The position numbers and the translations under genes were made by a program. The notes beneath the pieces were generated by a model. The model did no database searches. It saw only the letters and a list, made by a program, of their open reading frames with translations, and had not been told where the DNA came from. Shown one piece after another: positions 1 to 64,000 of a DNA stretch of 64,000 nucleotides. The stretch comes from Paenibacillus sp. cl123 (GTDB lineage Bacteria; Bacillota; Bacilli; Paenibacillales; NBRC-103111): the NCBI RefSeq assembly GCF_900101595.1, contig NZ_FMYY01000008.1, positions 59,539 through 123,538 on the forward strand. Direction: 5' to 3'. Numbering within the stretch: position 1 is the first letter of the stretch; every line of letters starts with the position of its first letter.

Positions 1-800
1 TCGGTCCGCAAGGCCCGGCAGGTCCGGCAGGAGCGGATGGAGCAGTCGGTCCGCAAGGTCCGGCAGGAGCAAATGGAGCAGTTGGCCCCGCAGGTCCGCA
101 AGGTCCGGCAGGCCCAGCAGGAGCCGACGGTGCAGTCGGTCCGCAAGGTTTGCCAGGTCCCGCAGGTCCGCAAGGCCCGGCAGGAGCCGATGGAGCGGCA
201 GGACCGCAAGGTTTGCCAGGTCCTGCAGGCCCACAAGGCCCGGCAGGTCCACAAGGTCTGCAAGGTCCTCCAGGACCTGCAGGAGGCGGAAGCTCGTTGT
301 CTGATGTTGGATTCTCGGCTAAGCTGCCTATGACGAACTTAACTACAGGAGCAACTCTCAGTGGCTGGAACGTTTCTAGTCCTTTTTATAGTGGAACAGG
401 CTTTAACAATACAACCGGAAAATATACGGTTCCTGCAACAGGCCGCTACTCGATCAAAGCAACCGTGAATTACAGTACAACCGCTGCTATTACAATATCG
501 CAAGGTGCTGGAGTAGATCCTGCTTTTGTTATTCGAAGCACCAATAACGGTGATATGATCACGGGCCAGCTTCCTGTCTTAAACGTGAATGTCGCACTCG
601 TACTGACGTTGAGAACCATACTGGGCAGCGCTACCGTTACGTTGGACGGTGAGGTTGACCTGATGCAGGGCGACGTCATCGAATTGGTTTACGTTCCGGA
701 CGGCTTGACGATTCCGATCAATGTCGGCGGTAATTCAAACCAGGGAGTTGTTTGGTCCATACATCAAATGACAGAAGCACAAGGGAATAACATCCCATAA
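1..800 (+). CDS. Collagen-like repeat protein with C1q/BclA-like C-terminal domain (5' end outside window)
   Basis: The reading frame is already open at the left edge (first full codon at base 3). It encodes about 95 residues of uninterrupted Gly-X-Y triplets of the types GPQ, GPA, GAD and GLP up to about base 285. A non-collagenous domain of about 165 residues follows and ends at a TAA at 798-800. The second part is rich in beta-strand-like sequence and resembles the C1q/TNF-like jelly-roll tips of Bacillus BclA exosporium filaments. This is a family-level impression; no search was run. Such proteins form surface filaments on spores or cells, and the germination operon 1.7 kb away fits a spore-surface role without proving it. 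The N-terminus, including any export or anchoring signal, lies outside the window. A strong hairpin follows the stop. Confidence 0.85.
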
Positions 801-806
801 ATCGCA

Positions 807-847
807 GCCGAGCGAAGCCCGAGTGACAGCTTCGGACTTCGCTCGGC
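807..847 (+). terminator. Hairpin after collagen-like gene
   Basis: An 11-bp perfect stem pairs 807-817 (GCCGAGCGAAG) with 837-847 (CTTCGCTCGGC), starting 6 bases after the stop codon. No T-run follows, so it may be a weak terminator or an mRNA 3'-end stabiliser. Confidence 0.55.
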
Positions 848-905
848 CGTATGGGATTTGCAACGCAACTCTAAGGGATAAAATCCAGGATTGGCGGAGG
901 ATGCT

Positions 906-2267
906 GTGATTAATAAACGTAAGATAATATGGGGGAGCGTTCTAGCCACGGGGCTCCTGCCCCTAAGCATCGCTCAATCAGCGTTATCCAATAACGAGCC
1001 GGGTGCCGTGATGGATTCCCGGCAAGCGATCGTGGTTCAGGCAGCACTTGTCAATGAGAATGTCTCCGATGTAGCGTCGGCTGTTTATGGAGAGGCGGAT
1101 CCTCGCGAAGACGCGCTTCAAAATGAGCAGCCAGCAAATGTATCGGGTGTCGTCTATGGCACAGCCACACAAGTGTCGGCCGCTGTCTACAAACCGGCGT
1201 CCGTGACTCCGATGCTGCAAGCAGGAACTGCTCACAGCTTCGCTGTAGACTCTGCAGGCGGGCTATGGCAGTGGGGTCAGGGAGAAGCAAGCGATGCTTC
1301 CTATGCACTTGTCCGGATTGAAGGATTGGACCGCGTCATAGCAGTAGCCTCAAGAAACCATCAGCTGGCACTGCAAGAGGACGGAACTCTTTGGGCCTGG
1401 GGAAATAATGAGTTTGGCCAATTGGGTGACGGTTCGACCATTAATGCCGATTCTCCTGTACAGGTATCTTCCATATCGGATGTCGGTCAGGTAGCAGTGG
1501 GCTTTACTCACAGCGCAGCTCTGACAAACGATGGCACGGTGTGGACCTGGGGAAGCAGCTCCTCGGGCGAATTGGGAGACGGGACCTATCAAAGCCGGAG
1601 CGTACCGGTCCAAGTAGCTGGTATCACATCCGTTGTGAACATCGCAGCAGGAGCGGCCCATACGTTGGCTTTGAAGGAAGACGGGACGGTCTGGGCATGG
1701 GGGAGCAATGAGTTCGGACAGCTCGGCGACGGATCAGAAGTGAGTCGTTTGCAGCCGATACAGGTAGCCGGACTTCAGGATGTGGCTGCCATTTCCACGG
1801 GCATGTACCACAATCTGGCCGTAACCAAGGATGGAAAAGTATGGTCCTGGGGTCAGAACTTATATGGAGAGCTGGGGCATGGAGATAAAGCCAGCTTGGC
1901 AGTACCTCAACCGGTAGCCTCGCTATCCGATGTGATCGAAATCTCAGCTGGAGCGATGACAAGCATGGCGCTGCAGGCGGATGGAACGGTTTGGTCCTGG
2001 GGCGCTAACAGCTTCGGACAGCTGGGAATCGATTCTCAGCAGTCTTCAGCTGTGCCTGTACGCGTGAATCTTCCGGTAAAAGCCAGTCAAATAGCCGCCG
2101 GGTATTTCATTGGCGGCGCTATTGGAGCGGACGGTCTTTTCTATGGCTGGGGGTATAACCAATATGGCCAGCTTGACACGGAGAAGTCCAAAATCGCAAT
2201 ATCTCCTCTAATGTTGAAAGGGCTGCGCGCCTATTCAGAGAAAGCTGGCGAAGAAACCGACAACTAA
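906..2267 (+). CDS. Secreted RCC1-repeat (beta-propeller) protein
   Basis: This protein of 453 residues begins with a basic and hydrophobic stretch (INKRKIIWGSVLATGLLPL) that looks like a signal peptide. After a linker of about 75 residues come seven repeats of about 50 residues. Each is built around the pattern DGTVWxWGxNxxGQLGDG, the signature of RCC1 blades, so a seven-bladed propeller is expected. The GTG at 906 was chosen because GGAGG at 896-900 lies 5 bases upstream; a TTG at 891 in the same frame has no comparable site. RCC1-type propellers in bacteria are usually extracellular or surface proteins that bind partners; no enzymatic residues can be named. It stands alone between the collagen-like gene and the germination operon, and a strong terminator follows. 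The function is not known. Confidence 0.85.
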   Translation: MINKRKIIWGSVLATGLLPLSIAQSALSNNEPGAVMDSRQAIVVQAALVNENVSDVASAVYGEADPREDALQNEQPANVSGVVYGTATQVSAAVYKPASVTPMLQAGTAHSFAVDSAGGLWQWGQGEASDASYALVRIEGLDRVIAVASRNHQLALQEDGTLWAWGNNEFGQLGDGSTINADSPVQVSSISDVGQVAVGFTHSAALTNDGTVWTWGSSSSGELGDGTYQSRSVPVQVAGITSVVNIAAGAAHTLALKEDGTVWAWGSNEFGQLGDGSEVSRLQPIQVAGLQDVAAISTGMYHNLAVTKDGKVWSWGQNLYGELGHGDKASLAVPQPVASLSDVIEISAGAMTSMALQADGTVWSWGANSFGQLGIDSQQSSAVPVRVNLPVKASQIAAGYFIGGAIGADGLFYGWGYNQYGQLDTEKSKIAISPLMLKGLRAYSEKAGEETDN

Positions 2268-2271
2268 AAAT

Positions 2272-2319
2272 AAAGGGCATTTCCACCGGGTTCTACCCGA
2301 TTGCGAAAATGCCCTTTTT
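2272..2319 (+). terminator. Intrinsic terminator of RCC1 gene
   Basis: AAAGGGCATTT at 2272-2282 pairs with AAATGCCCTTT at 2307-2317, with an inner CGGGT/ACCCG stem, and the 3' arm runs into TTTTT. It begins 5 bases after the stop. Confidence 0.9.
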
Positions 2320-2374
2320 AATGCCATGAAGCAAATAAGCAGATTCAGGTTATAAATATGAAAAATGAACGAAC

Positions 2375-2400
2375 AAAGGCGGCCAAGCATGGCCGCCTTT
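2375..2400. terminator. Perfect 10-bp hairpin between RCC1 gene and ger operon
   Basis: AAAGGCGGCC (2375-2384) pairs with GGCCGCCTTT (2391-2400) around a 6-base loop. A T-rich stretch follows only on the minus strand. It could be a second terminator or insulate the ger operon. Confidence 0.45.
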
Positions 2401-2531
2401 GCTCGTTATTCGCTTCGGGCGGTTGTTTCCAGCCTATATCATTCCGGCACGGTGTAATTTCAGAAACGACGTTTAATATGATCGCGGTTAGGGCAACAAT
2501 GCTAAGAGACAAACCGAGGTGATCCCAGCAT

Positions 2532-4112
2532 ATGAACGTTTTATCCCAGCTCTTCGGCAAAAAGCCCAAACGCGCTTCCAGCGTCCCTCCTCCGGGCGAG
2601 AAGAAGGAGCCCTTGGAGGCCCGCCTGCGCGACCTGCTTCATAAGGTACGGGCTACGACCGGTAACAGCCCCGACATCATAATTCGCGAGTTTGCCTTAA
2701 CACAGGACAAGCCGGTGCAGGCGGCTATCATTTATACGGATGGCCTGGCCAATGTCTCCGATGTTATGGAAGCGCTCCTCATCGACATGAAGGAGGCTTG
2801 GGCTTGCACGCAGCAGGATACGAGCCGCTTGCCGGAGCTGCTGATCCAGTCGATCTTGAAAATAGGCGAGGCAGTGGAAATCTATGATTACTCCGAGCTA
2901 TTTCAGGCTGTGCTGTCTGGAGATACCGTCGTCGTCGTCGACGGCTACGCGCAGGCCATTGCCGCAAGTACAAGGGAGTGGAAGGAACGGGGGATTTCGG
3001 AGCCATCCTCGCAGACGGTTATCCGGGGACCGCGCGATGGCTTTACCGAAACGCTGCGGACGAATACGGCGCTTGTTCGCAGAAAGATTAAAGACCCTTA
3101 TCTATGGCTGGATATGTTTCAAATCGGGCGCGTGACGAAAACGGATGTGGCTTTGATGTATATCAAAGGCATTGCGAATGAGAAGGTTGTGAATGAAGCG
3201 CGGGAGAGGCTCCAGCGGATTTGCATCGATGCTATTCTGGAAAGCGGATATATCGAGGAGTTCATCCAGGATGAAACCTTCTCACCCTTTCCGACTGTGT
3301 ACAATACGGAACGTCCGGATGTGGTAGCGGCCGGCCTGGTAGAAGGGCGCGTAGCCATTTTGGTAGACGGCACGCCCTTTGTGCTGCTTGCCCCGGCATT
3401 ATTCACTCATTTTATTCAATCGGCCGAGGACTACTACCAGCGGGCGGACATCAGCACATTAATCCGCATACTCCGCTATATCGCTCTGTTTATTTCGATG
3501 CTCGCCCCTGCCGCTTATATCGCGGTTACGACGTTCCATCAGGAGATGATTCCAACATCCCTGCTGATCGGGCTTATGGCGCAGCGGGAAGGCATTCCGT
3601 TTCCGGCTTTTATTGAGGCGGTGCTGATGGAGCTTACCTTCGAAATATTAAGGGAGGCTGGCGTTCGAATGCCTAGGGCGATCGGTCAGGCGGTTTCGAT
3701 CGTCGGGGCGCTGGTCATCGGGCAAGCGGCCGTCGATGCTGGGCTGGTTGGTCCCGCGATGGTCATCATCGTATCCATCACGGCGATTTCGAACTTTGTC
3801 ATCCCTTCCTTCAGTATGGGAATTTCCTTACGAATGATCCGTTTCGCGCTGATGCTGCTTGCCGCCTCATTCGGACTGTTCGGCATTCTTGTGGGATTGA
3901 TCGCTATGGTGCTGCACCTGTGCAGTCTGCGTTCCTTCGGCATTCCCTATATGGCGCCGTTCGCGCCGCACATCCAGGAGGACCAGAAGGATAATATATT
4001 CCGTCTTCCGCATTGGGCGCTCTTGACAAGACCAAGGCTGACGGGCCAGACCAATATCGTCCGGGGGCAAAGCGGCGCGGCGCCGAAGTCGGACGACCGA
4101 ACGACTAACTAA
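2532..4112 (+). CDS. Spore germination protein, GerA family (receptor A subunit)
   Basis: The 526-residue product has the layout of GerAA/GerKA proteins. A soluble N-terminal half runs to about residue 300 and is followed by a cluster of hydrophobic helices from about 310 to 470 (for example LIRILRYIALFISMLAPAAY). Family features include FRTNTALVRRKIK-like text and the conserved REAGVRMPRAIGQAVSIVGALV region. In the family the A subunit assembles with B and C subunits in the spore inner membrane into a nutrient-sensing receptor and ion channel. The ATG at 2532 follows GAGGTGAT at 2516-2523. The gene is first in a four-gene operon with the C subunit, a small membrane protein and the B subunit. 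The germinant cannot be deduced. Confidence 0.95.
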   Translation: MNVLSQLFGKKPKRASSVPPPGEKKEPLEARLRDLLHKVRATTGNSPDIIIREFALTQDKPVQAAIIYTDGLANVSDVMEALLIDMKEAWACTQQDTSRLPELLIQSILKIGEAVEIYDYSELFQAVLSGDTVVVVDGYAQAIAASTREWKERGISEPSSQTVIRGPRDGFTETLRTNTALVRRKIKDPYLWLDMFQIGRVTKTDVALMYIKGIANEKVVNEARERLQRICIDAILESGYIEEFIQDETFSPFPTVYNTERPDVVAAGLVEGRVAILVDGTPFVLLAPALFTHFIQSAEDYYQRADISTLIRILRYIALFISMLAPAAYIAVTTFHQEMIPTSLLIGLMAQREGIPFPAFIEAVLMELTFEILREAGVRMPRAIGQAVSIVGALVIGQAAVDAGLVGPAMVIIVSITAISNFVIPSFSMGISLRMIRFALMLLAASFGLFGILVGLIAMVLHLCSLRSFGIPYMAPFAPHIQEDQKDNIFRLPHWALLTRPRLTGQTNIVRGQSGAAPKSDDRTTN

Positions 4113-4133
4113 CTAACTTAAGGGTTGAGTCCC

Positions 4134-5333
4134 ATGAGAAACACATTGATGAAGCTCGGTATACTTGTGCTTGCCATCTTGACTTTGACAGGCTGCTGGA
4201 ACCGCAGAGAGCTTAACGAGCTTATGGTGGCTTCCGCTTTGGGGATTGATAAGCACGATAACGGCTATGAAGTTACCGTCCAGTTAATAAATCCTGCAGA
4301 GATCGCAGCGAAGCAGGGCGGAGGCGTCCGTGCGCCGGTCATCGCGCTTAAAGCCTCGGAGGGGAAGACGGTGTTTGAATCGATGCGCGAGCTTACGGCT
4401 ACCGCTCCCCGTAAAATTTACTTGTCCCATATACGGATTCTTGTCGTCGGAGAAGAATTAGCCCGTCAAGGTATTGCTGAAATACTGGATATTCTTTCCA
4501 GGGACCATGAATTCAGAACCGATTTCTATATGATGGTCGCCAAGGACACGACGGCTCGGGAGGTGCTCAAGATATTAACGCCGTTAGACAAGATTCCGTC
4601 CAATAAACTGTTTACCTCACTGGAGACGACGGAGCAAAGCTGGGGAGCTACGGCCAGGGTTGACCTGCACGGGGTTATTTTTGATTTGGTCAGCAAAGGA
4701 AAGGATCCGGCCTTGTCGGCCATTCGAGTGATTGGCAATGCGGATACAGGAGAGTCGATGGCCAATCTGAATTTCGTTCAGCCTCCGGCTATCCAGCAAT
4801 ATAACGGGGTTGCCGTTTTCCGGGAGGATGCGCTTGCCGGCTGGTTCAATACCGCTGAAAGCAAAGGTTACAATTATATTCTCGGGAATATTCGAAGCAC
4901 CATTGAAAGCGTCGCATGCCCGAATGGCGGATATGCAGGCATGGAAGTGATCCGAACCCAGCATAAGGTCAAGGGAGCGGTAGAGAATGGCCGTCCGGCC
5001 ATTCATGTCAGCCTGCGGGTGGAGGGGAATATTTCGGAAATTGCCTGCGGTATCGATCTGGGCAATCCCCGCACCGTAACTTGGCTGGAGACGAAGGTTT
5101 CCGGACAAATCAAGGATAAGATGGAGTCCGCTGTGAAGAAAGCCAAGACATACCGGGCAGATGTATTCGGGTTCGGCAATGCGCTGCATCGTGCGAATCC
5201 GGATTTTTGGAGAAGCATCGAGCAGAACTGGATGGACTATTTTGTCGATCTTCCCGTTCAGCTTGAGGTCAAAGCTGAACTTCGCCGCACCGGTTCGGTG
5301 GTCGAGTCGTTTATTGAGAAGTGGAAGGAGTAG
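4134..5333 (+). CDS. Spore germination lipoprotein, GerC family
   Basis: This 399-residue protein starts with a lipoprotein signal (MKLGILVLAILTLTGC, with the lipidated Cys at about residue 21). The GerC-type text CWNRRELNEL follows, with further family landmarks such as ALGIDKHDNGYEVTVQ and SHIRILVVGEELA. GerC proteins are lipid-anchored on the outer face of the spore inner membrane and are needed for receptor assembly. The ATG at 4134 was preferred because AAGGG at 4120-4124 is suitably placed; a TTG at 4125 would overlap this ribosome site. It follows the A-subunit gene by 21 bases and is followed closely by a small membrane protein. Confidence 0.93.
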   Translation: MRNTLMKLGILVLAILTLTGCWNRRELNELMVASALGIDKHDNGYEVTVQLINPAEIAAKQGGGVRAPVIALKASEGKTVFESMRELTATAPRKIYLSHIRILVVGEELARQGIAEILDILSRDHEFRTDFYMMVAKDTTAREVLKILTPLDKIPSNKLFTSLETTEQSWGATARVDLHGVIFDLVSKGKDPALSAIRVIGNADTGESMANLNFVQPPAIQQYNGVAVFREDALAGWFNTAESKGYNYILGNIRSTIESVACPNGGYAGMEVIRTQHKVKGAVENGRPAIHVSLRVEGNISEIACGIDLGNPRTVTWLETKVSGQIKDKMESAVKKAKTYRADVFGFGNALHRANPDFWRSIEQNWMDYFVDLPVQLEVKAELRRTGSVVESFIEKWKE

Positions 5334-5339
5334 AAACAG

Positions 5340-5570
5340 GTGTGGAATATAGCCATCGTTCTCGTTGCGGCTCTGATTATCGCGGTGGAATGGCCTGTTT
5401 TACGCCAAGCGCGCACGAAAAGGGAGATAGCGGTCTTTATCGTGCTGCTTGGCTGCGGCACGGGGGGCAGCATCGCCCAGGCGATGCAAATAGAAATTCT
5501 GAATCCGCTTGACGTGATAGCCGTTATCTACAAGCCGATGAATGAGGCAATCTTTGCATTACTAAAATAA
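5340..5570 (+). CDS. Small two-helix membrane protein in the ger operon
   Basis: The 76-residue product has two hydrophobic segments (NIAIVLVAALIIAVEWPVL and REIAVFIVLLGCGTGG) joined by a basic turn, and a C-terminal IYKPMNEAIFALLK. It starts at a GTG 6 bases after the GerC stop. A strong GGAAGGAG at 5323-5330 lies inside the end of the upstream gene, so translation is probably coupled. Short two-helix D subunits are known in some Bacillus germinant receptor operons and modulate receptor function. Assignment to that class rests on size, topology and position, not on recognised motifs. Confidence 0.75.
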   Translation: MWNIAIVLVAALIIAVEWPVLRQARTKREIAVFIVLLGCGTGGSIAQAMQIEILNPLDVIAVIYKPMNEAIFALLK

Positions 5571-5591
5571 AGGCCGAAGGGAGGGGAGGAT

Positions 5592-6686
5592 ATGGTTGAA
5601 CAGGGTAAAATCAGCATTCGCCAGTTTAAAATCCTGGTCATGCTGTTTAGTTTGGGCAGCGCCATCTTGATCGTTCCCTCGTCGCTTACCTCCGCCTCAA
5701 GGCAGGATGCCTGGATTTCCGCTATCTTGGGCGGAGGAATGGGGCTCCTGCTGCTGCTTATGTACAATCATTTGGCCAAGCGCCATCCGGAGAAATCTCT
5801 GGTGGAATACAGCGAGGCGATTCTTGGCAAGTGGCTCGGCAAAGCCGTCGGTCTTTTATTTGTCTCCTTTTTCTTTCTGCTTTCGTCGCTTGTCCTGAGA
5901 AATATCGGCGACTTCATTACGACGATCGTGATGCCTGAAACGCCGATTCAAGCTATCCATATTATGTTTACGCTTATCGTCATTGCGGGGGTACGGCTCG
6001 GTCTGGAAGTTATTGCAAGAGCATCTGAAGTTTTTACTCCTTGGGTTCTTTTCCTCATTTTTGTGCTGGTGGCCGTCATTGCGCCGGAGATGAAGCTGGA
6101 TCGAATCGAACCGGTGCTGGAAGCGGGCTTCAAACCGCTTATTCGTGGAGGACTCAGCATATTGGGGATTCCTTACCTGGAGCTGGTTGTGTTTCTGATG
6201 GTACTCCCCTATGTCAATAAGAAGGAGAAAGCCGGCAAAGCCTTCATTGCCGGCGCTATGTTTGGAGGCGCTATCCTAGTGGCACTTACGGCCTTGTGCG
6301 TGCTCGTGCTTGGCTGGGATTTTACGTCCAGACATGCATTTCCAAGCTATACGCTGGCGAAAAAAATTCACATCGGCGAATTTCTTCAGCGCATCGAGGT
6401 ACTGATGGCCGTCATTTGGTTCCTGACGATCTTTTTCAAGCTGGTGATCTGCTTCTATGCTTCTGCGCTGGGGCTAGCTCAAATTCTTAAAATTCAAAGC
6501 GCCCGTATTTTACTGCTGCCGCTCGGCATGAGCATGACCGTGCTTTCGTTAGTGGCTTACCCGAATATTGTGTACTTCCGGGCCTTTGCTTCGGAAGTTT
6601 GGTTTTCATATGCACTGACCTTCGGTCTGCTGCTGCCGCTGCTTCTGATCGGAGCAGACATGATCCGGCGGGCGATATCGAAGTGA
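5592..6686 (+). CDS. Spore germination permease, GerB family (receptor B subunit)
   Basis: This 364-residue integral membrane protein has about ten hydrophobic helices and the typical opening QGKISIRQFKILVMLFSLGS, with a GSAILIVPSSLTS-like first helix. It resembles the APC-superfamily spore germination permeases (GerAB, GerKB), which bind the germinant in the spore inner membrane. The ATG at 5592 follows a GGGAGGGGAGG run. It closes the A-C-small protein-B operon and converges on murQ; the only hairpin between them has its T-run on the murQ side. Confidence 0.93.
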   Translation: MVEQGKISIRQFKILVMLFSLGSAILIVPSSLTSASRQDAWISAILGGGMGLLLLLMYNHLAKRHPEKSLVEYSEAILGKWLGKAVGLLFVSFFFLLSSLVLRNIGDFITTIVMPETPIQAIHIMFTLIVIAGVRLGLEVIARASEVFTPWVLFLIFVLVAVIAPEMKLDRIEPVLEAGFKPLIRGGLSILGIPYLELVVFLMVLPYVNKKEKAGKAFIAGAMFGGAILVALTALCVLVLGWDFTSRHAFPSYTLAKKIHIGEFLQRIEVLMAVIWFLTIFFKLVICFYASALGLAQILKIQSARILLLPLGMSMTVLSLVAYPNIVYFRAFASEVWFSYALTFGLLLPLLLIGADMIRRAISK

Positions 6687-6740
6687 CAAGAGCTTGTAAA
6701 GAGCGGAGCTCCCGTTCAGCATATCGCTATCATGCCATGC

Positions 6741-6776
6741 GAAAAGCCCGGATCGCCGTTGCAGCGAGTCCGGGCT
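6741..6776 (-). terminator. Terminator of the murQ transcript
   Basis: On the minus strand AGCCCGGA (6769-6776) pairs with TCCGGGCT (6745-6752) and TTTT follows. It sits 10 bases past the murQ stop and may also stop transcripts from the converging ger operon. Confidence 0.75.
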
Positions 6777-6786
6777 GTCAGCCGTC

Positions 6787-7728
6787 TCATCCGTTTTCTT
6801 TGACTTCGGAAGCCGATCCCTTCAGCAGCAGCTCCAGCGACTTCCGCACGAAGCCGCCTGTGGCATTCAGAGCCTCCTGGGCTTCCTGAGCGGTAGCCTC
6901 GCCGAGAATCATGACGATCGCCGTTTTGACATGGCCGCCTGACTCTTGATACGCCTGCTCGATCTGGCTGTCGGAGGCTTCGGTAGCCAGACGGATAATC
7001 CGCTTGGCCCGGTGAACCAGCTTCACGTTGGAGGGAAGCACATCGACCATGAGGTTGCCGTATACTTTACCCATCCGGATCATGGAGCTCGTGGTCAGCA
7101 TGTTAAGTATCAGCTTCTGCGCCGTACCGGCTTTCATACGGGTGGAGCCCATCACGACCTCGGGACCGACAACTGCCTCCAGCAAGATGTCCGACAAAGG
7201 CGCCATGGGCGTCCCGGCATTGTTGCATAGCCCGATGACGCCGGCGCCTACAGCGCGGGCGCGCTTCATGGCTCCGAGCACATAGGGCGTTCGGCCACTG
7301 GCGGCGATGCCGACGATGACATCATCCGGACCGATCCGGTTAGCGTCAATATCGGCCATCCCGAGCTCCTCGCTGTCTTCCGCGCCTTCTACCGCATCCT
7401 TCACGGCCTGAAAGCCGCCGGCGATCAGCCCTTGAACCATCTCGGGCGGCGTGCCGTACGTGGGAGGGCATTCGGAAGCATCCAGAATCCCGATGCGCCC
7501 GCTCGAGCCCGCGCCGATGTAAAACAATCTGCCGCCCCGCTTGAAGGAAGCGACGATCAGATCGACCGCTTTGGCCAGCTCCGGGATCATCCCTTGGAGA
7601 ATGTCGGCAACGAGCCGGTCCTCATTGTTGATTAATGCGAGAATCTGCTCGGTGGGCAGTTCGTCAATATGCTGCGTGCGCGGGTTTACTTGCTCTGTTG
7701 TCAATTCGCTTAACTGATGTATCTGCAT
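6787..7728 (-). CDS. murQ: N-acetylmuramic acid 6-phosphate etherase
   Basis: MurQ cleaves the D-lactyl ether of MurNAc-6-phosphate to give GlcNAc-6-phosphate and D-lactate in the cytoplasm. The 313-residue length is typical. A SIS sugar-phosphate domain with IGAGSSGR near residue 71 is visible, and LDASECPPTYGT places a Glu at 86. A second Glu at 114 in DAVEGAED corresponds to the second acidic residue known to matter in E. coli MurQ. The C-terminal helical domain ends in a Gly-rich turn and basic helix. The start has AGGAG 7 bases upstream. It is transcribed after the kinase gene at 7821-8828, divergently from the MurR-type regulator, and forms the last step of the salvage route encoded here. 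Confidence 0.95.
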   Translation of the reverse strand: MQIHQLSELTTEQVNPRTQHIDELPTEQILALINNEDRLVADILQGMIPELAKAVDLIVASFKRGGRLFYIGAGSSGRIGILDASECPPTYGTPPEMVQGLIAGGFQAVKDAVEGAEDSEELGMADIDANRIGPDDVIVGIAASGRTPYVLGAMKRARAVGAGVIGLCNNAGTPMAPLSDILLEAVVGPEVVMGSTRMKAGTAQKLILNMLTTSSMIRMGKVYGNLMVDVLPSNVKLVHRAKRIIRLATEASDSQIEQAYQESGGHVKTAIVMILGEATAQEAQEALNATGGFVRKSLELLLKGSASEVKENG

Positions 7729-7820
7729 GATGTTGCTCCTTTATGAAAAGTATTGGCCCGGATGGGGAGTATCATTCTGCCGGGCGGCGGGTTACAATTG
7801 CGGTATGCCCTATCCCCGGC

Positions 7821-8828
7821 TCAGCAGTCAGACGAGAGTCGGGCCGCCGCCAGCCTGGCTGCTCCATAAGCCGGTGGCTTGTCGGATAGCTGAAGCCGGA
7901 GATCCGGCAACGCTTCGGCCAGCCGGCTGCGAAAGATGGATTCAAACAAGGCGCTGTGCTTGAATATAGAGCCGCCAAGCCCTAAGCTGTCTTGTGCGAA
8001 CCAGCGGTTTTTAAGCGCCAGCGCCTCTGCCTGCGCAGCAAGCTCCAGCGCGTTGCGCTTGACGATCCGCATAGCGGCGGGGTCTTCCTCACTGGCCGCC
8101 CCAATGGCGACGCGTGCAAACTCGGCGATATGCTGTTTATGAATCTGCGGTCCGTAGATATAGGCCTTCAGTTCAAGAAGCTCCGTCCAGCCACGGCTCT
8201 CGAGGACGGCCTTCGTCATGGACGTGGGAGGATCGATGCCGTCATAACTGCGCATAATGGCTTGCAGCGCGTCAAGTCCGATCCGGTAGCCGCTGCCGCC
8301 GTCTCCAAGCAGATGCCCCCAACCCCCGACACGATAGCGAGCGCCATCCGGCGTGCGGCCGAAAACAATAGAGCCTGTGCCCGCAATAGCCAGCATGCCG
8401 TATTCCCGGCCCAGTGCCGCCATCAAAGCGCTTTCCGCGTCATTTGTAACGCAAAGTTCGGTACAGATGCCTGCCTGCTCTAATATGGCCGTTATGGCCC
8501 GTGACACCTTCTCACGCTCTTCCGGTGTATCCACCCCGGACAATGCCAGGCACACCCCGAGCTGTCCGGAATAACGTGCGGCAGGGACGGCTGCGGTCTG
8601 AACGGAAGCGTCAGCTTCACGATCATGGCTGTTCTCCGGCATGCCTGCGCGAACGCTTGCGAGTGCTTCTATCAGATAGGAGCCTAACCGGGAGGAGGCA
8701 ACCTCAAAGCCGACGGAGTGGGGATTGGTGGAGCCGCCGATGTACCGGCCGAGCTCATTCCCATCGGCATCTGCGACGTAGACGTCTGTTTTCGTTCCCC
8801 CGCCGTCCACGCCAATGAATAGCTTCAC
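7821..8828 (-). CDS. BadF/BadG/BcrA/BcrD-family sugar kinase, probable MurNAc/GlcNAc kinase (MurK-like)
   Basis: The 335-residue product begins KLFIGVDGGGTKTDVYVADA, the phosphate-1 motif of N-acetylhexosamine kinases in the ASKHA fold. A second glycine-rich ATP motif, MLAIAGTGSIVFG, and WGHLLGDGGSGYRIG follow, all typical of the GlcNAc-kinase branch. Clostridium acetobutylicum MurK, a member of this family, phosphorylates both MurNAc and GlcNAc. Here the gene lies directly upstream of murQ, and the locus imports sugars by an ABC system that does not phosphorylate them. A kinase supplying MurNAc-6-phosphate is therefore expected. It starts at GTG with AAGGTG upstream. Which of MurNAc and GlcNAc is preferred cannot be read from sequence. 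Confidence 0.88.
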   Translation of the reverse strand: MKLFIGVDGGGTKTDVYVADADGNELGRYIGGSTNPHSVGFEVASSRLGSYLIEALASVRAGMPENSHDREADASVQTAAVPAARYSGQLGVCLALSGVDTPEEREKVSRAITAILEQAGICTELCVTNDAESALMAALGREYGMLAIAGTGSIVFGRTPDGARYRVGGWGHLLGDGGSGYRIGLDALQAIMRSYDGIDPPTSMTKAVLESRGWTELLELKAYIYGPQIHKQHIAEFARVAIGAASEEDPAAMRIVKRNALELAAQAEALALKNRWFAQDSLGLGGSIFKHSALFESIFRSRLAEALPDLRLQLSDKPPAYGAARLAAARLSSDC

Positions 8829-8877
8829 CTGAATTCACCTTCCTGCCATCGAATGTTAACTGTAATAGGATAGCTTG

Positions 8878-8907
8878 AGTATAAACGAAAAGGGTCGTCC
8901 ATGTAAA
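8878..8907 (-). promoter_or_regulatory. Candidate promoter of the kinase-murQ operon
   Basis: On the minus strand TTTACA (8902-8907) is separated by 18 bases from TATACT (8878-8883), 50 bases before the kinase start codon. The inverted repeat at 8935-8949 lies about 28 bases upstream of its -35 box. Confidence 0.6.
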
Positions 8908-8933
8908 ACAAAATTTTATGTTAAAAAAATATA

Positions 8934-8962
8934 TTGAAATTTAGTTTCAGTCATTTTATAAT
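8934..8962 (+). promoter_or_regulatory. Promoter of the murR-like / ABC / namZ-nagZ-anmK operon
   Basis: TTGAAA at 8934-8939 and a perfect TATAAT at 8957-8962 have an ideal 17-base spacer. The start point would be near 8969, about 40 bases before the regulator GTG. The -35 box and spacer are covered by an inverted repeat, which fits autoregulation. Confidence 0.8.
8935..8949. promoter_or_regulatory. Candidate operator for the RpiR/MurR-type regulator
   Basis: TGAAA-N5-TTTCA is a 15-base inverted repeat overlapping the -35 box of the regulator promoter in the divergent control region. Position and symmetry suggest the binding site of the dimeric regulator encoded next to it. This is an inference from placement. 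Confidence 0.6.
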
Positions 8963-8972
8963 GAGACTCATC

Positions 8973-8986
8973 TGGAAGCGAATTCA
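8973..8986 (+). promoter_or_regulatory. cre-like catabolite control site
   Basis: TGGAAGCGAATTCA fits the core TGNAANCGNNNNCA recognised by CcpA. It lies just downstream of the predicted start point near 8969, a position that gives roadblock-type repression in known Bacillus genes. Confidence 0.55.
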
Positions 8987-9007
8987 AAAGGTCAGGGGCT
9001 GAGAGAA

Positions 9008-9862
9008 GTGAATGGCGGTCTTGTCCGCTTAAGAGAAGCGCTTAATGAACTGACACCATCCGAGAAGAAAGTCGGGGAGTATATCCTGGGCAATCCGAAG
9101 AAGGTTGTCGAGTTATCCGTCGCCCAGTTAGCCGATTACAGCGGAGCGAGCCAGGCAGCGATCGTCAGATTGTGCAAGTCGCTTGGCTTAAAGGGATTCC
9201 CGGATCTGAAGCTGAAAATCGCGGGCGATCTTCAGGAATCGGCCCAAGTCCCGGGCAAGCAAGGTTATCAAGAGATCAGCCAGCATGATTCGATTGCCAC
9301 CCTGATCCAAAACGTATCTGCGAACAATATTCAGTCGATTCGCGACACGGTGAAAATTTTGGACGTCGAATCCGTCGAGCGTGCTGTTGACGCACTGAAC
9401 CGGGCCGAGCGCATCTTTTTCTTCGGTCTTGGCGCATCGGGGTTGATCGCTCAGGATGCCCAGCAGAAATTTCTGCGCATCAACCGCATGTCCTTCACCT
9501 TTGCCGACCCTCATATGCAGCTTACGACTGCGGTGACGATGACGAGCAAGGACGTGGCGGTAGGCATCTCCTATTCGGGCGAAACCCGCGAGGTGATCGC
9601 CGTGCTGAAGGCGGCTTCCGAACGCGGAGCGACGACGATCAGCATCACGAAATACGGCAATACCGCTTTGCACGCCTATTCCCAGATTCCGCTGTGCATT
9701 TCCTCCACGGAGAACGAAATCCGCAGTGGCGCGACCGCTTCCCGCATTACGCAGCTGAATGTGATCGATATTTTGTATCTGGGGGTCGCAAGCCGCAATT
9801 ACGAGCAGTCCGTCGAGTACCTGGAACGGAGCCGCGCGGCGATTCGCGAATTAGGCCATTAA
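9008..9862 (+). CDS. RpiR-family transcriptional regulator, MurR-like
   Basis: The 284-residue protein has the two RpiR-family parts. An N-terminal winged helix-turn-helix covers about residues 1-80 (LTPSEKKVGEYILGNP, SVAQLADYSGASQAAIVRLCKSLG). A SIS sugar-phosphate domain covers about 125-265 (RIFFFGLGASGLIAQDAQQ, VGISYSGETREVIAVLKAA). MurR of E. coli belongs to this family and responds to MurNAc-6-phosphate. The gene is divergent from the kinase and murQ and leads the importer/hydrolase operon, so control by MurNAc-6-phosphate is likely. The GTG at 9008 follows AGGGGCTGAGAG. The effector is inferred from context. Confidence 0.88.
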   Translation: MNGGLVRLREALNELTPSEKKVGEYILGNPKKVVELSVAQLADYSGASQAAIVRLCKSLGLKGFPDLKLKIAGDLQESAQVPGKQGYQEISQHDSIATLIQNVSANNIQSIRDTVKILDVESVERAVDALNRAERIFFFGLGASGLIAQDAQQKFLRINRMSFTFADPHMQLTTAVTMTSKDVAVGISYSGETREVIAVLKAASERGATTISITKYGNTALHAYSQIPLCISSTENEIRSGATASRITQLNVIDILYLGVASRNYEQSVEYLERSRAAIRELGH

Positions 9863-9907
9863 CGCTCGGTTTCTACTATTATATGATATAACTTAGGGGG
9901 ATTTCGA

Positions 9908-11284
9908 ATGAATCGTACGAAATGGTTATCCTTGATGGTTATTAGTGCACTGGCTCTCAGCGCTTGTTCGAACGGAGGCAGCAAGCCTGCCGAGAACGGC
10001 ACAGCCGCTCCTGCGGGAGATGACAAGAAGCCGGATACTGTCAAAGTATGGACGTACCCGGTACACGGCACCTATGAAGACGACTTGAAGCTGCTGATCG
10101 CCGACTTTAACAAGACGAACCCGCATATCAAGATTGAATACGAAATGCTCTCCTGGGCGGAAGGCCCCAAAAAATTCGACGTTGCGCTGAACGCGGGCGA
10201 CCCGCCGGATCTGTATTTCCACTCGGTAGCCGGACAATATGTCAATACGGGCCTGGCGCTTCAGCTGGACCAGTACCTGACTCCGGAAATAAAAAATGAC
10301 TATGTGCCGGGCACGCTGGAGCTCGGACAAATCCAAGGCAAGCAATACGGTCTGCCGATTTACCAGTTCCAATGGGCATGGGGCGGCAACAAGCGTATTC
10401 TCGAGGAAGCCGGCATCGACTGGAAGAAGATTCAGGCGAACGGCTGGACCTGGTCCGAATTCAACGAAGCGGCTAAGAAAATGACGAAGAAGCTGGCCGA
10501 TGGAACTCCGCAATACGGCCTTGTAACGGACGGAACAAGCCTGGACTTCATCCAAATGCTGTCCCGCAACGCCGGCATGCCGGATGTGCTGGACAAGGAC
10601 GGCAAGTTCCAGTGGAATGACGACCGTATCCTCGATACGCTGAAGTTTATGCAAGCTCTGGTCAAAGACGGCATTATGCCGAAGGAAAGCGCGGCATTGG
10701 CGCCGGCCAAGCGGACGGAAATGTTCTACGCGGGCCAAGCCGGTATCATCAGCAAAGCGATCCCTTATTATGACGTTATGATTCAGAACCGCAATAAGGA
10801 TATCGATGCCGGCAAGATCAAGGGCGAGAAAATCGAGTTTATTTTGCTGCCGGTGCCTCACCATGACAAACATCCGGCCAAAACGACGATGGGCGGAGAA
10901 GGTTATGTCGCCTTCAAGCAGAAGGCGGATAAAGGCGAGCAGCACGCCAAAAACACGTTCCTCGTCATGGAAGCGCTCAGCGGCGCGAAAGCAGGCAATT
11001 CGGCCAACGAGCTGTCCCTGCCATTCGTGAGAAAGTCGCAAGCGAAGGAATTCGAAGGCAAAGGCAAGGCGAATCCGGTGAACATTACGGCTGCCCAAAC
11101 GATGGCGAAAAACATCGCGATGCCGGTCGAATTGAACCTGGATGTCGATAAAGCCGCGAAGATGAAGCAATTCAACGAGCAAGTCGTCAAGCCGAACTTC
11201 CAGGCCGTATTGGCCGGCGAGAAAACCGCCGAGCAGGCTGCGGAGGAATTCAAGAACAAAGGCAAGCAAATGTTTGGACAATAA
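9908..11284 (+). CDS. ABC importer substrate-binding lipoprotein (sugar family), candidate MurNAc/GlcNAc binder
   Basis: This 458-residue protein has a lipoprotein signal (LMVISALALSACSNGG). The body resembles family 1 extracellular solute-binding proteins, with TVKVWTYPVHGTYEDDLKLL early on and VAGQYVNTGLALQLD and QFQWAWGGNKRILEEAGIDW later. Such proteins capture sugars or oligosaccharides outside the membrane and deliver them to two permeases. It lies between the MurR-type regulator and the permeases, followed downstream by muramidase and glucosaminidase genes. MurNAc, GlcNAc or GlcNAc-MurNAc is therefore the likely ligand; this is inferred from neighbours only. A 200-base spacer with a hairpin separates it from the permeases. 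Confidence 0.88.
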   Translation: MNRTKWLSLMVISALALSACSNGGSKPAENGTAAPAGDDKKPDTVKVWTYPVHGTYEDDLKLLIADFNKTNPHIKIEYEMLSWAEGPKKFDVALNAGDPPDLYFHSVAGQYVNTGLALQLDQYLTPEIKNDYVPGTLELGQIQGKQYGLPIYQFQWAWGGNKRILEEAGIDWKKIQANGWTWSEFNEAAKKMTKKLADGTPQYGLVTDGTSLDFIQMLSRNAGMPDVLDKDGKFQWNDDRILDTLKFMQALVKDGIMPKESAALAPAKRTEMFYAGQAGIISKAIPYYDVMIQNRNKDIDAGKIKGEKIEFILLPVPHHDKHPAKTTMGGEGYVAFKQKADKGEQHAKNTFLVMEALSGAKAGNSANELSLPFVRKSQAKEFEGKGKANPVNITAAQTMAKNIAMPVELNLDVDKAAKMKQFNEQVVKPNFQAVLAGEKTAEQAAEEFKNKGKQMFGQ

Positions 11285-11345
11285 GGAGCAGGCTTAACGG
11301 CCGGGCTTCAAAAAGCTTGTAGCGATGAAAGATGGAGAGTACAAA

Positions 11346-11408
11346 CGGGAAGCCGTCCGATTGCGGCAGCGCAGCGATGGACAGCCCGAGAAGGGCGCGG
11401 GCTTCCCG
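11346..11408 (+). other. Intercistronic hairpin between binding protein and permeases
   Basis: CGGGAAGCC (11346-11354) pairs with GGCTTCCCG (11400-11408), with further self-pairing possible in the long loop and no T-run after it. Such structures behind binding-protein genes often stabilise the upstream mRNA so that the binding protein is made in excess. Confidence 0.4.
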
Positions 11409-11484
11409 GATGTACTTTCTTTGTATCCGCACGCACCTGCCACCACCACACGAATGCAGTTGGCCTTCAGGAAAGGAGAAACTC

Positions 11485-12411
11485 ATGCAACAAACTTCAG
11501 CGGTCAAGCGCACGGGGGGAAGCGAACGGACGCCGCGCAGCGGGTTTTGGCGCGATTATGGCTGGGCATACCTGTTTATTGCCGTACCTGTGCTGCTGTT
11601 TCTGATTTTTACGTTATATCCCGTGATCTCGGCCTTCATCATGAGCTTCCAGGAATATGGCGTTTTGAGCTCCAAGTGGATCGGTACAGCCAACTATACG
11701 CGGCTGATGCAGGACGAGGTGTTCTGGAAAGCGATGAAGAACACGGCCGTCTTCACGATCGGCACCGTTCCGGTTAATATTATTATTACTTTCGTGCTTG
11801 CCTATCTGATCTTTCAGATGAAAAATAAATGGCAGACCTTCTTCAAAGCCGCGCTTTATTTGCCGTCCGTTGCATCGGGCGTTACGCTCTCGCTGGTTTG
11901 GCTGGCCATGTTCGACCCGACCTCCGGAGGGCTGTTCAACAAGGTGCTGGGCCTGATGGGGCTGGAGCCGGTCGTGTGGCTTGGACAATCGAGCACAGCG
12001 CTTTTCTCCCTGATGCTGATGACATACTTAAGCTCTCACGGCAGCGGAATTATTTTGTACCTCGCCGCGATGGGCGGCATTCCCAAGTCGCTCTACGAAG
12101 CCGCGGATATCGACCATGCCAGCGCGTGGAGACAGTTTACGAAGATTACTTGGCCGCTTCTGAAGCCGACAACCTTGTATTTGCTCGTGACCGGCGTCAT
12201 CATGTCGTTCCAGGTGTTTATCAGCGTTTATCTGATGACACAGGGCGGACCTAACTTTGCGACAACAACGATCGCTTATTTGATCTACGATACCGCATTC
12301 GTGTACTACGAGTTCGGCCTGGCTTCAGCGCAATCCTTCGTATTGGCGGCGATGATCGTCATCATCTCCATCGTGCAATTCAAATACTTCTCGACGGATA
12401 TCGAGTACTAG
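11485..12411 (+). CDS. ABC sugar importer permease (MalF/UgpA type)
   Basis: The 308-residue membrane protein has six predicted helices. The first is YLFIAVPVLLFLIFTLYPV after a short basic N-terminus. The conserved permease loop EAADIDHASAWRQFTKITWPLL is present; its EAA motif contacts the ATPase. The ATG at 11485 was chosen because GAAAGGAGAA lies immediately upstream; the frame stays open for 51 codons further up without a better start. It pairs with the MalG-type permease 14 bases downstream. Confidence 0.92.
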   Translation: MQQTSAVKRTGGSERTPRSGFWRDYGWAYLFIAVPVLLFLIFTLYPVISAFIMSFQEYGVLSSKWIGTANYTRLMQDEVFWKAMKNTAVFTIGTVPVNIIITFVLAYLIFQMKNKWQTFFKAALYLPSVASGVTLSLVWLAMFDPTSGGLFNKVLGLMGLEPVVWLGQSSTALFSLMLMTYLSSHGSGIILYLAAMGGIPKSLYEAADIDHASAWRQFTKITWPLLKPTTLYLLVTGVIMSFQVFISVYLMTQGGPNFATTTIAYLIYDTAFVYYEFGLASAQSFVLAAMIVIISIVQFKYFSTDIEY

Positions 12412-12424
12412 GGGGCGATGACAG

Positions 12425-13258
12425 ATGACTAAAACAACCAAATCGTTCCTTATCGCTCTGGCCGTCATCGTGCTGTCGTTCTGGACATTTATGACCATCA
12501 TTCCGCTGTATTGGATGTTTATCGGATCCTTCCAGGACTCCTCGGCTTCGGCTACCTTCCAGCCGCAGATGATCCCCGAGATCTGGTCCGTGGCTCCGTA
12601 TGAGCGGTTTTTCGGCAAAACGATGGCTTGGCGGTGGCTGTTCAACTCGCTGTTCGTATCGGCCATTCTGACGGTTACGAACGTCTTCTTCGCTTCGCTC
12701 GCAGGTTACGCGTTCGCCAAGCTGAAATTCCCGGGCAGCAAGTCGATCTTCTGGATCTTGCTGGCGACGATGATGATCCCGGCGCAAGTGACTTTGATTC
12801 CGCTGTACATTCTTGTCATCAACACCTTTAATCTCGGCGACACGTACACGGCTATCATCCTGCCGTCCTTGGTAGGGGTGGGGAACATCTTCCTCATGAA
12901 GCAGTATATGTCCACATTGCCGACTTCACTCATTCACGCGGCCCGCATCGATGCATGCAGCGAGTTCGGGATCTTCTATAAGGTCATCCTGCCGATGGCC
13001 AAGCCAGGTTTGGCGGTGCTTGCCATCTTCACGTTCGTTGCGCATTGGAACGATTTCTTCTGGCCGCTGCTCGTGACCCGCAGCAATGAGATGAGAACGA
13101 TACAAGTAGGTCTGGCCAGCTTCAAATTCGCCGAGTCGACGGACTTCGGAGCCATTATGGCCGGAGCCACGATCGGGGCGCTGCCTATGATCGTGCTGTT
13201 TTTCTCCTTGCAAAAGTACTTCCTGCAAGGTATCACCATTGGAGCCGTTAAGGGCTAG
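12425..13258 (+). CDS. ABC sugar importer permease (MalG/UgpE type)
   Basis: This 277-residue protein has six hydrophobic segments. The EAA-type loop is in the form SLIHAARIDACSEFGIFYKV, with Ala in place of the usual Glu, and the C-terminus FLQGITIGAVKG is characteristic of MalG-like permeases. It forms the translocation channel with the preceding permease. It lies 14 bases after that gene and 13 bases before the ATPase gene. Confidence 0.92.
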   Translation: MTKTTKSFLIALAVIVLSFWTFMTIIPLYWMFIGSFQDSSASATFQPQMIPEIWSVAPYERFFGKTMAWRWLFNSLFVSAILTVTNVFFASLAGYAFAKLKFPGSKSIFWILLATMMIPAQVTLIPLYILVINTFNLGDTYTAIILPSLVGVGNIFLMKQYMSTLPTSLIHAARIDACSEFGIFYKVILPMAKPGLAVLAIFTFVAHWNDFFWPLLVTRSNEMRTIQVGLASFKFAESTDFGAIMAGATIGALPMIVLFFSLQKYFLQGITIGAVKG

Positions 13259-13270
13259 GAGGAGAAACGT

Positions 13271-14383
13271 ATGGCTCGCGTAGTATTTGACAATGTCCGC
13301 AAGGAATATGAAGACAGTAAAAGAGGCAGCTTCACGGCGGTAGCCGGTTCGAGCTTTACGATAGAAGACAAGGAATTTGTCGTGTTCGTTGGCCCGTCCG
13401 GCTGCGGCAAAACAACCTCCTTGCGGATGATCGCAGGTCTTGAGAAGCAGACGAGCGGCGATATCTTCATCGGCGACCGTATCGTCAACAATCTGCATCC
13501 GAAGGACCGGGACATCGCCATGGTGTTCCAGGATTATGCGTTGTACCCGCATATGACGATTCGCGAGAATCTGTCGTTCGGGCTGAAAAACCTGAAGAAG
13601 CCTGCCGCGGAGATTGAGCAGAAGGTAAGGGCGGCTTCGGCCATTCTCGGGTTCGACGATATGCTCGATCGCAAGCCCCGCGAGCTGTCCGGCGGTCAGC
13701 GGCAGCGGGTGGCCGTCGGCCGCGCGATCGTGCGCGATCCGCAGGTGTTTCTGTTCGACGAGCCGCTGTCCAACCTGGACGCGAAGCTTCGCATTCAGAT
13801 GCGCGTAGAGCTGTCGGAGCTGCACAAGCGGCTGGGCGCTACCATCGTATATGTGACGCATGATCAGGTGGAGGCGATGACGCTCGGCGAGCGGATTGTC
13901 GTGATGAATAAAGGCGTCATCCAGCAGATTGCTCCGCCTACCGAGCTGTACAACAAGCCGAGCAATATGTTCGTGGCGGGATTTATCGGATCTCCGGCTA
14001 TGAACTTTATGGATGCGGTCGTGGACGGAGGCAAAATTACCATTGACGGCGGCCGGTCCTTCGTGCTGTCGGACCAAACAGCCAAAGCGCTGCGAGGCTA
14101 TCAAGGCAAGCCGATCATACTGGGCATTCGTCCCGAGCATATTTTCGGAGAAGACTTCGCCCTTCACGTAGCGCATGATCACAAGATGATGGCCCCGGTG
14201 CAGGTGGTGGAAAACCTCGGCTCCGAAAATCTTGTGTACTTCCGCGTAGGCGAACGTACGGTAACGGCCAAGGTGCATCCGGAGACGACGGCGGCTGTCG
14301 GTCAGCTGAAGTCGTTCGTGCTTGATCTGAGCAAGGCGCATTATTTCGATCCGGCGACCGAGCAGCGCATCGTGTCCGAATAG
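13271..14383 (+). CDS. ABC sugar importer ATPase (MsmX/UgpC family)
   Basis: The 370-residue protein has Walker A GPSGCGKTTS, the Q-loop VFQDYALYPHM, the signature LSGGQRQRVAVGR, Walker B VFLFDEPLSNLD and the H-loop VTHDQVEAMTLG. A C-terminal regulatory domain (IILGIRPEHIFGED) of the MalK/UgpC class follows. It energises the two permeases just upstream. In B. subtilis the related MsmX serves several importers. Two other importers in this window (35505-39140 and 58004-61543) have no ATPase gene, so this protein might serve them too; that is inference. Confidence 0.93.
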   Translation: MARVVFDNVRKEYEDSKRGSFTAVAGSSFTIEDKEFVVFVGPSGCGKTTSLRMIAGLEKQTSGDIFIGDRIVNNLHPKDRDIAMVFQDYALYPHMTIRENLSFGLKNLKKPAAEIEQKVRAASAILGFDDMLDRKPRELSGGQRQRVAVGRAIVRDPQVFLFDEPLSNLDAKLRIQMRVELSELHKRLGATIVYVTHDQVEAMTLGERIVVMNKGVIQQIAPPTELYNKPSNMFVAGFIGSPAMNFMDAVVDGGKITIDGGRSFVLSDQTAKALRGYQGKPIILGIRPEHIFGEDFALHVAHDHKMMAPVQVVENLGSENLVYFRVGERTVTAKVHPETTAAVGQLKSFVLDLSKAHYFDPATEQRIVSE

Positions 14384-14421
14384 CAGCCCGCACATCATCC
14401 ATGAAAGAGAGGGATCGGGAA

Positions 14422-15114
14422 ATGAAGAGTCTTGGCGCAATTCTGGTGCAGTCCGGCGGCCATGTTTACCGCGAGATGACGAAGGTGTTTATGTTCAGCG
14501 CCGTCTCGTCGCTGGTGCTGGCTCCGCTGCTCCTGTTTCTGCCGGCGGGTCTGGCGCTCGTGCTGCTTCCTTTGCTGTACGCGCCTCTCGTAGCCGGGGT
14601 ATTCCACGCGATGCACCGTATGCTGGAGGGGGAGAGGGTGAAGCTGAAGGATATGCTGGCGGGTGCGGTGCGTTACTTTATCCCGTCGGTCTTGTTCGGC
14701 CTGCTTTGCTCGCTTTTCCTGATTATCCTTGTGTCGACCTGGTGGTATTACGGCCGATCGAACGGCATGTGGGGCTGGGCGCTTGCGATTTTCCAGACCT
14801 ATTTTGTTCTCATGGTATTTGTCTCCCAGCTCTACACGCTCCCGCTGATCGTCCAAAAGCAGGAATCCTTTTTCCGCGCCGTCGGACGCAGTGTCAAGAT
14901 GACTGTGCTGCGCCCGGGTTATTCGATCGGCGCCGCCTTCCAGCTCGTCTGCGTCACGATCGTTTTGGCTGCGACCGTGGTCGGATTTGCGGTGCTGTAC
15001 GCCGGGATTGCAGCGATCTATGCGAATATGGTAACAAGAAACGTGCTTGCAGATGAGGAGGAAGAAGCTGCGCCAGCAGACGGGCGACAAGCATGGGGAG
15101 GTACGATGGGATGA
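14422..15114 (+). CDS. DUF624/YesL-like membrane protein
   Basis: A 230-residue protein with about five or six hydrophobic helices, of the DUF624 (YesL) kind. These often sit beside sugar ABC importers in Paenibacillus and Bacillus, but their biochemical role is unknown. It opens KSLGAILVQSGGHVYREMTK and ends with an acidic tail EEEEAAPADG. The ATG at 14422 follows GAGAGGGA at 14406-14414; an upstream ATG at 14401 lacks such a site. Its stop overlaps the start of namZ (ATGA at 15111-15114), so the two are translationally coupled. The domain call rests on general appearance and position. Confidence 0.7.
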   Translation: MKSLGAILVQSGGHVYREMTKVFMFSAVSSLVLAPLLLFLPAGLALVLLPLLYAPLVAGVFHAMHRMLEGERVKLKDMLAGAVRYFIPSVLFGLLCSLFLIILVSTWWYYGRSNGMWGWALAIFQTYFVLMVFVSQLYTLPLIVQKQESFFRAVGRSVKMTVLRPGYSIGAAFQLVCVTIVLAATVVGFAVLYAGIAAIYANMVTRNVLADEEEEAAPADGRQAWGGTMG

Positions 15115-16292
15115 GTGGGATGATGAGAAATCGGATCAAAGCAGGAGCTGATCGTGTGCAATCGCTGGAGGCGCAGCTCCGGGGTCGCCGGGTTGGTCTG
15201 CTGACTAACCCGACCGGCGTCGGAGGGAGCTTCCGCACGACGGTGGAGCTATGCGCGGAACTGCCGTCTGTACGGCTCTCCGCGCTTTTTGCATGCGAGC
15301 ACGGCTTGCGGGGAGAGCGGCAGGCAGGCGTACGATTCGAGGATGAGCGCCATCCGGTGCTCGATATCCCGGTGTACAGCCTGTACGGCACGAGGAAGAA
15401 ACCCGATGCCGGGATGCTGGCCGATGTGGACGCGGTGCTGTTCGACATTCAGGACACCGGCGTCCGGTTCTATACTTACTTATCTACGTTAACTTATATG
15501 ATAGAAGCCTGTGCGGAGGCCGGCAGGCCGTTATTCGTGCTGGATCGTCCGCATCCGCTCGGCGGCGTCAAGGCTGAGGGTGGCTTGCTCCAGCCGGGAT
15601 ATGAATCGATGGTCGGCGCGGCCGCGGGCACGCCTTATGCGACGGGAATGACCATCGGGGAGTACGCCCTCTGGTTTAACGACCGTCTGCCTCGTCCCTG
15701 CGAGCTGACCGTGGTGCTGATGGACGGCTGGCAGCGCGGCATGACGTATGCGGATACCGGACTTCCGTGGATTTTGCCTTCGCCCAATGTGCCTACGATC
15801 GATACGGTTCGCGTATACGCCGGCACATGCCTGTTTGAGGGAACGAACCTTTCGGAAGGCCGGGGAACGACTCGTCCTTTTGAGCTGATAGGGGCTCCAT
15901 GGATCGACGGAGAGCGGCTTGCGCGCCGTTTCGCCTCCTACGGACTTCCGGGCGCGCATGCGCATCCGATGTATTTCTCGCCATCGTTCTCGAAGCATCA
16001 GGGAGAGCTGTGCGGAGGCATTCAGCTGTTCGTGACCGATCCGGACTCGTTCGAGGCGGTACGGACCGGGCTTACGCTCGTCCGCTGCGTGCAGGAGCTG
16101 TACCCGAATGAATTCCAGTTTCTTCCGCCTGTACGCGAAGGCGGCCGGCAGTTTATCGAGCTGCTGACCGGAGACAGTCTTGTGCTGCGGACGCTGGGCG
16201 ACGATGACGGTCTGGAGCGGATCATGGAACGGTACGACGAGGAAGCGCAGACGTGGATGCAGGAGCGGGAAGCTTATATCTTATACAAGTGA
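15111..16292 (+). CDS. namZ: Exo-beta-N-acetylmuramidase (DUF1343 family)
   Basis: The 393-residue protein matches the DUF1343 family, whose B. subtilis member NamZ (YbbC) removes terminal MurNAc from the non-reducing end of peptidoglycan strands. Typical pieces are GRRVGLLTNPTGV at about residue 24, FACEHGLRGERQAG, a VPVYSLYG-like DIPVYSLYGTRKKP, DIQDTGVRFYTYLSTL and FEGTNLSEGRGTTRPFE. No signal peptide is evident at the chosen start; B. subtilis NamZ is exported, so location is uncertain here. The ATG at 15111 has GGGGAGGT 8 bases upstream and overlaps the previous stop. nagZ follows after 14 bases, repeating the namZ/nagZ pairing of the B. subtilis operon. Confidence 0.92.
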   Translation: MSGMMRNRIKAGADRVQSLEAQLRGRRVGLLTNPTGVGGSFRTTVELCAELPSVRLSALFACEHGLRGERQAGVRFEDERHPVLDIPVYSLYGTRKKPDAGMLADVDAVLFDIQDTGVRFYTYLSTLTYMIEACAEAGRPLFVLDRPHPLGGVKAEGGLLQPGYESMVGAAAGTPYATGMTIGEYALWFNDRLPRPCELTVVLMDGWQRGMTYADTGLPWILPSPNVPTIDTVRVYAGTCLFEGTNLSEGRGTTRPFELIGAPWIDGERLARRFASYGLPGAHAHPMYFSPSFSKHQGELCGGIQLFVTDPDSFEAVRTGLTLVRCVQELYPNEFQFLPPVREGGRQFIELLTGDSLVLRTLGDDDGLERIMERYDEEAQTWMQEREAYILYK

Positions 16293-16306
16293 GGAGGAGG
16301 ATTGGA

Positions 16307-18010
16307 GTGAACACGGAACCGCAAGTCTATGAGCAGGGCGGTGAGATGGCCGGCCGGTACGGAGAGGCTGCTGACCCGGCCGTTATTCTGCGAGGCATGA
16401 GCCTGGAGGAAAAGGTCGGCCAGCTGCTGCTCTGCGGCTTCGATGGCACGGAGCCTTCCGCCGATATCGAGCGGCTGATCCGCGAGCAGGCGATCGGCGG
16501 CGTTATTCTGTTCGCCCGCAACGTCACCGGCACAAAGCAGGCAGCGGCGTTGAACCGATCGCTGCAGGCGGCAGCGGCGGACGGCGGCAGGCTGCCACTG
16601 TGGATAGCCGTCGATCAGGAGGGCGGCATGGTCGCACGCTTCACCGATGGCCTAGCGCTGATGCCTGGCGCGATGGCCATCGCCGCCGGAGGAGATGCGT
16701 ATTCGGCCTACGAGGCCGGTTATGTATGCGGCTGCGAGCTGGGGGCGCTGGGCGTCAATATGAATTTTGCCCCGGTGCTGGACGTAAACAACAATCCGTC
16801 CAATCCGGTCATCGGCGTCCGGTCCTTCGGGGAGGACCCGGAGCGAGTCGCCGAGTTTGGGGTCCGGCTTGTTCAGGGGCTGCAGGATGCCGGCATGGTC
16901 GCGACAGCCAAGCATTTCCCGGGTCACGGGGATACGGATACGGATTCGCATCTTGACTTGCCTGTCGTCCGGCATGCCAGAGAGCGGATCGAGCAGGTGG
17001 AGCTGGTCCCGTTCCGGAAGGTGATCGAGGCCGGCATCGACTCGGTGATGTCTGCCCATATCGTATTCCCGGCCTATGAACAGGAGAAGCTGCCGGCAAC
17101 TTTGTCCCATGCGGTGCTGACGGGGCTGCTGCGCGAAGAACTCGGCTTCGAAGGCGTGATTATGACCGACTGCATGGAGATGAACGCGATCGCGGATCAT
17201 TTCGGAACGGCGGAAGCGGCTGTGATGGCCGTAGAAGCCGGAGCCGATCTCGTGCTGATCAGCCATCGTCACGATCGTCAGCTGAGAGCGTGGGAGCTGC
17301 TGCTGCAGGCGGTGCGGGAAGGGAGGATAACGGAAGAGAGGATCGATGAATCCGTGCTTCGGCTGCTCCGGCTGAAAGCCAGACGGGGCGTGTTGATGGC
17401 CGTGGAGACCGGGGAAGAGAGCCGGGTGGCCGGCGAGGTTGGCAGCGAGAAGCATCTGGCCGCCGCCAAGCGGATCAGCGAAGCAAGCGTCACGATCGTG
17501 AAAAATGAAAGCGGCCTGCTGCCTCTTGCTCCCGGGCAGTCGATGTATGTGCTCTCTATGGAGCCGGCGGTGCGGACGCTGGCCGAGGAGCAAGCGCCGG
17601 AAGGGATATTCAGCTTGGGCCGCGCGCTGCGGGAGCTGGGGGCGAATGAGACGGAATGGCTCATCCCGTTCGGCCGGGCGGCCGAGCTTAAGGAGGAGCT
17701 GGTTCGCGCCTGCATGTATGCCGAGCGTGTGATCGTCGCGACATACAATGCTTATCTCGAAGCCGATCAAGTGGAGCTGGTTGAAGCGCTGCAGCGCTTC
17801 GGCAAAGACCCGATCGTTGTGGCGCTGCGCAGCCCATACGATCTGCTCGCTTTCCCGGAGGTCGCGACGTTCGTCGCGGTCTACGAGAGCCGCCCGCTGG
17901 CCATGCGCAGCGCAGCGGCTGCCCTGCTGGGGCTGAACCCCGCTGAAGGCAAGCTGCCCGTGTCGCTGGGCGAGCGCTATCCGGCCGGAACCGGAAGAGG
18001 TCTGCGATGA
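16307..18010 (+). CDS. nagZ: Beta-N-acetylglucosaminidase, GH3 family
   Basis: NagZ removes GlcNAc from muropeptides or GlcNAc-MurNAc. The 567-residue protein has the GH3 barrel with IDQEGG near residue 104 and KHFPGHGDTDTDSHLDLP near 201, which carries the Asp-His general acid/base pair of the NagZ subgroup. GVIMTDCMEMNAI near 286 carries the nucleophile Asp. A second, shorter C-terminal domain covers about residues 380-567 and resembles the two-domain enzyme of B. subtilis. No signal peptide is clear. The GTG at 16307 follows GAGGAGGAGG at 16291-16300. Its stop overlaps the anmK start by 4 bases. It works with NamZ on wall fragments. Confidence 0.95.
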   Translation: MNTEPQVYEQGGEMAGRYGEAADPAVILRGMSLEEKVGQLLLCGFDGTEPSADIERLIREQAIGGVILFARNVTGTKQAAALNRSLQAAAADGGRLPLWIAVDQEGGMVARFTDGLALMPGAMAIAAGGDAYSAYEAGYVCGCELGALGVNMNFAPVLDVNNNPSNPVIGVRSFGEDPERVAEFGVRLVQGLQDAGMVATAKHFPGHGDTDTDSHLDLPVVRHARERIEQVELVPFRKVIEAGIDSVMSAHIVFPAYEQEKLPATLSHAVLTGLLREELGFEGVIMTDCMEMNAIADHFGTAEAAVMAVEAGADLVLISHRHDRQLRAWELLLQAVREGRITEERIDESVLRLLRLKARRGVLMAVETGEESRVAGEVGSEKHLAAAKRISEASVTIVKNESGLLPLAPGQSMYVLSMEPAVRTLAEEQAPEGIFSLGRALRELGANETEWLIPFGRAAELKEELVRACMYAERVIVATYNAYLEADQVELVEALQRFGKDPIVVALRSPYDLLAFPEVATFVAVYESRPLAMRSAAAALLGLNPAEGKLPVSLGERYPAGTGRGLR

Positions 18011-19209
18011 TCGGCTGGCTGCGCGATGTGCTGGAGAAGGAGGATCGCCTGGTCGTGGGGCTGATGTCCGGCACCTCGCTGGACGGGATTGACGCGGCCG
18101 TGGTCCGGATCGCGGGCAGCGGACTTGCCTCCAGGGCGGAGCTGGTCCATTTCCACAGCGTGCCGTATACCGATGAACTGCGGGAGCGGCTGAAGCGGCT
18201 CTGCAGCCCTGACAGCTCCTCCGTGCCGGATATATGCGCGATGAATTTCTACATCGCAGAGCGCTTCGCCGAGGCGGCGGGAGCGGCGGCGGCGGGAGCG
18301 GGCCTGACGCTCGACGATATCGATCTGATCAGCTCGCACGGGCAGACGATCTGGCATATTCCGGTGGCTGCGGACCCAACCGCCGATCCGTTCGGAGTCA
18401 GATCGACGCTGCAGATCGGCGATCTGTCGGTGATCGCCAAGCTGACCGGCCGTCCTGTTGCGGGCGACTTCCGCACGGCCGATATGGCCGTAGGCGGACA
18501 GGGCGCCCCGCTTACGCCGTATGGCGATCTGATCCTGTTCCGCGACGAGCGCATCGGCCGGATTGTGCAAAATATAGGCGGCATCGGCAACTGCGCCGTG
18601 CTTCCGTGCGCGGCGAAGCCTTATGAAGTGAGCGCCTTCGATACGGGCCCCGGCAATATGCTGATCGATCAGGCGGTATGGGAGCTGTCGGGCGGCCGGA
18701 TGTCTTATGATGCGGACGGCGCTTGGGGAGCGGCCGGACAGCCGCATGAGGCGCTGCTGGAGGAGATGATGAGCCATCCGTACTTCGCGCTGCAGCCGGT
18801 GAAGACGACGGGCCGCGAGATGTTCGGGAAGGCTTACGCCGAGCAGTGGCTGTCCAGCATGCGAGGGGCTGGGCTGCCTGCGGAAGACATCGTGGCCACC
18901 TTCACGGCGTTCACAGCTCGCAGCATCGCACAGAGCTATACCGATTTCGTGCTGCCCCGGCATGCCGTCGGCGAGGTTGTGATCAGCGGCGGCGGCGCTC
19001 ATAACCGGACGCTGCTGCGGATGCTTGCGGAGCTGCTGCCGCAGCAGCAGGTGCGGACGGCGGCTTCGCTCGGTGTCTCCGACGACGCCAAGGAGGCGAT
19101 CTGCTTCGCGATCTTCGGGAACAATCTGCTGCATGGCGAGCCGAACAACCTGCCGTCCGCGACGGGAGCATCCCGGGAGACCGTGATGGGCAAGCTGGCC
19201 CTGCCGTAG
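18007..19209 (+). CDS. anmK: 1,6-anhydro-N-acetylmuramic acid kinase
   Basis: AnmK hydrolyses the anhydro ring of anhydroMurNAc and phosphorylates it to MurNAc-6-phosphate, the substrate of MurQ. The 400-residue protein carries the family start LVVGLMSGTSLDGIDAAVV near residue 17, ISSHGQTIWHIP, the middle ATP motif VQNIGGIGNC, and DTGPGNMLIDQ, EVVISGGGAHN near the C-terminus. The ATG overlaps the nagZ stop in ATGA, so translation is coupled. A terminator follows. Its presence shows that anhydro-sugars, made by lytic transglycosylases, are part of the intended diet. Confidence 0.96.
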   Translation: MIGWLRDVLEKEDRLVVGLMSGTSLDGIDAAVVRIAGSGLASRAELVHFHSVPYTDELRERLKRLCSPDSSSVPDICAMNFYIAERFAEAAGAAAAGAGLTLDDIDLISSHGQTIWHIPVAADPTADPFGVRSTLQIGDLSVIAKLTGRPVAGDFRTADMAVGGQGAPLTPYGDLILFRDERIGRIVQNIGGIGNCAVLPCAAKPYEVSAFDTGPGNMLIDQAVWELSGGRMSYDADGAWGAAGQPHEALLEEMMSHPYFALQPVKTTGREMFGKAYAEQWLSSMRGAGLPAEDIVATFTAFTARSIAQSYTDFVLPRHAVGEVVISGGGAHNRTLLRMLAELLPQQQVRTAASLGVSDDAKEAICFAIFGNNLLHGEPNNLPSATGASRETVMGKLALP

Positions 19210-19281
19210 GCAGCGGCGCGGGGCGATGAGCCTGATCCGGAGCGGCGTACTATGACGGATAGATGACGTTTGGATGGAATT

Positions 19282-19320
19282 AGCCTGACAGAACCCGGAG
19301 CGTTCGGTCAGGCTTCTTTT
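19282..19320 (+). terminator. Terminator of the salvage operon
   Basis: AGCCTGAC (19282-19289) pairs with GTCAGGCT (19307-19314), followed by TCTTTT. It lies 72 bases after the anmK stop. Confidence 0.85.
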
Positions 19321-19472
19321 GCGTTTCAGCGTGCATCCTTTACGCAAACGAAAGCAGGGGAATTTTACCTGACTCGTATAGAATGAATAAACGATCGAAA
19401 AGGAGAAGGGGCAGAAGGAAGGGATGCGCAGCAGTCGAGCGTAGTATTGACGGAAGCCAACGCCCCAAAGCG

Positions 19473-19622
19473 CACGAAATCGCTCGGATGCAATTTGTAA
19501 CGAGGCTCAGCGACCCAAACTGCACGAAATCAGTCGGATGCAATTTGCATCGGAACTCAGCGACCGTAAACACACGGAACTCGCCGAATTTCATTTCTAA
19601 CGGAACTGTACGCCCTTATAGA
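19473..19622. repeat. 50-bp tandem repeat, three full units plus a partial one
   Basis: The units start at 19473, 19523 and 19573 with an exact 50-base period, each beginning CACGAAATC or CACGGAACTC. They share GGATGCAATTTG-like and AACGGAACTCAGCGACC-like segments and are diverged by several substitutions each. A partial unit lies at about 19450-19472. The rest of the 602-base gap 19210-19811 holds the anmK terminator and no credible gene; an ORF across the repeat has no ribosome site and a repeat-driven composition. Confidence 0.8.
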
Positions 19623-19811
19623 GCAAAACGGTCCATTTTTCGCTCCGTTTGCGTCAGTAAGGGCCCCTGAGTTCCGTTTACAGTTCTGGGCGCGCCATCC
19701 GTCTCTCGTCTGTCTATACGTAAGGATGCCGAAAAAGTTGGTTATTCTGCTGAGCGCTCGGCTTCAGTGCCCTTGCGCTTGCAGCGCCGGGAGCTTCTTC
19801 AGGCTTAAAAA

Positions 19812-20369
19812 TCACGGAGAGCTTTTCCCCAGCGTGGTAAGGAGTCCGTCCATACTGACCCTGTTTTTCTCACGGCGGTAAGCGTCCAGCTTTTCTTCTC
19901 CCTTGTTGACGGACCATTGCTTGAGCGTGTCCCGATCGGCTTCATAGGAGAAGTAAGGGACACTGAACCCGCAAGAGGTTTTAACCTCGTGTATCGCGGC
20001 GGTTATGATCTGGCGCGCTCCGGGCAGCGGCTGGAAGAGGGGGATCAGACGGTCCCATTCCGGCGTGTCCGGCAGCACGACCTGGCCCGAGCCGTAGAGC
20101 CGGAGAATCATGGGCGCTCCTTCGAAGGCCATGAACATGAAGGTGATTCGGCCGTTTTCTTCCAGATGGGCGCTCGTTTCGTTGCCGCTGCCCGTCATGT
20201 CAAGATAGGCCACCTGCGAGGACGATAAAATACGGAAGGAATCATAACCCTTGGGCGACAGATTCACATGCCCTTCGACTGCTGTAGGAGCGCTGCCGAC
20301 GAAAAAAATATGCTGTTTGCGGATAAAGGCTTCATGCTCAGGGAGCATGTTCGGATAAGATTTGCCCAT
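19812..20369 (-). CDS. Pyridoxamine 5'-phosphate oxidase-like flavin-binding protein
   Basis: The 185-residue protein has the split-barrel pattern of the PNPOx-like superfamily: FIRKQHIFFVGSAPTAVEGHVNLSPKG near the N-terminus, then VAYLDMTGSGNETSAHLEENG and ITFMFMAFEGAPMILRLYG. In this group the barrel dimer binds FMN or F420-like cofactors; the substrate is unknown and true PNPOx activity is not implied. The start has a strong GGAGGTG upstream on the minus strand. It is divergent from the phosphotransferase at 20511 with 141 bases between, and no partner gene is visible. Confidence 0.88.
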   Translation of the reverse strand: MGKSYPNMLPEHEAFIRKQHIFFVGSAPTAVEGHVNLSPKGYDSFRILSSSQVAYLDMTGSGNETSAHLEENGRITFMFMAFEGAPMILRLYGSGQVVLPDTPEWDRLIPLFQPLPGARQIITAAIHEVKTSCGFSVPYFSYEADRDTLKQWSVNKGEEKLDAYRREKNRVSMDGLLTTLGKSSP

Positions 20370-20510
20370 AAGGCACCTCCAAATAGATGGATATTAGCGC
20401 ATTATAATCCAAATCGGCAGCTCGTGGAAGGGATAGATTTGTCTTTAGCCGCGCGCTTCCACTACAATAAATCTGAGTTTCGGCAATTAACGGAGGGAGG
20501 CATTGTCTTC

Positions 20511-21455
20511 ATGCAGATATCGGAAAAAGAATTGCTCTCAAATCGGCTGCTGGCATGGATCGTGGAGCAGGCGTCTCCCGAAGCGGCGGTACAAGCCGTT
20601 CATCGACTGAAAGGAGGGATATCTTCGCTTGTGCACGCTGTCACCCTTCGGGAGGGAGAGCGAACTGCCGAATGGGTGCTGCGCAGGTTCGACAACGCGG
20701 AGTGGCTGCGCCAGGAGCCTGACCTGCCGAGGCATGAAGCTCACAGCTTGCGCTTGGCTGCAGAGGCAGCAGTGCCGACGCCGCAGGTGATTGCATGGGA
20801 TGAGACCGGCAGCATGACCGGCATGCCTGCGCTGCTGATGACCAAACTGAAGGGGGACGTCGTCCTGCTGCCCGAAAGTATGGCAAGCTGGATCGCGGGG
20901 CTTGCCGAAGCGCTGGCGAAAATTCATCAGGTGCGGGCCGATGAGTTCGCATGGGCCTACTTCACCTATCAGCAGCTTGAGACCCTGGAGGCGCCCGGCT
21001 GGACGAACCGGCCTGACGTATGGCGCGCTGTCGTGGATCAAGTGCGAGGACCTCGTCCGGCGTATCGCGAATGCTTCATTCACCGTGACTATCACCCGAA
21101 CAATGTGCTTTGGGAAGAAGGACGGGTAAGCGGGGTTGTGGATTGGGTAAATGCCTGCCGAGGGCCGGCGGGAGTGGATGTCGGTCATTGCCGGGTCAAT
21201 CTGGCGCAGCTTCACGGGCTGGAGGCGGCGGATGCCTTTCTGTCGGCCTACAGCATGTACGCAGGCGAAGCTTTTCAGTATGACCCGTATTGGGATCTCG
21301 TTTCTTTGACGGATATTCTCTTCGGACCTCCTTCGGTATATGAGGGATGGACGGAGCTCGGAGTAACCGGGCTGACGGACCGGCTCATAATGGAACGTCT
21401 GGACGACTATGCGGCCAGCTTGATCGAGCGATGCGGAAGAGGCAGCTTGCGCTAG
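20511..21455 (+). CDS. Aminoglycoside phosphotransferase (APH)-family kinase
   Basis: This 314-residue protein has the APH/choline-kinase-like catalytic loop CFIHRDYHPNNVLW near residue 188 and the metal-binding Asp in GVVDWVNACRGP about 20 residues later. LLMTKLKGDVVLLPE would form the hinge. Family members phosphorylate small molecules including antibiotics, homoserine and choline; the substrate cannot be named. The ATG at 20511 follows GGAGGGAGG at 20492-20500. The frame extends upstream without a better site. It is a single-gene unit. Confidence 0.88.
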   Translation: MQISEKELLSNRLLAWIVEQASPEAAVQAVHRLKGGISSLVHAVTLREGERTAEWVLRRFDNAEWLRQEPDLPRHEAHSLRLAAEAAVPTPQVIAWDETGSMTGMPALLMTKLKGDVVLLPESMASWIAGLAEALAKIHQVRADEFAWAYFTYQQLETLEAPGWTNRPDVWRAVVDQVRGPRPAYRECFIHRDYHPNNVLWEEGRVSGVVDWVNACRGPAGVDVGHCRVNLAQLHGLEAADAFLSAYSMYAGEAFQYDPYWDLVSLTDILFGPPSVYEGWTELGVTGLTDRLIMERLDDYAASLIERCGRGSLR

Positions 21456-21597
21456 AAGTCGGGTGAAAAGAATGCGGGAGAGCCGCTAGGGGCTTGAAGC
21501 AGCGAGCGGAAACATCGATCGCGATCGGCCGCAGGTTGCGCGCATTCATCGGAATTACAGGGAAACCGATCCGAACGACGACGCCGCGGAACATGCG

Positions 21598-21642
21598 CCA
21601 AAAAACATGCGGCAGTCCGCACGAAGCGGAACTGCCGCATGT
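21598..21642 (-). terminator. Terminator of the PatB-like gene
   Basis: On the minus strand ACATGCGGCAGTTCCGC pairs with GCGGACTGCCGCATGT with one bulge, and six T residues follow. It begins just past the stop codon at 21649. Confidence 0.88.
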
Positions 21643-21648
21643 CTGCTA

Positions 21649-22827
21649 TTAAACCGGCTGTCCGGATACGGCCTGGCAGAACCGCTTCAGACCTTCCTCT
21701 ACGATCGATCTCGGACAAGCGAGGTTGATGCGAAGCCAGCCTTCGCCCTCGGTGCCGAATACGGAGCCTTCGCTGAAGGCGACCTTGGCTTTGACAAACA
21801 TCAGCTCCTTCAGGCCCTTCACATCGAGCCCGAGGTCCCGGCAGTCCAGCCAGAGCAAGTAGGTGCCTCCCGGCACAAGCGGCTTCACCTGCGGAAGCTG
21901 CTCCTTCAGGTAGGCGATGGCAAAGTCGAGATTGCCTTTGACGTAAGCCATCATCTCATCGAGCCATTCCTCGCCTTCATTATAAGCCGCCTGCACCGCG
22001 TCCTGGGCAAAGTGGTTCGCCATATGCAGGCTAAGCGACTTGAGGCGCTGTTCCAGCTTGCGCTTGACCGCCGGGTTGGACGCGACGATAAACGAGGTAT
22101 GCAGCCCGGGCAAATTAAACGTCTTGGTCGCCGCCAGGCAGGTGATCGTTCGGTCGGCAAGCTCAGGCGACAGGGAAGCGAACGGAATATGCTTATGACC
22201 GGGGAAGGTCAGATCGGCGTGGATCTCGTCAGAGACAACGGTGACGCCATACTGCAGGCACAGCGCGCCCAAGCGCAGCAGCTCCTCGCGCTCCCAGACG
22301 CGGCCGCCGGGATTATGCGGGCTGCACAGCAGCAGCAGCTTGGCGCCGCCTTGAAACAAAGTTTCGAGCTGGTCATAGTCCATCTCGAAGCGGCCGTCAC
22401 GGATCACCAGCGGGTTTTTGGCAACTACCCGGCCATTGGTACGGATCACGTCATAGAACGGATAATAGACCGGCGATTGCAGCACGACCTGGCTGCCCGG
22501 CTCGCTGAACAGCTCCACAGCCAGGCTGAGCGAAGTTACGATGCTGGGAGAGTCCGTTATCCAGCCCGGGCTGATTTCCCAATCGTGACGGCGGCTGTAC
22601 CATTTCACGATCGAGTCGTAGTAGCTGTCCGTATGTATGGCGTAGCCGTACACGCCCAGCTGAGCCCGCTGGATCAGCACGTCGCGGACGGCGGGTGGGC
22701 AGTGGAAGTCCATATCCGCGACCCAGAGAGGAAGCACATCGGCAGCCCCGAACAGCTTCTCTCCTTGGTCCCATTTGTAGGAACGCGTATTGCGGCGGTC
22801 GATCAATTCGTCAAAATTGTATTTCAA
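21649..22827 (-). CDS. MalY/PatB-family cystathionine beta-lyase (C-S lyase)
   Basis: This PLP enzyme of 392 residues opens MKYNFDELIDRRNTRSYKWD, the usual PatB start. It has LPLWVADMDFHCPPAV, the substrate-binding SPVYYPFYDVI, LLLLCSPHNPGGRVW, VVSDEIHADLTFPG and the PLP-lysine motif CLAATKTFNLPGL. The family cleaves the C-S bond of cystathionine or cysteine conjugates in the cytoplasm. Start choice: a TTG at 22827 is preferred because GAAGGTGA on the minus strand lies about 6 bases upstream. A GTG at 22836 in frame would sit inside that ribosome site. It is monocistronic with its own terminator. Confidence 0.9.
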   Translation of the reverse strand: MKYNFDELIDRRNTRSYKWDQGEKLFGAADVLPLWVADMDFHCPPAVRDVLIQRAQLGVYGYAIHTDSYYDSIVKWYSRRHDWEISPGWITDSPSIVTSLSLAVELFSEPGSQVVLQSPVYYPFYDVIRTNGRVVAKNPLVIRDGRFEMDYDQLETLFQGGAKLLLLCSPHNPGGRVWEREELLRLGALCLQYGVTVVSDEIHADLTFPGHKHIPFASLSPELADRTITCLAATKTFNLPGLHTSFIVASNPAVKRKLEQRLKSLSLHMANHFAQDAVQAAYNEGEEWLDEMMAYVKGNLDFAIAYLKEQLPQVKPLVPGGTYLLWLDCRDLGLDVKGLKELMFVKAKVAFSEGSVFGTEGEGWLRINLACPRSIVEEGLKRFCQAVSGQPV

Positions 22828-22924
22828 TGATGTCACCTTCTATAGTAGATTTAGCTGCTATTATATCATCAATAATGCCCGATTGCGATGAAAGTCCGGA
22901 ACCGGCGGGGTTCCGGCAGCGCTG

Positions 22925-23944
22925 CTAATATACCCGGTGAATGACATCCTCAAATTCGGGTTCCTCCATATGAATATCGTCGATCTCTCCCCAGGCGCTC
23001 AGCTCGCGCAGCATATCCATAGCCGTCGCTTCCTGACGGTTGCCCTCGATGACGACCCCGTGGTCGGTCCGCTCGGTCACGCGGAAACTTGACCCTGCAT
23101 CGCCCCCCGAAAGCTCGGGTACCGTGAAGCCGCCCCGGAAGGTCACGCGGATGACGGTCGGCAGCCCGATAAGCCCGCGCAGGTCGGCGATCGTGCCGTC
23201 GTAGGCCAGCCGGCCGTGGTTGATAACCATGACCCGGTCGCATAACTGCTCGATATCGTCCATATCATGGGTCGTTAGAAGGACGGTTTTGCCGAAATCG
23301 CGGTTCAGCGTCTTCAGGAACTGCCGGATATTGCGCTTGGCTGTAACATCGAGGCCGATCGTCGGCTCATCCAGGAACAGCAGATCGGGATCGTGCAGCA
23401 TCGCTGCCGCCAGATCGGCGCGCATCCGCTGGCCGAGAGACAGCTTGCGGACGGGCGTCTGCCAAAATTCCTCCAGGTCCAGCAGCTCCGCCAGCTGTCC
23501 GAGCCTTCGCCGCTTGTCGCCGGGCTCGACCTTGTACATCTCGGCAAGAATGTCGAAGGAGTCCTTGACCGGCAAATCCCACCACAGCTGGCTGCGCTGA
23601 CCGAATACGACACCTAGCCGTCGAACTACCTTGCGCCGGCTGCGGTGAGGATTATCCCCTCCGATCAGGACAGTTCCTTGAGACGGATGGAGGATGCCGG
23701 TCAGCATCTTGATCGTCGTTGATTTTCCGGCTCCGTTGGGGCCGATATAGCCGACAAATTCACCCTTGCCGATGGCGAAGCTGATATCGCGGACAGCCTC
23801 CTTAATCCGGTATTCGCGCGAAAACAGCGTGCGCAGGCCGGCAAACCTGCCCTCCCGGGTTACGGGTGTTTTGAAGGTTTTGCCGATATGGCTAACTTGA
23901 ATGATGGCTTCCTTGCCTTCCGGCTTACTGGTTGTATGGATCAT
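22925..23944 (-). CDS. ABC-2 type exporter ATPase
   Basis: A 339-residue ATPase with Walker A GPNGAGKSTT, signature LSLGQRMRADLAAAM, Walker B LLFLDEPTIGLDV and TTHDMDDIEQL. An N-terminal extension (KTFKTPVTREGRFAGLRTLFSREYR) is typical of ATPases paired with DUF990-type ABC-2 permeases. It is the last gene of a three-gene operon; the two permeases lie upstream at 23960-24877 and 24874-25650. The cargo is unknown. Confidence 0.9.
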   Translation of the reverse strand: MIHTTSKPEGKEAIIQVSHIGKTFKTPVTREGRFAGLRTLFSREYRIKEAVRDISFAIGKGEFVGYIGPNGAGKSTTIKMLTGILHPSQGTVLIGGDNPHRSRRKVVRRLGVVFGQRSQLWWDLPVKDSFDILAEMYKVEPGDKRRRLGQLAELLDLEEFWQTPVRKLSLGQRMRADLAAAMLHDPDLLFLDEPTIGLDVTAKRNIRQFLKTLNRDFGKTVLLTTHDMDDIEQLCDRVMVINHGRLAYDGTIADLRGLIGLPTVIRVTFRGGFTVPELSGGDAGSSFRVTERTDHGVVIEGNRQEATAMDMLRELSAWGEIDDIHMEEPEFEDVIHRVY

Positions 23945-23959
23945 TGTTTTCGCTCCTCT

Positions 23960-24877
23960 CTAACTGCCTGTACTTTGGTACTTGGTTAAGCCGTAGCGCC
24001 AGAACTGCAGGCTGGCAGCCAGACAGAGGAGCGCCGCCGCGCCGATGACAGCCAGCAGCCAGCCTCCGTATTCGCCCCGCAGAATGAAAAGCGCAGGGGC
24101 ATAACTGACCAGGCCGACGGGGATGACGAACAACAGCATGGACTTCATCCAGCCGGGGTAAAGGACAAGCGGATATTGGGCAGCCGTGCGGGCCGCGTCC
24201 TCCGTAATGTTTTGCAGCTCAGTAATCCGCGTCATCCAGAATCCGACCGTGGCGGTCGCCAGGCCGATCGCGAACAAGATGACCGAGCCGGTGCCGATGG
24301 ACAGCAGCGTATAAGGAATCGCGGTCCAGCCGATCTGGCCGCTTTGCAGCATGCCGTTCAGCGCCCAGCCAAGCACAAACCCTCCTTGGACAAATTCGCC
24401 GGGCAGCAGCCGGAAGTTTTGCGTGAACAGCGCAAAGAGAATAGGCACGGGACGGGTAAGCAGCTGGTCCAGCTCGCCTCCGACCAAATATTTCTCGAGA
24501 TTATGCACTTCATTGGCGAAGGTGCGGTACAAAGCTTTGGAAAGGGTCATCACCGCAAATAAATAGCCAACCTCGTACAGACTCCAGCCGCGCATCGCAC
24601 CGAATTTGTTCATGACAATGGCGAGCATAAGGAATTCGGCGATCTGGATCAGAGCGGCGAGCAGGCTGCCGAGTACAAAGTTGAGCTTGTACTGCATGCG
24701 GCTGCGAATGCTGGCCCGGATAAGCAGGACATACAAGCGGGCCGTTGAGGTGATGGAGGAGAGCTTCCCATGCTTGGCGGACTCCGGATGCTCTAGGTGC
24801 TTTGATTGCTCTGCATACTTTAATTGCTCTGCATGCTTTGACTGCTCCGCATGCTCCGATTGCTTCACGTGCTTCAT
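23960..24877 (-). CDS. ABC-2 type permease with repetitive charged N-terminus
   Basis: The 305-residue protein has about six hydrophobic helices (LLAALIQIAEFLMLAIVMNKF and later) and the landmarks HNLEKYLVGGELDQLLTRPV and VQGGFVLGWALNG, typical of DUF990-like ABC-2 permeases. The ATG at 24877 has GGAGGTG about 9 bases upstream and overlaps the previous stop by 4 bases. The first 35 residues are unusual: a hexapeptide repeat of the type EQSKHA encoded by an 18-bp DNA repeat, rich in His, Lys and Glu. It would precede the first helix on the cytoplasmic side. The permease pairs with the other permease and the ATPase of the same operon. Confidence 0.85.
   Translation of the reverse strand: MKHVKQSEHAEQSKHAEQLKYAEQSKHLEHPESAKHGKLSSITSTARLYVLLIRASIRSRMQYKLNFVLGSLLAALIQIAEFLMLAIVMNKFGAMRGWSLYEVGYLFAVMTLSKALYRTFANEVHNLEKYLVGGELDQLLTRPVPILFALFTQNFRLLPGEFVQGGFVLGWALNGMLQSGQIGWTAIPYTLLSIGTGSVILFAIGLATATVGFWMTRITELQNITEDAARTAAQYPLVLYPGWMKSMLLFVIPVGLVSYAPALFILRGEYGGWLLAVIGAAALLCLAASLQFWRYGLTKYQSTGS
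24789..24877 (-). repeat. 18-bp tandem repeat inside the ABC-2 permease gene
   Basis: Units begin at 24789, 24807, 24825 and 24843, with a partial unit from 24861. On the plus strand each reads close to TGCTCTGCATGCTTTGAT. The 18-base period equals six codons, so unit gain or loss would keep the frame. Confidence 0.85.
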
Positions 24878-25650
24878 CCCCCTTGCACCTCCAGCTTCCG
24901 CCTCAGCAGCATGGTAACGCTCAGGCATACGGCAGTCAGGAAGACGCACCAGAGCAAGGAGCCAAGCAGCAGCGAGCCGTCTTCGAATCCGAGATAAATG
25001 CGGGTGGGGACGTAGAGCAAATACGGATAAGGAGAGCACCAGCTGATCGTCTGCAGCCAGCCGGGCAGCCATTCGACCGGAATAAAGAAGCCGGCGAGCA
25101 GCATCATCATGGCGTGATTGCCCCAATAGAGCCAGTTCGATTCGGTCGTCCACAAAGCGGTCGCCCCGATCAGATAATTGATGCAGATGGATACGTACGC
25201 GGAACAGGCCAAGCCGAGAGCGGTGAGGGCGAGGCGGGAAGCATCGGCAGGAATCTGAAGCGAGAAGACGATCACATACAGGGCGTAGATAGGAATGGAT
25301 TTGTACACAAACTGGTAAGCGATCTGGCCCCATTCCCGGCTCATCAGGTGAGTGAACAGATGAACGGGTCGCATGAGATCCAGCGAGATGTGGCCGGTTC
25401 GGACCGATTGGGGAATACCGAGGCCGTTCGTGATGAATCCGGTAATCCAGAGGGAGGCTTGCGTGAACGCGATGTAGCTGATCATGCCTTGCACGCCATA
25501 GTCGCCGAGCGAGCGGTTTTCACCTATGCCTATCCAGATGCAGGCATACATGTAGCCGAATATCGCGCTGGCTATGTTGTGCACCATGTGCGCCCCGCGG
25601 TATTGCAGGTTGCGGGAGTAGGCCTTGACGGCCAAAACGTAGTAAAGCAT
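24874..25650 (-). CDS. ABC-2 type permease
   Basis: A 258-residue membrane protein of the DUF990-like ABC-2 class. It opens LYYVLAVKAYSRNLQYRGAH and has about six helices, with MISYIAFTQASLWITGF, SGHISLDLMRPVHLF-like text and IPVEWLPGWLQTI near the C-terminus, all typical of this permease pair. It is first in the operon, starts with GGAGGTG well placed upstream, and ends in a 4-base overlap with the second permease. A TTGCGC/TATGAT promoter lies 79 bases upstream of the start. Confidence 0.87.
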   Translation of the reverse strand: MLYYVLAVKAYSRNLQYRGAHMVHNIASAIFGYMYACIWIGIGENRSLGDYGVQGMISYIAFTQASLWITGFITNGLGIPQSVRTGHISLDLMRPVHLFTHLMSREWGQIAYQFVYKSIPIYALYVIVFSLQIPADASRLALTALGLACSAYVSICINYLIGATALWTTESNWLYWGNHAMMMLLAGFFIPVEWLPGWLQTISWCSPYPYLLYVPTRIYLGFEDGSLLLGSLLWCVFLTAVCLSVTMLLRRKLEVQGG

Positions 25651-25728
25651 TGTACACCTCCGATAAGTTTGTAGACGGGGCTAATCCGCCAACTTCAGTC
25701 AAGGCGAAACGCGAGAGAGACGTTCACC

Positions 25729-25757
25729 ATCATAACAAAATAAGGGAGCGGGCGCAA
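25729..25757 (-). promoter_or_regulatory. Promoter of the ABC-2 exporter operon
   Basis: On the minus strand TTGCGC (25752-25757), a 17-base spacer and TATGAT (25729-25734). The same two hexamers with the same spacing occur in front of the metE riboswitch. Confidence 0.6.
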
Positions 25758-25913
25758 TCGGTATTTTTTCTGCCCAAAACCGTTTAGCTCTAGCCCGGGT
25801 TGTGGTAAAATACGTGAAGAGCAGTGACATGAACGTGAGCAAATGTGGTTTCAGGAGCGTGCAGGCTTATATAGTTGCATTGCCAACTAAGATAATAGGA
25901 AGTGAATTGCTTC

Positions 25914-27665
25914 ATGAACTCTCAGAGGCTGTTGCTCGACTACGTCAAGTCCAAGTGGCATCATTACGCGCTTGCGGTCGCGCTCATCGCGGCGGCCAAC
26001 ATCATTCAATCGTATTACCCGAAGCTGCTTGGCGATTTCACGGATCACCTGCAGCGGGGCGAGCTGACGCCTCCCCTGATCGTGAATTACAGCCTCAAGC
26101 TGCTTGCGGTCGGCGTGTTGTTCGGCCTGCTGGCCGGAACCGGGCAGTATGTGGTCATGCGCGCGGGCCGGTATTTCGAGTTTGTCACGCGCCGCAAGCT
26201 GTTCGAGCATTTTACCCGCTTGAGCGAAAGCTTTTATTCCAAGCATGGGGTCGGCAAAATGCTGAGCTACGTCATGAACGACGTCACCGCGATCCGCGAG
26301 TCGATCTCGATGGGCATTAACCAGACGACCAACGCCGTGATTTTGCTGATCGCAGCCGTAGCCATGATGGTGGCCAGCTCGATCCCGCTGTATCTGATCG
26401 CCGTATGCGTCGCGCCGCTGCTGATCATTCCGTTCCTCGTCGTCCGCTTCGGTCCCGTGATCCGCAAAAGATCCCTGACCGTGCAGGAGTCGCTGAGCAA
26501 AATGACGGAATCGGCCGAGGAGCAGTTCGGCGGCATCCGCGTAACGAAGAAGTTCGCGGCCGAATCGATCATGATCCGCCGCTTTGGAGAAACGGTGGAC
26601 CGAATTCGGGATAACCAGCTGAGGCTTGTGCGCGTTTCCTCCTTGTTCCAAGCCTTGATCCCATTCCTGGGCGCGCTTTCACTTGTCGTTACGCTTGCTT
26701 TTGGCGGGTACTTGACGATCAAGGGAAATATTACGCTCGGGAGCTTTGTCGCGCTTACCCTGTACATCCGGATGATGGTCAATCCGCTGCAGCAGATCGG
26801 CAATGTGATCAATACGATGCAGCGCTCGAGAGCGTCGCTGGAGCGGCTTGGCGATCTGTTGAGGCGAAGCCCGGATATACTGGAGCTGGAAGGGGCACGC
26901 GAGCTGGATCTTGACCGCTCGGCGATTCGGATCAGCCGGCTGACCTTCAGCTATCCCGATTCGGAGCGGCCTTCCTTGATCGACGTGGATCTGACGGTGG
27001 AGCCGGGGCAAACGGTCGGCATCATCGGCAAAACAGGCAGCGGCAAAACGACGCTCGCCAAGCTGCTGCTGCGCGTTTATGATCCTCCTGCAGGCACGGT
27101 AAAGATCGGCGGCGTCGATATTAGGGAGCTGACGCTGGAGAGCCTGCGCAGCCAGATCGCTTATGTGCCCCAGGAGGGCTTTTTGTTCAGCACGACAATC
27201 CGCGACAATATTGCGTTTTACCGGCGGGATTCCGGCATCGACCAGGTCGAGCGGGCAGCCAAGCAAGCTCAGATCTACAGCAATATCCTTGACTTCCCCG
27301 ACCGGTTCGACACGAAGCTGGGCGAGCGGGGCGTCACCTTGTCCGGCGGCCAGCGGCAGCGTACGAGTCTCGCCCGGGGGCTGATCAAAAACTCGCCGAT
27401 CCTGCTGCTGGACGACAGCGTAAGCGCCGTTGACGCCGTCACCGAGAAAGCGATCATCGAGACGATCCGCAAGGAGCGGGCCGGACGGACGACCATCCTG
27501 ATCGCTCATCGAATCAGTGCGCTCAAGCATGCCGATATCATCATCGTGATGGATGAGGGCAGAATCGTACAGCGGGGCACCCATGCCCAGCTGATCGCTC
27601 AGCCGGGGATCTACGCGATGCTGCACGCCATTCAGGAGGAGGGGAATCAGTATGCCGAAGGATAA
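25914..27665 (+). CDS. ABC exporter half-transporter (heterodimer subunit 1, YheI/BmrC-like)
   Basis: The 583-residue protein has six transmembrane helices (about residues 15-310) and a nucleotide-binding domain with Walker A GKTGSGKTT, signature LSGGQRQRTSLARG and H-loop LIAHRISALKHAD. The Walker B region reads ILLLDDSVSAVD, so the usual catalytic Glu is Asp. This is the degenerate-site pattern known in heterodimeric exporters such as B. subtilis BmrC/BmrD (YheI/YheH). The ATG at 25914 was preferred over GTG 25902, which lies inside the AGGAAG ribosome site. It overlaps the second subunit gene by 14 bases. Multidrug or lipid export is the family role; the substrate is unknown. Confidence 0.9.
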   Translation: MNSQRLLLDYVKSKWHHYALAVALIAAANIIQSYYPKLLGDFTDHLQRGELTPPLIVNYSLKLLAVGVLFGLLAGTGQYVVMRAGRYFEFVTRRKLFEHFTRLSESFYSKHGVGKMLSYVMNDVTAIRESISMGINQTTNAVILLIAAVAMMVASSIPLYLIAVCVAPLLIIPFLVVRFGPVIRKRSLTVQESLSKMTESAEEQFGGIRVTKKFAAESIMIRRFGETVDRIRDNQLRLVRVSSLFQALIPFLGALSLVVTLAFGGYLTIKGNITLGSFVALTLYIRMMVNPLQQIGNVINTMQRSRASLERLGDLLRRSPDILELEGARELDLDRSAIRISRLTFSYPDSERPSLIDVDLTVEPGQTVGIIGKTGSGKTTLAKLLLRVYDPPAGTVKIGGVDIRELTLESLRSQIAYVPQEGFLFSTTIRDNIAFYRRDSGIDQVERAAKQAQIYSNILDFPDRFDTKLGERGVTLSGGQRQRTSLARGLIKNSPILLLDDSVSAVDAVTEKAIIETIRKERAGRTTILIAHRISALKHADIIIVMDEGRIVQRGTHAQLIAQPGIYAMLHAIQEEGNQYAEG

Positions 27666-29442
27666 AACTTCTAAAGAAGCTCCGACCAAGTACAGATCAG
27701 CCTTCCGCGTGCTGTTCTCCTACGCGAAGCCGCATCGCCGAACCTTTGCGTTGATGATCGTCTGTACGCTGCTGGCGATCGCAGCTGATCTGTTTCAGCC
27801 GTATCTGGTCAAAATTGCGATCGACGACCATCTGATGGCCGGGGATACGAATTACGTAACGCTTGTGATCATCTGTGCAATCTATCTCGGACTTTCGCTG
27901 ACCGGGCTGCTGTTCACCTACCTGCAAAATAATTTGCTGCAGTATGCCGGTCAGAGCATCGTCGCCCGCATCCGCAAGGAGCTGTTCGAGCATATTACGA
28001 AGCAGTCGATGTCTTATTTCGACCGCATGCCAAGCGGCAGCCTGATCACGCATGTATCGAGCGACACGGAGACGATCAACCAGTTTTTCAATCAGGTGCT
28101 GCTGAGCTTGATCCGGGACGGCCTTACGCTTGTATTTATCATCGTGCTGATGTTCCAGCTGGACGTGGAGCTGACGCTGTACTGTCTCATTTTGCTGCCT
28201 ATCATTGCCGCGATCGCGATCTCCTTCCGCTCGTATATGCGCAAGACGTATCAGATGACGCGTGCCAATCTGTCGCGGCTCGTCGCGTTCGTCGCCGAGA
28301 ATCTGGCCGGGATGAATCTGATCCAGGCTTTCCATCAGGAGAAGGAGCAGCAAAGTCAATTTACGGATAAAAACCACACGTACTATCGGTCCAACCTGCG
28401 GGAAATCCGTACGAATGTGTTGTTCAACCGGTCCTTCGATATTTTGGGCAACTTGTCCGTGGCGTTCGTGACCTGGCTCGGAGGCATTGCCGTCTTCGAC
28501 AAGCAGCTGGAATTCGGGGTGTTGTACGCGTTTATCACGTACATCCGCATGTTCTTCCAGCCGATCAATACGATTACCCAGCAGTGGAATACGCTGCAGT
28601 CGACTACCGTATCGGTCAGCCGGATCTGGGGGATATTCTCCGTTCAGCCTGAAGTAACCGATGCGGCCGCTCCCAAGCAGATTGCTCCCGAGACGGTCCG
28701 CGGCAAAATCGACTTCAACCGGGTGACTTTCTCGTATGTGGAGAATCAGCCCGTTATCCGCGACATCGACCTGCATATCGCTCCGGGCTCGCTGATCGGC
28801 ATCGTCGGCACGACCGGCGCGGGCAAAAGCTCGCTGATCGGGCTGCTCTGCCGGTTCTACGACGTGCAGAAGGGCAGCATCAAAATCGACGGCACGGATA
28901 TTCGCGACATTCCGCAGAACACCCTGCACCGGATCGTCGGTCTCGTGCAGCAGGAGCCTTACCTGTATTCGGGCTCGATCATCGATAATGTCCGGTTGTT
29001 CGACGAATCGATCTCGCGCGAAGACGTGATCCGCGCCTGTAAATTCGTCGGAGCCGACGCGGTGATCGCCAGGATGAAGGACGGCTACGACACCCGGCTC
29101 TCCGAGCGGGGGAGCGGGCTGTCGGCAGGCGAGCGGCAGATGATCTCCTTCGCCCGGATTATCGTATTCCAGCCGAAAGTGCTTATTCTCGACGAAGCGA
29201 CGGCCAATCTCGATTCCTATACCGAGCAGCTGATCCAGTCCGCGCTTGCTGTCGTTTCGCAGGGGCGCACGACGCTCGTCATCGCGCACCGGCTGTCGAC
29301 GATTATGCAGGCCGATCGGATACTGGTGATGCGCAGCGGCGAAATTGTCGAGCAGGGCGATCATGGCGAGCTGCTGGAGCTGCACGGCTATTATGAGCAG
29401 CTGTATAAGCATTCGCAAGGAAATATGAGGGGAGCAGGCTGA
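27652..29442 (+). CDS. ABC exporter half-transporter (heterodimer subunit 2, YheH/BmrD-like)
   Basis: A 596-residue half-transporter with six helices in the first 330 residues. Its nucleotide-binding domain has Walker A GTTGAGKSSL, signature GLSAGERQMISFARI, Walker B VLILDEATANLD with the catalytic Glu present, and H-loop VIAHRLSTIMQAD. The signature variant LSAGERQ is typical of the BmrD-type partner. Together with the upstream subunit it should form one canonical and one degenerate ATP site. AGGAGGAGGGG precedes the start. A GNAT gene follows 4 bases later and is probably co-transcribed. Confidence 0.9.
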   Translation: MPKDKTSKEAPTKYRSAFRVLFSYAKPHRRTFALMIVCTLLAIAADLFQPYLVKIAIDDHLMAGDTNYVTLVIICAIYLGLSLTGLLFTYLQNNLLQYAGQSIVARIRKELFEHITKQSMSYFDRMPSGSLITHVSSDTETINQFFNQVLLSLIRDGLTLVFIIVLMFQLDVELTLYCLILLPIIAAIAISFRSYMRKTYQMTRANLSRLVAFVAENLAGMNLIQAFHQEKEQQSQFTDKNHTYYRSNLREIRTNVLFNRSFDILGNLSVAFVTWLGGIAVFDKQLEFGVLYAFITYIRMFFQPINTITQQWNTLQSTTVSVSRIWGIFSVQPEVTDAAAPKQIAPETVRGKIDFNRVTFSYVENQPVIRDIDLHIAPGSLIGIVGTTGAGKSSLIGLLCRFYDVQKGSIKIDGTDIRDIPQNTLHRIVGLVQQEPYLYSGSIIDNVRLFDESISREDVIRACKFVGADAVIARMKDGYDTRLSERGSGLSAGERQMISFARIIVFQPKVLILDEATANLDSYTEQLIQSALAVVSQGRTTLVIAHRLSTIMQADRILVMRSGEIVEQGDHGELLELHGYYEQLYKHSQGNMRGAG

Positions 29443-29446
29443 AGAT

Positions 29447-29899
29447 ATGGACATTAGAAAGCTGAAACCGGACGAACGGCCGCCGATGGAGCTGCTGCTG
29501 CTGGCCGATCCTTCGGAGGAGCTGGTGGAGGAATATATCTCGAGAGGCCGGTCCTATGTGATGGAGCGGGATGGGGAGGCCATCGGCGTTTACGTGCTGC
29601 TGCCGACCCGTCCGGGTACGGCCGAGCTGGTGAATGTTGCGGTGGCCGAATCGTTCCAGGGACAAGGCCACGGCAAAACGCTTGTCCTCCATGCGATTGG
29701 CCAAGCGAAGGCTCTCGGCTACAAGACCATCGAGGTGGGCACAGGGAGCACCGGACTCTCGCAGCTGGCGTTATACCAGAAGTGCGGTTTCCGGACGACT
29801 TGGATCGACCGGGACTTTTTCACCCGCCATTATAAGGAAAATATATACGAAAACGGGCTTCAGGTTATCGATATGGTGAGAATGTCGCTGGATTTGTAA
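29447..29899 (+). CDS. GNAT-family N-acetyltransferase (YvbK-like)
   Basis: The 150-residue protein has the GNAT core: a beta strand with GEAIGVYVLLPTRPGTAELV, then the acetyl-CoA motif VAESFQGQGHGKTLVLHAI and the end motif LALYQKCGFRTTWIDRDFF. It resembles B. subtilis YvbK in size and sequence pattern; the acceptor is unknown. It starts 4 bases after the exporter subunit stop, which suggests one transcript, perhaps combining modification and export of a toxic compound. Confidence 0.88.
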   Translation: MDIRKLKPDERPPMELLLLADPSEELVEEYISRGRSYVMERDGEAIGVYVLLPTRPGTAELVNVAVAESFQGQGHGKTLVLHAIGQAKALGYKTIEVGTGSTGLSQLALYQKCGFRTTWIDRDFFTRHYKENIYENGLQVIDMVRMSLDL

Positions 29900-29926
29900 T
29901 TATATCGGAAAATTCGGAATAACTTC

Positions 29927-29955
29927 TTGCGCAATTACCGCCGCTCGGTTATGAT
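29927..29955 (+). promoter_or_regulatory. Promoter of the cobalamin riboswitch-metE transcript
   Basis: TTGCGC (29927-29932), a 17-base spacer and TATGAT (29950-29955). It lies about 45 bases before the first conserved riboswitch element. Confidence 0.65.
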
Positions 29956-29989
29956 GATCGTTGTATCCTTAGCGGATGTCCACAACTGA

Positions 29990-30185
29990 ATAACGGGAAA
30001 CAGGTGCTTCCCGGAGATGAATCAGTCTCCGGATAAGCTTAATAGGGAAGTTCGGTGCAAAGCCGACGCGGTCCCGCCACTGTAACAGAAGAGTCGCAGC
30101 ACACATGTCACTGGTTGCAAGAGCAGCCGGGAAGACTGCTGACGATGTTGACGCTGATAGCCAGGAGACCTGCCTGTTTCGACGA
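29990..30185 (+). ncRNA. Cobalamin (AdoCbl) riboswitch
   Basis: The conserved landmarks occur in the right order: GGTGCTTCCCGG (from 30003), a GGATAAGCTTAATAGGGAA block, CGGTGCAAAGCCGACGCGG, CCCGCCACTGTAAC (the B12 box region), and AGCCAGGAGACCTGCC near 30160-30176. It precedes metE, the B12-independent methionine synthase, with a terminator in between, so B12 should switch metE off. The boundaries are approximate. Confidence 0.95.
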
Positions 30186-30247
30186 CACTGCATTACCTAC
30201 GGGAGATAGGGAGGTGTTAGACGGCACAAACCACGAGCAATAGCGAT

Positions 30248-30295
30248 GGCGTCTTTCCCCTTGACTTCTTTAGGGGGAGAGACGCCTTTTTTGTT
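30248..30295 (+). terminator. Riboswitch expression-platform terminator
   Basis: GGCGTCTTTCCCC (30248-30260) pairs with GGGGGAGAGACGCC (30273-30286), followed by six T residues. It lies between the aptamer and the metE start. Confidence 0.9.
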
Positions 30296-30362
30296 TGGGT
30301 ATCGACGGGGAACGGGCATACAGCCGGGAGATTCAATCACAATGGGGAGGTCATTATCGACT

Positions 30363-32666
30363 ATGAGCAATCAAATACGGACAGGCAGCCTGGGTTATCC
30401 GCGTATCGGAGAACAGCGGGAGTGGAAAAAAGCCTTGGAAGCATTCTGGGCGGGAAAGACGGACGAGCAGACGCTGACAGCGGAGATGGAGGCGATCCGT
30501 CTCGGCCAGCTGCGCCGTCAGCAGGAGAAGGGGCTCGATTTCATACCGGTTAACGACTTTACTTACTATGACCATATGCTGGATATGGCCGTTATGTTCG
30601 GCATCGTTCCAGCCCGCTACGGTCATTCAGGGGGACCGGTTTCACTGGCAACGTATTTCGCTATGGCGCGGGGCAGCGCTCAGGCGGTTGCCAGCGAGAT
30701 GACCAAATGGTTCAACACCAACTACCACTATATCGTGCCGGAAGTAGGCGATCTCCAGCCTTACCTGGCCGAGAACAAGCCGCTGGCCGCCTACCGGTTC
30801 GCCAAGCAACGAGCCGGCATCGAAGGGCGTCCGGTCATCGTCGGGCCGTATACTTTCCTTAAGCTGTCCAAGGGCTTCGCCGCATCCAGGCTGGCGGAGA
30901 AGGCGGACCAATTCCTGCCGCTCTATGTTCAACTGCTGCAGGAGCTCGAACAGGAGGGCGTGCAGTGGGTGCAGATCGATGAGCCGGCGCTTGTCAAGGA
31001 TATGAAGGCCGAGGAACTGGAGCTCGTCGAGCGCATCTATGCCGGGCTGCGCGCTCAAGTGCCGGGACTGCGCATCCTGCTGCAAACCTACTTCGAAGCG
31101 GTCGATCATTTCGACCGCGTGACCGCCTTGCCGGTGGATGCCATTGGCCTGGACTTTGTCCACGACCGGGGCAGGCACCTGGAGGCGCTGGAGCGCCATG
31201 GCTGGCCGCAGGACAAGCAGCTCGCTGCCGGCATCATCGACGGGCGCAATGTATGGCGCTCCGATCTGGACGCCAAGCTAGAGCTGATCGACCGGCTGTC
31301 CGCTTATGTTCCTGCGGACCGTCTGATTGTCCAGCCGTCCTCCAGCCTGCTCCATGTGCCGGTGACCGTGGACCGGGAGGACAAGCTCCAGCCTGAGATC
31401 AAGGACGCGCTTGCCTTCGCCGACCAGAAGCTGGACGAGCTGGCTTTGCTGGCGAGAGCGCAACGCGAGGGCCGCGAGGCGGCAGCCGGCGAGCTGGCTG
31501 CCGCCCGCGACGCGCTGTCCCGCTTCCGTGCCCTCCCCGAGCGGAACAGGGCGGATGTAGCCGAGCGTCTGGCGGGCATCGATCAAGCGGCCGACACGCG
31601 CAGCCAGCCGTTCGCCGAGCGGTTCAAGGCGCAGCAGGAGAAATGGCGGCTTCCGCTGCTGCCGACCACGACGATCGGCAGCTTCCCGCAGACGAAGGAA
31701 GTGCGCCAAGCCCGCCAGCAGTGGCGCAAGGGCAGCTTGGACGATGCCGCCTACGAGGCATTCGTCAACCAGGAGATCGAAAGCTGCATCCGGCTGCAGG
31801 AAGAAATCGGCATTGACGTGCTGGTGCACGGCGAATTCGAGCGTACGGATATGGTCGAATTTTTCGGCGAGAAGCTGGCCGGATTTTTCTTCACCGCCAA
31901 TGGCTGGGTGCAATCGTACGGCTCCCGCTGCGTGAAGCCGCCGGTGATCTATGCTGACGTGGCTTTCGTGGAACCGATGACGGTCCGGGAAAGCGCCTAT
32001 GCGCAGTCGTTGACGTCACGGCCGGTCAAAGGAATGCTGACCGGGCCGGTTACCATTCTGAACTGGTCCTTCGTCCGCGACGATATGAGCCGCGAGCAGG
32101 TGACGAATCAGATCGCGCTTGCGCTCCGTCACGAGGTGGAAGCGCTGCAGAGCGCCGGCATCGAGATGATTCAGGTGGACGAGCCTGCCGTCCGCGAAGG
32201 CTTGCCGCTGAAAGGCAGCGACCATGAGCATTACTTGAACTGGGCGGTCCGCTCGTTCCGCATCGCAACCTCCACGGTGCGCGATACGACGCAAATCCAC
32301 ACGCACATGTGCTATTGCGAGTTCCATGATATGATCGATTCGATCCGGGCGATGGATGCCGATGTCATCTCGATCGAAACGTCGCGCAGCCACGGCGAGC
32401 TGATCGAAAGCTTCGAGCTGCAGGGCTACGACCACGGCATCGGCCTGGGCGTGTACGATATCCACAGCCCGCGCGTACCGGATGTCAAGGAAATGACGGA
32501 TATGATCGACCGCGCCCTGCATGCGCTGGACGCCCGGCTGTTCTGGATCAATCCGGACTGCGGCCTCAAGACGCGCGGCTGGCCGGAGACGGAGCAGTCG
32601 CTGCGCAACATGGTGCAGGCCGCTCTGACCGCCCGCGAGCAGCTTCAGTCGGTGCAGGCGAAGTAA
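30363..32666 (+). CDS. metE: Cobalamin-independent methionine synthase (5-methyltetrahydropteroyltriglutamate-homocysteine methyltransferase)
   Basis: MetE transfers the methyl group of methyltetrahydropteroyl-triglutamate to homocysteine, using zinc. The 767-residue length is typical. Two barrels are visible. The first contains GSLGYPRIGEQREWKKALEA; the second starts near LPTTTIGSFPQTKEVRQAR and has the zinc ligands in HTHMCYCEF near residue 646 and the Cys of NPDCGLKTR near 731. The ATG at 30363 is 12 bases after GGGGAGG; an in-frame ATG at 30342 overlaps that site. Expression is expected to fall when cobalamin is present because of the riboswitch upstream. Confidence 0.96.
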   Translation: MSNQIRTGSLGYPRIGEQREWKKALEAFWAGKTDEQTLTAEMEAIRLGQLRRQQEKGLDFIPVNDFTYYDHMLDMAVMFGIVPARYGHSGGPVSLATYFAMARGSAQAVASEMTKWFNTNYHYIVPEVGDLQPYLAENKPLAAYRFAKQRAGIEGRPVIVGPYTFLKLSKGFAASRLAEKADQFLPLYVQLLQELEQEGVQWVQIDEPALVKDMKAEELELVERIYAGLRAQVPGLRILLQTYFEAVDHFDRVTALPVDAIGLDFVHDRGRHLEALERHGWPQDKQLAAGIIDGRNVWRSDLDAKLELIDRLSAYVPADRLIVQPSSSLLHVPVTVDREDKLQPEIKDALAFADQKLDELALLARAQREGREAAAGELAAARDALSRFRALPERNRADVAERLAGIDQAADTRSQPFAERFKAQQEKWRLPLLPTTTIGSFPQTKEVRQARQQWRKGSLDDAAYEAFVNQEIESCIRLQEEIGIDVLVHGEFERTDMVEFFGEKLAGFFFTANGWVQSYGSRCVKPPVIYADVAFVEPMTVRESAYAQSLTSRPVKGMLTGPVTILNWSFVRDDMSREQVTNQIALALRHEVEALQSAGIEMIQVDEPAVREGLPLKGSDHEHYLNWAVRSFRIATSTVRDTTQIHTHMCYCEFHDMIDSIRAMDADVISIETSRSHGELIESFELQGYDHGIGLGVYDIHSPRVPDVKEMTDMIDRALHALDARLFWINPDCGLKTRGWPETEQSLRNMVQAALTAREQLQSVQAK

Positions 32667-32802
32667 GCTCTTTTCCTCGGGGGAATCCGGCTGCAAAGGC
32701 TGCCGCTACCGCTGTTTCAACTCCCTGTCGGCGCTTCGGTATGGACAAGGGGGCCATTTCTCCCCGGGACCGAAAGCAAGAGCCATAGGTGGAGATCATC
32801 AA

Positions 32803-32864
32803 GGACCTGGCCGATTTTGCCGACAGCTTCACAGAAGCTGTTGACAAACGGTCAGGTCTTTTTT
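32803..32864 (+). terminator. Terminator after metE
   Basis: GACCTGGCCG (32804-32813) pairs with CGGTCAGGTC (32849-32858) with one mismatch. A nested ACAGCTT/AAGCTGT stem lies inside, and six T residues follow. Apart from this and the palindrome near 32893, the 324-base gap before the next gene shows nothing else. Confidence 0.8.
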
Positions 32865-32892
32865 GTGGCATATATGGCTTTACAGCAGCAGA

Positions 32893-32904
32893 TAACACGT
32901 GTTA
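32893..32904. promoter_or_regulatory. 12-bp perfect palindrome upstream of the AraC-type regulator
   Basis: TAACACGTGTTA lies 87 bases before the regulator start. It could be an operator; no matching second copy was noticed. Confidence 0.3.
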
Positions 32905-32990
32905 ATATTCGTCGCATAGGGCAAAAAAGCGGAGCAGGCTGTTTTCTCGCGACTGGATGCCGAAGACGGTTGCCCGCGAAAGGAGACATC

Positions 32991-35228
32991 ATGAAGAAGA
33001 CCTGGTTTTATCGGCTGCTGTTCTCCTATTTTCCGATTTTTTTCAGCCTGACCTCGATCCTCGTTCTCGTTACCTTCCTGCTTCTGAGCGAGATGTCCCA
33101 GCGGGAGACGGCCAACGGGAATCAGCAGCTCGTCCGCCATCTGATGCAGCTGATCGACTATTCATTAAAAGAAACGGACAGCGCGCTCATCAAGGAGCTG
33201 GAAACCGACGAGAAGCTGAGGGGTTTCTTTCAAGGAGAGGGCGCAATCTCTTATTTCGATACCTATGAAATATCCAAACGGATTCATCAGATGGGGGGAC
33301 CCGACAGCCTGATCGATTCGATCTATTTGTACCGTTATGCGGATAACATGGTGCTGAGCACGAACACGTTCATGCCGCTCGAACGGTTCGGAGACCGGGA
33401 GTTTGCGGCCGGACGGGCGGACAGGGGGATGCTCTACGAGCTGTCGGGGCCGCGTACGTATATGGAATTTCAGGATCAGGAGCGTTACCCGGCATCCGTC
33501 GTCTCGATGGTGCGCAAATATCCGCTGCTGCAGGGCGGGCAAGGGCTGGTTGTCGTCAATATCAGCTTGGCCAAAATCGGCAAGCGGCTCGAAGAGCTGA
33601 CCGGTCCGGGCAGCTTCGTCGAGATTCGCGATGCCGGCGGCGCTGTCATCGCGGGGCCAGGGGGAACCGGCGAGAAATTGCCGGGGTCGACGTTATCCCG
33701 GCTCAGCTCGGATTATACGGGCTGGTCGTATACAGGCGGCGTGCATGACGATAATGTGTTCAAGTATGTGTCTCTGTTCTCCTATGTATGGATCGCGGCC
33801 AGCCTGATTGTGGTAATCGTCGGCACGGTATGGATGACCTATGTCACCCGCAGGAATTACAAACCGATCGAGGAAATTATGGACCGGATTCAGCTGTATT
33901 CGCAGAGCCGCAGCTCCAAGCTGTCCCGCAAGGGGCAGGATGAATTCAAATTCATCGAGCAGGCGCTGGACAGTTTGATCGACCAGTCGAATACGTATCA
34001 GAAAATGCATGAGGAAGATTCCATTTACCGCCGCCGGCATTTTTTTACGGAGCTGCTGGAAGGGAACCGGGCGATCGACCGGGAGGAATGGGAGCGGGAA
34101 ACGAAGCGTTTCGATCAGCCGGGCGCATTCCGCACGCTAGCCGTTGCCATCTATGAAATCGACAAGTATCCGGCCGTGCAGTCCAGCTATTCGCAGCGGG
34201 ATTTGTATTTGCTGAAATTCGTGCTGAACAGCGTGGTCAAGGAGCTGGCCGAAACCCATCGGGTCACGGTCTGGACAGAATGGACGGCCCAGCATCAGCT
34301 GACCGCTTTGTATCAGAACGCCCGCGAGGCGGACGAGGCGGAGGATGCGCTGCTAAGAGTCACCGGCGAGGCGCAGGCTTGGGTGAAGGACAATTTGGAG
34401 TTTACGGTAACGGTCGGACTCGGTTCCGCTGTAGACGATACGCTTCAGGTGCCGGAGACGTACGTGCAGGCCCGGCAGGCGTTGGATTTCAAGGCCAGCG
34501 CAGGACCGAACCGGGTCATTTCCTACCGGGATGCGCAGTCCGGCAACGGCGAGCTTTACCGGCAGCTTCCGCTGATCCGCAGCTTTGCCCGGGCATTCCG
34601 GACGGGGGATGAAAATTGGCGGGAGATGTTCCAGTCGGTGTTCCGGGAAGTGCGCGTCCAGCGTCTGCCCAGGGAGGAGCTGGTGCAGGTGCTGGGCACG
34701 TTCATCGATCATTTGTACCGCGAGATGGTGGAGCTTCCGCCTGATATGCAGGACGTATGGAAGAACGAGATCGTCGGAAAGCTGAATGAGCTGAGGGATA
34801 CGTTCGACTGGAGCGGGGAGATGGAAAGCCGGTTCGCCGCCATATTGGAGGAGTTCAGCGGCAGGCTGCGGGAGCAGCAGGAAAGCCGCAGCCACTACAA
34901 GCTGATCTGCGAGGTGAAAGACTATATCGACCGCGAGTACGCGAACCCGGACCTTTCACTGAACCAGTTGTGCGAGAAGTTCGGGATGAACGGCAAATAT
35001 GTAAGCCGTCTGTTTAAGGAAACGTTTGGCGAGAAGCTGGTCGATTATCTGGTCGGCGTCCGGATAGCCCAAAGCCGACGGCTGCTGGAGGAAACCTCCT
35101 TGTCGCTTAAGCAGATCGCCGCCGAGGTTGGTTATCTCCACGATATTTCGTATATCCGGGCCTTTAAGAAGGTCATGGGCACAACGCCGGGCGATTACCG
35201 CAAAAGCTATGAGAAAAGCGTCCTTTGA
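32991..35228 (+). CDS. Membrane-anchored AraC-family regulator with extracellular sensor
   Basis: The 745-residue protein has a first membrane helix at about residues 8-35 (FSYFPIFFSLTSILVLVTFL) and an outside loop of about 220 residues. A second helix lies near 258-285 (FSYVWIAASLIVVIVGTVWM), then a cytoplasmic linker and a C-terminal double helix-turn-helix (DLSLNQLCEKFGMNGKYVS and SLKQIAAEVGYLHDISYIRA). This layout is common in Paenibacillus next to LplABC-type importers. It probably senses an extracellular glycan or sugar and activates the downstream importer and the giant secreted protein. AAAGGAGA supports the ATG at 32991. Confidence 0.92.
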   Translation: MKKTWFYRLLFSYFPIFFSLTSILVLVTFLLLSEMSQRETANGNQQLVRHLMQLIDYSLKETDSALIKELETDEKLRGFFQGEGAISYFDTYEISKRIHQMGGPDSLIDSIYLYRYADNMVLSTNTFMPLERFGDREFAAGRADRGMLYELSGPRTYMEFQDQERYPASVVSMVRKYPLLQGGQGLVVVNISLAKIGKRLEELTGPGSFVEIRDAGGAVIAGPGGTGEKLPGSTLSRLSSDYTGWSYTGGVHDDNVFKYVSLFSYVWIAASLIVVIVGTVWMTYVTRRNYKPIEEIMDRIQLYSQSRSSKLSRKGQDEFKFIEQALDSLIDQSNTYQKMHEEDSIYRRRHFFTELLEGNRAIDREEWERETKRFDQPGAFRTLAVAIYEIDKYPAVQSSYSQRDLYLLKFVLNSVVKELAETHRVTVWTEWTAQHQLTALYQNAREADEAEDALLRVTGEAQAWVKDNLEFTVTVGLGSAVDDTLQVPETYVQARQALDFKASAGPNRVISYRDAQSGNGELYRQLPLIRSFARAFRTGDENWREMFQSVFREVRVQRLPREELVQVLGTFIDHLYREMVELPPDMQDVWKNEIVGKLNELRDTFDWSGEMESRFAAILEEFSGRLREQQESRSHYKLICEVKDYIDREYANPDLSLNQLCEKFGMNGKYVSRLFKETFGEKLVDYLVGVRIAQSRRLLEETSLSLKQIAAEVGYLHDISYIRAFKKVMGTTPGDYRKSYEKSVL

Positions 35229-35304
35229 CGGCCGGGTACGGGGGGCGCTTTCCCTATGTACCGTAACGCGACGGTTCGATTCGACTGACTAGTCCACATA
35301 CGAT

Positions 35305-35342
35305 AAAAGGCTCCCGTTCTCCTTGCTGCGGCGGGCCTTTTT
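35305..35342 (+). terminator. Terminator of the AraC-type regulator gene
   Basis: AAAAGGCTCCCG (35305-35316) pairs with CGGGCCTTTTT (35332-35342) with a small bulge, and the 3' arm supplies the T-run. It separates the regulator from the importer operon. Confidence 0.75.
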
Positions 35343-35417
35343 GCCATTTGGTCCATGGCTGAATTCCGGTTAGCCGGGTCGTTTTGGCCAATCGGTTAGT
35401 TGAGCGAAACATGTAAA

Positions 35418-35447
35418 TTGCTCGAAATCGAAGGCCTGCGGTATAGT
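35418..35447 (+). promoter_or_regulatory. Candidate promoter of the importer operon
   Basis: TTGCTC (35418-35423), an 18-base spacer and TATAGT (35442-35447), about 58 bases before the binding-protein ATG. Weak -35 match, as expected for an activator-dependent promoter. Confidence 0.5.
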
Positions 35448-35504
35448 GCAATCAGGACGGCGGGCTGTACAACGATCACGATAAACGAGGGGAGCTTAAT
35501 CGAA

Positions 35505-37184
35505 ATGAGCATGAACAAGAAAAGGCAGCGCAGCATTCTAAAAGCAGGCATGACGGCGCTTGCGCTGACTGGAGTCATCGTCGCAGGCTGCAGCGCGGAG
35601 CCCAAAACTCCGGACGCTGCCGGGTCCAAGCCGCAGGGGCAAGGAGAGAAAGCGCAAACGCCGGAAGCGCGGGGCAGCATCACCGTTTCCATGTATGAGC
35701 GCAACAATATACCGCCGGAGGAAGGGAACTGGGACAAAAACCGCTGGACAGAGTGGGTCAACAAGCAGGGACCGGTTGATGTGAAATATATTACGGTGCC
35801 CCGCTGGGAATCGCTGCAGAAGTTCAACGCCCTGTTCGCGACTAACTCGGCGCCCGACCTGATTCTGGAGTACGATACCGGTTACCGCAACCAATGGTAC
35901 GCGCAGAAGCTGCTTATGCCGCTTGATGAGGTCATCGAGCAGCACAGCACCACGTACAAAGAGCTGATGAAGCAGTTCCCGCAGCTGAAGAAGCTGGGCA
36001 CGAAAGATGACGGCAAGCTTTATGAGATCGGCAAGGTTACGCCGCTGAATGCGAACCACCGGATTTATATCCGCGAGGATTGGCTGCAGAAGCTCAACCT
36101 GCCGATGCCGGCGACGACGGAGGAGCTGCTGCAGACAGCGAAGGCGTTCGCATCTCAGGACCCGGACGGCAATGGCAAGGCTGACACGTTCGGCTTGAAT
36201 CTGAGCGGCAACGGGGTTTCGATCCTGCAGCACATGTTCGGATTCGGCGAGGTTCAGTGGCGCTTCGAGGGCGACAAGTTTATTCACGAGTGGGACCGTC
36301 TGAAAGCTGCGACGGCGTTCCAGAAGCAATTGTTCGATGCGGGCGCAGTCGACAAAGATTTTCTTGCAGACAAAAACGGCGAGAAAGCGAAGCAGGACTT
36401 CATGTCAGGCAAGCTTGGCATGTATCTGCATCAGGAGCTGACTGACAAGGATTACGACGCGCTGAAGAAAAATGATGCGAAGGCGAAGCTGGCTATGCTG
36501 CCTCTGCCCAAGTCCGAATTCGGACAGTTTAGTCCGGTTGTGAGCAGCCCGATCCAGATGGTCGGAGCGATCAACGCGGGAGCGAAAAATCCGAAGGCCG
36601 TTATGCAGTATATTGACTTCATGATTAAGCCGGAGACGGCGCGTACGCTGGAGAACGGCCAGGAGGGCGTCCACTGGAGCAAAAATGAAGCAGGCTGCCC
36701 GAAGCCGATCGACGTCGAAAAAAATAAAAAGGAAATATCGTATACCGCTGATATGCGGATGATGTCGTCGTTGCTCCTGCTGGGCAAATGCTCGTTCCTG
36801 GAGCAGCGCGCCGGCGATACGGACACGCAAAAAACGCTGCGCCAGTTGGCGCTGGACGCCAATCAGGCCTATGTCAGCAAGGATCGTCCGATTCCGACGC
36901 TGAAGCCTGAATATTTGCCGGTGCTGCCTCAGGACCTGGCGCTTATCGTGAAAAATACCGAACAGCAGATAAAGGATGCATGGATGAAGGCTGTTGTGAG
37001 CGGGGCCGGCTATACGGCGGATCAGGCGGAGAAGGATACGAAAAGCATCTGGGAGAAGTCCGGCGGGCTGCGCGTCGATGAATTTTACGCCAAATGGTAT
37101 GAGGCAAATAAAGCGAACGCCTTTCTGCTGAAGGACCTGTACCAGTTCGGGGAAGATGCGGTGAAGCTGTACGGCAATAAATAA
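35505..37184 (+). CDS. LplA-type substrate-binding lipoprotein
   Basis: This 559-residue protein has a lipobox (LALTGVIVAGC, Cys near residue 27) and the large type-2 periplasmic binding fold common in LplA-like Paenibacillus proteins. Visible pieces are YERNNIPPEEGNWDKNRWTE, YIREDWLQKLNLPMPATTEE and DPDGNGKADTFGL, a calcium-loop-like segment. It should bind an oligosaccharide outside the cell and pass it to the two permeases behind it. No ATPase gene is linked. GAGGGGAG precedes the start. The ligand is unknown. Confidence 0.92.
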   Translation: MSMNKKRQRSILKAGMTALALTGVIVAGCSAEPKTPDAAGSKPQGQGEKAQTPEARGSITVSMYERNNIPPEEGNWDKNRWTEWVNKQGPVDVKYITVPRWESLQKFNALFATNSAPDLILEYDTGYRNQWYAQKLLMPLDEVIEQHSTTYKELMKQFPQLKKLGTKDDGKLYEIGKVTPLNANHRIYIREDWLQKLNLPMPATTEELLQTAKAFASQDPDGNGKADTFGLNLSGNGVSILQHMFGFGEVQWRFEGDKFIHEWDRLKAATAFQKQLFDAGAVDKDFLADKNGEKAKQDFMSGKLGMYLHQELTDKDYDALKKNDAKAKLAMLPLPKSEFGQFSPVVSSPIQMVGAINAGAKNPKAVMQYIDFMIKPETARTLENGQEGVHWSKNEAGCPKPIDVEKNKKEISYTADMRMMSSLLLLGKCSFLEQRAGDTDTQKTLRQLALDANQAYVSKDRPIPTLKPEYLPVLPQDLALIVKNTEQQIKDAWMKAVVSGAGYTADQAEKDTKSIWEKSGGLRVDEFYAKWYEANKANAFLLKDLYQFGEDAVKLYGNK

Positions 37185-37289
37185 AGGCCAGTGATAGGGA
37201 CAGGTCCGGTCGGCTGGGGCGAACGGACCTGTTGCCGTTCAAATCTTAGAGAATATGCGCTCAGGGCGGAGAGGAGAAGGAGAGACCTT

Positions 37290-38246
37290 ATGAAAATACA
37301 TGAAACGGCAGCCAACGATTTCAAGGAAAACATCCTGGTCCTTCGGACGCGCAGCCGCAGCCGGTTTCGCCGCAATGTGCCGCTGTTGCTGATGTTTATT
37401 CCCGTCATTGTTTTCTTCGTGCTGTTCCGCTATGTGCCGATGCTGGGCAATGTCATCGCCTTCAAGCATTACAATTTGATGCAGGGCATATGGGGAAGCC
37501 CTTGGGCGGGGCTGGACTATTTCCGGATGATGTTTTCCAATCCGCAGTCGCTCGACATTATTCGCAATACCTTCGTGCTGAGCCTGCTCAAGATCGTGAT
37601 CGGATTCCCGTTCCCGATCCTGATCGCGGTCATGCTGAACGAGGTTCGCCGGTCATGGTTCAAGCGCTCGGTGCAGACGCTGCTGTATTTGCCCCATTTT
37701 TTCTCCTGGGTCATCGTCGGCGGCATCGCCGTTACGCTGTTCGGCTCGCAGGCAGGTGCGGTGAATGCGGTTATCGCGTATTTCGGCGGGGAGCCGGTCC
37801 GCTTTCTGTATCAGACGGGCTCCTGGCTGGCGATTTTTTTCGGCTCGGGCATCTGGAAGGAAGCGGGCTTCTCGGCCATTATTTACTTGGCGGCGATCAG
37901 CTCGATCGATCCTTCGCTGTATGAAGCGGCCAGCATCGATGGCGCAAGCAAGATCAAGCAGGTCGGTTACGTCACCTTGCCGGGCATTCTCCCGGTGATG
38001 ACGCTGATGCTCATCCTGTCCATGGGCAGCGTGATGGAAGTTGGCTTCGATCAGGTGTACAACCTGCAGAACGCGGTCGTGTCCGACGTGTCGAGCGTCA
38101 TCAGCACCTATATTTATACGGTCGGGATTCAAGGCGGGATGTACAGCATGACGACCGCGATGGGGCTGTTCGAGGCCGTTATCGGCCTTGTGCTGGTTAT
38201 CGGCGCCAATCGTCTCGCCAAGCTGTTCGACCAGTCGCTATGGTAA
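37290..38246 (+). CDS. LplB-type ABC importer permease
   Basis: The 318-residue permease starts with a basic tail (TRSRSRFRRNVPLLLMF) and six helices. LplB/YtcP-type landmarks are MLGNVIAFKHYNLMQGIWGS and the EAA loop YEAASIDGASKIKQVGYVTL. The ATG at 37290 follows GAGGAGAAGGAGAG; the frame is open another 33 codons upstream without a better site. It pairs with the LplC-type permease 15 bases downstream. Confidence 0.92.
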   Translation: MKIHETAANDFKENILVLRTRSRSRFRRNVPLLLMFIPVIVFFVLFRYVPMLGNVIAFKHYNLMQGIWGSPWAGLDYFRMMFSNPQSLDIIRNTFVLSLLKIVIGFPFPILIAVMLNEVRRSWFKRSVQTLLYLPHFFSWVIVGGIAVTLFGSQAGAVNAVIAYFGGEPVRFLYQTGSWLAIFFGSGIWKEAGFSAIIYLAAISSIDPSLYEAASIDGASKIKQVGYVTLPGILPVMTLMLILSMGSVMEVGFDQVYNLQNAVVSDVSSVISTYIYTVGIQGGMYSMTTAMGLFEAVIGLVLVIGANRLAKLFDQSLW

Positions 38247-38261
38247 AGGAGGCGAACGTTT

Positions 38262-39140
38262 ATGAAGCTTTCGCGCAGTGAGAAATGGTTCTATGCCGTC
38301 AATGATACGCTTTTGTTTATCGCAGGCGTAAGCTGCCTCATTCCTTTGCTGAATCTGGCGTCGATTTCGCTCAGCGAATACGAAGCCGTCGCAGCGGGAA
38401 GGGTCGGGATATGGCCAGTCGGTTTTTCGCTCGAATCCTACAGGATGCTGATCGAAGGCACGCCGATTATGCGCACATTCCGCAACAGCCTGGTCATTAC
38501 CGGCTTCGGAATCGTGTTCAGCATGCTGTTTACGATTCTGGCCGCTTACCCGCTGTCCAAAGGGCATTTCTATGCGCGCCGGTTTTTCACCCTGGCCATC
38601 GTGTTCACGATGCTGTTCGGCATCCAGGCGATTCCGGCCTTCCTCGTCAACCGCGGACTCGGTATCGTCGACACGTATTGGGCGCTGTGGCTGCCGGGCT
38701 TGGTCAGCGCCTACAATATGCTCGTGCTGAAAGCGTTTTTCGAGCAAATTCCGGAAGAGATGAATGAAGCTGCCCAGATCGACGGGTGCAGCGAGTGGCG
38801 GCTGCTGTGGCAGATTGTGCTGCCGCTGTCCATGCCGGTGCTGGCGACGCTGACGCTGTTCTATGGCGTCGGGTATTGGAACTCGTTCCAAAGCGTGTTG
38901 ATTAATATCAACGACTCATCCAAATTCAATCTGGCCGTCCTGGTCCAAAATATGGTGGCCAACCAGTCGCTGCTGCAGAATCTGAACAATGTCCAGCCGC
39001 AGGAGGCCGAGGAGATGCTGACGCCGGAATCCATCCGGTCCGCAGGCATTATAGTCATGCTGCTGCCTTTGCTGGCGGTGTATCCGTTCCTGCAGAAATA
39101 TTTTGTCAAGGGCGTGCTGATCGGGGCAGTGAAGGGGTGA
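38262..39140 (+). CDS. LplC/YtcP-type ABC importer permease
   Basis: The 292-residue protein has six helices, MNEAAQIDGCSEWRLLWQI as the EAA loop and the typical C-terminus FVKGVLIGAVKG. A YtcP/LplC-like IPAFLVNRGLGIVDTYWALW segment is present. It completes an importer that depends on an ATPase encoded elsewhere. The start has AGGAGG upstream. The next gene, for a giant secreted protein, begins 170 bases later. Confidence 0.92.
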   Translation: MKLSRSEKWFYAVNDTLLFIAGVSCLIPLLNLASISLSEYEAVAAGRVGIWPVGFSLESYRMLIEGTPIMRTFRNSLVITGFGIVFSMLFTILAAYPLSKGHFYARRFFTLAIVFTMLFGIQAIPAFLVNRGLGIVDTYWALWLPGLVSAYNMLVLKAFFEQIPEEMNEAAQIDGCSEWRLLWQIVLPLSMPVLATLTLFYGVGYWNSFQSVLININDSSKFNLAVLVQNMVANQSLLQNLNNVQPQEAEEMLTPESIRSAGIIVMLLPLLAVYPFLQKYFVKGVLIGAVKG

Positions 39141-39310
39141 GCGTCGAGGAGGGTCTGAGCGGCTCGTTCGGGTAAGCCGACCTGGAGCAGCGGCCCGTCT
39201 GCGGGCTGCCCAAGGGCTGGAAAGGAGGTGAGGGGCTCCGCCAAGCGGCGGAATCACGAAACAAATCGAATCATCGGCCCCGACAAATGCTCGAGAGGAG
39301 AGTGTCATTG

Positions 39311-42300
39311 ATGTGGAAAAAAATGCATCGCACGGCGGCCAGACTGCTCGTCGGCTCGCTGCTCGCCGGACTGCTGCCGCTTCAGGCCGTCCCGGCTCTG
39401 GCCGCAGATACGCAGCCGCCGGGAACTCCGGCTAACCTGGAATCGGTCTGGCGGACAGAAGCGTCCGCGCAGCTGACCTGGTCGGTCCCGGCGGACGATA
39501 CCGGTGTGACCGGCTATGACGTTTACCGGGACGGGGCGCTGGAGGCAAGCGTCAGCGGAGCTCCGCTGTACCGGGCGGAGGGACTGAACCCCGGGACGGA
39601 TTACGTTTTCACCGTGAGGGCCAAGGATGCGGCCGGTAACGTGTCGGCCCCCAGCACGCCGGTCACCGTGAATCTGGATGAGCTGGACCGGGGACTCTGG
39701 ACGGTCAGCGCTTCGCATAATAGCGGAAGCGCTGCACGGATGGCGATCGACGCGCTGCCGTCCTCCCGCTGGACCAGCGGCGCGAATCAGGCGTCCGGCA
39801 TGTGGTTTCAGATCGATACCGGACCCGGAGCGAAGTCGTACCACAAGCTGGTCATCGACGCGACCGGCTACAGCGGCGATTACGCCCGCGGATATTCGGT
39901 AGCCGTATCCGAGGATGGGGAAAACTGGAGCAGCCCGATCGCTTCCGGCAACGGCAGCGTACTGATCCAGGCCGATTTTGCCGAGCAGACGGCCCGTTAT
40001 CTGCGCATTACGCTGACCAAGGGAGTCGGTAATTATTGGTCGATTCAAAACTTAAAGCTGTTCGGTTCCCATACGGATGACCTCGAAGCGCCGGCTGCGC
40101 CGGGTGGCCCTGCCGCAGCTTCCGTAACGGATACGGAGGCATCGCTGACCTGGAGCCCCAGCGCCGACAATGTAGCTGTGCTCGGGTATGAGGTGTACGC
40201 CGGCGCCGAATATGCCGGCTTCACCCGCCAGCCGGCGTTAACGCTGAAAGGGCTGGCTCCCCGGACCGCCTACACGTATCAGATAAGGGCTGTCGATATG
40301 GCTGGGCATAAGTCGTCCTACAGCGAGCCGGTCGCTTTCACCACACAAGGCGCGCTGGAACGCGCATTGTGGTCGATCACCGCTTCGCATGGCGCAGCCA
40401 GCGTTTATTCGGCCATTGATGGCAGCGCTTCCACGAGATGGTCGAGCGGTGCGGCGCAGGCGGCGGGCATGTGGCTGCAGCTCGACACGGGCCCGGGAGG
40501 CAAAGCCTATAACAAGCTGCTGCTGAATGCGACAGGGTCCAATGGCGATTACCCGCGCGAGTTTCAGTTGACCGTTTCGGAGGATGGCGAGAGCTGGAGC
40601 GCCCCGATCGGGACCTTTACCGGAACTTCGGCTATGGTCCAGGCCGTTTTCCCGGAGCAGACGGCGCGCTTCGTCCGCCTGACGCTGACGAAAGGGGTCG
40701 GCAGCTACTGGTCGGTCCATGAGCTGAACCTATACGGACTGCCGGAGCCGGATGAGAACCCGCCGACGACGCCGGGAAACCTCACCGTTAAAAAAGTTCT
40801 GGATACCCAGTTCGACGCGTCGTGGGACGCTTCCACGGACGATATCGGCGTAGCGGGCTACAACATCTACCTCGATTCGGTCAAGGTCGTCTCCACGACT
40901 CCGGCCGTTCGCGCCCACCGCTTCACCGGCCTGACCCCTAATACGGCTTATTCGCTTGTTGTGAAGGCAAGGGACGTATACGGCAACGAATCCGCTCCTG
41001 CGGCTCTGACAGTCACAACCCAGCCGGTCATGGAGCTGCCGCTGATCGCGAAATACGAGATGGAGCCGCAGGCTTCGGACCCTGCCGCGATCTGGAGCAC
41101 GCACCGTCCGGAGCAGCCGGAGAAGGCCGGTTCTTTCCAAGCGCCGGCCGCTTACGCGCCGGGCCGTCCAGGCAGCGGGCAGGCGCTTGTGCTGAGCGGG
41201 AGCGATCAGGCGACGATCACCCAGCCGGGCCGGCTGAACCGCATATCGTCCGCTTTTACGATATCGGCCTGGATCAAGCCGGATGATCTGAACGGCTACC
41301 AGCCCATCGCCTCCAAGCGGGATGCCAACTGGAAAGGTACGACCTTTTATCTTGGCCTTCAGGGCAACAAGCTTTATTTCGGCTCCGACTATGGCGAGAA
41401 ATGGTACAACTGGTCATTCGCAGCTCCGGAGCTGGCGGCGGGCCAGTGGTCCCACGTGGCCGCCGTCTTCGAGAAATACGAAGGGGCATGGCTTTATGTA
41501 AACGGCAAGCTGGTCGGCCAGGTGCCGGCGGGCAGCGTATTTACGGATCTGCTGCCCAATGAGCTGCCGGTTATGCTGGGAACGGAATGGCACTTCGACA
41601 ACACCACCCGCACGATGGTCAAGTACGGCTACCGGGGAGCGGTCGATTCGCTGCGGATGTATGCCGCGCCGCTCACGCAAGCCCAGATTCAAGCGGATAT
41701 GAACAATACGATTATGACGCGTCCCGCAGCCGACAGCGACTTCACCGCTCCGACCAAATACACCACGCTGCGGCTGGTTCGCTTCGATACGCCGACGGGG
41801 CTGTTTACGAAGGGCAGCGCCAAGATTCATCAGAACGCCGCCCGTCGAGAGGGACCGGACGCGGTCGATTGGCCGCGGGTTCAGCTGCATATTCCGCAGG
41901 ATAATGGCGCCGGGACGGTTCGGACCGTCGAGCCGTTCGCATCCGGCCCGGAATATAAAACGGAGCTGCTGCTTCAGCAGCCGCCCGCCAACATGTCCAT
42001 CGTGCAGCAGCCGTATGACAATGTGCTGTCGCCCGGCAATCACTGGCTCCGGGGAGTTGCCTGGCGCTGGGGGCAGACGAATGTGTATACGACGGACCGG
42101 ACCGCGCGCAGCTGGACATGGGATTACGAGCTGTGGACCTTTCCCGTCAAAATTGCCGGCGCTTCCGCCGGCGCGGTCCGCAGCGTTATCCTGAAAAACG
42201 ACGGCCAAGAAATCTATAACAGCGGGACGCGGACGCTGGATTCCCTGACCCTGCTCCTGCCGCAAAATGAAAGCGGCAAGCCTTACGAGCTATGGGTGGA

Positions 42301-45300
42301 CGGCCGGGGGCCGGTGCGATTCGATGCGGGTCTGGCGCCGATCGTTCCCGGAGATCCGAAGGATATTCCGCTGCAGATCGATCTAACGGTACCGGGGCCG
42401 GGCCCGGCGATTACGGTAACCGGCATGGACGGTCCCGAGACGTTCCCGCATGAGGCGGCATGGAACGCCGATGTGCAGGCGCTGTCCGGAGCGAAGCCGC
42501 CGGCGCCGGCTTTTGAGCCTGACCCTTCCGCTGCCGCTCCGATCTCGCGGCATGTCGGAACGGCGGTGCCGCGCTCGCCGGAGTCGGTCAACTTCGTCTA
42601 TTTGCCCCACGGGATGAGCTCGGGCAGTTACTATCACTCCGAGCACAGCGAGATTGCCCGGCAATATGCAAGCGTCGGCACTGTGGATCAATATGCCGAT
42701 TACGTAGCGGATACCGGCTATGACCGGGTATATGAATTCAGTACGTTTGCGGACCCGGCAGCTGCCGGCAGTCACGAGCATATGGCCCAAGCGCTGGCGG
42801 AAAGGGGCGTGCAGCTCGGGCTCATTCCCCGGACGGACTGGGATGTGATTAGTACGTCAAGCCAGAATTTGCCGTTCTACAGCTCTTATATCGCCGACTA
42901 TCACGCTCCGCTGTACCGGGAGCTCCAGCTCGGCCTTCAGCGGCTGAGCCGCTACCCCAATGTGGCGGGAATCAGCCTGGGCGCGGATAACGCCGCCTAC
43001 GCCCAATACTGGGACTGGGCGCCGCCGCATCCGAACCGGCCGTGGGGCCGGGCGTTCGCGCCCTTCCAGACCGGGGCCGGCGAGCCGCTGACGACGCCGA
43101 TCGCGCCAAGCCTGCAGGGACAATATTCGCTGAAAACACATGAATATTGGGCGGGCAGCGTGAGACCGTTCCTTGACTACATCGGGCGGTACAACGAGAC
43201 GTTCAGGGAGTACGGATATTTTGCGCGAGCCGCTGCCGAGGTAAACGCCGCCTACACGACGACAACCGGATCGTACGGAAGCTCGCCCGGAGTTGGCGGA
43301 CGGGGCGGCTGGCTGTGGGCGACTATTCCCGGCAAGGAGATGCACGAGCAGCTGCCTGTCCAGACGGCTTACGACTGGAATGAGCTGAATGCCTCCAAGC
43401 CGCTCCATGCGGTGTCGCTGATCGACAAGCTGCGGAGCTATGCGCCGAATAAGCCGACCTGGGCGATTCAGGACGATTTTTCTCTCTTCTTCGGCAAGGC
43501 CGACCGCGAGAAGACGTACGCGATGACCTTGACGCGGGGCATCCAGGCGATCGGCACCAATGTGCTTCCCAACGACCGGGGGCCGCTCGCCCATCCGCAG
43601 ATGATCGGCGAACAGAAAGAGCTGTACGCCTGGATTCACAAGTACGGCGGGGCGTACGCGCTGACGGAGCCGACCCCTTCGATCGGCATCATGTATGTGA
43701 ACGATCAGGCGCTGCTGCGGGGAATTGTCGGAGGCGAAAGCCCGTCGGAGGAGCAGCTGCTGCAGGGCTCCCATGAGGGCAAAGTTTCGGAGGCGCTGTT
43801 CCTGACGCATGCGGCCGGCTGGCCGTCCAAGATCATCACGCCGGAGGAATTGAAGCGAGGGCTGCCCTCCTCGATCAAGGCGATTCTGTTAGTCGGTCTG
43901 AACGAATTCGATGCAAGCTGGCACTGGTATGACGGGCTCGTGTCGGAGCTGCAAAGCTTCGTCGATCAGGGAGGACGTATCCTGAAGGACAGCGAATCCG
44001 TATCTCCCGTGGCTTCCGCCGAGACGGGGATGCAGGTGGCGTCTTATGTGATCCAGAGCAATACGGATCAGACGAACCTGCTCTTAAGCCGCAATACGGC
44101 CAATATCGCCAAGCTGCGGACAGCGATGGCCGGCGTGCCGAAGCCAGCGGCTTACTCGGACAGCAGCACGGTATGGGCCGTGCCGACCCGGGCCGGCGAC
44201 ACGGAGTACGTTACCGTGCTAAATGAACGGCATGATGCGGCGGCAGGTGAAAGCCAGCATTTGCTCGGCCAGACCGCGGCGCTGCAGTGGAATACGGCAA
44301 GGCCGATCTACGATGTCCGGCAGGGCCGCAAGCTGACGCCAGCCGAGGCTGCGCAGGTCGACCTGCAGACGAACGGCTTCCAATGGTATGCCCTCCCGCC
44401 GGCCGAGGTGACGGCTCCGGGGCTGACGGTAACGGAGGCGGAGTCCGGCTTCTACGAGGCGTTCGCGACGATCCGCAATCCGGAGGCGATGGCCGGCATC
44501 CCGCTTGAACTGACGGTCACCCATACGGTTAGCGGAGACTCGGCAACCGTGTATACGGCGACTGGCTTGAGCGCCAAGCTGCCCTTGCACAAACAGGACG
44601 CTCCCGGCATTTACACCGTGAAGGCGAAGGAGCTGCTCAGCGGCTTGGAAACAACCGTCGAAGTCAACGTTTTGTCCGCAGCCGCCGATCCTGAGCCTGC
44701 GGTCCGGCTGCACAAGCCGGAGCATATCCGGGCATTCGCCGCTCGCTCCGAGGTGCCGCTGACGATCGCGCTGACAGCGGCGCAGCAAGCCGATCCTGCC
44801 ATCTCCGCTCAGGCGGAGCGGCTGGTGCAGCATTTTGCGCAGCAGGGACGGGACGTAGCGCTCGGGCTCGCGGAGCCAGGCGGGGTGGTGAAGAGCTTGC
44901 AGACCTATAAGTCCATGACCTCCTATCCGCAGTGGCTGACGTTGGACTCGGATCTGGTGCTGCTGGGCACTTCCTCCACCAACGTGCTGCTCCTTGATCA
45001 AGCCCGGGGTTATCTGCTGCCGGAGCATGGAACGGGGATCACGGCAGGCCATGCTGCGGTCAGTCTGGCGAATTCTCCCTTTGTTGGGGAACGTCATGCG
45101 CTGAATATCGTAGCGGCCGACGCGGGCGGCGTGACAGCCGCCGTAGACGCCCTGCTTGGACTTGCGCCGCCTGGGCCCGGCATCGTTAAGCTGGCCGGCG
45201 TAACGCGGGCAACGCCAACGTCCGTCGCCTTGTCCTGGGCCGCCGATCCGGAGGCTGCGGAGTACCGGGTAGAGCGGCGCAGCGGAGGAAGCTCCGCTTG

Positions 45301-46156
45301 GCAGACCGCTGCGGCTTCCGTAGCGGGGACGGCTTATACGGACGAGGGACTTGCTCCCGGCGTGTTCTATACGTACCGGATCACAGCCGTCAACGGGTCC
45401 GGTCAAGGCCCGGCCGGCGATCCGCTTTACGTCGTAACTCCCGGCGGTGCTGCATCTGCCGATACGGCGCCGCCAACGGCACCCGGGGAGCTGTCCGTAC
45501 TCGGGCGGACGGCAAACAGCGTCAGTCTCGGCTGGACCGCCTCCAGCGACAATATCGGAGTGGCCGGCTACGACGTTTACCAGGGCGCGCTCAGGCTGAA
45601 TGAGCAGACGGTGACGGGGGTCACCTACACGGTATACGGACTGCTTCCGGCTACGTCGTATACCTTTACGGTAAAAGCGAGGGATGCGGCGGGCAATGAA
45701 TCGCCAAGCTCCATGTCCGTCACGGCAGCGACCTATGCCGAGCCGGGGGGAGCGCCCTACAAGCTGGAGCGGACAGGGTGGACGGCTTCAGCCTCCCACC
45801 AGCCCGCCAAAGCTGCGAACGCTGTGGACGGCAAACCGTCCACCCGCTGGGACACGGGGGTTCATCAAGTCAGCGGACAATGGTTTCAGCTCGACCTCGG
45901 CGGCTTGCGCACATTCAATGGCCTCGAAGCGGATACTGCCGGCAGTGCCTATGACTATCCGCGCAGCTATGAAGTTTATGTCTCGGCAGACGGCGTGAAT
46001 TGGGGGACGCCTGCCGCCGCCGGCGCAGGCAAAGCGCTGCTGACTGTCCGGTTTCCTGCACAGACGGCCCGTTACGTCAAACTGGTGCAGACCGGCGCAG
46101 CGGGCAATTTCTGGTCGATCCACGAGCTGAACCTTTTGGAGTTTCCGCCGTTGTGA
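39311..46156 (+). CDS. Giant secreted multimodular protein with FN3, F5/8C, LamG-like domains and a putative glycan-active barrel
   Basis: A 2281-residue protein with a signal peptide (LLVGSLLAGLLPLQAVPALA). Approximate order: FN3 (36-124), F5/8 type C (127-257), FN3 (258-346), F5/8C (347-480), FN3 (481-572), LamG/concanavalin-like (575-800) and an unrecognised beta-rich part (810-1075). Next comes a barrel-like region (about 1087-1497, with YLPHGMSSGSYYHSEHSEIA, VAGISLGADNAAYAQYWDW and PTWAIQDDFSLFFGKADRE). A flavodoxin- or GH42 middle domain-like segment follows (1497-1590), then a BcsB-like alpha/beta segment (about 1796-1952), two FN3 (1956-2145) and a final F5/8C (2150-2281). Carbohydrate-binding modules around a barrel suggest a polysaccharide-degrading enzyme feeding the adjacent importer. 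The catalytic family was not recognised. The ATG at 39311 follows GAGAGGAG. No LPXTG or SLH anchor is seen. Confidence 0.85.
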   Translation: MWKKMHRTAARLLVGSLLAGLLPLQAVPALAADTQPPGTPANLESVWRTEASAQLTWSVPADDTGVTGYDVYRDGALEASVSGAPLYRAEGLNPGTDYVFTVRAKDAAGNVSAPSTPVTVNLDELDRGLWTVSASHNSGSAARMAIDALPSSRWTSGANQASGMWFQIDTGPGAKSYHKLVIDATGYSGDYARGYSVAVSEDGENWSSPIASGNGSVLIQADFAEQTARYLRITLTKGVGNYWSIQNLKLFGSHTDDLEAPAAPGGPAAASVTDTEASLTWSPSADNVAVLGYEVYAGAEYAGFTRQPALTLKGLAPRTAYTYQIRAVDMAGHKSSYSEPVAFTTQGALERALWSITASHGAASVYSAIDGSASTRWSSGAAQAAGMWLQLDTGPGGKAYNKLLLNATGSNGDYPREFQLTVSEDGESWSAPIGTFTGTSAMVQAVFPEQTARFVRLTLTKGVGSYWSVHELNLYGLPEPDENPPTTPGNLTVKKVLDTQFDASWDASTDDIGVAGYNIYLDSVKVVSTTPAVRAHRFTGLTPNTAYSLVVKARDVYGNESAPAALTVTTQPVMELPLIAKYEMEPQASDPAAIWSTHRPEQPEKAGSFQAPAAYAPGRPGSGQALVLSGSDQATITQPGRLNRISSAFTISAWIKPDDLNGYQPIASKRDANWKGTTFYLGLQGNKLYFGSDYGEKWYNWSFAAPELAAGQWSHVAAVFEKYEGAWLYVNGKLVGQVPAGSVFTDLLPNELPVMLGTEWHFDNTTRTMVKYGYRGAVDSLRMYAAPLTQAQIQADMNNTIMTRPAADSDFTAPTKYTTLRLVRFDTPTGLFTKGSAKIHQNAARREGPDAVDWPRVQLHIPQDNGAGTVRTVEPFASGPEYKTELLLQQPPANMSIVQQPYDNVLSPGNHWLRGVAWRWGQTNVYTTDRTARSWTWDYELWTFPVKIAGASAGAVRSVILKNDGQEIYNSGTRTLDSLTLLLPQNESGKPYELWVDGRGPVRFDAGLAPIVPGDPKDIPLQIDLTVPGPGPAITVTGMDGPETFPHEAAWNADVQALSGAKPPAPAFEPDPSAAAPISRHVGTAVPRSPESVNFVYLPHGMSSGSYYHSEHSEIARQYASVGTVDQYADYVADTGYDRVYEFSTFADPAAAGSHEHMAQALAERGVQLGLIPRTDWDVISTSSQNLPFYSSYIADYHAPLYRELQLGLQRLSRYPNVAGISLGADNAAYAQYWDWAPPHPNRPWGRAFAPFQTGAGEPLTTPIAPSLQGQYSLKTHEYWAGSVRPFLDYIGRYNETFREYGYFARAAAEVNAAYTTTTGSYGSSPGVGGRGGWLWATIPGKEMHEQLPVQTAYDWNELNASKPLHAVSLIDKLRSYAPNKPTWAIQDDFSLFFGKADREKTYAMTLTRGIQAIGTNVLPNDRGPLAHPQMIGEQKELYAWIHKYGGAYALTEPTPSIGIMYVNDQALLRGIVGGESPSEEQLLQGSHEGKVSEALFLTHAAGWPSKIITPEELKRGLPSSIKAILLVGLNEFDASWHWYDGLVSELQSFVDQGGRILKDSESVSPVASAETGMQVASYVIQSNTDQTNLLLSRNTANIAKLRTAMAGVPKPAAYSDSSTVWAVPTRAGDTEYVTVLNERHDAAAGESQHLLGQTAALQWNTARPIYDVRQGRKLTPAEAAQVDLQTNGFQWYALPPAEVTAPGLTVTEAESGFYEAFATIRNPEAMAGIPLELTVTHTVSGDSATVYTATGLSAKLPLHKQDAPGIYTVKAKELLSGLETTVEVNVLSAAADPEPAVRLHKPEHIRAFAARSEVPLTIALTAAQQADPAISAQAERLVQHFAQQGRDVALGLAEPGGVVKSLQTYKSMTSYPQWLTLDSDLVLLGTSSTNVLLLDQARGYLLPEHGTGITAGHAAVSLANSPFVGERHALNIVAADAGGVTAAVDALLGLAPPGPGIVKLAGVTRATPTSVALSWAADPEAAEYRVERRSGGSSAWQTAAASVAGTAYTDEGLAPGVFYTYRITAVNGSGQGPAGDPLYVVTPGGAASADTAPPTAPGELSVLGRTANSVSLGWTASSDNIGVAGYDVYQGALRLNEQTVTGVTYTVYGLLPATSYTFTVKARDAAGNESPSSMSVTAATYAEPGGAPYKLERTGWTASASHQPAKAANAVDGKPSTRWDTGVHQVSGQWFQLDLGGLRTFNGLEADTAGSAYDYPRSYEVYVSADGVNWGTPAAAGAGKALLTVRFPAQTARYVKLVQTGAAGNFWSIHELNLLEFPPL

Positions 46157-46213
46157 AGCCGCTTGTCCGGCTGTGCATGATGACGCGGTCAGCTGTTTAT
46201 CCCTGTGCAAGTT

Positions 46214-46250
46214 TCGAAAGGAGTTCCCGCCCGGCGGGAGCTCCTTTTCG
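46214..46250 (+). terminator. Terminator after the giant secreted protein
   Basis: CGAAAGGAGTTCCCGC pairs with GCGGGAGCTCCTTTTCG (one T-T bulge region), with TTTT inside the 3' arm. It lies 58 bases past the stop. Confidence 0.75.
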
Positions 46251-46311
46251 CCATTCCGCCGGGCACGCTGCCGAATCGGCTCGGGGCTGCCCACATTGCG
46301 CACTTCCGGAG

Positions 46312-46339
46312 TCGACTGCAGGTCCATTTAAGGTATAAT
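46312..46339 (+). promoter_or_regulatory. Candidate promoter of the SanA-like gene
   Basis: TCGACT (46312-46317), a 16-base spacer and a perfect TATAAT (46334-46339), 68 bases before the ATG. Confidence 0.5.
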
Positions 46340-46407
46340 GAGAACAGACCGCGGAGCTTCGCTGGTTATTTTCTTCATGATCGGGAATGGACACAAAGGA
46401 GATTGCA

Positions 46408-47109
46408 ATGAAACAGCGTAAAAGGAAGACGGAAAAGTCGGTTAAACGAGCGGTCGGGCGTCTGCTGCGTCTGCTGGCGCTTGCAGGGTTAATGGGATGT
46501 ACGACGTTTCTGGTCGTTAATGAATATGTGCTTCAATCAGGCGATGCCTATATTTTGCCGAAAGACGAGCTGCCGCAGGTTGAAGCCGCGATCGTGCTCG
46601 GCGCATCGGTTTACTCCAATGGGAAGGTTTCGGATATTCTTCGGGACCGGCTCGACACGGCCTATGACTTGTATGTGTCGGGGCTTGCAAGCCGCATCAT
46701 CGTCAGCGGGGATCACGCCAGCGATGATTATGATGAAGTGAATGCGATGAAAAATTACTTGATGAAGAAAGGAGTGAGGGACGCGCACATCTTCATGGAT
46801 CATGCCGGCTTTAATACTTATGACAGCATGTACCGGGCTCAGGCCGTATTTCAAGCGCAGAACCTGATTATCGTCACCCAGGATTATCATCTGAAAAGAG
46901 CCATTTATGTAGCCCGTGCGCTCGGAATTGAGGCGGTCGGGGCCGCTTCCGACAAGCAGGCTTACCGCGATATCCGCAAATACGAAGCCAGGGAGGTGCT
47001 TGCCAGAGTGAAGGATTTCCTCAATGTTCACTTCATGAAGCCGCCCCCGGCGCAGCTCGGGGAGCCGATTCCCCTCAGCTCGGACGGCAGGCTGACCAAT
47101 GACAAATAA
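46408..47109 (+). CDS. SanA/YdcF-family (DUF218) membrane-anchored protein
   Basis: The 233-residue protein has a basic N-terminus and one membrane helix (LLALAGLMGCTTFLVVNEY). The DUF218 fold follows with VEAAIVLGASVYSNGKVSDI, LASRIIVSGDHASDDYDE, FNTYDSMYRAQAVF and LIIVTQDYHLKRAIYVARA. In E. coli SanA is linked to envelope integrity and vancomycin resistance at high temperature; the reaction is unknown. AAGGAG supports the ATG at 46408 over the one at 46387. It is monocistronic. Confidence 0.9.
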   Translation: MKQRKRKTEKSVKRAVGRLLRLLALAGLMGCTTFLVVNEYVLQSGDAYILPKDELPQVEAAIVLGASVYSNGKVSDILRDRLDTAYDLYVSGLASRIIVSGDHASDDYDEVNAMKNYLMKKGVRDAHIFMDHAGFNTYDSMYRAQAVFQAQNLIIVTQDYHLKRAIYVARALGIEAVGAASDKQAYRDIRKYEAREVLARVKDFLNVHFMKPPPAQLGEPIPLSSDGRLTNDK

Positions 47110-47209
47110 CCGGATATTCATGCATAGCTGGTTGAAATGGATTTTACTGGTGCTCTATCCGCTGCAATCATGTATACTTATTTCGATTATGTGACTGGAG
47201 GATGAGTGG

Positions 47210-48349
47210 ATGGAAACCTTGAACAGGCCGATGGGGATCGGCGCGATCCTAGACAAAAGCTTTCAGTTGTACCGCAGTCATTTTACCGTTGCTTTTTTAT
47301 TGCTGCTGCTGTTTGCGGGACCTTTTTACATCATTCAAAATGTGCTGTTTTATAATCTTTCGACGTTGTCGTTTTTCCCGGAGAGCGGAACTTCCATCGC
47401 CGATTCCTTCGAGCTGTTTTTGAATGGAGGCGCGGCCAGCGCGGAAGAGGCAAGTCCCGGCCTGCTGCTGTTTACCTTTCTCGTGATGCCGCTTTACCTT
47501 TTGCTGCTGGTGCCGGTATTGATGTCCTCCCAGCTTTTGCTGGTCAAAACGGCGCTGCAGGGCGGGGAAGTCCGCTTCGGCGAAGTGCTGCGCGGGGCGT
47601 TCGTGCGCTACGGCAGACAGGTCGGCAATACGCTGCTGTACGGGCTGATCATATTCGGACTTATGTTTGTCATCTGGATAGCGCTTGTCCTGGCGCTTGT
47701 CCTCATCGGCTCGTTGACGGTGGGACTTGGGGCCGGTTTTCTGGCGCTAGGCGGCGACCCGTTCGGGGGAAGCATCGCATTTATCGTGATCGTGGCTGTC
47801 GTATACATACTGACTGGATTTGCGATTTCAGCCTGCTCAAGCTATTTCATAATCCGCTTCGGCTTCTACCTGCCGATCGTGACGCTGGAAGATGAAGGCG
47901 AGGCGATCCGGGGCAGCTGGCGGCTGACGCGGGGAAGCTTCTGGCGCATCTTTGCCGTATTTTTTATTCTGACTGTCATTTATACGGTGTTTTCTCTCGG
48001 AGTTTATGCCTTGCTGATCGCCGTCTTCAAAATGTCTCTGATCGGACAATTGATCAACACCGTCCTTATTCTGCTGATCGCCCCGCTGTACACCATCCCG
48101 TACGGCGTGATTTACTTCGACCTTCGCGTGCGCCATGAAGGCGCTGATCTGGAGCGGTATATGCAGACAACGGCTGTCCCGCAACAGGCGTGGGGTACGG
48201 GCGGAGCCGGGTATGCAGACGCTTCGGCAGCTCCGGAAGATGCTTCAGCAGGGCGTATGCCGGCAGGGGAACGGGCGGAGCAAGCGGCAGCCTCCTCTCC
48301 CGCCTCGGAGCCGACGAAGCCGCAGGGGGCCGTACCGAGCGATGACTGA
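47210..48349 (+). CDS. Polytopic membrane protein of unknown function, first gene of the MoxR/DUF58 cluster
   Basis: The 379-residue protein opens METLNRPMGIGAILDKSFQLYRSHF, followed by about six hydrophobic segments and a C-terminal tail of about 50 residues rich in Ala, Pro and Glu. This start is common in Firmicute membrane proteins annotated with a glycerophosphodiester phosphodiesterase membrane domain (YciC-like). The role is unknown. GGAGGATGA precedes the start. It overlaps the DUF4129 gene by 8 bases, so it belongs to the downstream operon. Confidence 0.75.
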   Translation: METLNRPMGIGAILDKSFQLYRSHFTVAFLLLLLFAGPFYIIQNVLFYNLSTLSFFPESGTSIADSFELFLNGGAASAEEASPGLLLFTFLVMPLYLLLLVPVLMSSQLLLVKTALQGGEVRFGEVLRGAFVRYGRQVGNTLLYGLIIFGLMFVIWIALVLALVLIGSLTVGLGAGFLALGGDPFGGSIAFIVIVAVVYILTGFAISACSSYFIIRFGFYLPIVTLEDEGEAIRGSWRLTRGSFWRIFAVFFILTVIYTVFSLGVYALLIAVFKMSLIGQLINTVLILLIAPLYTIPYGVIYFDLRVRHEGADLERYMQTTAVPQQAWGTGGAGYADASAAPEDASAGRMPAGERAEQAAASSPASEPTKPQGAVPSDD

Positions 48350-48980
48350 TGCCGGGCTGCAAGCCGACAAAGAAAAGCTGCAGGAGATTCTCTCCCGCGA
48401 CGAGTATGCGGCTTACGAGCGCGGCGGAGCGAACCCGGTGATGGATTGGCTGGAGCGGCTTTGGCAGGGCCTGCTTGATCTGTTTCCCGATATGGACCTG
48501 CCCCCGGGGACGCCGAAGCTGCTCGCCTACGGGCTGCTGGGCTTATTATTGATCGCGCTCGCTTCGGTTATCGTCTGGCTGGTCCGCAGCATGATCCTGA
48601 TGCGCCGGAGCCGCCGGCCGAGCGTCTTCCGCTCTGCGGCCGAGCTGGGCATGTCGTCGGCCGCTCATCTGGAAGAGGCGCGGCGATGCGCTGACGAAGG
48701 GGCATACCCGGAAGCTGTGCGCCGGGCCTTCCTGGGGCTGCTGCTGCTGCTGGACGAGCAGGGATGGATTCGCGCCGAGAAGTGGAAGACGAACCGCGAA
48801 TACGCAAACGAGCTGTCGGAGCGGGCGCCTGGGCTCGCGGAGCCGTTTCGGGAAGGGGCCGCTTTCTTCGAGCGCGTCGTCTATGGCGGAGCCTCCGCGT
48901 CTGCCGCCGATTATGACCGCATGCGCAAGCTCGCCGAGGCGGCAAGGGAAGGAGGCGATCGCTCTGCTGAAGCGAAATAA
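48342..48980 (+). CDS. DUF4129 domain protein
   Basis: The 212-residue protein has one central helix (LLAYGLLGLLLIALASVIVWLV) and a C-terminal DUF4129 segment. The latter has SSAAHLEEARRCADEGAYPEAVRRAFLGLLLLL and KTNREYANELSERAP followed by FFERVVYGGASASAADYDRM. DUF4129 is found at the C-terminus of transglutaminase-like membrane proteins and as a separate gene in MoxR/DUF58 clusters; its biochemistry is unknown. The start overlaps the preceding gene by 8 bases and the DUF4350 gene follows directly. Confidence 0.85.
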   Translation: MTDAGLQADKEKLQEILSRDEYAAYERGGANPVMDWLERLWQGLLDLFPDMDLPPGTPKLLAYGLLGLLLIALASVIVWLVRSMILMRRSRRPSVFRSAAELGMSSAAHLEEARRCADEGAYPEAVRRAFLGLLLLLDEQGWIRAEKWKTNREYANELSERAPGLAEPFREGAAFFERVVYGGASASAADYDRMRKLAEAAREGGDRSAEAK

Positions 48981-50093
48981 GCGGCAGCTGGCGCTGCTGC
49001 TCAGTATCATCGCGTTTCTGAGCGTCGGCTATTTCCTTGTCCGGCCCAAGCTGCCTGATTATACGCCTTACGTCTCCTCCTCGCCGGCGGCGGACGGAAC
49101 CAAGGGACTGTATACGCTGCTGGAGGAAAAAGGCGAGCCGGTCGGGGCGTGGCGCAAGCCTTGGAGATCGCTGCCGGACACGCAGGGACATACGCTGGTC
49201 GTCATCCAGCCGTCGTTCCTGACCGAGCAGGACCGCACGGCTGCGCTGCGGTGGGTTGAGCGCGGCAATGATCTGCTGCTGTTCCACAGCTCGCCGCCGC
49301 CGTGGGCGCCATTCGAGTTCCTCGAAGCGAACAGCGCCGTGGCCGATGAGCCGGCCGTTCCTATCGCGGATCTGCAGCGTCCGGAGCGGGCTTCATGGAC
49401 GGCCGCTGTCAGATCCGGCATGCGCATCGAGGCGGGCGAGGGTATCGAGCCCCTTCTGCAGGATAAGCAAGGCTTTATCGCCGCCCGCTCCTCGCATGGG
49501 AGCGGGACGGTCACCATGCTGCTCGTGCCCGAGTGGCTGGAGAACGGCTCGCTGCTGAGCCAATCGCATTTTGAGCTGCTGTGGCCTTATTTGCCCCGGG
49601 ACCGCGAGGCGATCTGGTTCGATGAGTATCACCATGGGCTGCAGGACAAGCCGGGACTGCTGGCCGTGTATCCCGGGTGGCTGCTGGCGGTGCTGGCCCA
49701 GCTCGCGGCGGCGGCCCTGCTGTGGCTGTGGCTGAAGGCCGTCCGCTTCGGACCCGCGTACACGCCCCGGGCCTGGACGGTCAGACGCGGGGACGAAACG
49801 CTGCTCGCAGCCGCCGGCTGGTATGAGCGCCAAGAGCTGGCGCGGGATGCCCTGATGCATCAGGAGGCGTATATCCGCAGCCTGCTGCGGGAGAAATGGG
49901 GCGTCAGAACGGATGCGACGGACAGCCAGGCGCTTGGCGCGGCCAAGCTCCACGGAAACAAGGAGGACGCGGAGCTATTGGCCGGACTGCTGGCAGCGTT
50001 CCACAGCGCCCGCAGCTCCGCTGTCTATAGGTCGAAGCAGCTGGTCCAGGACAGCCGCAGGGCTGATGAATTGATACGCAGACTGGAGAGGAA

Positions 50094-50097
<4 letters not shown>
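48913..50097 (+). CDS. DUF4350 domain protein (start uncertain)
   Basis: The product has a first helix (LALLLSIIAFLSVGYFLV), an outside domain with DGTKGLYTLLEEKGEPVGAWRKP and a second helix near the C-terminus (LLAVLAQLAAAALLWLWLKAV), which is the DUF4350 layout. The start is unclear. An ATG at 48913 has no ribosome site. A strong GGAAGGAGG at 48949-48957 is followed in frame only by ATC (48958) and CTG (48964, 48967). A CTG or ATC start would give KRNKRQ right before the first helix, which looks natural. The gene overlaps DUF4129 upstream and the MoxR gene by 4 bases downstream. The cluster role is unknown. Confidence 0.82.
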
Positions 50098-51029
<932 letters not shown>

Positions 51030-52321
51030 GCGGCTGGAGCGGCGGCTGATCGTGCCCACTCCCCGGCTTGCGGCGGCGGCGGGGCTTGGAGCGCTGCTGG
51101 TCGCGGCCGGTTATGCGGCCGGCGCAGGCGCAGCCGCGCTGGCCGCGGTCAATCTCGCGCTGGCGGCCGCGTCGGTGCTGGATTTGTCTCTGCTGCCCAG
51201 ACGGGGCAGCATCCGGGTGAGCCGGACCTTGCCGGGCCGGGCGGATGTCGGCAGCCCTTTCGAAGTGAAGCTGACGGTGACGGCGCCGCGAGCCCTCTCG
51301 TCCGGTCTGCTGCTGCAGGCGGCTGACGATGTGCCCGGGACGTTCCGCCTGCATGAGCGTCAGACACTGCGGACGTACTGGGAGGGCAAGGAAACGTCCC
51401 TTACTTATACCGCAGCCGGACAGGAGCGGGGAACGTATGCGTTCCGGCGCATCTGGATTCGCTTCAGCGGCAGACTGGGGCTTTGGTCCAAGCAGATGAA
51501 CGTGCGAATGGAGCAGAGCATCCGGATCTATCCCGATATGTCGGCGGTCCGGGGCGTTTTGTCGGCGGCCCAGCGGGATCTGATTCTTGACGGACGCCGG
51601 GTGTACAAGCGGGAGCGAACGGGCTCGGAGTTTCATGCGATTCGTGAATATACGCCGGATGACGATCCGAGGCTGATCAATTGGAGAGCGTCCGCGCGCG
51701 CCAGAAGCTTGATGACGAACCAGTTTCGACCCGAGAGGGGCAAGGTCGTCACGATCATGCTGGACTGCGGACGGAGGATGGGCGTGGAGCTTGCGGGACG
51801 CACCAAGCTGGACGCCGCGCTGGAGGCGGCCCTGGCGCTTGCTGCCGTTGCGCTCAAGCAGGGGGATAAAGTCGCTCTGCTGGCGTTCTCCAGCAGGATT
51901 AAGGCTTATGTGCCGCCAGGGGCAGGGCTTGCTCATCTGCAGACGCTGACGGAAGCCGTGTTCGATCTGGAGAGCGAGTTTGTCGAAGCGAGCTATCTGA
52001 CGGCGCTGCAGCATCTGATGCGCGTGCAGAGCAAGCGAGGGCTGACCCTTTTGTTCTCGGATCTGGACAATGCGATGTTCGACGAACAGCTGCAGCCGCT
52101 ATTGCAACGGCTGCGCAGACAGCATCATGTGCTGCTGCTCGGCCTGCGCGATGAAGTGCTGTATGGCTGGACCGTTATCGGTACGGCCGGCAGGCGCGAG
52201 GCGTACGTCAAGAGCCTCGCGCACAAGTTTGCCTTGGACCGGCGCGAGCTTGCGGCCCGGCTGGCCGCATCCGGCATCGAGGTCGTGGATGTGCCGGTCT
52301 CCGAACTGGCGTGGACGGCGG

Positions 52322-53347
52322 TTAACCGGTACTTGGCCGTGAAAGCGGATGATTTGGTCTAGCGTCGCTAAGCCCGTCTTCTCCCGGCAAGCTCCGTCTC
52401 CGCTGGGCAGCGTAGCCATATGCGATATAGGCGGCGAGCGCAAGCAGCGTCAGGCCGGCGAATGCGTACTTCAGCTCCAGCGACAGGTCGGAAGGCGTAA
52501 TATAGCCCTCGATGATGCCCGCGATGACGAACAGCGGGATCGTGCCGATGAGCAGCAGGGCGGACTCCTTCACCGAGCGCAGAAACCTGTATTTGCGCGT
52601 GAAGCTGCCCGGCACGATCATCCGGTAGCCCATGTACAGCCCGGCCCCGCCTGCGATGAAGATAGCCGTCAGCTCGACGATGCCGTGGGGCAGGATATAG
52701 GCCCAGAAAACATAGCTGCGTCCGGATTGCCAGAACAACGCAGCCAGCGCGCCGATGAGCAGCCCGTTATAGACAAGCACGTACACGGTAAGCACGCCGA
52801 AAGTGATCCCGCTGACGAATGCCAGCACGGCAACGCGAATATTATTGGTCATGATGGTGGAAGACATGACGGCGCTTTGCACCGAATCATGATTTTCGCC
52901 TGTCCGCATAGGGTCCACATTCTCAGCTATGGAGGCAGGCAGCACGGCATACAGGTTCAGCGGGTCCTGCCATACCGCAGCGAAGCCGGACGCGCCGCCC
53001 GCCAGAAATAGCAGCAGCGCCGCCGCAATAAACCATCTGCGCTCCAGTACATACCCGGTAAAATGATGCTTGAAATAGTCGCCGACACGGCTGACCGATC
53101 TCCGCTCGGCGGCGTGAACCGCGTGATGGGCGCGGCTGACCAGCTGGTTCAGGAAGACTCCGGCATCATCTTCCGCATAATAGGTTTGCGCGAATGCGAG
53201 ATGGACCGAAGCCTGCTTGTACAAGGCGGTCAGCCGGTCGATATCGGCGGCCTGCACCTCGCGCTTGCGCCGTTCGAACTTCTCAAGCAGCCGTTCGAGC
53301 TCCGACCAGACCGGCTTATGCTCGCGAATAAAACGTTGTATTTCCAT
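52322..53347 (-). CDS. SpoIIM-family (DUF95) membrane protein
   Basis: The 341-residue protein has a charged N-terminal helical part (FIREHKPVWSELERLLEKF) and about six helices, with the family-typical NNIRVAVLAFVSGITFGVLTVYVLVYNGLLIG and PHGIVELTAIFIAGGAGLYMGYRMIVPG. It is longer than the true sporulation protein SpoIIM (about 215 residues) and belongs to the stand-alone relatives that travel with RDD, MoxR and DUF58 genes. It is convergent with DUF58 and divergent from RDD (77 bases apart), so it may share a control region with RDD. GGAGG precedes the start at a slightly long distance. Confidence 0.9.
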   Translation of the reverse strand: MEIQRFIREHKPVWSELERLLEKFERRKREVQAADIDRLTALYKQASVHLAFAQTYYAEDDAGVFLNQLVSRAHHAVHAAERRSVSRVGDYFKHHFTGYVLERRWFIAAALLLFLAGGASGFAAVWQDPLNLYAVLPASIAENVDPMRTGENHDSVQSAVMSSTIMTNNIRVAVLAFVSGITFGVLTVYVLVYNGLLIGALAALFWQSGRSYVFWAYILPHGIVELTAIFIAGGAGLYMGYRMIVPGSFTRKYRFLRSVKESALLLIGTIPLFVIAGIIEGYITPSDLSLELKYAFAGLTLLALAAYIAYGYAAQRRRSLPGEDGLSDARPNHPLSRPSTG

Positions 53348-53423
53348 CCAGGGCAGAAGCCTCCTTCCCTACCTATGATCCATACTACCACATTATTTGG
53401 AAAAAGAAGCAGGTGAGTTTCCG

Positions 53424-54224
53424 ATGAATGATTCGTTCAACCGCGCAGCGGATATCGTAACCCCCGAGCATGTCAGGCTTCAATTCCGCACAGCCGGCCT
53501 CGGCAGCCGAACGGCCGCCCAGCTTATCGATGTGCTGCTGCTAAGCTTGCTGTTCGGTGCGGCCGCTCTGCTCATCGGCCTGGCGTTTGCGGCCTCCGGC
53601 GCCGGTATGGCCAGCGTGCTGGGCGAATACGCCGTCGCCTTTCTGGTCTTGCTCGGTTTTGCATTGATCGGAGGATATTTCGTGCTGACGGAAGTATATA
53701 TGAGCGGCCAATCTTACGGCAAGCGTTGGATGGGCCTGCGCGTCGTACAGGAGAACGGTCAGCCTGTGACCTTTCTATCCTCGGTCATCCGCAATTTTTT
53801 CCGGCTGATCGATTTCCTGCCGTCTTTTTATTTCCTGGGGGCGATCTGGATGTTTCTGCATCCGCAGGATAAGCGGCTGGGCGATCTGGCGGCCGGCACG
53901 CTCGTCGTCCGCGACCTGCGCGCCGATCAGCTGGCCCAGCGCCAGCGGACGGAGAAATGGCTGCGCCAGTGGAAGCAGCCGCGTCTGCAGCTGGAGCTCG
54001 CCGAAGCCGAGCGGCGCAGAGTCGACAGGGAGGACTGGCTGCTGCTGGCTTCGTTCGTAGAGAGGCTGCCAACGCTTGGTCCCATGAAGCGGGATGAGCT
54101 GGCCTGGCAGATCGCTCAGAGGCTGGCGGCCAAGCTGGAGCTTGATCCGCAGCTGTATGCACGGGGGCCCGTAGCTTTCCTGATTGCCTTATATGAGCAG
54201 CTTTCCGAGGAATGGACGTTATAG
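53424..54224 (+). CDS. RDD-family membrane protein
   Basis: The 266-residue protein begins NRAADIVTPEHVRLQFRTAGLGSR and has the RDD pattern, with Arg in AGLGSRTAAQLIDVLLL and Asp-Asp-type helices, VYMSGQSYGKRWMGLRVVQENG and HPQDKRLGDLAAGTLVVRD. A cytoplasmic tail of about 90 residues rich in Arg and Glu follows. RDD proteins have been linked to ion or compatible-solute transport but the role here is unknown. It faces away from the SpoIIM-like gene, and this pairing is common in many phyla. AGGTGA supports the start. Confidence 0.9.
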   Translation: MNDSFNRAADIVTPEHVRLQFRTAGLGSRTAAQLIDVLLLSLLFGAAALLIGLAFAASGAGMASVLGEYAVAFLVLLGFALIGGYFVLTEVYMSGQSYGKRWMGLRVVQENGQPVTFLSSVIRNFFRLIDFLPSFYFLGAIWMFLHPQDKRLGDLAAGTLVVRDLRADQLAQRQRTEKWLRQWKQPRLQLELAEAERRRVDREDWLLLASFVERLPTLGPMKRDELAWQIAQRLAAKLELDPQLYARGPVAFLIALYEQLSEEWTL

Positions 54225-54243
54225 GAAAATGGTTTTGCCTCAT

Positions 54244-54285
54244 AGCAGGGCGCGAGTTCCATGGAGGAACGGCGCCCTGTTATTT
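54244..54285 (+). terminator. Terminator after the RDD gene
   Basis: CAGGGCGC (54246-54253) pairs with GCGCCCTG (54272-54279), with an inner GTTCC/GGAAC stem, followed by TTATTT. It starts 20 bases past the stop. Confidence 0.75.
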
Positions 54286-54317
54286 GGCCTCTCGTGCAGG
54301 TTTTTCCAAACTTGGGA

Positions 54318-54346
54318 TTGTTGAACCTAATAGGGTCTGCTACACT
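54318..54346 (+). promoter_or_regulatory. Candidate promoter of the two-component genes
   Basis: TTGTTG (54318-54323), a 17-base spacer and TACACT (54341-54346), about 29 bases before the kinase ATG. Confidence 0.5.
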
Positions 54347-54374
54347 AGGAGTCAAATCCTGGGGGAGGGCGAAT

Positions 54375-56159
54375 ATGTTCAGAAGCTGGAATAATCTGAG
54401 AGTCAAGTTTGTCATCGGCTTTCTAGTGGTTCTTACGCCGCTGCTTGTATTCGTCTTCTACAACAATTTGTATGCGATGGAGGTTGTCCGCGACCAGGTA
54501 TCCAAGGCGTATATCGATCAGCTGGAGAAACGGGTCAATCAGCATAATCTGGTCATGAAGATGACCAACTCCTATATTTACTCGGTGCCTGACAGGGACC
54601 CGGACATTACGGCGCTGTACTTCACGGCTCCCGGCAGCAATGAATACGCTCTCATCCGCCAGCGGATCATTAACAAGTTCGGGATAGATATGGATTTTTA
54701 CACCATAATCGACTCTCTGTTTCTGTACACGGCTGCCGGGGACGAGTTTATTTTCATGAGCAAAAGCAGCTATAACGAACGGCTCGACCTGCTCGGCCGT
54801 CTGCTGCCGGACATTCTTCAGGCCGAGGAAAGCGAGGTTCAGCCGGAGTGGCGAATCGTAGATTCGGCGACCGACAAAGCCATGATGAAGGTCGTCACAA
54901 TTAATCCGGATCTGTACATGGGCGCCTGGATCAAGTTCAATGACCTGCTCGAGCCGATCAAGGCCATCGGCGACGAGCATCTGGCAGGCAGTGTGATCGT
55001 CGATAAACAAGGCTTTCCGCTATCGGGCACGACGCTCTCGCCGGGGCAGCTGGAAACGGTCCGCGCCCATCAGGGCGGGAGCGGGCAGCCTTATCAGACG
55101 GTTCGCGATCCGGACGACGGGCAGAAATATTTGCTGATCAGCGTGAAGTTCGAGCTGGCGGATGTCTATTATACGCTGCTGATCAAAGAGGAGGCGCTGC
55201 TGCAAAATCTGCCTTTCTTCCAGCGGGCGGTCTTCCTGATTCCTGCCGCCGCCGCCGTTATTCTGCTGTTTGCTCTGCTGTTCATCCGCAACATCCTCTT
55301 CACCCCCATGAATGTCATGATGCAGGGGATGAGGCGAGTGATGAAGGGGGATCTGGAGGTGCGGCTCAGGCATAAGTCCTCGACCGAGTTCGACTTTCTC
55401 ATCCGCACCTTCAATGACATGGTCGCCCAGATCCAGCATCTGAAAATCGATGTATACGAGGAGCAATTGCGAACCAAGGAGGCCGAATACAAGCATCTTC
55501 AAGTACAGATTAATCCGCACTTTTACTTGAATTCCCTGAATATTATTTATAGCCTCTCCGCCTTGAACAAACAGGAGCTCGTGCAGGAGATGGCCGAGCA
55601 TCTGGCCGAATATTTCCGGTTCGCCATCCGGACGAACCGCAGCTTTGTTCAGCTGCATGAGGAGCTGGCCCACATCGATCATTATATGGAAATCCAGAAG
55701 CTTCGCTTTCCGAGGAAGCTCACCTTCTCCGTCTCGCTGCCGGACGATTGCCGCAGCAGCATGATCCCTCCGCTTACGATCCAGCCTTTCGTAGAGAACT
55801 GTGTGGTACACGGGTTCAAGGACCGCAAGCGCGTGCTGGCTGTGGAAGTCCGCATTACCCCAGACGAGCGGATGCAAGACACGATATGCATCCGGATTCA
55901 GGACAACGGTCCGGGCTTTCCGTCTTCTCTGCTCGAGATGCTGCGCCATGAGCAGGAGGATGCGGACTATGGAGATAAGCATCTCGGGATATGGAATGTG
56001 CGGCATCGCCTGAAAATGAAGTTTGGGGAACGCGCATCCATTCAGTTCGGCAACCGCGAGGGGGACCAAGGGGCTGTCGTTACGATCCGGCTGCCCAAGC
56101 AAATTTACGAGGAAGAAACAGGAGGGCACCATCATGTTCAAGCTGCTGATCGTAGATGA
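54375..56159 (+). CDS. YesM-type sensor histidine kinase
   Basis: The 594-residue kinase has two helices (about 12-32 and 284-308) around an extracellular sensor, then a HAMP domain (MRRVMKGDLEVRLRHKSSTE). The phosphoacceptor block QINPHFYLNSLNIIYSLS lies near residue 376, with the N-box IQPFVENCVVHGFKDRK near 468 and the G-box IQDNGPGFPSSLLEML near 507. The H-box reads HFYLN where the family usually has HFLYN. YesM-type kinases sense sugars or cell-wall fragments and control the adjacent importer through a YesN-type regulator. GGGGGAGGGCG precedes the ATG at 54375. The 3' end overlaps the regulator gene by 26 bases. Confidence 0.94.
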   Translation: MFRSWNNLRVKFVIGFLVVLTPLLVFVFYNNLYAMEVVRDQVSKAYIDQLEKRVNQHNLVMKMTNSYIYSVPDRDPDITALYFTAPGSNEYALIRQRIINKFGIDMDFYTIIDSLFLYTAAGDEFIFMSKSSYNERLDLLGRLLPDILQAEESEVQPEWRIVDSATDKAMMKVVTINPDLYMGAWIKFNDLLEPIKAIGDEHLAGSVIVDKQGFPLSGTTLSPGQLETVRAHQGGSGQPYQTVRDPDDGQKYLLISVKFELADVYYTLLIKEEALLQNLPFFQRAVFLIPAAAAVILLFALLFIRNILFTPMNVMMQGMRRVMKGDLEVRLRHKSSTEFDFLIRTFNDMVAQIQHLKIDVYEEQLRTKEAEYKHLQVQINPHFYLNSLNIIYSLSALNKQELVQEMAEHLAEYFRFAIRTNRSFVQLHEELAHIDHYMEIQKLRFPRKLTFSVSLPDDCRSSMIPPLTIQPFVENCVVHGFKDRKRVLAVEVRITPDERMQDTICIRIQDNGPGFPSSLLEMLRHEQEDADYGDKHLGIWNVRHRLKMKFGERASIQFGNREGDQGAVVTIRLPKQIYEEETGGHHHVQAADRR

Positions 56160-57747
56160 TGAAGAATATGCCGTACAAGCGCTTTGCGAGAAGGTCGCAT
56201 GGGCGAAGGCGGGGATAGAGGAAGTATTCACCGCATACGATGCCGAGGAAGCCAGGGAGATTTTGAGTCAAACCGCTGTCGATGTGATCGTCTGCGATAT
56301 TGAGATGCCGGGAGAGAACGGCCTGGGCTTGCTTCAGAGCATCCGGGAGCAGAGTGCGGATACCGAGGTGATCTTCCTGACCGGGCACGCCAGCTTCAGC
56401 TACGCACAGCTGGCTCTGCAGCTTGGAAGCTTCAGCTATCTGCTCAAGCCGGTGAAATACGACCAGCTGCTGGAGGTGGTGCGGGAAGCGCTGGCCAAGC
56501 TCAGCCAAGCCAGGGAGCTGAAGCAGCAGCATGAAACGTATTCCAAATACTACGGGCTGTGGCAATCGCAGAAGCCGCTGCTCGTCGAGCGTTTCTGGCA
56601 GGATGTGCTTGCTCAGCGCATCGCTCCTTCGCCGGCGAAAATCGCTGAGCTGATGGAGACCTACAGCATCGAGTTTAAGCCGGGCAGTCTGCTGATGCCC
56701 ATCATGATCAGCATCGAGCGGTGGAGCAAGGAATTCAGCATACGGGATGAAGAGATCGTGGAATACGCGCTGCGCAATGCCGCCTCCGAGATCATCCAGA
56801 GCGGCAGGCCGGGCATTGTCCTGCAGGACGGCCACGGCATCAATCTCGTGCTGCTCTACGCGCTGCAGGACAGGCCGGTTGAGCGGGAAGAGCTGATGCA
56901 GCAGTGCAGACAATATATGGAGGCATGCTCCAAGTACTTCTACTGCCAGGTGTCCTGTTATTTGGCCGACCCGACGCCGATCGGAGATTTGACCAAAGTC
57001 TATTACGAGCTTCTCAACATGGAGCGCAACAACATCCGAAGTCCCGGATCGGTGATCTGGAACGAGCCAGGGGTCCGCAGCACGGGAACCGCTATGCCGA
57101 TTCCCTGGTTTTCGGAGCTGGCTGTTTTTTTCGAGACAGGGAAAAAGGAGGAGTTTGTCCGCAGGCTCCAGGACATGTTCGCTATGCTGCGCGAGCAGCC
57201 CTTACTGACGGTCGAAACGCTCGGCGCTTTCTACCATGCGCTGTTGAACCTTGTCTACAACGTCTTCCACAGGCAGGGTCTCTCGGTGCAGCATCTGTTT
57301 TCGGCCAAGGAATTCAGCGACGAAGCCTATGCCACCAAAAATCTGGAGCATCTGGAGGCTTGGGCGCTCAAGGTGTCCACAGTGGGGATGGACCGGTTAT
57401 ATCCGCCGCAGTCGGACAAGCTGTCCGTGATGGAGCAGATTTATGCGTATGTGAAGGAGCATCTGGCCGACGATATGACGCGGGAGGACATTGCGTCGTT
57501 CGTGAATTTCAATCCCGCTTATTTGTCCCGTCTGTTCAAGAAAGAAAGCGGCATTTCCTTGTTCGATTATATTCTCCAGGAGAGGGTCGAGAAAGCGAAG
57601 CAGCTGCTTGCGGATACGGGCCTGAAGATCAGTGAAATCGCGGAGATGACGGGGTACGGGAACTTTTCCCACTTCACCAAGATGTTCAAGAAGGTGACTG
57701 GGCATACGCCTCAGGAGTACAGAAAGCATGCCAGAATCGAAGATTGA
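56134..57747 (+). CDS. YesN-type response regulator with AraC DNA-binding domain
   Basis: The 537-residue protein starts with a receiver domain (FKLLIVDDEEYAVQALCEK, the phosphorylatable Asp at 55 in VIVCDIEMPGENG, and Lys in SYLLKPVKYDQL). A long middle region of unknown structure follows. The C-terminal AraC double helix-turn-helix lies near residues 433-530 (MTREDIASFVNFNPAYLSR, KISEIAEMTGYGNFSHFTK). The ATG at 56134 is preceded by AGGAGGGC. It is translated in tandem with the kinase and should activate the importer operon 256 bases downstream. Confidence 0.95.
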   Translation: MFKLLIVDDEEYAVQALCEKVAWAKAGIEEVFTAYDAEEAREILSQTAVDVIVCDIEMPGENGLGLLQSIREQSADTEVIFLTGHASFSYAQLALQLGSFSYLLKPVKYDQLLEVVREALAKLSQARELKQQHETYSKYYGLWQSQKPLLVERFWQDVLAQRIAPSPAKIAELMETYSIEFKPGSLLMPIMISIERWSKEFSIRDEEIVEYALRNAASEIIQSGRPGIVLQDGHGINLVLLYALQDRPVEREELMQQCRQYMEACSKYFYCQVSCYLADPTPIGDLTKVYYELLNMERNNIRSPGSVIWNEPGVRSTGTAMPIPWFSELAVFFETGKKEEFVRRLQDMFAMLREQPLLTVETLGAFYHALLNLVYNVFHRQGLSVQHLFSAKEFSDEAYATKNLEHLEAWALKVSTVGMDRLYPPQSDKLSVMEQIYAYVKEHLADDMTREDIASFVNFNPAYLSRLFKKESGISLFDYILQERVEKAKQLLADTGLKISEIAEMTGYGNFSHFTKMFKKVTGHTPQEYRKHARIED

Positions 57748-57793
57748 GCGCGGCGTATCGCGGATGGGTTTAGGGCAGCGCGGCGGTTATCGG

Positions 57794-57856
57794 CGTCTTC
57801 GCGCTTGGAAAGGATAAGCTGTTCGGCCATCCCTCCAAGCGCGCAAGACGTTTTTT
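57794..57856 (+). terminator. Terminator after the response regulator
   Basis: CGTCTTCGCGCTTGGA (57794-57809) pairs with TCCAAGCGCGCAAGACG (57834-57850) with one bulge, followed by six T residues. Confidence 0.88.
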
Positions 57857-57919
57857 GCATGCCACGTTTGCCGGTGGTATTAGTAAAATTCACTCATCGG
57901 GCAGGTCACCAAAACGTTA

Positions 57920-57936
57920 GTCAGGAAGTCACTGAC
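57920..57936. promoter_or_regulatory. Inverted repeat upstream of the importer operon, candidate regulator site
   Basis: GTCAG and CTGAC are separated by 7 bases in the 147-base leader before the permease gene. A TATAAT lies at 57964-57969 without a good -35 box, which is what an activated promoter would look like. The link to the response regulator is inferred from position. Confidence 0.35.
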
Positions 57937-58003
57937 GGTATAGAGAGTTTTTCCAAGTCTTTCTATAATAAGGTCATAAGCGCGAGAGAGGAGAGAAAGC
58001 AAG

Positions 58004-58984
58004 ATGGACACCGTAGAGGTACGCGGGCCCGACCGGGCCAGCCGGCCGCTCAAGAAAGCCAGTCATCGCTTCACGGCCTGGACGAACCTGAAGAAGTTCA
58101 AGATCCTGTATCTGATGTTTTTGCCGGGCGCGTTGTTTTTGCTGATCAACAATTATTTGCCGATGGCCGGCGTCGTGATGGCTTTCAAGAATGTCAATTT
58201 TACCGACGGGCCCTTCCGCAGCCCATGGAGCGGACTTCAGAACTTCAAGTATTTATTCGCTACTGACGCGGCATGGAGCACCACCTATAACACCTTGATG
58301 TACAACAGCATTTTTATAGCGCTTAATCTGGTGATAGGCGTCGGCATGGCGGTAATGCTGTATGAGGTCAAAAGCAGGAGATTGTCCAAGCTGTATCAAT
58401 CGGCGATGTTTTTCCCTTATTTCCTCTCCATGGTCGTCATCAGCTATCTGGTGCTCGCCTTCCTCGGCGTGGAGACCGGCTATATCAATACGTCGGTGCT
58501 GAAAGCGCTCGGGCTGGAGCCGATCGACTGGTATATGACGCCCGAATATTGGACCTATATCTTACCGTTTGTCAACGTCTGGAAAAACATCGGTTATTAT
58601 GTGGTCATCTACTACGCCGCCATTATCGGCATCGACGAGGAATATTTCGAGGCGGCGGTGCTTGACGGAGCGGGTAAATGGAAGCAAATTATGAACATCA
58701 CGATTCCGTTTTTGTCTCCGCTGATCATCACGATGACGCTGCTGCAGATCGGCCGTATTTTCTACGCGGACTTCGGCTTATTCTTTAACGTTCCGCTTGA
58801 CGCGGGGCCGCTGTATCCGTCCACTCAGGTCATCGACACGTATGTGTACCGGACCTTTATCCAGAACGGCGATGCGGGCATGGCGTCCGCAGCGGGTTTG
58901 TATCAGGCTTTCGTAGGCTTCGTGCTCGTGCTGCTCGCTAATTTCGCCGTCAGGAAATTTGACAAAAACTCAGCGCTTTTCTAA
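58004..58984 (+). CDS. LplB-type ABC importer permease
   Basis: The 326-residue permease has a basic N-terminus (NLKKFKILYLMFLPGALFLL) and six helices. NNYLPMAGVVMAFKNVNFTD and the EAA-type loop FEAAVLDGAGKWKQIMNITI are typical of LplB. GAGAGAGGAGAG precedes the start. It is first in a three-gene operon with a second permease and a lipoprotein, controlled in all likelihood by the two-component system upstream. No ATPase gene is linked. Confidence 0.92.
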   Translation: MDTVEVRGPDRASRPLKKASHRFTAWTNLKKFKILYLMFLPGALFLLINNYLPMAGVVMAFKNVNFTDGPFRSPWSGLQNFKYLFATDAAWSTTYNTLMYNSIFIALNLVIGVGMAVMLYEVKSRRLSKLYQSAMFFPYFLSMVVISYLVLAFLGVETGYINTSVLKALGLEPIDWYMTPEYWTYILPFVNVWKNIGYYVVIYYAAIIGIDEEYFEAAVLDGAGKWKQIMNITIPFLSPLIITMTLLQIGRIFYADFGLFFNVPLDAGPLYPSTQVIDTYVYRTFIQNGDAGMASAAGLYQAFVGFVLVLLANFAVRKFDKNSALF

Positions 58985-59004
58985 AGCCTTCGGGAGGAAT
59001 TTGT

Positions 59005-59925
59005 ATGAGCGGGCAGCAAAGCGGCGGCAAGGCGCTTAAAGCCTCAACAGGCTCCGGCCTGGCGATCAACGCGTTTTTTATCCTATGGACACTTCTGTGC
59101 ATAGTTCCTTTTATTCTGGTCATCGCGGTTTCCTTCTCGGACGAGAACACGATTTTGGCCAACGGGTACAAGTTTATTCCCGATAAGTTCAGCCTGAGCG
59201 CTTACGAGTACATCATCAAGGATAAAATGCAGGTGCTGAACGCTTATCGCGTTTCCATCACGGTCACGATCACAGGCACGCTGCTCAGCCTGCTGATCAC
59301 GGCGCTGTACGCCTATCCGCTGTCCAGAACCGATCTGCCATACCGCGGTTTCTTCTCCTTCTATGTATTTTTCACGCTGCTGTTCAATGGCGGGCTGGTC
59401 CCGTTCTACTTCCTGTACGTAATGGTGCTGGGGCTCAAAAACTCCATGCTGGCGCTGATCCTGCCGCTGCTGCTTCAGCCGTTTTTCGTCATCATCATGA
59501 GAACGTTTTTTCAAACCTCGATCCCGCCGGCAGTCATCGAAGCGGCCAAGATCGACGGAGCGGGAGAGATAGGCATCTTCTGGCGAATCATCATCCCGTT
59601 GTCCATGCCGGTCATCGCCAGCGTAGGCTTGTTCACGACGCTGAACTATTGGAATGACTGGTTTCTCAGCCTGCTGTTCATCGAACCGGGCAATAACAAT
59701 GTCGGGCTGCAATATTTGCTGCAGCGGGCTGTGCTCAACATTCAATACATCACGCAAAATTCGAATGTTTCGCAGTATTTGTCCGGTCAGGATCTGGCCA
59801 ATCTTCCGAACCGCACCCTGCAGATGGCGATGGCCGTCGTAGGCATCGGGCCTATCATTTTCGCTTATCCTTTTTTTCAGAAGTATTTTGTCAAAGGTCT
59901 TACGGTTGGCGCAGTCAAAGGCTAA
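59005..59925 (+). CDS. LplC/YtcP-type ABC importer permease
   Basis: A 306-residue six-helix permease with IEAAKIDGAGEIGIFWRIII as the EAA loop and the usual C-terminus FVKGLTVGAVKG. FNGGLVPFYFLYVMVLGLKN and the NYWNDWFLSLLFIEP segment are typical of the YtcP/LplC branch. It lies 20 bases after the first permease with GGGAGGAA as ribosome site. Confidence 0.92.
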   Translation: MSGQQSGGKALKASTGSGLAINAFFILWTLLCIVPFILVIAVSFSDENTILANGYKFIPDKFSLSAYEYIIKDKMQVLNAYRVSITVTITGTLLSLLITALYAYPLSRTDLPYRGFFSFYVFFTLLFNGGLVPFYFLYVMVLGLKNSMLALILPLLLQPFFVIIMRTFFQTSIPPAVIEAAKIDGAGEIGIFWRIIIPLSMPVIASVGLFTTLNYWNDWFLSLLFIEPGNNNVGLQYLLQRAVLNIQYITQNSNVSQYLSGQDLANLPNRTLQMAMAVVGIGPIIFAYPFFQKYFVKGLTVGAVKG

Positions 59926-59998
59926 CTCCGGTCAGCTGCGATGCTGCCCGGTTAGCATATAGAAGGGAATTATTCCAATAGCCTGTGGGAGGGTTTGT

Positions 59999-61543
59999 AT
60001 GAAATCGAGCAGAAAGAGAAGCATGCTGATGGTGCTGCCGCTTGCGCTGGCCTTTACATTAAGCGCTTGCAGCGGAGGGAGCGCGCCGGCAGGGGGTGAC
60101 GCCGGGAAGCCGGCCGAGGAGCCCAAGGGTGCGTCGGAAGCGGCGGGAACGGCGGAGACCGCCCTGTATGAAGTCAGCCTCCAGTACCCGGGGGTGCCGC
60201 AGAAGGGTGTTCCCGCCGTGGAGGCGGAGGCCAATAAATATTTGGCTGCCCAGAAGATCGGAGCTACGCTGAAGATCAATGCCATCGACTGGGGGCAATG
60301 GGATCAGAAGCTGAATCTGATGATTGCTTCCGGGGAGAAGTCGGACATTATCTTTACGGCGGCTTGGCAAAACTACACCGTTAATGTAGCGAAAGGCGCA
60401 TTCCTGGATATCGGCGAGCTGCTGAAGTCGGATGGCAAGGATATCGTGGCGAATCTGGACCCGAGGTTCCTGGAGGGCTCGAAGATCGGCGAAAAAAACT
60501 ACGGCGTACCGACCAACAAGGAGCTGGCGGCGACACGCGGCGTCATTGTGCGCAAGGATCTGGCCGACAAGTACAACATGGATCTGACCGCGGTCAAGAC
60601 TTGGGAGGATCTGGAGCCTTTATTCAAGATTATCAAGGAAAAAGAGCCGGCGGTTACGCCGTTCTATAACTCCAATGCAAATAACGGCAACGGGCTACTC
60701 GACAATTTGGACTGGGATTACCTGGGAGATGCCTCGGTGCCTGGCGTCATCCGCAAGATCGGCAAGGAAACCAAGGTGATGAATGCGCTGGAAACGCCGG
60801 AATATATAGAGAAAGCGAAGCTGGCGCGCAAATGGTATTTGGCCGGATATATCAACAAGGATGCGGCAACCTCTACCGTATTCCCCAGAGACCAGGCCAA
60901 GGCAGGCAAAGCATTCGCCTTCACGGACGGCCTGAAGCCCGGCAAAGCGGCGGAGGAGCAGGGCTATATCGGCTTCCCGCTCGCCCAGATCGATCTGACT
61001 CAGCCGACGATAACGACCGGAGACGCTTCCGGTGCGATGCTGGCGATCTCGAAAACGTCGAAAAATCCGAAGCTGGCGATGCAGGTGATCAATCTGCTGC
61101 ATAAGGACCCGGTCTTCAACAATCTGATCAATTTCGGCATCGAAGGCAAGCATTATGTGAAGGTTAGCGACAAGATTATCAAGAACGGCCCTGAAGCCGA
61201 GCTGTACAACCCGGGCGCCCAATGGCAGCTCGGCAACCAGTTCCTCAACTATCTGAAGGAGAACGAGGACCCGAAGAAATGGGAGCTGTACAAAGCGTTT
61301 AACGACAAGGGAGTAGCATCCCCGTCCTTCGGCTTCGCGTTTAACTCCCAGCCGGTGAAGACGGAGATTGCGGCTTATACGACGATCAACGAGCAGTACC
61401 ACGTCCCGCTGACCACAGGCTCGGTTGATCCGGATAAAATGATTCCGGAGTTTCTGGAGAAGCAGAAAAAAGCAGGCGTCGACAAAATTATCGCCGAGAA
61501 GCAGAAGCAGCTGGACGATTTCCTGGCGGCGCAAAAGAAATAA
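59999..61543 (+). CDS. LplA-type substrate-binding lipoprotein
   Basis: The 514-residue protein has a lipoprotein signal (MVLPLALAFTLSACSGGS, Cys near 23), an Ala/Gly/Glu-rich linker and a type-2 binding fold with WGQWDQKLNLMIASGEKSDI, FTAAWQNYTVNVAKGAF and YGVPTNKELAATRGVIVRKD. This resembles the LipO/LplA group of Paenibacillus (DUF3502-containing type). It lies after, not before, the permeases. The ligand is unknown, probably an oligosaccharide. GGGAGGG precedes the ATG. Confidence 0.92.
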   Translation: MKSSRKRSMLMVLPLALAFTLSACSGGSAPAGGDAGKPAEEPKGASEAAGTAETALYEVSLQYPGVPQKGVPAVEAEANKYLAAQKIGATLKINAIDWGQWDQKLNLMIASGEKSDIIFTAAWQNYTVNVAKGAFLDIGELLKSDGKDIVANLDPRFLEGSKIGEKNYGVPTNKELAATRGVIVRKDLADKYNMDLTAVKTWEDLEPLFKIIKEKEPAVTPFYNSNANNGNGLLDNLDWDYLGDASVPGVIRKIGKETKVMNALETPEYIEKAKLARKWYLAGYINKDAATSTVFPRDQAKAGKAFAFTDGLKPGKAAEEQGYIGFPLAQIDLTQPTITTGDASGAMLAISKTSKNPKLAMQVINLLHKDPVFNNLINFGIEGKHYVKVSDKIIKNGPEAELYNPGAQWQLGNQFLNYLKENEDPKKWELYKAFNDKGVASPSFGFAFNSQPVKTEIAAYTTINEQYHVPLTTGSVDPDKMIPEFLEKQKKAGVDKIIAEKQKQLDDFLAAQKK

Positions 61544-61557
61544 ACAAAGGAAGCGCG

Positions 61558-61597
61558 AAACGCCCCTATGCCGACTGCGGTCAGCGGGGGCGTTTTG
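61558..61597 (+). terminator. Terminator of the second importer operon
   Basis: AACGCCCC (61559-61566) pairs with GGGGCGTT (61587-61594), and the arm ends in TTTT. It lies 15 bases past the stop. Confidence 0.88.
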
Positions 61598-61793
61598 CCG
61601 TTGGCGCGCTTGCCTGTTGATTCTGCGGATCGGGAGCTTAGCCGGGTGCGGCTATAAATAGGATTATATATCGGCTTGGCTTGCTTCCCATCCGCATCGG
61701 AACGCCCTTTGCAGCGGGCAGCCTCGTTTAATGCGGGACAATATTATTGTTATTGTTTAAATTTTTCGCAAGCGGGAGGGGAGGAGTGGGAGC

Positions 61794-62151
61794 GTTTATA
61801 CGAAAATCCGCACACCTCCCGCATTTTGGGCCCTGATCGGGTGGGTTTATACGAAAATCCGCACAGTTCCTGCATTTTGGGCGCTGATCGGGTGGGTTTA
61901 TACGAAATTCCGTACACCTCCAGCATTTTGGGCGCTGATCGGGTGGGTTTATACGAAATTCCGTACACCTCCAGCATTTTGGGCGCTGATCGGGAGCGTT
62001 TTATACGAAAATCCGCACACCTCTCGCACTGTAGGCGCTAATCGGAACTGTTTTATACGAAAATCCGCACACCTCCCGCACTGTAGGCGCTAATCGGAAC
62101 TGTTTTATACGAAAATCCGCACAATTCCCGGCATTTACCGCCCGTCAGTCG
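61794..62151. repeat. 51/52-bp tandem repeat, seven units
   Basis: Units start at 61794, 61845, 61896, 61947, 61998, 62050 and 62102, each opening GTTTATACGAAA or GTTTTATACGAAA. CCGCACACCTCCCGCATTTT and GGCGCTGATCGG-like parts follow. The first four spacings are 51 bases and the last two 52, because of one extra T in the opening run. The two units at 61896 and 61947 are nearly identical. The 734-base gap 61544-62277 holds this array and the upstream terminator only; an ORF running through part of it merely reads a 17-residue translation of the 51-base unit and has no ribosome site. Confidence 0.92.
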
Positions 62152-62277
62152 CATTTTATAGGAACGGAAGGGCCGTTTGCCCTGGTTTGCGGCGTCCTTC
62201 CTCACAGAGGCTGCTCCTTCCATCAAGTGGCTTCTTGTGGAAATAGAACAGCCTGTCCTTTCTACAGATAAGCAGCG

Positions 62278-63009
62278 TCAGGAGAACAGCCAGCTGATCG
62301 CTTCGGGCATATGCTTGGCAAAAAATACGCCGTCATGCGTACCGCCTTCTTCCTCCACAAATATCAGCCGGTCGCTCGGACAGCCTTTGTTTACCAGTGC
62401 CTTGTAGGCTTCATGCGTGTAGGGAACCATGTTAGCCTGAATATTTTGCTTATGCACGCCTTCCTTGCTCCCCACGTACATAAACAGCTTCTGATTCGCG
62501 GAGGGTGGAGGGCTCTCCCGGACAAATTCCAGGAAGCCTTCGTACCAGAAGGAAGCGGATAAAGCCCCGATCCGACCGAACACATCCGGATGCCGATAGG
62601 CGGCATACAGCGAGATCAGACCTCCTAACGAAGCGCCGATCATGGCGGTATGCTCGGCGTCGGGGAGCGTCCTGTAGCTGGCGTCTATCTGCGGCTTCAA
62701 AATCCCGGTCACATACCCCAGGTAAGCGTCGCCTTGTCCCCCGAAGTCCGGGTACGTGCTGAGCAGCGCTTTGGCCGGCCAGGGCGTGTATTCGTTGTTG
62801 CGGTTGATCGGTTCGATCCCGACCAGGATAACCTCGGGCAGCGCCTTGGTCATAAACAGATGCTGCAGCCAGTTCAGCATATAGTCGATCAGCTCGCTGC
62901 CGTCCTGTAGATAAGCAACCGGGTATCTACCTCCGTCCTTGTACGAGGGAGGCAGGAAAACCGTAACCTGATGCTCCCCGATCATTTCTTTTTTGATGCT
63001 GTTTCTCAC
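62278..63009 (-). CDS. Esterase, enterochelin-esterase-like alpha/beta hydrolase
   Basis: The 243-residue protein belongs to the esterase D/enterochelin esterase group. It has VTVFLPPSYKDGGRYPVAYLQ near the N-terminus, the nucleophile elbow MIGASLGGLISLYAA and a C-terminal His in EEGGTHDGVFFAKHM, giving a plausible Ser-Asp-His triad. It has no signal peptide, so it is probably cytoplasmic. The GTG start follows GGGAGATGG on the minus strand. Substrates in this family include siderophore esters and acylated sugars. The neighbouring gene carries a Fur box, but this gene has none of its own. Confidence 0.88.
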   Translation of the reverse strand: MRNSIKKEMIGEHQVTVFLPPSYKDGGRYPVAYLQDGSELIDYMLNWLQHLFMTKALPEVILVGIEPINRNNEYTPWPAKALLSTYPDFGGQGDAYLGYVTGILKPQIDASYRTLPDAEHTAMIGASLGGLISLYAAYRHPDVFGRIGALSASFWYEGFLEFVRESPPPSANQKLFMYVGSKEGVHKQNIQANMVPYTHEAYKALVNKGCPSDRLIFVEEEGGTHDGVFFAKHMPEAISWLFS

Positions 63010-63045
63010 TCAACCATCTCCCGTTCGCGTTTATAGGCATTAAAT

Positions 63046-63065
63046 AGCCCCACCAAAGTGGGGCT
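63046..63065 (-). terminator. Hairpin after the DUF1450-like gene
   Basis: AGCCCCAC and GTGGGGCT form a perfect 8-bp stem around a 4-base loop, followed on the minus strand by ATTTAAT. A weak T-run, so termination is only probable. Confidence 0.55.
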
Positions 63066-63104
63066 TAGCGACGTTATATCACCAACTGCCGTCGGTTCGG
63101 CGGC

Positions 63105-63359
63105 CTAGGCTAAGACTTTTTCTTCTGCCGCAGCCATACCGCTCAGCAGCTGCTTCAACTGCATATACAACAAATCCGGAGATTCGGCGCAGATCACGCC
63201 GGACTTGCCTACTTTAGCGACGCATTGCTTGGAGCACTGCTTGCAGCAGCCCAGACAATCCTTTTTCTTATGTTCGATATCCGGAAATTCATCCTTCATC
63301 GATTTGAATACGGATTTGGAGCCGTTTTTGAAGTTCTTGCAGCAATATTTGACTTTCAT
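63105..63359 (-). CDS. Small Cys-rich DUF1450-like protein (YuzB-type)
   Basis: The 84-residue product has Cys pairs in VKYCCKNFKNG, a central KDCLGCCKQCSKQCVAKVG block and then VICAESPDLLYMQLKQLL. The spacing recalls DUF1450/YuzB proteins (a Cys near the start, CLGxC in the middle, then a Gly and a SPDEL-like helix). The cysteines could bind iron or an iron-sulfur cluster; this is inference. ATG 63359 is preferred to TTG 63362 because GGAGA lies 7-8 bases upstream. A consensus promoter and a Fur box lie just upstream, so it should be made under iron limitation. Confidence 0.8.
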   Translation of the reverse strand: MKVKYCCKNFKNGSKSVFKSMKDEFPDIEHKKKDCLGCCKQCSKQCVAKVGKSGVICAESPDLLYMQLKQLLSGMAAAEEKVLA

Positions 63360-63392
63360 CAAACCGTCTCCTTCAGCAAGCTTGTGCGCAAA

Positions 63393-63407
63393 TGATAATC
63401 ATTATCG
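63393..63407. promoter_or_regulatory. Fur box
   Basis: TGATAATCATTATCG matches the 7-1-7 Bacillus Fur consensus TGATAATNATTATCA at 14 of 15 positions (all but the last base). It lies just downstream of the -10 box of the promoter that drives the small Cys-rich protein. Confidence 0.9.
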
Positions 63408-63410
63408 TCA

Positions 63411-63440
63411 ATTATAGGCGTGGGACAAGCTTGCTGTCAA
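63411..63440 (-). promoter_or_regulatory. Consensus sigma-A promoter of the DUF1450-like gene
   Basis: On the minus strand TTGACA (63435-63440), an 18-base spacer and TATAAT (63411-63416): both hexamers are perfect. The Fur box begins 4 bases after the -10 box. Confidence 0.88.
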
Positions 63441-63492
63441 TGAAGTTTTAACGGTTTGATTTATAGGTAAAAGCTGTGCTAACCCATGAGGC

Positions 63493-64000
63493 TTAAACTT
63501 CTTCTTCGCGTCCGGAGGCATGCGAGCGGTAGAGAGCTTCGATAACCGCGACGATATGGCGGGAGTCCTCCAAGGTGCATGCGGTCTCGCTGCCTGTCTC
63601 GATATGGCTGATCAAATCCAGCAGCTGGAGGATGAACGGCAGCTGCTCCTTCTGCACCTCGATCGGCTCGTAATCGCTGCCCGTGCTAATATCCAGGGAA
63701 GTGCTCGTTCTGAGCCTGAGCTTGCCGCCCGTGAACAGCAGCTCGGTTTCATTGCGGGCTGCTCCTTTGAAACCGGACTGCACGATGGTTGTCGCAGTCC
63801 CGTTCTCATGATGGAGGAATACGGCGCCGCCGCCCTCGATATCTCCTTTGCCGCCATGCGGGCTGACGATTGCTTTGACGCGGATGACGCGCGAGCCGCT
63901 GAGCCAGACGGCCTTGTCGATCGAATGCGACCCCAGATTCGCCAGAATGCCGCCGCCTGCAAGCCTTCTCTCGAAAAACCAGCCGGGACGCTTGTCATGG
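63493..64000 (-). CDS. Gfo/Idh/MocA-family oxidoreductase, C-terminal part (5' end outside window)
   Basis: The minus-strand frame is open from the right edge to the stop at 63493 and gives about 169 residues. It begins RPGWFFERRLAGGGILANLG, with the GGG-x-LxxLGSHxID motif that marks the catalytic/substrate domain of this NAD(P)-dependent sugar dehydrogenase family. DSRHIVAVIEALYRSHASG close to the C-terminus is the usual final helix. The Rossmann N-terminus is not in the window. The substrate is unknown; members often act on inositols or sugars. Confidence 0.9.
   Translation of the reverse strand, partial: HDKRPGWFFERRLAGGGILANLGSHSIDKAVWLSGSRVIRVKAIVSPHGGKGDIEGGGAVFLHHENGTATTIVQSGFKGAARNETELLFTGGKLRLRTSTSLDISTGSDYEPIEVQKEQLPFILQLLDLISHIETGSETACTLEDSRHIVAVIEALYRSHASGREEEV

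Follow-up and report, generated by a model that had tools for sequence, protein, structure and literature searches.

In the beta-galactosidases of family GH42 a GATase-like domain serves trimerisation, and the canonical catalytic pair of clan GH-A is Glu/Glu. A GH42-type barrel with a trimerisation scaffold has also been described for the GH164 enzyme Bs164 and the trimeric GH5 mannosidase Op5Man5, whose sequence similarity to GH42 is insignificant (PMC8233224, PMC7105311). The GH151 alpha-L-fucosidase ALfuk2 uses D154 on strand 4 and E235 on strand 6, each at the strand end, and has a Rossmann-fold domain in addition (PMC10154630). In the window, i.e. the whole stretch of 64,000 nucleotides from a Paenibacillus-like bacterium that was analysed, we find a gene whose product we judge, with somewhat better than even confidence, to be a secreted multi-CBM glycan-degrading enzyme with a core (residues 1085-1561) that would be built on a GH42-type scaffold, strongly diverged and with its active site remodelled. 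Its features are as follows:

39311..46156, + strand: whole gene, secreted multimodular protein of 2281 aa (ORF and translation)
39311..39403, + strand: putative Sec signal peptide, residues 1-31 (by eye, ending ALA/AD)
39413..41023, + strand: FN3, F5/8C, FN3, F5/8C, FN3, residues 35-571 (Pfam; boundaries by eye)
41198..41692, + strand: LamG-like module, Laminin_G_3, residues 630-794 (Pfam E 3e-23)
41702..42544, + strand: residues 798-1078, probably rich in beta structure (strands seen in an AF2 model of low confidence)
42563..43666, + strand: putative GH42-like (beta/alpha)8 barrel, residues 1085-1452 (global profile alignment)
43667..44110, + strand: GH42M/GATase-like domain of trimerisation type, residues 1453-1600, of which about 1456-1561 are aligned (hhalign)
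44402..44677, + strand: Ig/FN3-like beta-sandwich, about residues 1698-1789 (AF2 block means pLDDT 44-79; VIA-align Z 9.1-9.9)
44699..45160, + strand: alpha-beta domain of GH67 N-domain/BcsB/S-layer-anchor type, about residues 1797-1950 (VIA-align; pLDDT 35-84)
45173..46129, + strand: FN3, FN3, F5/8C, residues 1955-2273 (Pfam; first boundary by eye)

The open reading frame translates without internal stops into 2281 residues; a start at the alternative in-frame ATG, at 39287, would make the product 8 residues longer, and a GAGAGGAGAG stretch ahead of the ATG at 39311 is a possible ribosome site. Pfam identified five fn3 stretches, three of F5_F8_type_C and one of Laminin_G_3 in the whole protein, all far over the cut-off, and Laminin_G_3 also lies directly ahead of the core in all three homologs scanned. 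The sequence-only reading had described a modular secreted protein, with at least five FN3, three F5/8C and a LamG-like module around an uncatalogued, catalytic-looking core; this is borne out by Pfam for the modules and by eye for the signal peptide.

The core in the wider sense (residues about 800-1950) yielded no Pfam match as a whole at E values up to 10, and when it was searched as three sub-pieces two remained empty and residues 1701-1950 gave two chance matches (E 0.15 and 0.51). Residues 798-1078 matched no family in the Pfam scan. No match was returned by NCBIfam, the PDB sequences gave one chance match with phmmer (E 1.6) and none in an HMM search, and a single tail-fibre match in PHROGs (E 0.068) is taken as chance. 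Relatives were not found in IMG/VR (by protein and by alignment), in plasmids (tblastn) or in a sample of 397 further genomes of the phylum (HMM), and a literature search returned no paper whose title pointed to this protein or its kind. The core family was seen in 10 genomes, its own included, and in one named contig, and thus forms a narrow, uncharacterised family in the genomes searched. Identity to six homologs is 64-87% in the barrel and 68-90% in the GATase part, and 35-75% in the fourth FN3 module.

The part of the core that can be tied firmly to GH42-type enzymes by sequence is the GATase-like domain. In profile-profile comparison, residues about 1407-1561 match the end of the GH42-type barrel and the trimerisation domain; against 30 GH42-like rows the GATase part reached an hhalign probability of 93-95%, with E 2.9e-7 alone and 5.9e-8 with the barrel end. 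The scores were 58.8 for the GATase part alone (null maximum 25.1) and 69.8 with the barrel (null maximum 28.6), and in neither case was any of 100 column shuffles as good. When the closest subfamily was removed from the GH42-like set, the probability of the GATase part alone fell to 14.6%. A GH42M/GATase-like domain hence follows the barrel by profile-profile comparison, whereas the plain Pfam scan was negative, and the GH42 middle domain-like segment of the sequence-only reading is upheld. The core HMM also matched L055, a protein with PF02449 and PF08532, at the GATase positions (E 0.06), as did a GATase-only HMM (E 0.009). With chance matches in the same searches comparable (L054 at E 0.044 for the core HMM, a 45-aa frame at E 0.006 for the GATase-only HMM), the match to L055 is no better than these and amounts to a weak pointer. 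L054 itself is aldo/keto-reductase-like by eye and looks like chance, as do L108, a multidomain protein that ends in a dockerin-like part, and L109, which is alpha/beta-hydrolase-like, again both by eye.

The barrel ahead of this domain is moderately tied to GH42-type enzymes. In global profile alignment with the 30 GH42-like rows it reached Z 4.5 and 4.6 (0/60 shuffles each), under two gap settings picked after the result of a four-setting test in which the outcome depended on the gaps (Z 4.0, 2.5, 2.8 and 1.6; 25 shuffles); the reversed-template control gave Z 0.2-0.3. On its own, the barrel has a probability of 1.8% in local hhalign against the GH42-like set, with 2/100 shuffles as good. 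Its best local match lies at most 6 positions from the GATase diagonal in three of five GH42-type sets, which overlap with each other, and off the diagonal in the other two, by 104 positions in a 3-row GH42 set and by 69 in an 8-row closest-subfamily set. The weak local signal and the two displaced matches, together with the small number of comparator families tried (three only), leave some room for a barrel from another lineage that has just its GATase domain in common with GH42. We regard this as unlikely, since the global alignment falls in the expected colinear place and is better than those with GHL6 and GH20. GH20, prompted by an LGADN string, was rejected as nearest kin, with no PF00728 match, an hhalign probability of 0.2% and a global Z of 1.3.

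Neither structure prediction settled the fold. AF2 on residues 800-1950 (5 sequences) gave a mean pLDDT of 38 and is useful only within about 1698-1950; the VIA-align list of this model was filled by C-terminal domains and silent on the barrel; residues 1083-1455 alone gave a mean pLDDT of 32 and a best Foldseek E of 0.043. Foldseek with the latter model listed GH29, GH13, GH5_18, GH1 and GH39 barrels over short stretches (probability 0.69-0.96), which we do not count as evidence. Structure prediction and fold search, which the sequence-only reading had proposed as a check, therefore did not confirm the barrel, and because both models are of low confidence there, we infer its fold and active site. 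That reading had also set the barrel around residues 1087-1497 and called its family unrecognised. A barrel-like region is retained, but its end is moved, with limits of about 1085-1452 by eye; Pfam, NCBIfam and PDB indeed gave no match, but profile comparison adds remote GH42-type kin. The refuting observation that had been named, a clear high-scoring match between the barrel and an already characterised GH family of the same module order, was not made, and PF02449 matched neither residues 800-1950 nor residues 1068-1700 (Pfam, E up to 10).

The candidate catalytic residues are the following:

42986..42988, + strand: Asp1226, invariant, at the column of the GH42-like acid/base Glu (global alignment, conservation)
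43373..43384, + strand: D1355-W-N-E1358, invariant DxxE at the proposed end of strand 6 (conservation)
43472..43477, + strand: Asp1388-Asp1389, invariant, just past the place where GH42-like sequences have their nucleophile Glu (alignment, conservation)

All five acids are invariant in 10/10 rows, the window included. In the inferred global alignment the column of Asp1226 is Glu in 30/30 GH42-like rows, so that the end of strand 4 would carry Asp instead of the acid/base Glu, and the same alignment puts Ile1386 or Gln1387 in place of the nucleophile Glu at the end of strand 7, which makes the pairing of that strand uncertain; residue 1387 is Gln, with Leu in one of the 10 rows. A GH42-like nucleophile-strand profile without its Glu places its best match in the whole protein at residue 1387 (12/500 core shuffles as good), and residue 272, which lies inside an FN3 module, comes close behind (7.6 vs 7.5); with the Glu kept the best match is residue 2000. 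The acid/base-strand profile misses Asp1226, preferring Glu1142 with its Glu (7/500 shuffles) and 1852 without. As the core appears to be kin to GH42-type enzymes but does not keep their catalytic Glu pair, we assign it to no known family.

On the favoured reading, a (beta/alpha)8 barrel followed by a GATase-like domain, both of GH42 type, would have lost the Glu/Glu pair, with Asp1226 in place of the acid/base Glu and, in place of the nucleophile, Gln1387 (Leu in one relative) followed by Asp1388-Asp1389. The protein would most likely still be a glycosidase, employing Asp1226 and one further invariant acid, either from strand 6 (Asp1355, Glu1358) or from strand 7 (Asp1388, Asp1389). The positions without Glu, in a protein rich in binding modules, would also suit a non-catalytic, degenerate GH42-type barrel kept as a glycan-binding scaffold. 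We think this rather improbable, as barrel and GATase part are among the best conserved parts, 7 of the 16 invariant barrel Asp/Glu lie at proposed strand ends (in intervals set by eye), and the association with an importer recurs in five other genomes.

Asp1226 and Glu1358, both invariant in 10/10 rows, could instead act as strand 4 nucleophile and strand 6 acid/base of a retaining alpha-glycosidase of the GH151/GHL6 type. Such a layout would resemble D154/E235 and the Rossmann-fold domain of ALfuk2 (PMC10154630). In Paenibacillaceae, GHL6 aligns with GH42 at 99.5% in hhalign, and the two therefore have a common scaffold. We nevertheless consider this assignment fairly unlikely: GHL6 was rejected as nearest kin of the barrel, since PF14871 did not match (E up to 10), the hhalign probability was 0.0% and the global Z was 1.5 and 0.9 (Z 0.7-2.8 in an earlier global test with a GHL6 template cut too late); D1226 and E1358 land in gaps of the GHL6 alignment, and on inspection by eye D1226 coincides with the Glu of GH42 and lies two residues past the GHL6 Asp. 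Less probable still is an alpha-acting enzyme of inverting or epoxide type that would employ the D1355-x-x-E1358 dyad in the manner of GH71 and GH99. A conserved DxxE dyad is described for the (beta/alpha)8 barrel of GH71 and ExxE for GH99 (PMC12394665), and DWNE is invariant in 10/10 rows, but DxxE strings are common by chance and the Pfam scan of the core gave no link to either family.

Four genes lie directly upstream of the diverged GH42-type candidate:

32817..35228, + strand: AraC-type regulator with a GGDEF_2-like segment (family scans, HTH)
35400..37184, + strand: solute-binding protein, SBP_bac_1 (Pfam; lipobox VAGC by eye)
37191..38246, + strand: permease of LplB type, BPD_transp_1 (best NCBIfam match UgpA, under its cut-off)
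38262..39140, + strand: permease of LplC type, BPD_transp_1 (NCBIfam matches GlcU and UgpE, under their cut-offs)

Orthologous SBP, LplB and LplC genes stand upstream of the homolog in the five other genomes, and a lipoprotein SBP with two BPD permeases beside the gene, the layout of an Lpl-type importer, is thus conserved. The AraC-type sensor and LplABC importer that the first inspection had placed next door are therefore found there. From sequence and gene order, the product is probably an extracellular glycosidase feeding the adjoining importer: its F5/8C, LamG and FN3 modules would anchor it on insoluble or matrix polysaccharide, and the binding protein and permeases would then import the oligosaccharides set free.

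In several relatives a protein of about 620 aa, here termed protein X, is encoded in the same cluster as the core gene. It belongs to no family in Pfam or NCBIfam and gave chance matches only against the PDB (E 2.1, 2.2 and 0.073). Its co-occurrence with the core is weaker when the query-source genome is left out (p 2.2e-4); at a looser cut it is present in 31/104 genomes and overlaps with the core in 6/9 (p 0.019; p 0.044 without the query-source genome). With its usual catalytic residues apparently replaced, the core is a promising candidate for an enzyme family not yet described. It is conceivable, at somewhat less than even confidence, that this is the founding case of a new GH family in which a GH42-type trimeric scaffold has given up Glu/Glu in favour of Asp-based chemistry, perhaps inverting or with a different anomeric preference, and which acts with the uncatalogued protein X in several relatives. 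If true, this would add a glycosidase family with an altered catalytic pair on a well-known scaffold and offer a natural case of active site rebuilding in clan GH-A. The binding modules and the adjoining importer point to a substrate among the complex polysaccharides. The compact size of the core (about 1085-1600, or 800-1950) would allow it to be expressed and assayed, and the five invariant acids lend themselves to direct mutants.

Compared with known systems, the domain at about residues 1797-1950 resembles in fold BcsB (VIA-align Z 11.0), the N-terminal domain of GH67 alpha-glucuronidase (10.9) and an S-layer anchoring domain (11.5), on a model with block means of pLDDT 35 to 84. The BcsB-like segment noted earlier thus stands at the level of the fold but not of sequence family, as Pfam gave no BcsB or GH67 match beyond chance. 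In GH67 the N-terminal matched part (residues 19-123 of the chain) stands ahead of the barrel, whereas here the domain is placed after it. GH151/GHL6 enzymes (PF14871) have a barrel and a Rossmann-type domain, as proposed for the core, and their catalytic residues are a strand 4 Asp and a strand 6 Glu, but their barrel similarity to the core is not significant. Bs164 and Op5Man5 provide a precedent for the scaffold proposed for the core; unlike the core, both have retained Glu/Glu, on strands 4 and 7. GH42 beta-galactosidases (PF02449 + PF08532) differ in that the core lacks a Pfam match and has, in the inferred alignment, Asp as acid/base and a non-acidic nucleophile position, and the protein adds a long CBM-rich secreted architecture with Ig-like and GH67N/BcsB-like domains; core and GH42 are alike in the order of barrel and GATase-like trimerisation domain, in the significant profile match over barrel end and GATase part, and in the colinear global alignment of the barrel.

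The gene at 39311-46156 forms an uninterrupted frame that translates into 2281 residues and is preceded by a plausible ribosome site. Pfam identifies five FN3 modules, three of F5/8C type and a single LamG, and the roughly 1150 residues between the LamG module and the fourth FN3 (800-1950) make up the core. Searched against Pfam with E-values up to 10, neither the core as a whole nor residues 800-1068 or 1068-1700 gave a match, and residues 1701-1950 gave two chance matches only (E 0.15 and 0.51). No match to the core was found in NCBIfam, and among PDB sequences there was a single chance match by phmmer and none by HMM. The usable part of a first AF2 model contains an Ig/FN3-like sandwich (∼1698-1789, block pLDDT 44-79, Z 9.1-9.9) followed by an alpha-beta domain (∼1797-1950, block pLDDT 35-84), the latter matching an S-layer anchoring domain (Z 11.5), BcsB (11.0) and the N-domain of GH67 alpha-glucuronidase (10.9).

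Of 104 genomes in the family, 9 carry the core, counting the organism's own, as do 10 of 392 genomes sampled from the order (a sample overlapping the family set); an HMM search of 398 genomes sampled from the phylum recovered it only in the own genome. The single hit among eight genomes of a second family had already been found in the order sample, which leaves ten distinct genomes in total. Four loci were detected in a search of contigs with short exact peptides, one of them new (Paenibacillaceae bacterium CAVE-418). The copy in genome G038 starts near a contig end and has two stops within the BLAST match, the HMM match beginning beyond them. With module borders set partly by eye, six homologs share 64-87% identity with the window in the barrel (1085-1452), 68-90% in the GATase part (1453-1600), 52-87% in LamG and 35-75% in the fourth FN3. 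Module counts differ (five F5/8C and six FN3 in homolog locus L018, two and two in L020, three and three in L014), and LamG is kept in all three. The protein is a real, narrowly distributed and uncatalogued secreted enzyme candidate. A different 1712-aa secreted multidomain protein was seen on a contig of genome G042 (L135); by eye it resembles a GH59- or GH30-type enzyme with CBM and dockerin-like parts.

Upstream of the gene, on the same strand, lie:
32817-35228, same strand, AraC-type regulator
35400-37184, same strand, solute-binding protein (lipobox by eye)
37191-38246 and 38262-39140, same strand, two permeases (LplB and LplC type)

Orthologs of the binding protein, LplB and LplC (65-95% identical) precede the homolog in five other genomes (L011, L012, identical to L023, L013, identical to L017, L014 and L016). 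In L020 the homolog is preceded by a binding protein (66% identical), and the permeases on its other side are more distant (41 and 37%); L022 has distant permeases only, L018 has neither binding-protein nor permease genes within its 19.6 kb, and the L019 and L021 sequences do not extend far enough to judge. Directly upstream of the orthologous cluster, L011 carries a GH43 gene as well as a second solute-binding protein (154-2653, +), and just downstream of the homolog, L017 encodes a 1841-aa protein with SLH, GDPD, CBM9 and 3-keto-disaccharide hydrolase domains (1067-6589, -). Downstream in the window (46387-51029, +) are consecutive DUF218, GPDPase_memb, DUF4129, DUF4350 and MoxR-type AAA genes.

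A candidate partner, protein X of about 620 aa, is encoded in some of these clusters:
L014:2775-4718, +, protein X, 648 aa, unannotated
L017:16033-17877, -, protein X, 615 aa, unannotated, between the binding-protein and LplB genes as in L014
L020:12011-13759, -, protein X homolog, frame ending 36 bases before the GH42-like open frame

The first two are 53% identical. By p values that ignore the relatedness of the genomes, X (at least 50% identity, 7 of 104 genomes) and the core (9) occur together in five (Fisher p 2.7e-5), the query coming from one of these five, G057, where X had been spotted by its position; without G057 they coincide in 4 of 103 (p 2.2e-4), and at a looser cut (E ≤ 0.001) X is found in 31 genomes with an overlap of six (p 0.019; 0.044 without G057). 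No match to X was found in the genome that the window comes from. Searches of X against Pfam and NCBIfam gave no family above chance, and against PDB chance matches only; judged by eye, it is reminiscent of lyase-type proteins with an (alpha/alpha)-toroid.

When barrel plus GATase was compared by hhalign with a diverse set of 27 to 30 GH42-like proteins, probabilities were 94.7-94.9% (30 rows: E 5.9e-8 across residues ∼1407-1561), and the GATase part by itself reached E 2.9e-7. Scores were 69.8 and 58.8, respectively, vs. best values of 28.6 and 25.1 in 100 column shuffles. The templates had been gathered with a PF02449+PF08532 protein (L055), chosen from the core HMM search of the 104 genomes, where its match at the GATase positions (E 0.06) is no better than chance matches in the same list (L054, E 0.044, overlapping positions); a GATase-only HMM placed it at E 0.009, beside a 45-residue frame at E 0.006. 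The eight nearest relatives of L055 as sole template gave 93.2% for the GATase part, and without them this value dropped to 14.6%, and that for barrel plus GATase to 64.7%; the L055 subfamily therefore supplies much of the signal. The GATase part scored 19.3% against the comparator family GHL6 (PF14871) and 5.2% against a 3-row GH42 set, and the best pairwise score among 30 templates was 74, with 71 the highest value reached by 200 shuffles run on ten of them. On these profile alignments we take the GATase domain to be homologous to GH42-type enzymes.

For the barrel, into which eight beta/alpha units can be fitted by eye, local hhalign against the 30 rows gave a probability of 1.8% (E 0.027; 2 of 100 shuffles equally good). 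The best local match lies at most six positions from the GATase diagonal in three mutually overlapping sets of the five GH42-type ones; in the remaining two it is displaced by 69 and 104 positions. When profiles were aligned globally with the GATase start as anchor, the barrel reached Z 4.5 and 4.6 under two gap settings (0/60 shuffles), compared to 0.2-0.3 for the reversed template, 1.5 and 0.9 for GHL6 (7/60 and 9/60) and 1.3 and 1.3 for GH20 (7/60 and 6/60). In four preceding runs of 25 shuffles each, values were Z 4.0, 2.5, 2.8 and 1.6 for GH42-like templates, 2.8, 1.3, 1.6 and 0.7 for GHL6 (template cut too late) and 1.2, 0.0, 1.2 and 0.3 for GH20. Neither of two AF2 predictions yielded a usable barrel model. 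We consider the evidence for a GH42-like barrel moderate, and the barrel is probably homologous to those of GH42-type enzymes. GHL6 itself is widespread in Paenibacillaceae (52 of 59 genomes have matches at E ≤ 0.001, at most 17 per genome), and an 18-sequence GHL6 alignment matches the 3-row GH42 set at 99.5% (hhalign).

The global alignment places Asp1226 in the acid/base column, which is Glu in 30/30 GH42-like rows. The acid/base-strand profile prefers Glu1142 (7/500 shuffles) and, without its Glu, residue 1852, rather than 1226. Stripped of its Glu, the nucleophile-strand profile finds its best match anywhere in the protein at 1387 (7.6; 12/500 core shuffles equally good), almost level with residue 272 (7.5); with its Glu the best position is residue 2000, that of the core still being 1387 (106/500). 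Nine of ten rows have Gln at residue 1387, and the remaining one has Leu. Asp1226, Asp1355, Glu1358, Asp1388 and Asp1389 are invariant in all ten rows, the window included, and 7 of 16 invariant Asp/Glu of the barrel fall in proposed strand-end windows (64 of 366 residues; Fisher p 0.011), which were picked after the alignment had been seen; for all invariant residues taken together p is only 0.08. Taking the aligned catalytic columns together with the invariant acids, the canonical clan GH-A pair appears to have been lost, with several invariant acids left.

GH42-type trimers whose sequence similarity is insignificant have been described before, for GH164 and a GH5 mannosidase (PMC7105311, PMC8233224). 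Barrels with other catalytic pairs have two precedents, GH151 (strand-4 Asp and strand-6 Glu; PMC10154630) and GH71 (DxxE; PMC12394665). From GH42 itself, the 2281-aa protein would be excluded by its catalytic positions as aligned.
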